A DNA stretch of 25,659 nt from a virus: positions 1-25,659 of IMG/VR virus record IMGVR_UViG_3300017991_000373, one strand, 5' to 3'. A model generated the notes under the pieces. The model did not search any database. It was given only the letters and a program-made list of their open reading frames with translations, and was not told the origin of the DNA. How positions within the stretch are numbered: position 1 is the stretch's first letter; each line of letters starts with the position of its first letter. The translations under genes were made by a program, and so were the position numbers. Shown piece after piece: positions 1-25,659 of the stretch.

Positions 1-165
1 CCACTCAGTCAGTTCGTCCGGCTGACCGTCATCATACATTGTATCATAATACAGATCGGCGTTCCAATCTTCATCCTCGATCTCGACATCCCACTCTTGC
101 CCCGGATCATCAATCCAAGGGTAAAGGCGGCTTTCCTGTTCCATGTCTTCATAATCGTTTGGCAT
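1..165 (-). CDS. Small acidic protein, C-terminus cut by window edge
   Basis: The reading frame runs leftward off the window, so only the first 55 codons are visible. The product begins MPNDYEDMEQESRLYPWIDD and is very rich in Asp, Glu, Trp and Tyr, with no membrane segment. I chose the ATG at 165 because AGGAG (175-179 on the complementary strand) lies about 8 nt upstream; an in-frame ATG at 171 is only 2 nt from that SD. A strong sigma70-type promoter at 191-218 lies just upstream, so this is an independent transcription unit like its neighbours. I do not recognise a family. Strong acidity is common in phage early proteins that mimic DNA or bind host proteins, but that is inference only. 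Confidence 0.7.
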   Translation of the reverse strand, partial: MPNDYEDMEQESRLYPWIDDPGQEWDVEIEDEDWNADLYYDTMYDDGQPDELTEW

Positions 166-190
166 TGTCATGTCTCCTAGTGATGCTCTC

Positions 191-218
191 ATTCTACACT
201 CTATATCGTCAGTGTCAA
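191..218 (-). promoter_or_regulatory. sigma70-type promoter for the acidic gene at 1-165
   Basis: On the minus strand a perfect -35 TTGACA (213-218) and a -10 TAGAAT (191-196, 5 of 6 to consensus) are separated by 16 bp. The expected start lies near 184, giving a leader of about 20 nt that contains the AGGAG. An A-rich stretch lies upstream of the -35. Confidence 0.75.
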
Positions 219-249
219 CACCCAAAATCCAGAAAAAAGAAAAATTTTC

Positions 250-372
250 TTTGGCACAGAACTTGCTATGGTAAATATCATGCTAAACAGAGTACCCCCC
301 TTCCGAGGGGACCCGGCCCGGCTTACCCCCTCCGGAGAGGGGAGCCTGAGGATCAGGTGGGATAAACCCACC
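250..372. repeat. Composite intergenic repeat R1 (sigma54-like motif, dyad, GC hairpins)
   Basis: First of six copies of the left-arm repeat. It starts with an interrupted dyad 250-287 (TTTGGCA ... TGCTAAA arms with inner CTTGC ... GTAAA, partly mutated). The plus strand holds TGGCAC-AGAAC-TTGCT at 252-267. Then come hairpin I (CCCCT-TCCG-AGGGG, 297-310) and hairpin II (CCCCTC-CGGA-GAGGGG, 327-342). This copy alone has two further inverted repeats: CCTGA-GGA-TCAGG (345-357) and GGTGGG-ATAAA-CCCACC (356-372). It sits between the stop of the gene at 396 and the promoter at 191-218. No U-run follows the hairpins on either strand. Confidence 0.75.
252..267 (+). promoter_or_regulatory. sigma54-like -24/-12 motif in R1
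   Basis: TGGCAC-N5-TTGCT matches the RpoN consensus in both boxes, and the GG and GC are correctly spaced. A start would be expected near 278, producing RNA antisense to the 3' end of the gene at 396-749. Whether it is a promoter or another protein's binding site cannot be told from sequence. Confidence 0.4.
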
Positions 373-395
373 CTCACCTCGGCCTTCCCAACCCC

Positions 396-749
396 TCAGG
401 AAGTTACCTTGGGCTTCTTCAGCCTCTTTAGAATCTTACGGGCACTAGTAAGCTTTTCTTGATGGTACTCAATATCTTGCTTGATGCTATCATAAATATT
501 TTCTGGAATCTCATTGGTATGCTGGAAATGATTATAAAAGGTTCCACGACGAATACGAGAAATAGAACGCTCGTATCCACTGGTCAGAGACTTCAGAGTA
601 AAGTTATAAACCTTACCATGATCCCTATATGTCACACCTTCCACAATATAAAAACTATTTTCACCATTTGGAACACCCTTAAACTCATACTTACCAGTTC
701 CCCGCACAATCTTACCAACCAAGTTCTGAGGATTGCAATCGTAGCACAT
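396..749 (-). CDS. Unknown 117-aa basic protein
   Basis: The protein begins MCYDCNPQNLVGKIVRGTGK and ends in a Lys/Arg-rich helix (about residues 85-117, RKILKRLKKPK). The middle looks like a small beta-rich domain with a SISRIRRGTF segment, loosely like the LSRIKSVEKIGRF segment in the protein at 4613-4870. A CxxC pair at residues 2-5 could bind metal or be incidental. The ATG at 749 is preceded by GGAGA at a 7-nt distance. It has its own promoter (801-828). The long leader contains a 7-codon minigene starting exactly where transcription should begin. The basic tail suggests nucleic-acid binding (inference). It is more AT-rich than the genes at 1109-3657. Confidence 0.75.
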   Translation of the reverse strand: MCYDCNPQNLVGKIVRGTGKYEFKGVPNGENSFYIVEGVTYRDHGKVYNFTLKSLTSGYERSISRIRRGTFYNHFQHTNEIPENIYDSIKQDIEYHQEKLTSARKILKRLKKPKVTS

Positions 750-800
750 AATAGATTCTCCAAAGAGGGGTTAGTTACCGTTTCCAATCGTCATGCTCTC

Positions 801-828
801 ATTATATCTAGTATCGGTCAGGTGTCAA
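801..828 (-). promoter_or_regulatory. Consensus sigma70 promoter for the gene at 396-749
   Basis: Perfect TTGACA (823-828) and perfect TATAAT (801-806) with a 16-bp spacer on the minus strand. The spacer contains ACCGAT, a core shared with most other promoters of this array. It is the best match to consensus in the left arm. Confidence 0.85.
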
Positions 829-858
829 GAGTTTCTTCAGAAAAATAAAAATATTTAT

Positions 859-1062
859 TGGAACAGAATTTGCTGGGAGGCTTGGACCCCCACAACAGGG
901 GGTTCCTTCCGGAAGAGGAAAGATTAGGTTGTACACATATACACTATACAAATGTACACCATAGACAGGAAACAGTACATCGGTATAATTAATGTACAAA
1001 TGTTCAGTATACCCCCCATTCCGAGGGGGGTTCGCCCCCGCCTACCCCCTCCGAAGAGGGGG
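859..1062. repeat. Composite intergenic repeat R2, diverged and expanded; gene-free gap 829-1108
   Basis: The 280-base gap 829-1108 has no supportable gene. It begins with a diverged sigma54-like motif TGGAAC-AGAAT-TTGCT (859-874, plus). Next is a hairpin ACCCCC-acaaca-GGGGGT (886-903), then TTCCTT...GAGGAA, which looks like hairpin II with paired substitutions. An AT-rich stretch with several TGTACA words follows. A second hairpin set consists of CCCCCC...GGGGGG (1012-1030) and CCCCCTC-CGAA-GAGGGGG (1045-1062). On the minus strand the last has a canonical C(UUCG)G loop. A GTAC-N4-GTTC box lies at 994-1005. Confidence 0.6.
962..989 (+). promoter_or_regulatory. Possible rightward sigma70-type promoter, antisense
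   Basis: On the plus strand TAGACA (962-967) and TATAAT (984-989) are 16 bp apart. No rightward gene follows. Transcription from about 996 would enter the hairpins at 1012-1062 and then be antisense to the gene at 1109-1273. The region is AT-rich, so a chance match is possible. Confidence 0.3.
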
Positions 1063-1108
1063 TTCCTCCCTCGGTTGCGGGGTGTACAGAGGTATAGCGT
1101 ACAGGCGT

Positions 1109-1273
1109 TCACTCCTCTTCGTCCAGCCGCACCCCTTCGTTGTATTCTGCCAGCAGCATATCCCGATCTGCTGGAGACACGATATTGTGCTCCAAGAAAA
1201 ACTTTTTCATTTCCAGTGATCCACACTGGCGGAATCCCATCTCTCGGGCAATCGTTTTCAGTTCTTCGTTCAT
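1109..1273 (-). CDS. Unknown 54-aa helical protein
   Basis: The product starts MNEELKTIAREMGFRQCGSL and ends in an acidic tail (VRLDEEE). It looks all-helical, with one Cys and no signal or membrane segment. The start follows AAAGGGAAAGA, a purine-rich site at suitable distance. Codon use is ordinary and the frame is open over its whole length between a clear promoter (1298-1326) and a GTAC-N4-GTTC box that overlaps the TGA stop, the same 3' arrangement as in neighbouring genes. I recognise no family. Its being a gene rests mainly on the promoter-SD-frame-3' box arrangement. Confidence 0.65.
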   Translation of the reverse strand: MNEELKTIAREMGFRQCGSLEMKKFFLEHNIVSPADRDMLLAEYNEGVRLDEEE

Positions 1274-1297
1274 TCTTTCCCTTTCATTGATACGCTG

Positions 1298-1326
1298 AGT
1301 CTACAAAACTTTTTTGGGGCTGTCAA
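1298..1326 (-). promoter_or_regulatory. sigma70-type promoter for the gene at 1109-1273
   Basis: TTGACA (1321-1326) and TAGACT (1298-1303) with a 17-bp spacer on the minus strand. The -35 begins 8 nt after the stop of the preceding gene (1335). This stop-to-promoter junction is repeated at 4338-4364, where the -10 half is missing. Confidence 0.7.
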
Positions 1327-1334
1327 CCTGAACA

Positions 1335-1532
1335 CTAGTCCAGTGATTCATAGGCTAGTTCGGCACCGAGTTCATCGCTGAGGGTATAGGTGGTAGCCTG
1401 TTCACTACCACTCCAGAGGGTCCACACCCGACGTTCTAGTTCGATAATGTTGCTTCCGGTGATGACGTCGATGGTTTCACCGTAGCAGTCGTGAACGTGT
1501 GCAGCGTACATGGTTTCAGTTGCGTTGCTCAT
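1335..1532 (-). CDS. GAEL-family small protein, 65 aa
   Basis: The protein is MSNATETMYAAHVHDCYGET followed by IDVITGSNIIELERRVWTLW and a TYTLSDELGAEL tail. It is clearly paralogous to the 68-aa protein at 4356-4562 (shared RVWT-WSGS, TYS/T-SD-LGAEL) and more weakly to 3218-3412. The likely fold is a short alpha/beta domain: strand (YAAHVHD), turn, strand, helix (IIELERRVWTLW), strand. I chose the ATG at 1532, preceded by AGAGA. An in-frame ATG at 1565 lies exactly at the predicted transcription start, so a leaderless form with 11 more residues is possible. Function unknown; probably an early host-interaction gene (inference). Confidence 0.75.
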   Translation of the reverse strand: MSNATETMYAAHVHDCYGETIDVITGSNIIELERRVWTLWSGSEQATTYTLSDELGAELAYESLD

Positions 1533-1571
1533 GAGTGAGTCTCTGTTGGTGGGATTGGTTGCCATGCCTCA

Positions 1572-1600
1572 AGTATATACTTGATATCGGCTGGCGTCAA
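1572..1600 (-). promoter_or_regulatory. sigma70-type promoter for the gene at 1335-1532
   Basis: TTGACG (1595-1600) and TATACT (1572-1577) with a 17-bp spacer containing GCCGAT at spacer positions 4-9. A-tracts on the minus strand (about 1612-1637) lie just upstream, in the position of an UP element. The base 7 nt after the -10 is the A of an in-frame ATG. Confidence 0.75.
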
Positions 1601-1639
1601 GCGACTCGGCCAAGTTTTTTTTCGGAAAAGTTTTTCGTG

Positions 1640-1788
1640 TTTGGCACACGATTTGCTCGTGCAAATCTCATGCCAAAACTTCGGCACAGGATTTGCTAGG
1701 CTACCCCCCTTGCGAGGGGGCCCGGCCCGGCCTGCCCCCTCCGGAGAGGGGTATGTCCACTCCGGCGAGGGGTAGTGTACAGATGTTC
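1640..1788. repeat. Composite intergenic repeat R3, full-length
   Basis: The most regular form of the repeat. A 38-bp dyad (1640-1677) reads TTTGGCA-n5-TTTGC-n4-GCAAA-n5-TGCCAAA with perfect arms. It is followed by a direct copy of the half-site (1682-1697). Hairpin I is CCCCCT-TGCG-AGGGGG (1705-1720). After a GGCCCGGCC-type linker comes hairpin II, CCCCTC-CGGA-GAGGGG (1736-1751), then a weaker hairpin III (1757-1772). The box GTACAGATGTTC (1777-1788) touches the stop of the gene at 1790. Seen from the gene strand, hairpin II has a C(UCCG)G loop. Confidence 0.8.
1642..1697 (+). promoter_or_regulatory. Two tandem sigma54-like -24/-12 motifs in R3
   Basis: TGGCAC-ACGAT-TTGCT (1642-1657) and CGGCAC-AGGAT-TTGCT (1682-1697), 40 bp apart on the plus strand. 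T-tracts lie upstream. A start from the second would fall inside hairpin I. No plus-strand gene follows, so any transcript would be antisense to the gene at 1790-1987. Confidence 0.4.
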
Positions 1789-1789
1789 A

Positions 1790-1987
1790 CTAGTAGGCGG
1801 GAAACCAGCGCTTTCGCAACTCGGTTGCACCTTCAACAATCAGGCACTTGAGTAGAGTTCTGTGAGCATAGCTCACATCGGCATCGAGCCTGTCTTGAGC
1901 ACCCCTCATTTTGGTGGTGATCTCCTGATCAGTCATCGCCTCAAGCGAGGCTTGGAAGTATGGTCCGTTTTTTGCTATGTTGAACAT
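1790..1987 (-). CDS. Unknown 65-aa helical protein
   Basis: The protein begins MFNIAKNGPYFQASLEAMTD and continues with helices containing ITTKMRGAQDRLDADVSYAH and ending ELRKRWFPAY. It has no membrane segment and no recognised family. Its SD is the strongest in the left arm (AGGAGGTGA, 7 nt from the ATG at 1987). The stop of the upstream gene (2000-2002) lies immediately before this SD, so the two are probably one mRNA started at 2213-2241. A perfect palindrome TGAACATATGTTCA (1981-1994) covers the start codon and the SD edge, suggesting occlusion by a repressor or an RNA structure over the start. Confidence 0.75.
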   Translation of the reverse strand: MFNIAKNGPYFQASLEAMTDQEITTKMRGAQDRLDADVSYAHRTLLKCLIVEGATELRKRWFPAY

Positions 1988-1994
1988 ATGTTCA
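1981..1994. promoter_or_regulatory. Perfect palindrome TGAACATATGTTCA over a start codon
   Basis: This 14-bp perfect palindrome matches the GAAC-N4-GTTC architecture of Gram-positive-type LexA (DinR) boxes. It overlaps the start codon of the gene at 1790-1987. Related, less perfect copies occur near other genes of the array (for example 2838-2849, 3208-3219, 3482-3493). Binding by LexA or a phage repressor is inference. Confidence 0.5.
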
Positions 1995-1999
1995 CCTCC

Positions 2000-2173
2000 T
2001 CACAGTTGAACGGGCATGTAGTCGATAACCACCTCACAGTGATCTTTGCAGCACGGGCAGACTTCATATTCTACCTCGGTGTCGTTCAGGAACACGTTGC
2101 AGCAGCCGCTCGTGGCGACCTGAACTTCGGCAAAGGTTTCCTCGACCTGGCGGGTTTCAAAGGCGATGCTCAT
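2000..2173 (-). CDS. Mini zinc-ribbon protein, 57 aa (CPCCxxHC)
   Basis: The product starts MSIAFETRQVEETFAEVQVA and carries GCC (residues 23-25) and CPCCKDHC (39-46). The spacing is shared with the proteins at 2851-2976 and 3496-3657: a first Cys pair, 13-16 residues, then CPxCxxHC. Four Cys plus a His is consistent with a single Zn ribbon; the metal is inference. I use the ATG at 2173 because GGAGAG lies 6 nt upstream. The ATG 33 nt further up lies at the predicted transcription start and would add MATNPTNGESL, a leader shared with the gene at 1335. Probably first gene of a two-gene mRNA with 1790-1987. Confidence 0.75.
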   Translation of the reverse strand: MSIAFETRQVEETFAEVQVATSGCCNVFLNDTEVEYEVCPCCKDHCEVVIDYMPVQL

Positions 2174-2212
2174 GAGTGACTCTCCGTTGGTAGGGTTGGT
2201 TGCCATGCCTCA

Positions 2213-2241
2213 AGTATACTCTCTGTATCGGCACGGGTCAA
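2213..2241 (-). promoter_or_regulatory. sigma70-type promoter for genes 2000-2173 and 1790-1987
   Basis: TTGACC (2236-2241) and TATACT (2213-2218), 17-bp spacer with GCCGAT at spacer positions 4-9. A-tracts on the minus strand lie upstream (about 2255-2278). Confidence 0.75.
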
Positions 2242-2281
2242 CACCTCGATCCAAGTTTTTTTTGGAAAAAAGTTTTTTCTG

Positions 2282-2430
2282 TTTGGCACACCTTTTGCTC
2301 GGGCAAATCCTATGCCAAAACTTCGGCACACCTTTTGCTAGGCCGCCCCCCTTGCGAGGGGGCCCGGCCCGGCCTGCCCCCTCCGGAGAGGGGTACGCCC
2401 ACTCCGGCGAGGGTTGGTGTACAGATGTTC
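2282..2430. repeat. Composite intergenic repeat R4, full-length
   Basis: Same order as R3: dyad TTTGGCA-n5-TTTGC-n4-GCAAA-n5-TGCCAAA (2282-2319), direct half-site (2324-2339), hairpin I (2347-2362), hairpin II CCCCTC-CGGA-GAGGGG (2378-2393), a weaker hairpin III (about 2399-2414) and the box GTACAGATGTTC (2419-2430). A second box GTACAGGCGTTC (2437-2448) overlaps the stop of the gene at 2447. The inner five bases of both half-sites are identical here (ACCTT) but differ from R3 and R5, as if the two half-sites of a copy are homogenised together. Confidence 0.8.
2284..2339 (+). promoter_or_regulatory. Two tandem sigma54-like -24/-12 motifs in R4
   Basis: TGGCAC-ACCTT-TTGCT (2284-2299) and CGGCAC-ACCTT-TTGCT (2324-2339), 40 bp apart as in R3 and R5. 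Orientation is opposite to the genes. Confidence 0.4.
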
Positions 2431-2446
2431 ACTAGTGTACAGGCGT

Positions 2447-2773
2447 TCAGTCTTCCCATAGTGAACGTTCGTTCAGTATGTTCTCTTCAGTGTAGAATGC
2501 CATCACCTTGGCCTTGGCTGCTTCTCGCCTCTCAGCATCGGTCAGCGGCTTGGGTTGCTTGGCCGCAGCCCGTTTTGCAAGCCAGTTGCGATACTGCTCG
2601 TCCTGTTCAGGCGTATAGTCGAGCGGCTCAGGCTCAGGCCCACGGAAGTCTTCGAGAGCGTCGAAGAACTCTTCCCCCTCTGGTAGGGGGATGCTCTCGG
2701 CTTCTCTGTTCAGTTCTGCGATGGCGGCCTTGAACTGGTCAACGGTCAGCAGGTCGTAGTCGATGGGTTTCAT
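2447..2773 (-). CDS. Unknown 108-aa acidic/charged protein
   Basis: The protein begins MKPIDYDLLTVDQFKAAIAE. It continues with an acidic, Pro-rich middle (about residues 28-58, EGEEFF ... GPEPEPLDYTPEQ) and a C-terminal half rich in Ala, Lys and Arg (NWLAKRAAAKQPKPLTDAER) that should form helices. No transmembrane segment or known motif is seen. The start at 2773 has AAGGA 8 nt upstream within a leader (CCCCAAGGAACCT) shared with the gene at 3218. The TGA stop is part of a GAAC-type box, with a second box and the R4 repeat downstream. Function unknown. Confidence 0.75.
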   Translation of the reverse strand: MKPIDYDLLTVDQFKAAIAELNREAESIPLPEGEEFFDALEDFRGPEPEPLDYTPEQDEQYRNWLAKRAAAKQPKPLTDAERREAAKAKVMAFYTEENILNERSLWED

Positions 2774-2803
2774 TCTTAGGTTCCTTGGGGTTGTGATGAT
2801 CTG

Positions 2804-2832
2804 ATTCTACCGAGCTGGCTCGGGGCTGTCAA
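2804..2832 (-). promoter_or_regulatory. sigma70-type promoter for the gene at 2447-2773
   Basis: TTGACA (2827-2832) and TAGAAT (2804-2809), 17-bp spacer containing the inverted repeat CCGAG-CCAG-CTCGG. A GAACAAATGTTT box (2838-2849) lies just upstream of the -35, directly after the stop of the preceding gene. Confidence 0.8.
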
Positions 2833-2850
2833 CAGGTGAACAAATGTTTT

Positions 2851-2976
2851 TTACTCCTCCCACTCTTCCACGATGATTGAGCAGTGTTCGCCACAGTGAG
2901 GGCAGATGCCGATCTCCTCTTGTTCAGGTGAGAGGATCGAGTTGCAGCATTCGCTCGTGGTTTCGGTGAACTTCAT
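2851..2976 (-). CDS. Mini zinc-ribbon protein, 41 aa (CPHCxxHC)
   Basis: A very short gene: MKFTETTSECCNSILSPEQE, then EIGICPHCGEHCSIIVEEWEE. It aligns with the proteins at 2000-2173 and 3496-3657 through S-x-CC-x(n)-E-x-(I/V)CPxCxxHC and is almost only the ribbon, so it gives the minimal form of the family. The second half resembles the C-terminal half of a rubredoxin-like knuckle, but no other domain is present. The start has AAGGG 8 nt upstream and a promoter at 3013-3042. Role unknown; a tiny Zn ribbon could be a host-protein binder or an RNA polymerase modulator (inference). Confidence 0.75.
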   Translation of the reverse strand: MKFTETTSECCNSILSPEQEEIGICPHCGEHCSIIVEEWEE

Positions 2977-3012
2977 TGTCGTTTCCCTTGGGTTGGTTTC
3001 GTTGATAGGGTG

Positions 3013-3042
3013 AGTCTACCATACTGATCGGCAGGCTGTCAA
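3013..3042 (-). promoter_or_regulatory. sigma70-type promoter for the gene at 2851-2976
   Basis: TTGACA (3037-3042) and TAGACT (3013-3018), 18-bp spacer containing GCCGATCAG, shared with the promoter at 3697-3725. An A-tract lies upstream on the minus strand. Confidence 0.7.
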
Positions 3043-3070
3043 GAGGTTCGCCAAGTTTTTTTTGTTTTTT

Positions 3071-3219
3071 TCTGGCACAGCATTTGCTCGTGCAAATATC
3101 ATGCCAAAACTTTGGTACACCATTTGCTATGCTACCCCCCTTGCGAGGGGGTCCGGCGGGGCGTACCCCCTCCGGAGAGGGGTGTACCCACTCCGGCGAA
3201 GGGTAGTGAACAAACGTTT
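3071..3219. repeat. Composite intergenic repeat R5, full-length
   Basis: Dyad TCTGGCA-n5-TTTGC-n4-GCAAA-n5-TGCCAAA (3071-3108), direct half-site (3113-3128), hairpin I CCCCCT-TGCG-AGGGGG (3136-3151), hairpin II CCCCTC-CGGA-GAGGGG (3167-3182), weak hairpin III after it, and GAACAAACGTTT (3208-3219) overlapping the TAA stop of the gene at 3218. The linker between hairpins differs from R3 and R4 (TCCGGCGGGGCGTA), while the stems are kept. Confidence 0.8.
3073..3128 (+). promoter_or_regulatory. Two tandem sigma54-like -24/-12 motifs in R5
   Basis: TGGCAC-AGCAT-TTGCT (3073-3088) and TGGTAC-ACCAT-TTGCT (3113-3128), 40 bp apart, preceded by a T-rich tract. No rightward gene follows. Confidence 0.4.
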
Positions 3220-3412
3220 AGGCCATATCGTACATCACTTCTTCATCGTCGCTGTTGACGATAGAGAAGCGGTGTGCGTCTGCGTTCAACCGGCAGTTGA
3301 TTCGGACAGCCATTTCCAGCGATGCCAGATCCGAGCCGCTCATCCACTTAATGACTTTTCCACAAGCGTCGTAGATGCGAGCGGTGAAACGAGTTGAGGT
3401 TGCGAGGTGCAT
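3218..3412 (-). CDS. Distant GAEL-family small protein, 64 aa
   Basis: The protein begins MHLATSTRFTARIYDACGKV. It shares with the proteins at 1335 and 4356 the pattern (F/Y)-x-A-x-(V/I)-(H/Y)-D-x-x-G-(E/K), a following S/T-G-S/N-(D/N) turn and a helix (LASLEMAVRINCRL), then ends in an acidic strand (SDDEEVMYDMA). The similarity is weaker than between the other two, so membership is probable, not certain. The start at 3412 has AAGGA 9 nt upstream and the CAACCAACCCC leader. The TAA stop is embedded in GAACAAACGTTT. Function unknown. Confidence 0.7.
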   Translation of the reverse strand: MHLATSTRFTARIYDACGKVIKWMSGSDLASLEMAVRINCRLNADAHRFSIVNSDDEEVMYDMA

Positions 3413-3447
3413 TTCAAGGTTCCTTGGGGTTGGTTGATGATGCTCTG

Positions 3448-3476
3448 ATTCTACTAAACTGGCTCGGGGCCGTCAA
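3448..3476 (-). promoter_or_regulatory. sigma70-type promoter for the gene at 3218-3412
   Basis: TTGACG (3471-3476) and TAGAAT (3448-3453), 17-bp spacer GCCCCGAGCC..., nearly identical to the promoter at 2804-2832, including a GAACAAATGTTT box (3482-3493) upstream. The two promoter blocks look like copies. Confidence 0.75.
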
Positions 3477-3495
3477 CAGGTGAACAAATGTTTTT

Positions 3496-3657
3496 TCAGT
3501 TTTTTTCTACCGTCCACTCTTCAAACACTGGCTCGCAGTGTTCGCCACAGCACGGGCAGATCTCGTAATCCAACTGTTCACCACTCATTTCCTCACAGCA
3601 GCAATCGCTGAACCACAGGACGACGCTTTCCAGATTCTCGTGGCATTCAACGCGCAT
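3496..3657 (-). CDS. Mini zinc-ribbon protein, 53 aa (CPCCxxHC)
   Basis: The protein starts MRVECHENLESVVLWFSDCC and carries CCC at residues 19-21 and CPCCGEHC at 34-41, in the same arrangement as 2000-2173 and 2851-2976. Its tail, FEEWTVEKN, matches VEEWEE of the 41-aa paralogue. The ATG at 3657 is 8 nt after GGAG. A further in-frame ATG at 3690 sits at the predicted transcription start and would add an 11-residue leader (MINNLPNGVST) of exactly the same length as in the genes at 1335 and 2000. Zn binding is inferred from the Cys/His pattern; biological role unknown. Confidence 0.75.
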   Translation of the reverse strand: MRVECHENLESVVLWFSDCCCEEMSGEQLDYEICPCCGEHCEPVFEEWTVEKN

Positions 3658-3696
3658 GGTTGACACTCCGTTAGGAAGGTTGTTGATCATGCTTCA

Positions 3697-3725
3697 AGTA
3701 TACCATACTGATCGGCACTTGTCAA
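3697..3725 (-). promoter_or_regulatory. sigma70-type promoter for the gene at 3496-3657
   Basis: TTGACA (3720-3725) and TATACT (3697-3702), 17-bp spacer with GCCGATCAG. A long A-tract on the minus strand (about 3739-3756) lies upstream, a likely UP element. Confidence 0.8.
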
Positions 3726-3757
3726 GCCTCTCGGCCAGTTTTTTTTTCTTTTTTTTC

Positions 3758-3773
3758 TGGCACAGCATTTGCT
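3758..3773 (+). promoter_or_regulatory. Single sigma54-like -24/-12 motif in R6
   Basis: TGGCAC-AGCAT-TTGCT with correct GG/GC spacing on the plus strand; expected start near 3784, within hairpin I. Same uncertainty as for the other copies. Confidence 0.35.
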
Positions 3774-3890
3774 ATGCTACCCCCCTTGCGAGGGGGCCCG
3801 GCGGGGCCTACCCCCTCCGAAGAGGGGTGTTTCCCCCCATATTAGGGGGTTGGTTTAGCATGTACATATGTACACCCCCCTTGCGGGGGG
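3758..3890. repeat. Composite intergenic repeat R6, internally deleted, with extra hairpins
   Basis: The copy has one half-site only, TGGCAC-AGCAT-TTGCT (3758-3773). Its left part matches the first half-site of R5 and its right flank (ATGCTACCCCCC) matches the flank of the second, as expected after recombination between the two direct half-sites. Hairpin I (3781-3796) follows, then hairpin II CCCCTC-CGAA-GAGGGG (3812-3827, C(UUCG)G on the gene strand). CCCCC-n6-GGGGG lies at 3834-3849, a perfect palindrome TGTACATATGTACA at 3861-3874, and hairpin CCCCCC-TTGC-GGGGGG at 3875-3890. Confidence 0.75.
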
Positions 3891-3915
3891 CATACTATAT
3901 GTAACATAGTATATA

Positions 3916-4008
3916 TTAACAGATAGGAGTATAACTATAAAAGATACTAAAAACAGTAACAGCCAGAAACAGCATGATACAAACGATATCCATATCACCA
4001 TCGGTCAT
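3916..4008 (-). CDS. 30-aa single-pass membrane micropeptide
   Basis: The frame reads MTDGDMDIVCIMLFLAVTVF followed by SIFYSYTPIC. A short acidic N-terminus is followed by one hydrophobic segment (about residues 8-24) long enough to span a membrane. GAGGA lies 7 nt before the ATG at 4008, a good SD. Its ATG overlaps the TGA of the upstream 19-codon frame (ATGA), a classic translational-coupling arrangement. Small membrane peptides of phages often act in lysis or superinfection exclusion, but nothing here proves either. Its small size leaves some doubt that it is translated. Confidence 0.5.
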   Translation of the reverse strand: MTDGDMDIVCIMLFLAVTVFSIFYSYTPIC

Positions 4009-4064
4009 AGGTTTGTCCTCAATAGTATAGCCCAACAGAATATAATCCACACTATAGCAATCAT
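4005..4064 (-). CDS. 19-aa hydrophobic micropeptide
   Basis: The frame MIAIVWIIFCWAILLRTNL starts at 4064, 6 nt after GGGGAG (4071-4076), which itself overlaps the TAG stop of the gene at 4076-4321. It ends in ATGA with the next small gene. The peptide is almost wholly hydrophobic with one Arg near its end. It may be a real micropeptide or a translated leader that couples translation to the 30-aa frame. The paired SD, start and overlap arrangement is the only support. Confidence 0.4.
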   Translation of the reverse strand: MIAIVWIIFCWAILLRTNL

Positions 4065-4075
4065 AGTACACTCCC

Positions 4076-4321
4076 CTAGTCTAGTATAACTGGCGGTTTA
4101 TTACCAACATACTCTTCATGTACGCATTCATAGGTGGGGTTCCCATCTTCATCATTCGAGACAAGATATACTTTCACACTATATAGTATATCCCAACCAT
4201 CCCATATTTCCATCGACTCGTCGATTGTAATATCGACACAATCCCCCTTACTACCCTCTTCCAACTCGGCCCCGTGGATATCACAAGCGACGGCGAGAAA
4301 GTATTCATTCATGTATGGCAT
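4076..4321 (-). CDS. Unknown 81-aa acidic protein
   Basis: The protein begins MPYMNEYFLAVACDIHGAEL. It is acidic and beta-rich, with WDGWDILYSVKVYLVSNDED in the second half, and has three Cys with no metal-site spacing. No known family. The ATG at 4321 has GGAG 8 nt upstream. It has no complete promoter of its own: a TTGACA (4342-4347) lies upstream, but the only -10-like word is 14 bp away and overlaps the SD, so it is probably cotranscribed with 4356-4562. It is followed by two coupled micropeptides. Confidence 0.7.
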   Translation of the reverse strand: MPYMNEYFLAVACDIHGAELEEGSKGDCVDITIDESMEIWDGWDILYSVKVYLVSNDEDGNPTYECVHEEYVGNKPPVILD

Positions 4322-4337
4322 AGTATAATCTCCTTTA

Positions 4338-4364
4338 GGGCTGTCAACCTGAACACTAGTCCAG
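4338..4364. repeat. 27-bp junction identical to 1317-1343
   Basis: The string around the stop codon of the gene at 4356 (CTGGACTAG, TGTTCAGG, TTGACAGCCC on the minus strand) is the same as that around the stop of its paralogue at 1335. At 1298-1326 it leads into a complete promoter. Here only the -35 half remains and AAAGGAG follows directly. This indicates block duplication with a breakpoint in the promoter spacer. Confidence 0.65.
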
Positions 4365-4562
4365 CGTGTGGCGTTCTCCGCAGATGAGTTCTGCACCAAG
4401 ATCATCACTGATGGAGTATGTGATACTCTGTTTACTACCACTCCAGACGGTCCACACTCGGAGTTCCAGTTCCGCTACATTGTTTCCGGTGAAGGAATCA
4501 ATCTCCTCACCAAAGACATCATAAACGGTAGCGGTGAACATGTTTTCAGTTACAGTAGTCAT
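4356..4562 (-). CDS. GAEL-family small protein, 68 aa
   Basis: The protein starts MTTVTENMFTATVYDVFGEE and shares with the protein at 1335-1532 the segments RVWTxWSGSxQ, TYS-SD-LGAEL and LD at the C-terminus; the two are clear paralogues. It lacks the 11-residue optional leader. AAGGA lies about 9 nt before the ATG at 4562. A TATACT (4578-4583) is upstream but no good -35 is visible, and an intrinsic terminator (4603-4622) separates it from the next gene, so expression may depend on a weak promoter or read-through. Function unknown. Confidence 0.75.
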   Translation of the reverse strand: MTTVTENMFTATVYDVFGEEIDSFTGNNVAELELRVWTVWSGSKQSITYSISDDLGAELICGERHTLD

Positions 4563-4602
4563 TTTCTTCTTTCCTTTAGTATATAAAAACTCATAGACCC
4601 CT

Positions 4603-4622
4603 AAAAACCCCGTTATGCGGGG
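4603..4622 (-). terminator. Intrinsic terminator of the gene at 4613-4870
   Basis: On the minus strand CCCCG-cataa-CGGGG is followed by TTTTT. The TAA stop lies in the loop. This is the only canonical terminator of the left arm, in contrast to the U-less GC hairpins of the repeats. Confidence 0.85.
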
Positions 4623-4870
4623 TAGGAGAATCTTCCGATCTTTTCAACACTCTTGATACGGGAAAGTTTGATACTCTTGAAACCTTCCGTCTCACTGTAC
4701 AACACTAGCGTGTGAGTGCTATCTTTCTTGGAAGCCTTGAATGATTCAAAGAAGAAGTTATCAAACGTCCGGTCATCGTCTCGCACAACACGGCAGATGA
4801 TACGATCTGTAGTGTTGAAAGCCTCTTTTGCAATGTCCATGATATTGTCGATTTTCTGGAAGCCGTTCAT
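4613..4870 (-). CDS. Unknown 85-aa protein, first leftward gene
   Basis: The protein begins MNGFQKIDNIMDIAKEAFNT. It continues with alternating strands (RIICRVVRDDDRTFDNFFFE, HTLVLYSETEGFKSIKLSRI) and ends IGRFSYPA, giving a likely alpha plus beta-barrel fold of unknown role. I place the start at 4870, where AAGGA precedes the ATG by 8-9 nt in the leader CAACCAACCCCAAGGA shared with other cassette genes. Upstream in-frame ATGs extend through the promoter and are unlikely. It lies nearest the control region and has its own promoter and terminator, so it may be an early regulator (inference). Confidence 0.75.
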   Translation of the reverse strand: MNGFQKIDNIMDIAKEAFNTTDRIICRVVRDDDRTFDNFFFESFKASKKDSTHTLVLYSETEGFKSIKLSRIKSVEKIGRFSYPA

Positions 4871-4913
4871 GGTTTCGATCCTTGGGGTTGGTTGTCGTTT
4901 CCGTTCTGCTTTC

Positions 4914-4941
4914 ATTCTACAGTTTGGATCGACCATTGCAA
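4914..4941 (-). promoter_or_regulatory. sigma70-type promoter for the gene at 4613-4870
   Basis: TTGCAA (4936-4941) and TAGAAT (4914-4919), 16-bp spacer. The -35 is weaker than in the other nine promoters, and TTGCAA is also the core of the repeats at 5073-5159, so a factor binding those repeats could act here too. Confidence 0.6.
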
Positions 4942-5062
4942 GCGAAAACTTTTGAGATTTTCCGTTTTGTGTCGTAAGTCGTTTGTTTGCAACCACTTAC
5001 GTCACTTGGGATTTTCCGATTTTCCCAGTGGACACTTGGGATTTGAGAATCCGCACACGATT
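4942..5062. repeat. Control-region dyads and direct repeats
   Basis: This stretch has no gene. It contains the inverted repeat CGTAAGT/ACTTACG (4973-4979 and 4995-5001). CACTTGGGATTT is repeated directly 30 bp apart (5003-5014, 5033-5044), and GATTTTCC recurs in variants. ACACGATT (5055-5062) is inverted relative to AATCGTGT (5077-5084) inside the first TTGCAA repeat. The density of symmetry suggests a regulatory region or replication origin; no AT-rich unwinding element or initiator gene is visible to decide. Confidence 0.55.
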
Positions 5063-5072
5063 TTCCCCGTTC

Positions 5073-5159
5073 TTGCAATCGTGTTGCAAGTATTCTAGGG
5101 TTCGATTATTGCAATCGTGTTGCAACTCCGCTCGGCCCATTCTTGCAATCGTGTTGCAA
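5073..5159. repeat. Three iteron-like 17-bp repeats
   Basis: TTGCAATCGTGTTGCAA occurs three times, identically, at 5073-5089, 5109-5125 and 5143-5159, with starts 36 and 34 bp apart and all in one orientation. Each has two TTGCAA half-sites around TCGTG. Intervening sequence is not conserved, so the 17-mer itself is selected. Fits iterons of a replication origin or an operator array. Confidence 0.7.
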
Positions 5160-5358
5160 CTCTAAAATATAACATAGTATAACACTAAACTATAACATAC
5201 AATATTGAACTATACTATTTTCATTGTATTATACTATGGGGGTTTTATAATCTCAGAGAAGTATACAAATCGCGATATATAAACGCCCGGTGGTCCATAA
5301 ACAATAGGCACCACCATTATAAATGTAATACCTAAACTATCCTATTGTGCCTCTATCC

Positions 5359-5371
5359 GATAAATGTTATC
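5359..5371. promoter_or_regulatory. Upstream copy of GATAA-n3-TTATC operator
   Basis: GATAA-ATG-TTATC palindrome, followed by AAC as in the second copy. Its centre lies 82 bp from that of the copy overlapping the -10 box, a distance compatible with repression by looping. Confidence 0.5.
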
Positions 5372-5414
5372 AACGGTGTATAGGTTAAAACTAGCAAGAT
5401 ACTCTATCAAATAA

Positions 5415-5443
5415 TTGACATTATTATCTCAAGCTCCTATGAT
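5415..5443 (+). promoter_or_regulatory. sigma70-type promoter of the rightward block
   Basis: Perfect TTGACA (5415-5420) and TATGAT (5438-5443), 17-bp spacer, start expected near 5450, about 29 nt before the first gene at 5479. It implies that the sigma-like and packaging genes are first read by a host-type polymerase. Confidence 0.8.
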
Positions 5444-5454
5444 AAACATTATCA
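5440..5454. promoter_or_regulatory. Palindromic operator overlapping the -10 box
   Basis: TGATAA-ACA-TTATCA is a perfect 15-bp dyad with a 3-bp centre. It covers the last bases of the -10 and the predicted start site, the typical position for a repressor operator. Confidence 0.6.
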
Positions 5455-5478
5455 ACACTTTTTATTGAGAGTAAAAGC

Positions 5479-5622
5479 ATGAAAAATATAAACAGCGAAC
5501 TTAAAGTAATAGCTTCTGAGAATCTAGATGTATCAAAAGACCTAGAACAAGAAGATCAAAACTTACAAGAAACATTAAAAGCCTATGAAACAACAAGTTC
5601 AGAATCAAAAACAGATAAATGA
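5479..5622 (+). CDS. Unknown 47-aa acidic protein heading the late block
   Basis: The protein reads MKNINSELKVIASENLDVSK then DLEQEDQNLQETLKAYETTS and a short hydrophilic tail. It is acidic and predicted helical, with no Cys or membrane segment. The start at 5479 has GAGAG 7 nt upstream and lies about 29 nt after the predicted transcription start. It overlaps the next gene (5585) by 38 nt in another frame. Such an overlap suggests the two proteins may be produced together and possibly interact, for example as a small partner of the sigma-like protein; this is speculation. Confidence 0.65.
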   Translation: MKNINSELKVIASENLDVSKDLEQEDQNLQETLKAYETTSSESKTDK

Positions 5623-6196
5623 AGAGGATTTACTAGAAACTATAGATATTATTAGTAAAAAGCTTTCTTACAAATTCAAATTTGGTTATCACGAAATAGA
5701 AGATATGAAACAGCAAATCAGCGTATTTGCAATCGAGGGTCTACAAAATTATGACCATAAAAGACCTCTTGAAAATTTCTTATGGACACACGTTAGAAAT
5801 CGCCTCTTCAATTTTAAACGAGACAACTATCAAAGACCAGACAAACCCTGCAACACTTGTCCCTTTTTTGACAAACACTCAGGAGATTCCTCTAAAGACT
5901 GCTTAAAATACAAAAATAAAAACGACTGCGATCTTTATAATAGTTGGCATTCTAGAAATAACGCCAAGAAAAATTTAATGTACCTAAATACTATAGAAGA
6001 ATTAAAGGACTACTTATCTAATAAAGATAAAAATCAAACCGACAGCGCCGAAGAACAAGAATTATTAGATATTCTAGATGAAAAACTTTATGGAGAAACT
6101 AGAGAGATATACTTAAAGATTAAAATGGGAACTAAAGTATACAAGACCGAATTCAATAAACTTCTTAACAAAATTAAAGAGTTAATCAATGAATAA
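5585..6196 (+). CDS. Sigma-factor-like protein (possible late transcription factor)
   Basis: The 203-aa protein resembles sigma70 region 2 at about residues 37-85: an EIEDMKQQI segment, a GLQNYDHKRPLENFLWTHVR segment, then NRLFNFKRDN. This is the pattern of the core-binding and -10-recognition helices in phage late sigma factors such as T4 gp55. An insertion has four Cys (89, 92, 106, 115; CxxC...C...C) that could bind Zn. The C-terminal helices (about 155-203) could be a reduced region 4. No clear SD precedes the ATG at 5585, so the exact start is uncertain. It overlaps the next gene by 8 nt. A phage sigma fits the RGTGTA motif found at four late gaps. Identification is from pattern only. 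Confidence 0.6.
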   Translation: MKQQVQNQKQINEEDLLETIDIISKKLSYKFKFGYHEIEDMKQQISVFAIEGLQNYDHKRPLENFLWTHVRNRLFNFKRDNYQRPDKPCNTCPFFDKHSGDSSKDCLKYKNKNDCDLYNSWHSRNNAKKNLMYLNTIEELKDYLSNKDKNQTDSAEEQELLDILDEKLYGETREIYLKIKMGTKVYKTEFNKLLNKIKELINE

Positions 6197-7028
6197 AAAA
6201 CGCGGACAATTATCTAATGATGAAATGGAATTTATTCGTGATAACGTAGGCTCTATGACTATAGAGAATATCGCCCTGTCTTTAAATAGAAGCACTAAAC
6301 CTATAGAAAAATATATCGTACAAAATAGTCTTAGTTTTGATAGAGAAGAAAACAAAACAGACGAAAATCTTAGACTCAAGTTACACGCTAAAAGTTTTTG
6401 GAACGAAGTACAAAAACAATTTGATGAAGAAACTGGAGAATTAAAATATTTTGAAGATACCTGGATCGGCCTTGTCAAACAATTTAGGGAAGACGTACTT
6501 CCTGCAGAAGAACTTCAGATCAAACAATTTATAACAATCGACATTCTCATTAATCGCTCTATGAAGGAAAGAAAAAGACATATTGCCGAAACAGAAAGAC
6601 TGCAAAGACAAGTAGACTTAGAATATAAACTACCAGAAAAAGACAGAGATGGCCCCAGACTAGCTAGCTTAGAAACCCAACTAAATTTTGCCCGCAATAG
6701 CATAGCCTCTTATACAAATGAATATACTAAATTATTATCAGAACAACAAAAAATCAGCAAAGACCTAAAAGCAACCAGAGAACAAAGAATTAAAAGAATC
6801 GAAGATGGTAAAAGTAGCTGGGTCGGATTAATCAGAATGCTAGAAGATGAACTTATTCGTGAAAAAGAAGGTAAAGAAATGGAGATCATCGCTCTTGCAA
6901 CATCTAAAGCTAAAGAAAAACTTTATGAAAATCACGCATATGAAGATGGAAAAGTTGACCAACCAATCTTAACTCCTGAGAGCCTAGAATATATAGATTC
7001 TATAGAGGAGAACAATCATGGCATATAG
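6189..7028 (+). CDS. Putative small terminase subunit (HTH plus coiled coil)
   Basis: The 279-aa protein has an N-terminal helix-turn-helix candidate (about residues 8-45, LSNDEMEFIRDNVGSMTIEN then IALSLNRSTKPIEKYIVQN). Long, highly charged helices follow, including a strong coiled-coil stretch at about 120-215. This is the architecture of small terminase subunits: DNA-binding HTH, then an oligomerisation helix. Its position four genes before the large terminase supports the call, though it is longer than many TerS proteins. It overlaps its upstream neighbour by 8 nt and its downstream neighbour by 11 nt. A general DNA-binding head-packaging factor is the alternative. Confidence 0.5.
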   Translation: MNKKRGQLSNDEMEFIRDNVGSMTIENIALSLNRSTKPIEKYIVQNSLSFDREENKTDENLRLKLHAKSFWNEVQKQFDEETGELKYFEDTWIGLVKQFREDVLPAEELQIKQFITIDILINRSMKERKRHIAETERLQRQVDLEYKLPEKDRDGPRLASLETQLNFARNSIASYTNEYTKLLSEQQKISKDLKATREQRIKRIEDGKSSWVGLIRMLEDELIREKEGKEMEIIALATSKAKEKLYENHAYEDGKVDQPILTPESLEYIDSIEENNHGI

Positions 7029-7290
7029 AAATTATAGCGACCCTCAATATAAAGAGTGGAGACAAAAAATTTATGCAAGAGACAGGTTTAGTTGTCAATG
7101 GCCCGGATGTACAAACAAAAAGAAAGTAGAGGCTCATCATATTTTACGATGGGCAGATTATCCAGGATTGCGGTATCATTTGGATAATGGCATTACATTA
7201 TGTAAATATCATCATCAGCAGATTAACGGAAATGAAGATAGCTACATAAAATTTTTTACTGACCTAATTATGAGAAAAAAAGATGGATGA
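7018..7290 (+). CDS. HNH endonuclease next to terminase
   Basis: A complete 90-aa HNH domain. A Zn knuckle is formed by C26, C31, C62 and H65. The HNH signature reads EAHHI (H40, H41), N58 in LDNGIT, and KYHHQQ (H65, H66). There is no extra targeting domain. The family includes packaging-associated HNH proteins such as HK97 gp74, which stimulate terminase cleavage. Position between the small and large terminase candidates and overlaps of 11 and 8 nt with neighbours favour a packaging role over a homing endonuclease. The frame is intact. Confidence 0.85.
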   Translation: MAYRNYSDPQYKEWRQKIYARDRFSCQWPGCTNKKKVEAHHILRWADYPGLRYHLDNGITLCKYHHQQINGNEDSYIKFFTDLIMRKKDG

Positions 7291-7735
7291 ATTTACAATT
7301 ATCGTAGATACTAGAGAGCAGCTTCCCTGGGAGTTTGGTGCTCATGCTACAGCTAAAAGAAAGCTTGATACTGGAGACTATAGTATCGAAGGACTAGAAA
7401 ATCTACTTACAATAGAAAGAAAACAAAGTGTTAGTGAAATAGCTAATAATATAACAGAAAAAAGATTTCCGGCATTTTTAGAAAGAATGAGTCAGATACC
7501 GCATAAGTTTATACTATTCGAATTTGATCTGCAAGATGTTTACGATTTTCCTGTTGGGAGCGACATACCTAAAAGTAAGTGGGACAAGTTAAGAGTAAAA
7601 AATAATTACATTCTAAAACAGATAAGTTTATTCCACATAAAATACGGCATTCATACTATATTCTGTGGAGATAGTGACAATGCAGAAAAAATGGCCGTTA
7701 GAATAATGAGAACAGTTTATGACAAATACAGATAA
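7283..7735 (+). CDS. ERCC4/XPF-type nuclease domain protein
   Basis: The 150-aa protein has the ERCC4 nuclease signatures in order: VDTREQ (residues 8-13), TGDYS (30-34), TIERK (43-47), EKRF (59-62), then FELDL-like strands (ILFEFDLQDV). In the classical ERKxxxD motif the last acidic residue is Ser here (ERKQSVS), with Glu immediately after. Activity is therefore likely but may use a shifted acid. Proteins of this type cut branched or flap DNA. Lying between HNH and TerL, and overlapping both (8 and 17 nt), it may resolve branched replication DNA before packaging, as T4 gp49 does (analogy, not homology). Confidence 0.8.
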   Translation: MDEFTIIVDTREQLPWEFGAHATAKRKLDTGDYSIEGLENLLTIERKQSVSEIANNITEKRFPAFLERMSQIPHKFILFEFDLQDVYDFPVGSDIPKSKWDKLRVKNNYILKQISLFHIKYGIHTIFCGDSDNAEKMAVRIMRTVYDKYR

Positions 7736-9746
7736 TTTAATATACGAAAATGCATGGTTAGGTCTAGGAGACTTATCTAAATTAGAACTAGACATTAACC
7801 CACTATTTGGAAGAACAAAAGAAGACATAGAAAATCCAGACTTACACTTATTAAGATTACTTAGGAATCCAAAATATTTTGGTGCGACCGTAAGACTATT
7901 AATGAATATCGAACTACACCCAATACAGATTGCTCTGCTCCAAGAGTTTTGGTATAGACCCTTCCCTATGTTTATTGCTAGTCGTGGTTTTGGTAAGTCA
8001 TTTAGTCTTGCTCTTTATAGCATGTTAAAGTGCATTCTAGTTCCGGGAACAAAGATTGTTATTGTTGGCGCTGCTTTTCGGCAGAGTAAAATTATATTTG
8101 AATATATGGAGAATATGTGGAGAAACAGTCCTATTATAAGGAGTATATTTAGTAGCAATGATGATGGACCAAGAAGAGATGTTGACCGTTGTACTATACG
8201 TCTTGGTGATAGTTGGGCTATTGCTGTTCCTATGGGTGACGGCAGCAAAATTAGAGGTCTCCGTGCGCATATTATCATTGCTGACGAGTTTGCTAGTATT
8301 AGTCCGGATATCTATGAAACGGTTGTAGCTGGTTTCGCTGCTGTTAGTGCGAGTCCTATTCAAAATGTGAAAGAAGAGGCTCGTAAGAAAGCTATGAGAG
8401 AAGCAGGCTTATGGACCGATGAACTAGAAGCTGTTCAAATCAAAAAAGGAAATCAAGCAATAATTAGTGGTACGGCTGATTATAGCTTTAAGCATTTTGC
8501 TCAATATTGGAATAGGTATAAGGCCATTATTAATAGCAGGGGAGATAGGCACAAATTAAAAGAAATATTCGGCAATGATCCTCCTGAGAATTTTAATTGG
8601 AAAGATTATAGTATTATTAGAATTCCATATGAGTTGATTCCTAAGGGATTTATGGATGATAAACAAGTTGCTAGAGCTAAAGCCACGATTCACACGGGAA
8701 TCTATAACATGGAGTACGCCGCTTGTTTCACAGAAGACAGCGACGGTTTCTTTAAGCGTAGTCTTATTGAGAGTTGTGTTTGCAAAGAAGACAAACCCAT
8801 TGTTATTAATGATAAAGAAATTTTATTTGATGTTACAACTAAGGGTAATCCTCAATACAAATATGTATACGGCATCGACCCCGCTTCAGAAAAAGATAAT
8901 TTTAGCATTGTTGTTTTAGAGCTTCATGGAGATCATACCAGAATAGTTTATTGTTGGACTACAAACAGAAGCAATTTTAAAGACAGACAAAAAACAGGAC
9001 TTGTTGGAGAACATGATTTTTATGGTTTCTGTGCCAGAAAAATTCGTAATCTCATGAAAGTATTTCCTTGTGAAAGGATAGGAATGGATGCTCAGGGAGG
9101 AGGTGTCGCAATTGAAGAAGCACTGCACGATCCTTCCAAAGTAGAAGAAGGGGAAAATTTAATTTGGCCAGTTATTGATTATGACAAACCAAAAGAAACT
9201 GATGATCAACAAGGTTTGCATATTCTAGAATTAGTTCAATTTGCTAAAGCGGATTGGACAGCAGCAGCTAATCATGGTTTGAGAAAAGACCTAGAAGATA
9301 GAATATTATTATTTCCAAGATTTGATAATCTAAGTTTAGGATTAGCATTAGATAGAGATAATAAAGATATACTTGACAGTTCAATAGAAAAAGTTTATGA
9401 TAATGAAAGTGAATGTATTTTAGAAATAGAAGACTTAAAGGATGAATTAACAACTATTGTGATGACACAAACTAGTAGCGGTGTTGGAGGTAGAGATAAA
9501 TGGGACACCCCAGACATTAAGCTTCCCAATGGAAAGAAAGGAAAACTCAGAAAAGACCGATATAGCGCTTTAGTTATTGCTAATATGATAGCAAGACAAA
9601 TGAATAGAGAACTAGTACATGCTAGTTTTGATATTATCGGAGGAAACCTGAGAACAATGGGTAAAAAAGGCGGAGAAATGTATAAAGGACCTAGTTGGTT
9701 TACTTCTGCCGCTAATGAAGATTTGTATACTGGTATTTATAGATAA
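7719..9746 (+). CDS. terL: Terminase large subunit
   Basis: The 675-aa packaging motor has both expected domains. ATPase: Walker A SRGFGKS (residues 88-94), Walker B IIIADE (185-190) and a SGTAD coupling motif (250-254). RNase H-like nuclease: YGIDPAS (D387), GMDAQGGG (D457) and KDRYSALVI (D613). These are the three acids that bind metal. The N-terminal 80 residues contain the LHPIQIALLQEFW segment that binds adenine in related proteins. Length and motif order fit large-genome tailed phages of the T4 gp17 type. It overlaps the preceding gene by 17 nt. No intron or frameshift is visible. Confidence 0.95.
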   Translation: MTNTDNLIYENAWLGLGDLSKLELDINPLFGRTKEDIENPDLHLLRLLRNPKYFGATVRLLMNIELHPIQIALLQEFWYRPFPMFIASRGFGKSFSLALYSMLKCILVPGTKIVIVGAAFRQSKIIFEYMENMWRNSPIIRSIFSSNDDGPRRDVDRCTIRLGDSWAIAVPMGDGSKIRGLRAHIIIADEFASISPDIYETVVAGFAAVSASPIQNVKEEARKKAMREAGLWTDELEAVQIKKGNQAIISGTADYSFKHFAQYWNRYKAIINSRGDRHKLKEIFGNDPPENFNWKDYSIIRIPYELIPKGFMDDKQVARAKATIHTGIYNMEYAACFTEDSDGFFKRSLIESCVCKEDKPIVINDKEILFDVTTKGNPQYKYVYGIDPASEKDNFSIVVLELHGDHTRIVYCWTTNRSNFKDRQKTGLVGEHDFYGFCARKIRNLMKVFPCERIGMDAQGGGVAIEEALHDPSKVEEGENLIWPVIDYDKPKETDDQQGLHILELVQFAKADWTAAANHGLRKDLEDRILLFPRFDNLSLGLALDRDNKDILDSSIEKVYDNESECILEIEDLKDELTTIVMTQTSSGVGGRDKWDTPDIKLPNGKKGKLRKDRYSALVIANMIARQMNRELVHASFDIIGGNLRTMGKKGGEMYKGPSWFTSAANEDLYTGIYR

Positions 9747-9750
9747 TAGC

Positions 9751-9760
9751 GGTGTATTAT
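9751..9760 (+). promoter_or_regulatory. Candidate late promoter motif (GGTGTATTAT)
   Basis: The motif begins 56 nt before the portal start codon, right after the terL stop. It is the first of four copies of RGTGTAnT in the late block, each at a gap longer than 50 bp. No sigma70 -35/-10 pair is evident at this site. Confidence 0.4.
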
Positions 9761-9806
9761 TTTTGTATCAAACACAATTGTTTTACAATAGGATTGCAAT
9801 AGTATT

Positions 9807-12008
9807 ATGAAAAATCAAAATATACCAGACGCTAGTATCTTACTTGAAAATGCTTATGTCACATGGAACGATAATGATATCCAAGACAAAAGAACAGCTT
9901 TAGATGAAGCTTCTAAAAGCCTAGAAGAATTCACTGGTATAGAAAGATCTACAGCAGGAAGATACGGACCTGTTGATTGGTCAAACTTATCTACTGGACC
10001 CACTAGCGGTAGACCAGGATTAACAAGATCGGATTATGAAGCATTTAGGCCAGACGAAGCTGTTCCTAAAAAGATAAAAGGGATTATTCAGAATTCTAAC
10101 CTTATTTATCATAGAGTAGGTTTGGTAAAAAATGTTATTGATCTTATGGGAGATTTTGCGAGTCAAGGTGTTAGGATTTCTCACCCTAATAAAAGAATTG
10201 AAAGATTCTATAAAAATTGGTTTGCTAAAGTCAACGGATCAGATAGAAGCGAAAGATTCCTAAATAGTCTTTACAGATTAGGTAATGTCGTTATTAATAG
10301 ACAAACAGCAAAGATTAGCGTAAAAGCAGAAAAGGAGATGTACAAAAGTATAGCTTCTCCGGATCAAATCATAAATTATAGCGATATCTCTCCGGATGTT
10401 CAAAAAAGGGAAATTCCTTGGAAATACACATTTGTTGATCCTGTTTTTGTTGATGTAGTGGGTGGGCCATTGTGTAATTTCTTAAACAAAAAAGCTTATT
10501 CGATAATATTACCAGCTTATCTAAGAAAAATTATCAAAAGCCCAAAGAACGATGCTGAAAGAGCAATAGTTGAGCAATTACCAGCGGCCATAATAGAAGC
10601 TGCTGATACTAAAAAACCATATTTGCTAGATCCGAATAAAACTATGGTTTTTCATTATAAGAAAGACGATTGGCAGGCTTGGGCATATCCGATTATTTAT
10701 AGTGTTATGGACGATATTAACACAATTGAAAAACTAAAGCTTGCTGACCTTGCTGCTCTTGACGGAGCTATTAGCAATATCAGAATTTTTAAGCTGGGTA
10801 GTTTAGAACACAAAATTGCTCCAACAACAGCAGCAGCCAGTAAGTTGAGTAGTATACTACAAAACAATGTTGGTGGAGGAACGATGGATTTAGTTTGGGG
10901 ACCAGATATTGAATTGATCGAAAGCAAATCAAATGTTTATCAATTTCTTGGTCAAGAAAAGTATGTTCCTCACTTGAATATGGTCTATGCTGGTCTTGGT
11001 ATTCCACCAACTCTAACCGGTACTTTTGGAGCTGCTGGTACTACAAATAATTTTATAAGTCTAAAGACATTAACTCAAAGACTTCAGTATGGACGAAGAG
11101 TGCTTTTAGAATTTTGGAATAATGAAATCAAAATGGTACAAAAATCAATGGGCTTTAGTCGTCCGGCTGTTATAGAATTTGAAAGGATGGACCTTAGCAA
11201 TGAAGAAGCAGAAAAAGCTTTATTAATTCAGCTAGCGGATAGAAACGTAATTAGCGATGAATTATTACAGACAAACTTTGGAATATATCCAGAACTTGAA
11301 AAATCAAGACTTAATCAAGAAAACAAAGCAAGAGAAAGCGATAGAATGGTTAAGAAGAGCGGTCCTTATTATGATCCTGAATTTAGCAATAGTCTTAAAA
11401 AGATTGCTTTGCAGTTAGGTCTAGCTACAACTAGTCAAGTAGGATTGAATCTTAGTCCGAGACCAGAAGATGAGCAAACTACTATTGAAGCCAAAGCATG
11501 TCCCCCACAATGTCCAGAACAAGAAGTAGATAATACTCCAATCTCAAATACTAATGAAAAACAACCCGAAGGCGAATCTGGAAGACCGCCCGGAACAGTA
11601 GATACTAAGAAAAGAAAGCAAAGAGAATTTGATCCACAACCAGGTATACCACAAGCTTCCGCTTCTTTACAGCTATGGGCTATAGAGGCTCAAGAGAAAA
11701 TTTCGGAAATAGTAAATCCTTTTTTTCTGGATTTTTATCAAAAGAAAAATATGCGAAGTTTATCGTCAGAAGAGTATACAGAAGCAGAAAATGCCAAAAC
11801 AAAAATTTTCTTTTCTCTAGAGCCCAAGACTCATGTAAAAGAAGAAATAGTTTTATCTAAACTCAATACTATCAATAGTATTGAATGCAAAAAAATATTT
11901 GCTGCATATGAAAAATTTATCAAATTATTATCTTCCGAAATGCCAAGACAAATGAATACAGAAGAACTTAAATACACCAAGGCTTATTTCTATAACAATA
12001 TGGTGTAA
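9807..12008 (+). CDS. Portal protein
   Basis: The 733-aa protein directly after terL has portal features. A helical N-terminal region contains HRVGLVKNVIDLMGDFASQG (about residues 101-120), a beta-rich wing contains WKYTFVDPVFVDVVGG, and a stem/crown region contains GLGIPPTLTG (about 396-405), followed by a long helix with RLQYGRRVLLEFWNNEI. A Pro-, Glu- and Cys-containing hydrophilic linker (about 550-615, with CPPQCPEQ) leads into a C-terminal extension of about 115 residues. A dodecamer at the capsid vertex through which DNA passes is the family role. The next gene starts 36 nt later. Confidence 0.85.
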   Translation: MKNQNIPDASILLENAYVTWNDNDIQDKRTALDEASKSLEEFTGIERSTAGRYGPVDWSNLSTGPTSGRPGLTRSDYEAFRPDEAVPKKIKGIIQNSNLIYHRVGLVKNVIDLMGDFASQGVRISHPNKRIERFYKNWFAKVNGSDRSERFLNSLYRLGNVVINRQTAKISVKAEKEMYKSIASPDQIINYSDISPDVQKREIPWKYTFVDPVFVDVVGGPLCNFLNKKAYSIILPAYLRKIIKSPKNDAERAIVEQLPAAIIEAADTKKPYLLDPNKTMVFHYKKDDWQAWAYPIIYSVMDDINTIEKLKLADLAALDGAISNIRIFKLGSLEHKIAPTTAAASKLSSILQNNVGGGTMDLVWGPDIELIESKSNVYQFLGQEKYVPHLNMVYAGLGIPPTLTGTFGAAGTTNNFISLKTLTQRLQYGRRVLLEFWNNEIKMVQKSMGFSRPAVIEFERMDLSNEEAEKALLIQLADRNVISDELLQTNFGIYPELEKSRLNQENKARESDRMVKKSGPYYDPEFSNSLKKIALQLGLATTSQVGLNLSPRPEDEQTTIEAKACPPQCPEQEVDNTPISNTNEKQPEGESGRPPGTVDTKKRKQREFDPQPGIPQASASLQLWAIEAQEKISEIVNPFFLDFYQKKNMRSLSSEEYTEAENAKTKIFFSLEPKTHVKEEIVLSKLNTINSIECKKIFAAYEKFIKLLSSEMPRQMNTEELKYTKAYFYNNMV

Positions 12009-12043
12009 TAAGTTAAAGCAATTCAACAAGAAAGGTAATAACA

Positions 12044-13549
12044 ATGAAAATATACGACCATGAAAAACAAGACGGTCTAGAAGAAATAATTAAAGCAAAC
12101 GCAAGTTTTACCTATTCCTGCGAAATTGAGAATACTCATAAACCCAACATAGACAAAAAACAAATCAAAGCTTTAGCTGCCGTAGAAGACAAAGATTTAT
12201 ATTACACTCAATCAATTTTAGTTAGTACTGATTGGAATAAAAACGACGATATTTTTGACCCAAAAGAAGTATGGGCAGCTAAGGAAACACCACTGCATAA
12301 ACCAACTAATATTGAACATCAAGAAGGAAAAATTGTAGGACATATTGTTGCAAATTGGCCAATAACAGTTGATGGAGTTATTATAGATAAAGATACTCCT
12401 GTTGAAAATTTGCCAGATAAATATCATGTATTAACAGCTTCAGTAATATATAAAGGATTTACAGATCCAGAGTTAAAAGAAAGATCTGAATCTTTAATTG
12501 CTGAAATTGAAGAAGGTACAAAGTATGTTAGTATGGAATGTTTCTTTAACGGGTTTGATTATGGGTTAACAAATACGGCTACTGGCGAATTTAAAGTTTT
12601 GCCTAGAAATGAAGATACTTCATATTTGACTAAACATCTGAGAGCATATGGAGGTGTTGGACAAATAGAAGATCATAAAATTGGTAGAGTTTTAAGAAAT
12701 ATTACATTTAGCGGAAAAGGATTTGTAGACAAACCGGCAAATCCAGAAAGTGTTATATTTCAAAAAGAAAACTTCAAATTTTTGGAAGATAAAAAAAATT
12801 CAGAAAATACAACAGAAGGTGTATCCACTATACAAGCCAATTTACAGGAGGCAAAAATGAGTTCAAAAAATTTAAACACTAACGATAAGGTTGAAGCTAT
12901 GAATGATTGCACAGAATTAGTAAAGGAAGCTTATGCTGCTCGTGATGAGTTTAAAGCTCAAGCCTCCGAGCTAGAAACATCACTAAAAACAAAAGACGAA
13001 GCTCTCGCAGAACTCCAAGCTTCTGTAGAAACTCTTGCTGCCGAAAAAGATGAGGCTGCAAAGAAATATGCAGAAGATATGAAAAAGAAAGACGAAGAAA
13101 TGCAAAAGATGAAAGCAGAGCTAGAAGCTACATCTGAAGTTCTTGCTGCTTACAAGGATAAAGAAGAAGAAATGATGAAAAAAGAAAAGAAGATGAAAAG
13201 AATGGCTTCATTAATTGAAGCTGGTCTTGAAAATGAAGCTGCTGCTTCTGAAGTTGATAAATTTGAGTCATTAGCTGATGAAGCTTTTGAAAACATGGTG
13301 TCCCTTCTTGCTGCTATGAAACCAAAGAAGGATATGATGAAAAAAGAAGAAGAAGAAGCAATGATGATGAAGAAAAAAATGGCTTCAGAAGAAGAACTAA
13401 CAGAAGCACTCGAAAATGCAGAAGTTGCAGAAGACACTGAGCTAACAGTAGGTTCTGATGAATCAGAAGACGAAATGGCCAGCACAAGAGCAGCTTTGAT
13501 TGATTTTGTTTACAACCGACTCGGCAAAACTTTAGATAAGGGAGAATAA
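12044..13549 (+). CDS. Prohead protease fused to scaffold
   Basis: The 501-aa protein has an N-terminal protease domain (about residues 1-240) with NIEHQEGKIVGHI (candidate catalytic His92, with His100 nearby) and YVSMECFF (candidate Ser163), ending in KGFVDKPANPES. This is the pattern of U9/U35-type capsid maturation proteases. From about 270 it becomes a Lys/Glu/Met-rich coiled coil, typical of a scaffold that is degraded after assembly. A strong internal SD and ATG at 12857 would yield the scaffold alone. Upstream AAGAAAGG provides an SD for the ATG at 12044. The order portal, protease/scaffold, decoration, capsid is classical. Confidence 0.85.
   Translation: MKIYDHEKQDGLEEIIKANASFTYSCEIENTHKPNIDKKQIKALAAVEDKDLYYTQSILVSTDWNKNDDIFDPKEVWAAKETPLHKPTNIEHQEGKIVGHIVANWPITVDGVIIDKDTPVENLPDKYHVLTASVIYKGFTDPELKERSESLIAEIEEGTKYVSMECFFNGFDYGLTNTATGEFKVLPRNEDTSYLTKHLRAYGGVGQIEDHKIGRVLRNITFSGKGFVDKPANPESVIFQKENFKFLEDKKNSENTTEGVSTIQANLQEAKMSSKNLNTNDKVEAMNDCTELVKEAYAARDEFKAQASELETSLKTKDEALAELQASVETLAAEKDEAAKKYAEDMKKKDEEMQKMKAELEATSEVLAAYKDKEEEMMKKEKKMKRMASLIEAGLENEAAASEVDKFESLADEAFENMVSLLAAMKPKKDMMKKEEEEAMMMKKKMASEEELTEALENAEVAEDTELTVGSDESEDEMASTRAALIDFVYNRLGKTLDKGE
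12857..13549 (+). CDS. Nested scaffold protein from an internal start
   Basis: An in-frame ATG at codon 272 of the protease-scaffold gene follows AGGAGG (12846-12851) by 5 nt, the best SD in the late block. The resulting 230-aa product starts MSSKNLNTNDKVEAMNDCTE and is almost all coiled coil, with runs such as KKKDEEMQKMKAELEA and MMKKEEEEAMMMKKKM. The layout parallels lambda C/Nu3, where the scaffold is translated from inside the protease gene. Separate production is inferred from the SD, not shown. Confidence 0.65.
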   Translation: MSSKNLNTNDKVEAMNDCTELVKEAYAARDEFKAQASELETSLKTKDEALAELQASVETLAAEKDEAAKKYAEDMKKKDEEMQKMKAELEATSEVLAAYKDKEEEMMKKEKKMKRMASLIEAGLENEAAASEVDKFESLADEAFENMVSLLAAMKPKKDMMKKEEEEAMMMKKKMASEEELTEALENAEVAEDTELTVGSDESEDEMASTRAALIDFVYNRLGKTLDKGE

Positions 13550-13550
13550 A

Positions 13551-14006
13551 ATGGCTCTAAAACCAGATCGTGTAGAAGCATACACAGACATCTCATTCTT
13601 TATGAATGAAACAGGCGAACGTGGTGGTATTGTAGTACATTCAACTGCAGGTTCAGGATCAGCTATGGACGATTCTAATGCTGTTGTAGAATATGCTGCT
13701 GATCAGTCTGGAACAAATCCAGCTGGACTACTACTATGTGATGTTGTTGATCTAGACTTAACAAGGCAGCACATCAATTTCCATAAAGACGAAGTACAAA
13801 AGGGTAGCAAAGTTACACTGCTTCGTCAGGGTTTTGTAGTTACAGATATGATTGTTTCTGGCGTTTCACCATCTGCTGGAGAACCAGCTTATTATGGCGC
13901 TGAGGGACTATTGACAAATGTAAGTACTAATAGCACTCAGGTCGGTCGCTGGTTAAGCGCAAAAGACTCTGAGGGTTATGCCAAAGTAGACATCAACATT
14001 ACATAA
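13551..14006 (+). CDS. Head decoration/stabilisation protein candidate
   Basis: The 151-aa protein begins MALKPDRVEAYTDISFFMNE. It is predicted beta-rich, with GERGGIVVHSTAGSGSAMDD, a QKGSKVTLLRQGFVVTDMIV segment that looks like a small beta-barrel, and GRWLSAKDSEGYAKVDINIT. Position immediately before the capsid gene and size fit capsid-stabilising proteins (lambda gpD-like position, though no direct sequence motif is seen). It starts 2 nt after the scaffold stop. Its SD region, AGGGAGAATAAAATGGC, is repeated exactly before the capsid gene, suggesting matched high expression. Confidence 0.7.
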   Translation: MALKPDRVEAYTDISFFMNETGERGGIVVHSTAGSGSAMDDSNAVVEYAADQSGTNPAGLLLCDVVDLDLTRQHINFHKDEVQKGSKVTLLRQGFVVTDMIVSGVSPSAGEPAYYGAEGLLTNVSTNSTQVGRWLSAKDSEGYAKVDINIT

Positions 14007-14026
14007 CTTTTGAAAGGGAGAATAAA

Positions 14027-15034
14027 ATGGCTAATAGATTTGAACCAACCTCAGAGCTTACAGATCTACTAAAGAGATCAGGTTCTGCAAGAAGAGAAGA
14101 AGCTTTAGCAGCTACTAATGAGTTTGCTAAGGCTCTCGAATTACCACTACGTCAAGGTCTTCTTAGCGGAGATATTTTGAATGGTATTTTCGAAGCTATC
14201 CAGCTTGCTCCTGGCGCAGCTCCAGAATTTCCTTTAGATTTCCTAGCTCCAGGTACTGAAAAAGATTTCGTTGCTTATACAATTCCAAATCATGGATATG
14301 TTCCACAAAGACATGTAGAAGGCGATTACGTCATGGTACCAACCTATGATGTCGCAAATGCTATCGACTACTTACTAAAGTATGCTCGTGATGCACGTTG
14401 GGATGTCGTTGGTCGTGCTATGGAAGTTCTAGAAGGTGGTTTTGTTAAGAAGATGAACGACGACGGATGGCACACAGTACTTGCTGCCGGTGTTGACCGT
14501 AATATTGTTGTTTATGATAGCGATGCAGATGCTGGTCAGTTTACAAAGAGATTAGTTTCTCTTATGAAAACTGTTATGCGCCGTAACGGTGGTGGTAATA
14601 GCACCTCTGTTAATCGCGCTGCCTTAACAGACCTATATGTTTCTCCAGAAGCACACGAAGATATTCGTAACTGGGGAATTGATCAAGTTGACGAAGTAAC
14701 TCGTAGAGAAATCTATGTTGCTGACGATAACTCACAGGTTTTAACAAGAATCTTCGGTGTTAATCTTCATGCGCTAGACGAACTTGGCGAAGACCAAGAA
14801 TACCAGCTCTACTACGAAAATGTTCTTGGCGGAACATTGCCAGCTGGCGACGTAGAAGTTGTTGTTGGTCTTGACCAGAGCAAACGAGATAGCTTTATCA
14901 TGCCAGTTCGTGAGCAAGTACAGATCTTTGAAGACGAAGCACTACATCGTCAGAAAAGAGCTGGTTTCTATGGATGGGCAGAGCAAGGCTTTGCTGTTCT
15001 AGATAATCGTAGAGTATTACTTGGCTCATTCTAA
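14027..15034 (+). CDS. Major capsid protein (HK97-like)
   Basis: The 335-aa protein has the size, position and composition of an HK97-fold coat protein. There is a charged helical N-terminus (residues 1-40), an extended E-loop-like region (FPLDFLAPGTEKDFVAYTIP), a long spine helix region (LLKYARDARWDVVGRAMEVL), P-domain strands with LTDLYVSPEAHEDIRNWGID and a C-terminus with FYGWAEQGFAVLDNRRVLLG. No large propeptide is evident. The SD GGGAG precedes the ATG at 14027. A terminator follows 31 nt after the stop, so the head module ends here. G+C and codon choice rise slightly (more CGT, GGT), as in a highly expressed gene. Confidence 0.85.
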   Translation: MANRFEPTSELTDLLKRSGSARREEALAATNEFAKALELPLRQGLLSGDILNGIFEAIQLAPGAAPEFPLDFLAPGTEKDFVAYTIPNHGYVPQRHVEGDYVMVPTYDVANAIDYLLKYARDARWDVVGRAMEVLEGGFVKKMNDDGWHTVLAAGVDRNIVVYDSDADAGQFTKRLVSLMKTVMRRNGGGNSTSVNRAALTDLYVSPEAHEDIRNWGIDQVDEVTRREIYVADDNSQVLTRIFGVNLHALDELGEDQEYQLYYENVLGGTLPAGDVEVVVGLDQSKRDSFIMPVREQVQIFEDEALHRQKRAGFYGWAEQGFAVLDNRRVLLGSF

Positions 15035-15064
15035 GATAACTTAGAATTTTACTAACAAGATTAA

Positions 15065-15097
15065 AGGCTGCCAAAAAATTGGTGGCCTTTTTTCTTT
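15065..15097 (+). terminator. Intrinsic terminator after the capsid gene
   Basis: AGGCTGCC and GGTGGCCT (two G-U pairs) flank an AAAAAATT loop, followed by TTTTTTCTTTT. It separates the head module from the fibre module. Confidence 0.85.
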
Positions 15098-15110
15098 TAT
15101 ATAGCTCATA

Positions 15111-15120
15111 GGTGTATTTA
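15111..15120 (+). promoter_or_regulatory. Candidate late promoter motif (GGTGTATTTA)
   Basis: Located just after the terminator and 58 nt before the ATG at 15169. A new promoter is required at this point because of the terminator, which makes this the best-supported copy of the motif. Confidence 0.45.
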
Positions 15121-15168
15121 GAAATTAAGGTATTATTCTAACTAAAATATTTGAGGTGAGGAGCCGCA

Positions 15169-16134
15169 ATGCCAGCTAAAACTGTTATACAACTTAGAAG
15201 AGATACAGCTGCAGATTGGTCATCTGCTCCTAGTACATTAGGACGCGGGATTTTATATGAAGGCGAAATAGGATTTGAAACAGATACATACAGATTCAAA
15301 ATTGGAGACGGAACAACCACATGGGATAATTTAGATTATTTCGGAGCTAGTGGAGTTGTTAGTAGTGGAATTGAAGGTGGTGGCACAACTAATTATTTAC
15401 CTATATTTACTGACGGAGTAACGATAGGTAATAGTGAAATATATCAAGATATTAATGACATTATTATTGGAGGAACATCAGCTTCAGCTAAATTGCATGT
15501 AGAAGGTGATTTTTATGTTTCTAATGGTATTTTAGATCAAGATTTAAATCCCGGTTCTAGTGGTCAGATTTTATCTTCTACAGCAAGTGGTATAGCATGG
15601 ATAGATAATACAGGAGGAGCAAGCGGAACTATTGATGGTTCTGGTATAGCTAATTATATTACTTCGTGGCAAGACACAGACACCATAACAAATAGCATTA
15701 TTTTTCAAAGTGGCTCTAATATCGGAATTGGTACCACCAATCCATCTTATAAACTACAAGTTAATGGCAATTTTGCCGCAACAAGCAAAAGCTTCCGTAT
15801 TCCTCATCCGTCTAAAGATACTGGAGAATTAGTATACGGCTCATTAGAATCTCCTTACCACGGCATTAGACTTACGGGAAGAGGAAAAACATCGAAAGGG
15901 AAATGCGTAGTTGATTTGCCATACTACATAAAAGATTTAATACACGAAGAAAATTGTTCAATTCAAATAACTAACTATGGCCATAGCAAAATATTATTTG
16001 TGGATAAAGTTGACATTTCTAAAAATTGTTTTACTATAAAAGTAGCAAGACCTAAAGCTGGCGAAGAATTAGAATTCTTCTGGGATTTCACAGCAATTAG
16101 GAAAGACATAGAAGAACTACAAGTAGAACAATAG
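15169..16134 (+). CDS. Tail fibre/tip protein with conserved C-terminal cap
   Basis: The 321-aa protein has an N-terminal 55-residue domain (VIQLRRDTAADWSS, LYEGEIGFETDTYRFKIGDG) that is widespread at the start of phage fibre and receptor-binding proteins. The middle is low-complexity, with beta-helix or shaft-like segments (about 60-205, including GIGTTNPSYKLQVNG). The C-terminal domain (about 207-321) begins KSFRIPHPSKD and includes SLESPYHGIRL and EFFWDFTAIRKD. The same C-terminal domain ends the collagen-like fibre at 21069, pointing to a trimerisation or chaperone cap (inference). SD AGGTGAGGAG precedes the ATG. Confidence 0.8.
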   Translation: MPAKTVIQLRRDTAADWSSAPSTLGRGILYEGEIGFETDTYRFKIGDGTTTWDNLDYFGASGVVSSGIEGGGTTNYLPIFTDGVTIGNSEIYQDINDIIIGGTSASAKLHVEGDFYVSNGILDQDLNPGSSGQILSSTASGIAWIDNTGGASGTIDGSGIANYITSWQDTDTITNSIIFQSGSNIGIGTTNPSYKLQVNGNFAATSKSFRIPHPSKDTGELVYGSLESPYHGIRLTGRGKTSKGKCVVDLPYYIKDLIHEENCSIQITNYGHSKILFVDKVDISKNCFTIKVARPKAGEELEFFWDFTAIRKDIEELQVEQ

Positions 16135-16145
16135 GATTTAAATAA

Positions 16146-17123
16146 ATGCTAATTCTGGGACAAGAAGCCCTCAAATATGGGGGCAAGGTAATACCTTTGA
16201 TATTACCAATAGAAGAACTAAAAGGACCAACTAGTACTAATGTTAGTATAATTAACATTAATGGAAAATTAGTAGCAAATATTCGCAATCTAAATTACTT
16301 TATGTATCATGCTGATAAAACTAGAAATCCACACGCATGGGGTCCGCTACTTTATATACATCCAGAAGCAGATAGAACATTAACAACATACAATTATCTT
16401 TGTGAATTAGACGATAATTATAACATCACAGCATGGTCATGGATAGATACTTCTGAGTTAGACGTAAAGCCCATATGGGAATTCATAGGTTTAGAAGACG
16501 GAAGATTAATATTTTGGGACAACAAGTTCTTTATTTGCGGCGTCAGAAGAGACACAACTACTACTGGTGTTGGTAGGATGGAACTCAGTGAACTAATAGT
16601 AGAAGGAAAGAAAGCAAAAGAAATTAGTAGAGTAAGAATCCCTGCCCCTGATCCAGATAGAACATATTGTGAAAAAAATTGGATGCCAGTAATGGATAAA
16701 CCATATCATTTTGTGAAATGGAGTAATCCAACAGAATTAGTTAGATTTGATCCGGAAACCAAACAAACACATACAATATTACAAAGAGAACCCGTATTGT
16801 TAGATACTAATGATCTAAGAGGCGGATCTCAAATTATCCCATACAAAGACCACTATTTCTGCATAACCCATGAAGTTGGTTTATATCAAACACAAACAGA
16901 TAGAAAAGACGGATATTATTGGCACCGTTGTGTTATTTGGGACAGAGATTTTAATTTATTAAGAGTTTCTGAACCCTTTACTTTTATGGATGGAAAAATA
17001 GAATTTTGTGTAGGAATAGCAGAACATAAAAATAATTTTGTTATTACTTTCGGATTTTTAGATAATGCAGCATACCTAATAGAAATTCCTAAACACAGGA
17101 TGGATAAAATACTAGAATTATGA
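16146..17123 (+). CDS. Predicted five-bladed beta-propeller, GH130-like
   Basis: The 325-aa protein is made of repeated beta-rich segments with Trp/Asp clusters: VSIININGKLVANIRN, GLEDGRLIFWDNKFFICGVR (about 115-134), EKNWMPVMDKPYHFVKWS (176-193), RGGSQIIPYKDHYFCITHEV and the closing KIEFCVGIAEHKNNFVITFG. The GLEDGR and EKNWMP signatures resemble GH130-type mannoside phosphorylases and related sugar-acting propellers. No signal peptide. It sits with two methyltransferase domains and a glycosyltransferase, so a role in glycan synthesis or trimming on virion or host is likely. Catalytic capacity cannot be confirmed by eye. Its stop overlaps the next start (ATGA). Confidence 0.6.
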   Translation: MLILGQEALKYGGKVIPLILPIEELKGPTSTNVSIININGKLVANIRNLNYFMYHADKTRNPHAWGPLLYIHPEADRTLTTYNYLCELDDNYNITAWSWIDTSELDVKPIWEFIGLEDGRLIFWDNKFFICGVRRDTTTTGVGRMELSELIVEGKKAKEISRVRIPAPDPDRTYCEKNWMPVMDKPYHFVKWSNPTELVRFDPETKQTHTILQREPVLLDTNDLRGGSQIIPYKDHYFCITHEVGLYQTQTDRKDGYYWHRCVIWDRDFNLLRVSEPFTFMDGKIEFCVGIAEHKNNFVITFGFLDNAAYLIEIPKHRMDKILEL

Positions 17124-19021
17124 TAGACATTAACAAACTAAACAATTATATACTTGATCCAGATGATCCAATTAAGAATTATGAAGTAGCTTTGGATTAC
17201 TACAATATTAAAAATTATTCTTCTGCTGGTGGTTTCTTTTTGAGAGCAGCAGAAAGATCTGAAGGTGACCTTAGATATGCCTGTATGGTATATATGGCAA
17301 TTATTATTAGAGAACTAGGTGATAGAGAATTCACAGAGAACATTCTTTTGAAATTTTTAAATTCTATTTATCCAGATAGACCAGAGGCTTATTATCATTT
17401 AGCAAAGATAGCTGAAAGAAAAGACTCATATATGGATTGTTATTGGTTTACAAAGGAAGCAATTCGTAGAGCAGAAAATGCCGTAGATACTTATACAGAC
17501 TTAGAGTACCCTGGTATACATGAGCTCTATTTTCTTTTAGGTTGGTCCGCGTGGTATACGGATAAGCCTCACGAAGCAAGAATGGCATATCAGCATTTGC
17601 TTAAAAATTATTTAGATGTTCTTGATGATGGCCAAAAACAGTATCTACAAAAAATGACTTTAGAACTAGGAATGGATAGAGAATACAATACCATTATTCC
17701 TTATGACAAATATAACGAGTGGTATAACTTTATCTATCAGTTCGATAATAAAGACAAGATAGAAAAAAACTATTCTCAAGTATTACAGGATATGTTTGTG
17801 GCTTATATTTTAAACGGTAAAGAAAATGGGACTTACTTAGAAATCGGTTCTTCTTTTCCTTACTATACAAACAATACTGCTATGCTAGAGACATATCTTA
17901 ATTGGACTGGGATAGGTATTGATAATAATGAGGAAGTTGTTTCTAACTATAATCAAACTAGAAAAAACAAAGCAATAGCAACAGATGCTCTTACAGTTGA
18001 TTATAGAAAATTACTGAGAGAAAACTATCCAGATAAAGTTGTTGATTACCTGCAACTGGACATTCAGACCCCAGAGGATACTTATAACGTATTAACTAAA
18101 ATTCCTTTTGATGAATATAAGTTTGCGGTAATCACTTATGAGCATGATGACTATGTAGATATTACTCAAACATATAAAGAAAAATCAAGAGAATATTTAT
18201 TTTCTAAAGGTTATGTTCTTGCAGTTCCCGATGTGACTCCTGTGGACGGATTCAGTTTTGAGGATTGGTGGGTTCATCCTGATCTTGTTGATACTAACAG
18301 GATTGCTACTATGAATAGGCTTGCTCATATTAATTGGGGTTCCATGAAGGAAGTTGATAAGCAAACAATTTATAGAGAAATTCAAGAAGAAAAAATATAT
18401 GACTATTGGAGAAAAGTTAGAGAAGGAGATGTTGTTGTTGATATAGGATCAAATGTAGGAGCATTTTCCGTCAATGCTTTATCCAAAAAACTAAAAAATC
18501 TTTATTGCATAGAATCTTCTAGAGAGTATCTCAACATAACTAGAAATAATACATCAGTTATGAACTATTATGATTGTCCGATAGAATATATTGATAAGAG
18601 CATAGGGCGAAATGGATCAGTTATAAATTCATTTACTGAAAACGATCAATCTCCTATTATGACTTTTAAAGATTTCATTAACGAATACAAAATCCCATAC
18701 ATAGATTTTCTAAAAATTGACGCAGAAGGTGCTGAGTATGATATCTTTACTCCAGAAAATATTGGATACCTAAAGAGAAATGTTCAGTTTATTGCTGTAG
18801 AATTTCATACATACTATCCTGGTAATCGTGATAAGTTTAAAATTTTTAGAGACAATATACTATCTCATTTTCAAGATGTGAGAGTTAGATCATGTACAAC
18901 TCAAAATATTGTGCCAGGACAGTCAATAGATCTATCTAAGTATATCAAAAACGATGAATTTATAGATAATTATGAACAGCAAATTATGATTTACATAAAT
19001 AATGACAGAACTTCAATATAA
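17120..19021 (+). CDS. TPR protein with two tandem FkbM-type methyltransferase domains
   Basis: The 633-aa protein has three parts. Residues 1-190 are TPR-like helices (for example AYYHLAKIAERKDSYMDCYW). Residues about 215-395 form a first class I methyltransferase domain with GTYLEIGSSFPYYTNNT (237-253), GIGID (264-268) and YLQLDIQTPED. Residues about 430-620 form a second with VVVDIGSNVGAFS (438-450), LYCIESS (461-467) and FLKIDAEGAEYDIF (530-543). The second has all FkbM hallmarks. The first has a less canonical SAM loop (EIGSSFPY rather than EIGxxxG) and may be degenerate or altered. FkbM enzymes O-methylate sugars. It overlaps the next gene by 20 nt, in an operon with sugar genes. Confidence 0.8.
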   Translation: MIDINKLNNYILDPDDPIKNYEVALDYYNIKNYSSAGGFFLRAAERSEGDLRYACMVYMAIIIRELGDREFTENILLKFLNSIYPDRPEAYYHLAKIAERKDSYMDCYWFTKEAIRRAENAVDTYTDLEYPGIHELYFLLGWSAWYTDKPHEARMAYQHLLKNYLDVLDDGQKQYLQKMTLELGMDREYNTIIPYDKYNEWYNFIYQFDNKDKIEKNYSQVLQDMFVAYILNGKENGTYLEIGSSFPYYTNNTAMLETYLNWTGIGIDNNEEVVSNYNQTRKNKAIATDALTVDYRKLLRENYPDKVVDYLQLDIQTPEDTYNVLTKIPFDEYKFAVITYEHDDYVDITQTYKEKSREYLFSKGYVLAVPDVTPVDGFSFEDWWVHPDLVDTNRIATMNRLAHINWGSMKEVDKQTIYREIQEEKIYDYWRKVREGDVVVDIGSNVGAFSVNALSKKLKNLYCIESSREYLNITRNNTSVMNYYDCPIEYIDKSIGRNGSVINSFTENDQSPIMTFKDFINEYKIPYIDFLKIDAEGAEYDIFTPENIGYLKRNVQFIAVEFHTYYPGNRDKFKIFRDNILSHFQDVRVRSCTTQNIVPGQSIDLSKYIKNDEFIDNYEQQIMIYINNDRTSI

Positions 19022-19754
19022 ACTATCAAACTTTCCGCCAGTATTTGTAGTGAGTGTTCAAAGCTCAGTTGATAGAAGGAGATATGTAAATCAAGAGTTT
19101 GTCAAGCATGGAATTGATAATGTCTATTATTCTATTTTTGATTTATGGGAAGAAGATAAATATATAGTCAGTGGTAGAAATTTATCTCAGTTGCATATAG
19201 GCAGTTATGGTCCAGTTACTTCTCATCTTTTAACAAACAAATACTGGACTCAAAACACCGATTATGAATATGTTATCGTTGCTGAAGATGACATATCTTT
19301 TGATTTTGTAAAATACTGGAATTTTACATGGAGAGATTTTTTAAACGCTCTTCCTGAGGATTGGGAGCTTGTTCAATTAAGTACCATGAGGGAATTTCCA
19401 GAAGAAATAGGAATAAATTTTCGGGAAAGACACAATGCAGATTTAGGTTGTCAAATTTATCTAGTAAAAAGAAATTATGCAGAAAATGTAGTTTCTAGAT
19501 ATTGTACAGAAAATGGTTTTCATCTAGAAATACCTATCTGTGATGTTTTATACAAAGAAAATGAGATTTGGAAACAATGTGATTTAATTCCTATTGTTGA
19601 AAATATTATCTATGAAGCAATAGGAAAAACTTATTGTATGCCTCTTTTTTATGAAAAGCTTAAATTTGATACATTATCAATCGGTAATAATACTAAAGAA
19701 AGTTGGAGAGACAGTTGTTATCAGCATCTTTTGTCAAAATGGCAAAAAATATAG
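19002..19754 (+). CDS. Glycosyltransferase, GT25-like
   Basis: The 250-aa protein shows the pattern of LPS-type family 25 glycosyltransferases. An N-terminal strand plus basic segment (FVVSVQSSVDRRRYVNQEF) is followed by GSYGPVTSHLL (68-78), matching the G-x-x-GC/S-x-x-SH region. The acidic motif VIVAEDDISF (91-100) can bind metal and nucleotide sugar. Then come an ALPEDWELVQLS strand and LGCQIYLVKRNYA. Length is normal for the family. It overlaps the FkbM gene by 20 nt, so the sugar genes are cotranscribed. It probably adds sugars to fibres, capsid or host surface glycans; the target is unknown. Confidence 0.75.
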   Translation: MTELQYKLSNFPPVFVVSVQSSVDRRRYVNQEFVKHGIDNVYYSIFDLWEEDKYIVSGRNLSQLHIGSYGPVTSHLLTNKYWTQNTDYEYVIVAEDDISFDFVKYWNFTWRDFLNALPEDWELVQLSTMREFPEEIGINFRERHNADLGCQIYLVKRNYAENVVSRYCTENGFHLEIPICDVLYKENEIWKQCDLIPIVENIIYEAIGKTYCMPLFYEKLKFDTLSIGNNTKESWRDSCYQHLLSKWQKI

Positions 19755-19770
19755 CCCAAAAAACTATTCA

Positions 19771-19780
19771 GGTGTAATTA
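19771..19780 (+). promoter_or_regulatory. Candidate late promoter motif (GGTGTAATTA)
   Basis: Begins 63 nt before the ATG at 19834. The surrounding GGTGT-n11-ACACC (19771-19791) also forms an inverted repeat, which the other copies lack. Confidence 0.4.
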
Positions 19781-19833
19781 ATACTAACACCGTCCTTGCT
19801 AGGCAAAACAACATTTAGGAGTAAATAAAAGTT

Positions 19834-21066
19834 ATGGCAGATATCATTATAACACCGGGAAGTGGGTCACTGGTTTTTTACAGTGGCGTAGACGGAGTAG
19901 GTGAATTAGGTAAATTCCAAACTTCTGGTAGTGGCGTGAGCTATGTCTCTACTTCTGGTGAATTAGTTGTAGATGATCTATCTATTAGTTCTACGCTTAA
20001 AGTTCCTGGCTTGCCTGAAAATGCAGATATTGTTGGAACAGATAAAGTTCTCGTAGAACAAAGCGGACAAGTTATCAAAACAGATGTTAGCAACCTTATT
20101 TCAGACGCAGGAAGCATAACTGGTGTCGCTCCTAATGAAGCTGTTTATATTTCTGGGGGTTTATTAGGTACTATTTATAACACAACCATTGGAGATAGTG
20201 TTGAGTCGGTAGAGGTCGGAGGTGCAGATCCAACCCCAGCCTCAGAATGGAAAACAAAAAGTGTAGTAGAAGTATTAGATACAATCTTGTTCCCAACTAT
20301 TGATGCTTCAATTGCTTCAAATAGATCTGTAACTCTCGGTGTTTCTGGTGGTGGAGGAACATTAGAGGTAGGAAGCACTACAGCTAGATCATTAACAGCT
20401 ACATTTAACCAAGGAAGCATTACAAACGGAGATGGAACATCAGGTCCTTCCCTTGTTGGTGCAGCAACTCAATATACATTTACTGGCACAGGAATTTCTT
20501 CTACTTCTCAAGCTGGGAATGTTCTTAGCTTAGGAACACCAGCTATTGTTTTCGGATCAAATAATTGGGCCGTTACAGTAGACTATGGCGCTGGAACTGG
20601 AGCCTATTATGATAACAAAGGAAATGTTGGAACAAATCTAGATGGATCAAGAGTTTCTGGCAGCGTTAGCGACACCACTAGTTCTCCAACAATAAATGGT
20701 ATATATCCATACTTCTGGGGACTAGCAGACTCCCAACTATCCGCTGCTCAAATTATTGCAGAAATTGAAGCAGGAAATGCGAATAAAGTTGTCTCTTCTG
20801 CTTCAGGAACAATTTCTATCCAGTGGAACGCAAGTAGTAAATATCTATGGTTTGCTCATGACTCAACATACACAACCAAAACTGTATGGTATGTTACAGC
20901 TCTAAATAATGGTAGTATTGGAGGCGGGTCAAATCTATTCGGTTCTACTGTTACTGGAGACGTTGATAGTCCAGACTCATTATGGTCAGCTAGAAACTTC
21001 AAAACTTACATTACTAATTACGCTACAAGTACCGGTTCTGACACTATGGAATTAAGGAACTCATAA
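19834..21066 (+). CDS. Phage structural (tail/baseplate-type) protein, 410 aa
   Basis: The protein begins MADIIITPGSGSLVFYSGVD. It is Gly/Ser/Thr-rich and beta-predicted throughout, with a repeated Gly-Val pattern (DVSNLISDAGSITGVAPNEA), an Ig-like stretch (about 165-290) and a C-terminal domain containing YLWFAHDSTYTTKTVWYVTA and DSLWSARNFKTYITNYATST. No enzyme motif is seen. It belongs with fibre-associated structural proteins common in environmental phages, and its start lies 12 nt after AGGAG. It is followed after 2 nt by the collagen-like fibre gene, so they may form one fibre or its attachment site. The exact virion position is unknown. Confidence 0.65.
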   Translation: MADIIITPGSGSLVFYSGVDGVGELGKFQTSGSGVSYVSTSGELVVDDLSISSTLKVPGLPENADIVGTDKVLVEQSGQVIKTDVSNLISDAGSITGVAPNEAVYISGGLLGTIYNTTIGDSVESVEVGGADPTPASEWKTKSVVEVLDTILFPTIDASIASNRSVTLGVSGGGGTLEVGSTTARSLTATFNQGSITNGDGTSGPSLVGAATQYTFTGTGISSTSQAGNVLSLGTPAIVFGSNNWAVTVDYGAGTGAYYDNKGNVGTNLDGSRVSGSVSDTTSSPTINGIYPYFWGLADSQLSAAQIIAEIEAGNANKVVSSASGTISIQWNASSKYLWFAHDSTYTTKTVWYVTALNNGSIGGGSNLFGSTVTGDVDSPDSLWSARNFKTYITNYATSTGSDTMELRNS

Positions 21067-21068
21067 AC

Positions 21069-23648
21069 ATGGCAATAAATCTCAATGATAATATTCTTGT
21101 AAATGCTCCGAAGCCTAGCGACGATAGATATGGTCCATGGCCAAGTATATCTGGAGCTAATTCTAGTGTTATAGAAGCTAACAGATATGTTGGTTTAACA
21201 GTAGGAGTTACCGGAGTAAGTGGGGTAGCAGAATACTGGTATGCTAGTGGAATTCAAGATTCAGACTTAGTGCTCAAAATAGTAGAAGGTAGCACAGGTC
21301 TTCAAGGTGTTCAGGGTATTCAAGGTATACAAGGTATACAAGGCACTCAAGGCATCCAGGGTATTCAAGGCGTTCAAGGACTGCAAGGTACTCAGGGCGT
21401 TCAAGGCATACAGGGAGTTCAAGGACTACAAGGTACTCAGGGCGTTCAAGGCGTGCAGGGAGTTCAAGGACTACAAGGCACTCAGGGCGTTCAAGGCGTG
21501 CAGGGAGTTCAAGGACTACAAGGCACTCAGGGCGTTCAAGGCGTGCAGGGAGTTCAAGGATTACAAGGAACTCAGGGTGTTCAAGGTGTACAAGGCACTC
21601 AGGGTGATAGATATGCTACAACGAGTTCTACTAGCTTAACAATTGGAACTGGTTCAAAAACTTTTACAGTAGACACAGGTCTACAGTGGAGCGTTGGACA
21701 AGAAGCCGTTATAACAGCCGACGCTAGTAATTTTATGTCAGGTACAGTTACTGCTTATAATGTCGGTACTGGCTCTATGACTGTAGATGTTGATAACGCT
21801 ACTGGCTCAGGTACTTTTTCTGCTTGGGACGTAAATCTTGGCGGCGCTCCTGGTCCTGCTGGAGCCCAAGGTGTACAGGGCATTCAAGGTATCCAAGGGT
21901 CCCAGGGTGTTCAAGGTGTTCAGGGCACTCAAGGACTACAAGGTATTCAGGGTACACAAGGTGTCCAGGGTATCCAAGGTATTCAAGGTGTTCAAGGCAT
22001 CCAAGGCATTCAAGGTGTTCAAGGCATCCAAGGAACTCAGGGTATTCAAGGTGTACAGGGTACTCAAGGATTACAGGGTGTCCAAGGTATCCAAGGGACT
22101 CAAGGTACTCAAGGTATACAAGGTGTTCAAGGTGGATATGATTCCTTAACAACAGAGTTAACGGCAAATTCAGGTGTTGGTCTTATTTATAACAGTGGTA
22201 ATGATACCGCAACTTTATTTATAGAACCAACAGGTATTACAATAACCACCGACCCAGTAGATTATCTAATAGCTGATTTAAGCGGCGATCCTGTAAGAAT
22301 TACTGTAGAAAATGCAGCCTTACAAGGAGTTCAAGGTTTACAGGGAATCCAGGGTATTCAAGGTACTCAAGGCGTTCAAGGAATACAAGGTGTTCAAGGG
22401 TTACAAGGCACCCAAGGTGTTCAAGGTGTCCAAGGCGTTCAAGGACTACAAGGTACTCAGGGTGTCCAGGGCGTACAAGGAGTTCAAGGGCTGCAAGGCA
22501 CTCAGGGTGTTCAAGGCGTACAGGGTGTTCAAGGATTACAAGGCACTCAGGGTGTTCAAGGCGTACAAGGCGTACAAGGCGTACAAGGAACACAGGGTGT
22601 TCAAGGTGTACAGGGTATCCAAGGATTACAAGGCACTCAGGGAGTACAGGGCGTTCAGGGTGTCCAAGGTTTACAAGGAACCCAAGGTGTTCAAGGTGTA
22701 CAGGGGGTTCAAGGCTTACAAGGCACTCAGGGTGTACAGGGCGTACAGGGTGTCCAAGGTTTACAGGGAACTCAAGGCGTTCAAGGTGTACAGGGTACCC
22801 AAGGATTACAAGGCACTCAGGGCGTTCAGGGTGTCCAAGGTATTCAAGGAGTACAAGGAATACAAGGCACTCAGGGAGTTCAAGGTGTCCAGGGAGTTCA
22901 AGGCTTACAAGGCACTCAGGGTGTACAAGGTGTACAAGGAGTACAAGGCCTTCAGGGTACTCAAGGCGTTCAAGGTGTACAGGGTACTCAAGGATTACAA
23001 GGCACTCAGGGTGTTCAAGGTGTTCAAGGTGTTCAAGGTGTTCAAGGCACCCAAGGAATTCAAGGCGTTCAAGGCACTCAAGGACTGCAAGGTACTCAGG
23101 GTGTTCAAGGTGTCCAAGGAATCCAAGGCACTCAAGGTGTTCAAGGCGTTCAAGGTGTAGAAGGTCCAGTAGCAGGATCTGCGAATCAAGTTATTTATAA
23201 AGACGGAGCAAATGACGCAACAGGCAGTTCTAACTTTACATTTAATGAATCAACTAATGAGCTTACATTATTAGGAACTCTTTCAGCAACAACTAAAAGC
23301 TTCTTGATTAAACATCCTAGTAAAGACAAAGAAGGAATGCTTTTAAGATATAGTAGTCTAGAGTCTCCTTTTCATGGAGTTAGACTATCTGGAAAAGGCA
23401 AACTGGAAAATGGCAAATGTGTTGTTTCTTTACCAGAATATCTAAAAGATTTGGTACTAAATGCAGATGATGATAATCTAAGTGTGCAATTGACTAGCTA
23501 TAGGGATAATTGTAGTTTATTTGTTGAAAGTATAAATGTTTCAGAAAATAATTTTGTAGTATCTTGTGATCACAAAAATTTTCATGAATTTTTCTGGACT
23601 TTTACAGCTACAAGATCGGATGTTGAGCCTTTAGTAGTGGAATTTTAG
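21069..23648 (+). CDS. Collagen-like tail fibre with G-x-Q repeats, 859 aa
   Basis: The order is an N-terminal attachment domain (residues 1-76, [20 protein letters not shown]); G-x-Q block 1 (77-179); a globular insert (180-258, YATTSSTSLTIGTGSKTF to WDVNLGG); G-x-Q block 2 (about 259-355); a second insert ([20 protein letters not shown] to VRITVENAAL); a long block 3 (about 418-698); and the C-terminal cap (KSFLIKHPSKD to TRSDVEPLVVEF), shared with the protein at 15169. Each triplet is Gly-(Val/Thr/Leu/Ile)-Gln with almost no Pro, unlike animal collagen. A triple-helical shaft is likely by family analogy. The gene at 23728 is a close paralogue. Confidence 0.85.
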   Translation: MAINLNDNILVNAPKPSDDRYGPWPSISGANSSVIEANRYVGLTVGVTGVSGVAEYWYASGIQDSDLVLKIVEGSTGLQGVQGIQGIQGIQGTQGIQGIQGVQGLQGTQGVQGIQGVQGLQGTQGVQGVQGVQGLQGTQGVQGVQGVQGLQGTQGVQGVQGVQGLQGTQGVQGVQGTQGDRYATTSSTSLTIGTGSKTFTVDTGLQWSVGQEAVITADASNFMSGTVTAYNVGTGSMTVDVDNATGSGTFSAWDVNLGGAPGPAGAQGVQGIQGIQGSQGVQGVQGTQGLQGIQGTQGVQGIQGIQGVQGIQGIQGVQGIQGTQGIQGVQGTQGLQGVQGIQGTQGTQGIQGVQGGYDSLTTELTANSGVGLIYNSGNDTATLFIEPTGITITTDPVDYLIADLSGDPVRITVENAALQGVQGLQGIQGIQGTQGVQGIQGVQGLQGTQGVQGVQGVQGLQGTQGVQGVQGVQGLQGTQGVQGVQGVQGLQGTQGVQGVQGVQGVQGTQGVQGVQGIQGLQGTQGVQGVQGVQGLQGTQGVQGVQGVQGLQGTQGVQGVQGVQGLQGTQGVQGVQGTQGLQGTQGVQGVQGIQGVQGIQGTQGVQGVQGVQGLQGTQGVQGVQGVQGLQGTQGVQGVQGTQGLQGTQGVQGVQGVQGVQGTQGIQGVQGTQGLQGTQGVQGVQGIQGTQGVQGVQGVEGPVAGSANQVIYKDGANDATGSSNFTFNESTNELTLLGTLSATTKSFLIKHPSKDKEGMLLRYSSLESPFHGVRLSGKGKLENGKCVVSLPEYLKDLVLNADDDNLSVQLTSYRDNCSLFVESINVSENNFVVSCDHKNFHEFFWTFTATRSDVEPLVVEF
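21297..23160 (+). repeat. Tandem G-x-Q coding repeats in three blocks
   Basis: The blocks 21297-21605, about 21842-22133 and about 22323-23160 are built from 9-bp triplet units. In much of blocks 1 and 3 these group into a 45-bp higher-order unit encoding [15 protein letters not shown]. Adjacent 45-bp copies near 21425-21560 are nearly identical at the DNA level, implying recent expansion. Other units differ mainly by synonymous changes (CAA/CAG, GGC/GGT). Confidence 0.9.
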
Positions 23649-23675
23649 TAAATTAAAAGTTTGTTAAAAGCTTTT

Positions 23676-23685
23676 AGTGTACTAT
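23676..23685 (+). promoter_or_regulatory. Candidate late promoter motif (AGTGTACTAT)
   Basis: Begins 52 nt before the ATG at 23728 in the gap after the first collagen-like gene. It runs into ACTATAATG, so a TATAAT-type -10 is also present, but no -35 is obvious. Confidence 0.35.
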
Positions 23686-23727
23686 AATGTAACTAGGCAA
23701 CAATACTATCAAGGGTAATTAATAGCT

Positions 23728-25659
23728 ATGGCAATTAATCTAAACGACAATATACTTATCAATGCTCCTAAGCCTTCAGATGATAGATACGGACCTTGGA
23801 GCAGTGTTTCTGACGCCAATACAAATGTGATACCTGCTAATAGATATCTGGGATTAACTGTTGGTATTTCTGGTGCATCTGGAGTTTTAGACTATTGGTA
23901 TGCTAGTGGAATATCCGATGGCGACTTAGTAGAAAAAGCAGCCTCTTTACAGGGCGTACAAGGAGTTCAAGGTCTACAAGGTACTCAAGGTGTGCAAGGC
24001 ATTCAGGGTGTTCAAGGTTTACAGGGGACTCAAGGCGTTCAGGGCGTCCAGGGAGTTCAAGGCTTACAAGGAACTCAGGGCGTTCAAGGTGTACAGGGAG
24101 TTCAAGGCTTACAAGGTACTCAGGGTGTGCAAGGCGTACAGGGAGTCCAAGGCTTACAAGGTACTCAGGGTGTGCAAGGTGTACAGGGAGTCCAAGGTCT
24201 ACAAGGCGTTCAAGGCGTTCAAGGTATTCAGGGTATTCAGGGTATTCAGGGTGTTCAAGGCTTACAAGGTACTCAGGGAGTACAGGGCGTTCAGGGTGTT
24301 CAAGGCTTACAGGGCACTCAAGGTGTTCAAGGTGTTCAAGGTTTACAAGGTACTCAAGGTGTACAAGGAGTTCAGGGGATCAAGGGCCAGTCAGCTCTAT
24401 ATGCAACAACTAGTAGCGATACATTAGACCTAGATAGCGACGTTGGGAACACAGTAAATATTACAGTAGGAACGGGCTTATCTTATGGTGTGTCTGATAA
24501 CGTTATAATAGCGTACAATGAAACAAATTACTTTACAGGTGTTGTTCAAAGCTATAATGCATTAACTGGAGGGATGTCTGTCCAGCTTACTTTTTCTACA
24601 AGAGATACAGAAACAACGTCTTATTCTAGCTGGAACGTTAATCTAAGCGGCTCACAGGGTGTTCAGGGTGTTCAGGGTATTCAAGGATTACAAGGCGTTC
24701 AAGGCGTACAGGGAATACAAGGTACTCAGGGCGTACAAGGAGTTCAGGGGCTTCAAGGTTTACAAGGCGTCCAAGGCATCCAAGGCATCCAAGGCATCCA
24801 AGGTATACAGGGAACTCAGGGAACTCAGGGGATACAAGGTGTCCAGGGCGGTTATGATTCCTTAACAACACAGATTACCACAAATTCAGGAGTTGGATTA
24901 GATTATAATAGTGGCGCAGATATTTTGAATTTCTATTTAGAGCCATCAGGAATACCCACGTCCGCATCAGCTAATTCTACTGACTATTTAATTGTTGATT
25001 CAAGTAGCGGTACTGTTAGAGTTACAATAGAAGATGCGGCTTTGCAAGGAGTTCAGGGGGTTCAAGGCTTACAGGGCACTCAAGGCGTTCAGGGCGTTCA
25101 GGGCGTTCAAGGCTTACAAGGTACTCAAGGCGTTCAGGGAGTACAGGGAGTACAGGGTGTACAAGGCTTACAAGGTACTCAAGGCGTTCAAGGCGTTCAG
25201 GGTGTTCAAGGCTTACAGGGTACTCAAGGCGTTCAGGGCGTTCAGGGTGTTCAAGGCTTGCAGGGCACTCAAGGTGTTCAGGGCGTTCAAGGCCTACAAG
25301 GTACCCAGGGAGCACAGGGCGTACAAGGATTGCAGGGCACTCAAGGCGTTCAAGGAGTTCAAGGTTTACAAGGTACTCAGGGAGTTCAGGGCGTTCAGGG
25401 CGTTCAAGGCTTACAAGGTACTCAGGGAGTTCAGGGCGTTCAAGGCTTACAAGGTACTCAAGGCGTTCAGGGAGTACAGGGTGTACAAGGCTTACAAGGT
25501 ACTCAAGGCGTTCAGGGTGTTCAGGGTGTTCAAGGCTTACAGGGTACTCAAGGCGTTCAGGGCGTTCAGGGCGTTCAAGGCTTACAGGGCACTCAAGGCG
25601 TTCAGGGTGTACAGGGAGTCCAAGGTCTACAAGGCACTCAAGGCGTTCAAGGAGTACAG
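23728..25659 (+). CDS. Second collagen-like tail fibre, 3' end outside window
   Basis: The frame is open for 644 codons to the right edge. It starts [20 protein letters not shown], nearly the same as the gene at 21069. The domain order repeats: attachment domain, G-x-Q block 1 (about 23948-24387), insert 1 ([18 protein letters not shown] to WNVNLSG), block 2 (about 24656-24850), insert 2 ([20 protein letters not shown] to [10 protein letters not shown]), then block 3 to the edge. The inserts diverge more than the ends from those of the first fibre. The C-terminus is not seen, so it is unknown whether it ends in the same cap. The ATG lies about 12 nt after AAGGG. Confidence 0.85.
23948..25659 (+). 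repeat. Tandem G-x-Q coding repeats of the second fibre
   Basis: Three blocks of 9-bp units with the same 45-bp higher-order pattern ([15 protein letters not shown]), separated by two globular inserts. Block 3 continues past the window edge, so its length and any collapse in assembly cannot be judged here. Confidence 0.85.

Follow-up and report, generated by a model that had tools for sequence, protein, structure and literature searches.

Micro-gene cassettes of the left arm

The window analyzed here (25,659 nucleotides, positions 1 to 25,659 of IMG/VR virus record IMGVR_UViG_3300017991_000373) begins with a left arm, at 1-4941, in which very small genes follow one another on the minus strand. 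These include a truncated acidic gene at 1-171, with the Shine-Dalgarno (SD) sequence AGGAG and an ATG; a gene of 117 aa at 396-749, whose homologue in relative L008 is 81% identical; a gene of 54 aa at 1109-1273, for which no homologue was found in the nearest relatives; a gene of 65 aa at 1790-1987 (68% identical in L007, L008, and L010); and a gene of 108 aa at 2447-2773. Farther along lie 3916-4071, whose start is uncertain (77-79% identical in L002 and L007), the 81-aa gene at 4076-4321 (78-79% identical in L002, L007, L008, and L009), and the 85-aa gene at 4613-4870 (84-93% identical in the same four relatives). Interspersed with them are two sets of paralogues that had been proposed from the sequence and that our alignments bear out. 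The first consists of 1335-1532 (65 aa from its likely start), 3218-3412 (64 aa), and 4356-4562; its first member shares 59% amino acid identity with the third (1e-24) and 36% across 36 aa with the second (4e-4). The second set is Cys-rich and consists of 2000-2173 (zinc-ribbon-like, 57 aa from its likely start, 75-90% identical in L007, L008, and L010), 2851-2976 (41 aa), and 3496-3657 (53 aa from its likely start), with 33% identity between 2000 and 3496 (2e-11) and 53% between 2851 and 3496 (1e-10). The starts of the 1335, 2000, and 3496 genes are probably at 1532, 2173, and 3657, since the longer frames traverse the leader. Searches of the micro-genes against Pfam and PHROGs returned no significant family, an Rfam scan of window positions 1-5400 gave nothing above gathering scores, and no DNA-level match to cultured phages was found.

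Each cassette of the array comprises a sigma70-type promoter, a leader, an SD sequence, one or two tiny genes, and 3' hairpins. A mechanical scan recovered all ten of the promoters that the preliminary description had placed, every one on the minus strand, with 9-12 of 12 consensus matches and spacers of 16-18 bp. They lie at 191-218 (TTGACA-16-TAGAAT, 11/12, serving the truncated gene), 801-828 (12/12), 1298-1326, 1572-1600, 2213-2241, and 3013-3042 (10/12 each), 2804-2832 (with a GAAC box immediately upstream of the -35), 3448-3476, 3697-3725, and 4914-4941 (9/12). Counting both strands, the array region holds 24 promoter-like sites versus 7.7 +/- 2.4 in shuffles. The gene at 1790-1987 is the second one served by the 2213 promoter. 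For the genes at 3916-4562, no separate promoter is evident. Other shared parts are enriched within 1-4960 as well: the hairpin repeat of ACCCCCCTTGCGAGGGG type (seven copies versus 0 expected), the palindromic GAAC box near GTGAACATATGTTCAC with at most 4 mismatches (10 versus 0.17), and the A-tract, read as T8 on the plus strand (six versus 0.45). The leader, GGTTGGTT on the plus strand with 1 mismatch, is well placed, although as a bare word it is enriched only modestly (9 versus 3.6). Furthermore, an entire intergenic unit at 1615-1794 is repeated at 2257-2436 (89%) and 3046-3225 (76%), between genes that are unrelated.

Hairpin regions occupy 294-365 (C5/G5 stems), 1012-1083, 1703-1775 (two hairpins joined by a G+C-only linker), 2345-2417, 3134-3204, and 3779-3890 (three to four C5/G5 stems). 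The z-scores of their folding energies are modest, at -0.9 to -2.2, owing to the high G+C content of the sequence. The stems are present in the array units, and no T-run follows them on the micro-gene strand.

Beyond the array, a rightward operon on the plus strand starts from its own sigma70-type promoter at 5415-5443 (11/12). Its first long gene, at 5585-6196, encodes a candidate phage sigma factor (Sigma70_r2): all nine of the homologues considered match PF04542 (best 4.2e-5), and eight of the nine match phrog_1740, RNA polymerase sigma factor. The terminase large subunit follows at 7719-9746 (phrog_2, 6e-23) and is nearest, at 24-26% identity, to Microcystis phage MaeS and Bacillus phages; for the portal and capsid candidates, no match was found. 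The array is carried by large phages that form an uncultured family. A small DNA-binding protein with a D5-like helix-turn-helix (HTH) and an AT-hook is encoded between the array and the rightward operon in 42 of 56 relatives; the window's own fragment lacks it. We considered whether this protein might be a mini-RpoN DNA-binding domain and rejected the idea, as only one of 13 members matched PF04552, with E = 0.07. Relatives' MAG bins are named Alphaproteobacteria and Flavobacteriales, which is weak evidence on the host.

Sigma-54-like elements at the junctions

Sigma-54 (RpoN) is a stress sigma factor of the host. Near-perfect matches to its promoter elements lie within the junction repeats, and these putative elements, which escaped the preliminary description, are the main feature of the array. 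At cassette junctions the sequence reads TTTGGCAYRnnATTTGCT, in which TGGCAC and TTGC match the -24/-12 spacing of sigma-54 promoters, whose published consensus is TGGCAC-N5-7-TTGCT (PMC12316311). The strict consensus TGGCAYRNNNNTTGCW occurs seven times in the array versus 0 in shuffles, and a relaxed form 11 times versus 0.08; the consensus was found nowhere else in the window. Strict elements are at 252-267 (TGGCACAGAACTTGCT), 1642-1657, 2284-2299, 3073-3088, and 3758-3773 on the plus strand, and at 1660-1675 and 3091-3106 on the minus strand, where they converge with those at 1642 and 3073. The remaining relaxed elements, at 859-874 (TGGAACAGAATTTGCT), 1682-1697 (CGGCACAGGATTTGCT), 2324-2339, and 3113-3128 (TGGTACACCATTTGCT), all read on the plus strand.

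With the terminase large subunit as family marker, a pattern match identified 475 relatives in IMG/VR. Across 139 non-redundant sites from relatives, positions outside the search pattern are also conserved, namely, TT before the element and AT before TTGC. An assumption-free test of gapped-word enrichment returned the element as the top words in 24 of 27 arrays versus two simulated ones. Tandem pairs were found in 36 IMG/VR stretches, versus 0 for the reversed pattern, and copy number reaches 11-12 per record. Searching by the motif alone yielded 58 further records, 50 of them with the same terminase family (reversed control, 0); in IMG/VR, these arrays are almost confined to that one family. 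In records as long as 224 kb, the sites are almost all gathered in a single stretch upstream of the terminase. Of the 25 loci that were identified only by their terminase and have at least 5 kb of upstream sequence, 20 carry sites. The other five lack strict sites, one of them lying in a 153-kb record that is devoid of sites throughout, so the family can do without the system.

Could the element simply travel with a repeated unit and have no transcriptional meaning? A plain shuffling array of the kind described below for T4-type phages would account for shared promoters and hairpins and for the way genes are acquired and lost at shared parts. Yet the hairpin sequence differs by lineage (C5/G5, CTGCCATTTTGGCAG, or CGTAAGT type) while the element and its spacing stay constant, which hitch-hiking does not explain, and we regard this reading as very improbable. 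Units within a genome do resemble one another more than expected under label permutation (0/2000). A claim of strict concerted evolution was dropped, as only 20 of 104 units were closest to a unit of their own genome.

Orientation and spacing bear on what the elements might do. In the terminase-found loci, 67 sites point toward the terminase, and thus against the micro-genes, and 23 point away (p = 4e-6). Of 45 non-redundant units, 25 have 29-33 bp between the element and the -35 on the opposite strand; other spacings occur, and helical phasing is not significant (p of about 0.1). Sites reading with the micro-genes are followed within 70 nt by an SD and ATG in 11 of 45 cases, versus 2 of 141 for sites reading against them. 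A good palindrome is present in 63 of 116 units versus three shuffled ones, its center mostly 0 to +2 from the predicted sigma-54 start and at about +4 for the first palindrome of 1703-1775. Productive promoters do not usually start within a palindrome, and this position, like the absence of a reading frame behind the toward-facing sites, counts against a sigma-54 promoter model.

The same two features are what would be expected if the elements were bound by sigma-54 holoenzyme without being productive promoters, either as a multi-copy decoy that titrates it from the host or as roadblocks that insulate cassettes. The convergent pairs that overlap at 1642/1660 and 3073/3091, along with the tandem copies, up to 11-12 per record, fit this explanation too. 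However, a pure decoy predicts neither the orientation bias nor a set distance to the sigma70 -35, and in some relatives the element lies directly before an SD and ATG. We consider this explanation rather unlikely.

Alternatively, the element could be an asymmetric site for a phage repressor that blocks the micro-genes, matching sigma-54 by chance. Stoperators of cluster A mycobacteriophages are likewise asymmetric, intergenic, repeated, and oriented to genes (PMC9283540), and the HTH/AT-hook protein would be a candidate repressor. In contrast to stoperators, the elements here have the sigma-54 consensus in both half-sites and gap, down to the Y and R after TGGCA, and a preferred distance to promoters; their place immediately before some gene starts suits a promoter rather than a stop site. 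Furthermore, their orientation is mixed, and the window's fragment is without the candidate protein. We find a stoperator-like role improbable.

Finally, elements that mostly lie upstream of the terminase and point toward it, the last of them about 2.7 kb before it in some relatives, might be late promoters for long transcripts that cross the array and continue into packaging genes. This would be more improbable still, because the rightward operon has a sigma70-type promoter of its own and a candidate phage sigma factor, and because in several relatives a hairpin with a T-run after the last site would end rightward transcripts from upstream.

Gain and loss of cassettes among relatives

Comparison with relatives supports the view that cassettes are autonomous units gained and lost at shared parts. 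Compared with L002, L007, L008, and L009, whose flanks are contiguous, the window has a clean insertion at 4335-4576; it holds the single gene 4356-4562 and is bounded by CCTTTAG repeats at two SD sites. In L002, the 3496 gene is missing, and the homologue of 3218 carries a 3496-type promoter; the crossover, between 3437-3476 (the 3448 promoter and its leader) and the promoter at 3697-3725, falls inside the shared leader GAAGGTTGGTTG. The 396-749 cassette can be aligned to L008 between the leader at 173 and the sigma-54 site at 877.

The preliminary description had inferred that homologous recombination between shared parts shuffles whole cassettes. Exchange of cassettes at these parts is partly supported, with clean gains and losses and two breaks inside them, and reordering is rare. 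In L007 and L010 the 2447-type gene precedes the 1790-2000 pair, whereas in L008, as in the window, it follows the pair, so that its place relative to 1790-2173 varies. Among shared genes of the relatives, however, 1991 of 2073 pairs are concordant in order and 82 are discordant, versus 7042 and 5 in the plus-strand operon. Because order is mostly conserved while adjacency is kept in 64% of cases (89% in the operon) and gene content overlaps little (Jaccard 0.16), gain and loss dominate over shuffling.

The likeness to phage morons that had been suggested is less apt than one to the PeSL (promoter early - stem-loop) cassettes of T4-type phages. As outlined in PMC4503421, which cites Arbiol 2010 and Comeau 2014, those are compact intergenic combinations of an early sigma70 promoter and a stem-loop between small, mostly nonessential genes, and recombination between units adds or removes genes. 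The window's array likewise has strong sigma70-like early promoters in intergenic units, and genes come and go at breakpoints within units (the L002 leader crossover, the 4335-4576 insertion, and the L008 cassette limits). Unlike PeSL, its units add outward-facing sigma-54-like elements and an A-tract spacer, the hairpins lack a terminator T-run on the micro-gene strand, and exchange also takes place at the leader and SD. Moreover, it belongs to an unrelated phage family. The array therefore works like PeSL without being a member of it, since by terminase, portal, and capsid the phage is not a T4-type myovirus. Integron gene cassettes are also small exchangeable genes in arrays with an inverted repeat after each, but here every cassette has its own promoter and the observed breakpoints are homologous leader and SD sequences.

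A putative link to host sigma-54

Building on the observed sequence, conservation, orientation, spacing, and family restriction of the elements, and on cassette gain and loss with breakpoints in shared parts, we give an even chance to a model in which the left arm consists of an array of early cassettes open to exchange, each junction between them being a back-to-back sigma70/sigma-54 promoter pair with a hairpin. Specifically, the composite unit between cassettes would pair the sigma70 promoter of the next micro-gene with one or more sigma-54 elements facing the other way across the A-tract; the predicted start of these elements falls within the 3' hairpin that belongs to the preceding micro-gene. 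Early expression of the micro-genes would come from host RNA polymerase carrying sigma70, and host sigma-54 holoenzyme would bind the other half of the unit. When the host activator is active, sigma-54 polymerase would transcribe the preceding micro-gene in antisense, so that antisense RNAs are predicted. Without activation, the closed complex might still obstruct sigma70 polymerase or compete with it at the shared A-tract. An element that directly precedes the SD and start of a micro-gene, as found in some relatives, would drive that gene. The output of the micro-genes would thereby be tied to the sigma-54 state of the host. The model assumes that the host supplies both sigma-54 and an activator suited to it; no gene for either was found in the phage records searched, and no activator (UAS) site was identified.

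The putative elements share with bacterial sigma-54 promoters the -24/-12 element, the correct spacing, and the base preferences. In contrast to those promoters, they occur in phage arrays that can hold 11-12 copies, are mostly oriented against nearby genes, and have a predicted start inside a palindrome, in phages for which no sigma-54 or activator gene was found. We found no description of phages with arrays of host sigma-54 promoters in the open-access literature, a scope that leaves out most subscription journals, and no described layout in any phage of an ordinary promoter back to back with a sigma-54-like site.

For practical purposes, the array motif offers a simple means of recognizing such phages from their DNA. 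More broadly, it is conceivable, though we hold it only tentatively, that this phage family has wired a fast-evolving micro-gene array to host sigma-54, and that infection reads the nitrogen or stress state of the host through antisense transcription and competition with sigma70. If the sites work, these phages would sense or hijack host sigma-54 control via their early genes, and the junctions that regulate the micro-genes would also be the places that allow them to be swapped.

Layout of the window and the sigma-54 element

In this 25.7-kb fragment of an uncultured phage, a row of micro-genes (tiny genes; the array) lies left of 4941 on the - strand, and + strand genes run rightward from 5479 on, among them a candidate sigma factor, a D5-like regulator, an HNH nuclease and the terminase (7719-9746). 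All ten sigma70-type promoters claimed in the preliminary description were recovered where it had placed them; its A-tracts, hairpins and GAAC box occur far more often than chance, the paralogy among micro-genes is real, and the leader is present with only a modest enrichment over chance. The array (1000-3500) has a G+C content of about 53%, against 31-36% in most late genes, and of 35 loci from relatives, 32 had an array richer in G+C than their late operon. The structural genes at 21069-25315 carry very long collagen-like G-X-Q repeats (GVQG/GLQG/GTQG). Between the divergent arms, at 4960-5160, are a CGTAAGTCGTT...ACTTACG palindrome and three copies of TTGCAATCGTGTTGCAA, possibly an origin or control region.

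At the start of each hairpin unit stands TTTGGCAC-N5-TTTGCT, or a sequence close to it, a feature that the preliminary description overlooked and that, judged by its sequence, is a sigma-54 promoter's -24/-12 element. The array holds seven strict matches, TGGCAYRNNNNTTGCW, and 11 relaxed ones (0 and 0.08, respectively, in shuffles), and the same motif scan found none in the window's other 20 kb. From 139 non-redundant sites in relatives we obtained the logo TTTGGCAYRnnATTTGCT, with conservation extending to flanking positions outside the search pattern. As a check on circularity, every gapped word pair was enumerated in 27 arrays picked by terminase alone; most top-ranked words were pieces of the sigma-54 element, and the rest belonged to the hairpins or the sigma70 promoter. 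Neither sigma-54 nor its activator was encoded in the phage records searched.

Anatomy of the intergenic unit

Read on the micro-gene strand, the unit passes from one gene through hairpins, one or more backward-facing sigma-54 elements, an A-tract, a sigma70 promoter, the leader and a Shine-Dalgarno (SD) sequence to the next gene. Within the window, a 180-bp version occurs three times, each between unrelated genes. Among loci gathered by terminase alone, an unselected set, 67 of 90 sigma-54 sites were oriented against the micro-genes (p = 4e-6). The sigma70 -35 lay 29-33 bp from the sigma-54 element in 25 of 45 non-redundant units; other spacings clustered near 42 and 53, with phasing that was not significant. 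The predicted sigma-54 start falls at the centre or arm of a palindrome whose type varies by lineage (C5/G5; CTGCCATTTTGGCAG; CGTAAGT type), while the element itself is constant. The GAAC box, a palindrome near GTGAACATATGTTCAC that resembles a LexA-type operator, is found at ten places within 980-4550 (e.g., 1775, 1980, 2417, 2836 and 3480; 0.17 expected). It follows hairpins and, in promoters 2804 and 3448, which have no sigma-54 sites, adjoins the -35 on its upstream side. In the - strand promoters, both of the array and of its relatives, the spacer motif CGATA, six bases before GTAG/-10, ranked among the most enriched gapped words; it is a possible operator within early promoters.

A promoter role finds its best sequence evidence in the 11/45 sigma-54 sites reading with the micro-genes that lie directly 5' of an SD and ATG. 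Several of these share the context TATATAnGGTATAAGAAAGAGAG, and two of the genes behind them belong to a Cys-rich family present in the window. The main rival explanation is that the sites act as a decoy or roadblock. That they are late promoters is unlikely, since late genes have a sigma70-type promoter of their own and probably a phage sigma factor available to them. The gene at 5585-6196, the first long one in the rightward operon, looks like such a factor: among its homologues (54 loci), Sigma70_r2 was matched in nine of nine tested (best 4.2e-5) and phrog_1740 in eight of nine. A Cys-rich insert follows the sigma-factor match in this gene and its homologues.

Distribution and cassette exchange

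A terminase scan of IMG/VR yielded 80 loci at 75-97% identity. Among its non-redundant members, 25 had 5 kb or more of upstream sequence, and 20 of these contained strict sigma-54 sites. In records of up to 224 kb, nearly all sites were confined to a single stretch upstream of the terminase. Scanning IMG/VR for the motifs instead gave 36 stretches with tandem sigma-54 elements (none in the reversed control) and 66 with the composite sigma70/sigma-54 unit. Because 50 of 58 further records tested from these scans carried the same terminase family, such arrays can be taken as nearly specific to that family; of the eight records without a match, several are short (4.7-11 kb) or end at the array (e.g., G068). 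In one relative (L136, 1662-4718, - strand), an in-frame intein-like insert with a LAGLIDADG homing endonuclease splits the terminase Walker A motif, and split terminase matches in G019, G027 and G041 look similar.

The preliminary description had proposed that cassettes shuffle through their shared parts. Compared with four relatives, 4335-4576 is a clean insertion of one gene, with CCTTTAG at either end, both in SD regions. The relative L002 (terminase identity, 97%) lacks the 3496 micro-gene, and its homologue of the 3218 gene has a 3496-type promoter, the switch point falling within the leader GAAGGTTGGTTG. For the 396-749 cassette, the match to relative L008 spans the leader to the sigma-54 site, and the 2447-type gene differs in position among relatives. 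Yet shared genes kept their order in 96% of pairs, with a content overlap of only 0.16. Together with the breakpoints, these values support gain and loss of micro-genes at shared parts, which is well supported, and not free shuffling.

A model for the unit

The cassette principle matches that of the PeSL cassettes of T4-type phages, as described in PMC4503421. No counterpart of the sigma-54 half was found in the known systems compared; as an alternative account of sites that are repeated and oriented, stoperators (PMC9283540) come nearest. Of 56 relatives, 42 carry, divergent from the rightward operon, a gene for a DNA-binding protein of 70 aa with a D5-like HTH and an RGRPKK AT-hook; in L033, for example, it lies some 2.3-2.5 kb before the terminase. 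The protein may bind the A-tracts, and was not seen in the window fragment.

Our model builds on the observed sequence, orientation and spacing of the elements, their restriction to the family and the exchange of cassettes. Host sigma70 polymerase would express the micro-genes early, and host sigma-54 holoenzyme would bind back-to-back with it. Given their footprints, two holoenzymes flanking a 32-bp A-tract would roughly abut, so it is plausible that they compete or influence each other at the unit. Once a host activator is active, transcription from the sigma-54 element would cross the preceding micro-gene in the antisense direction.
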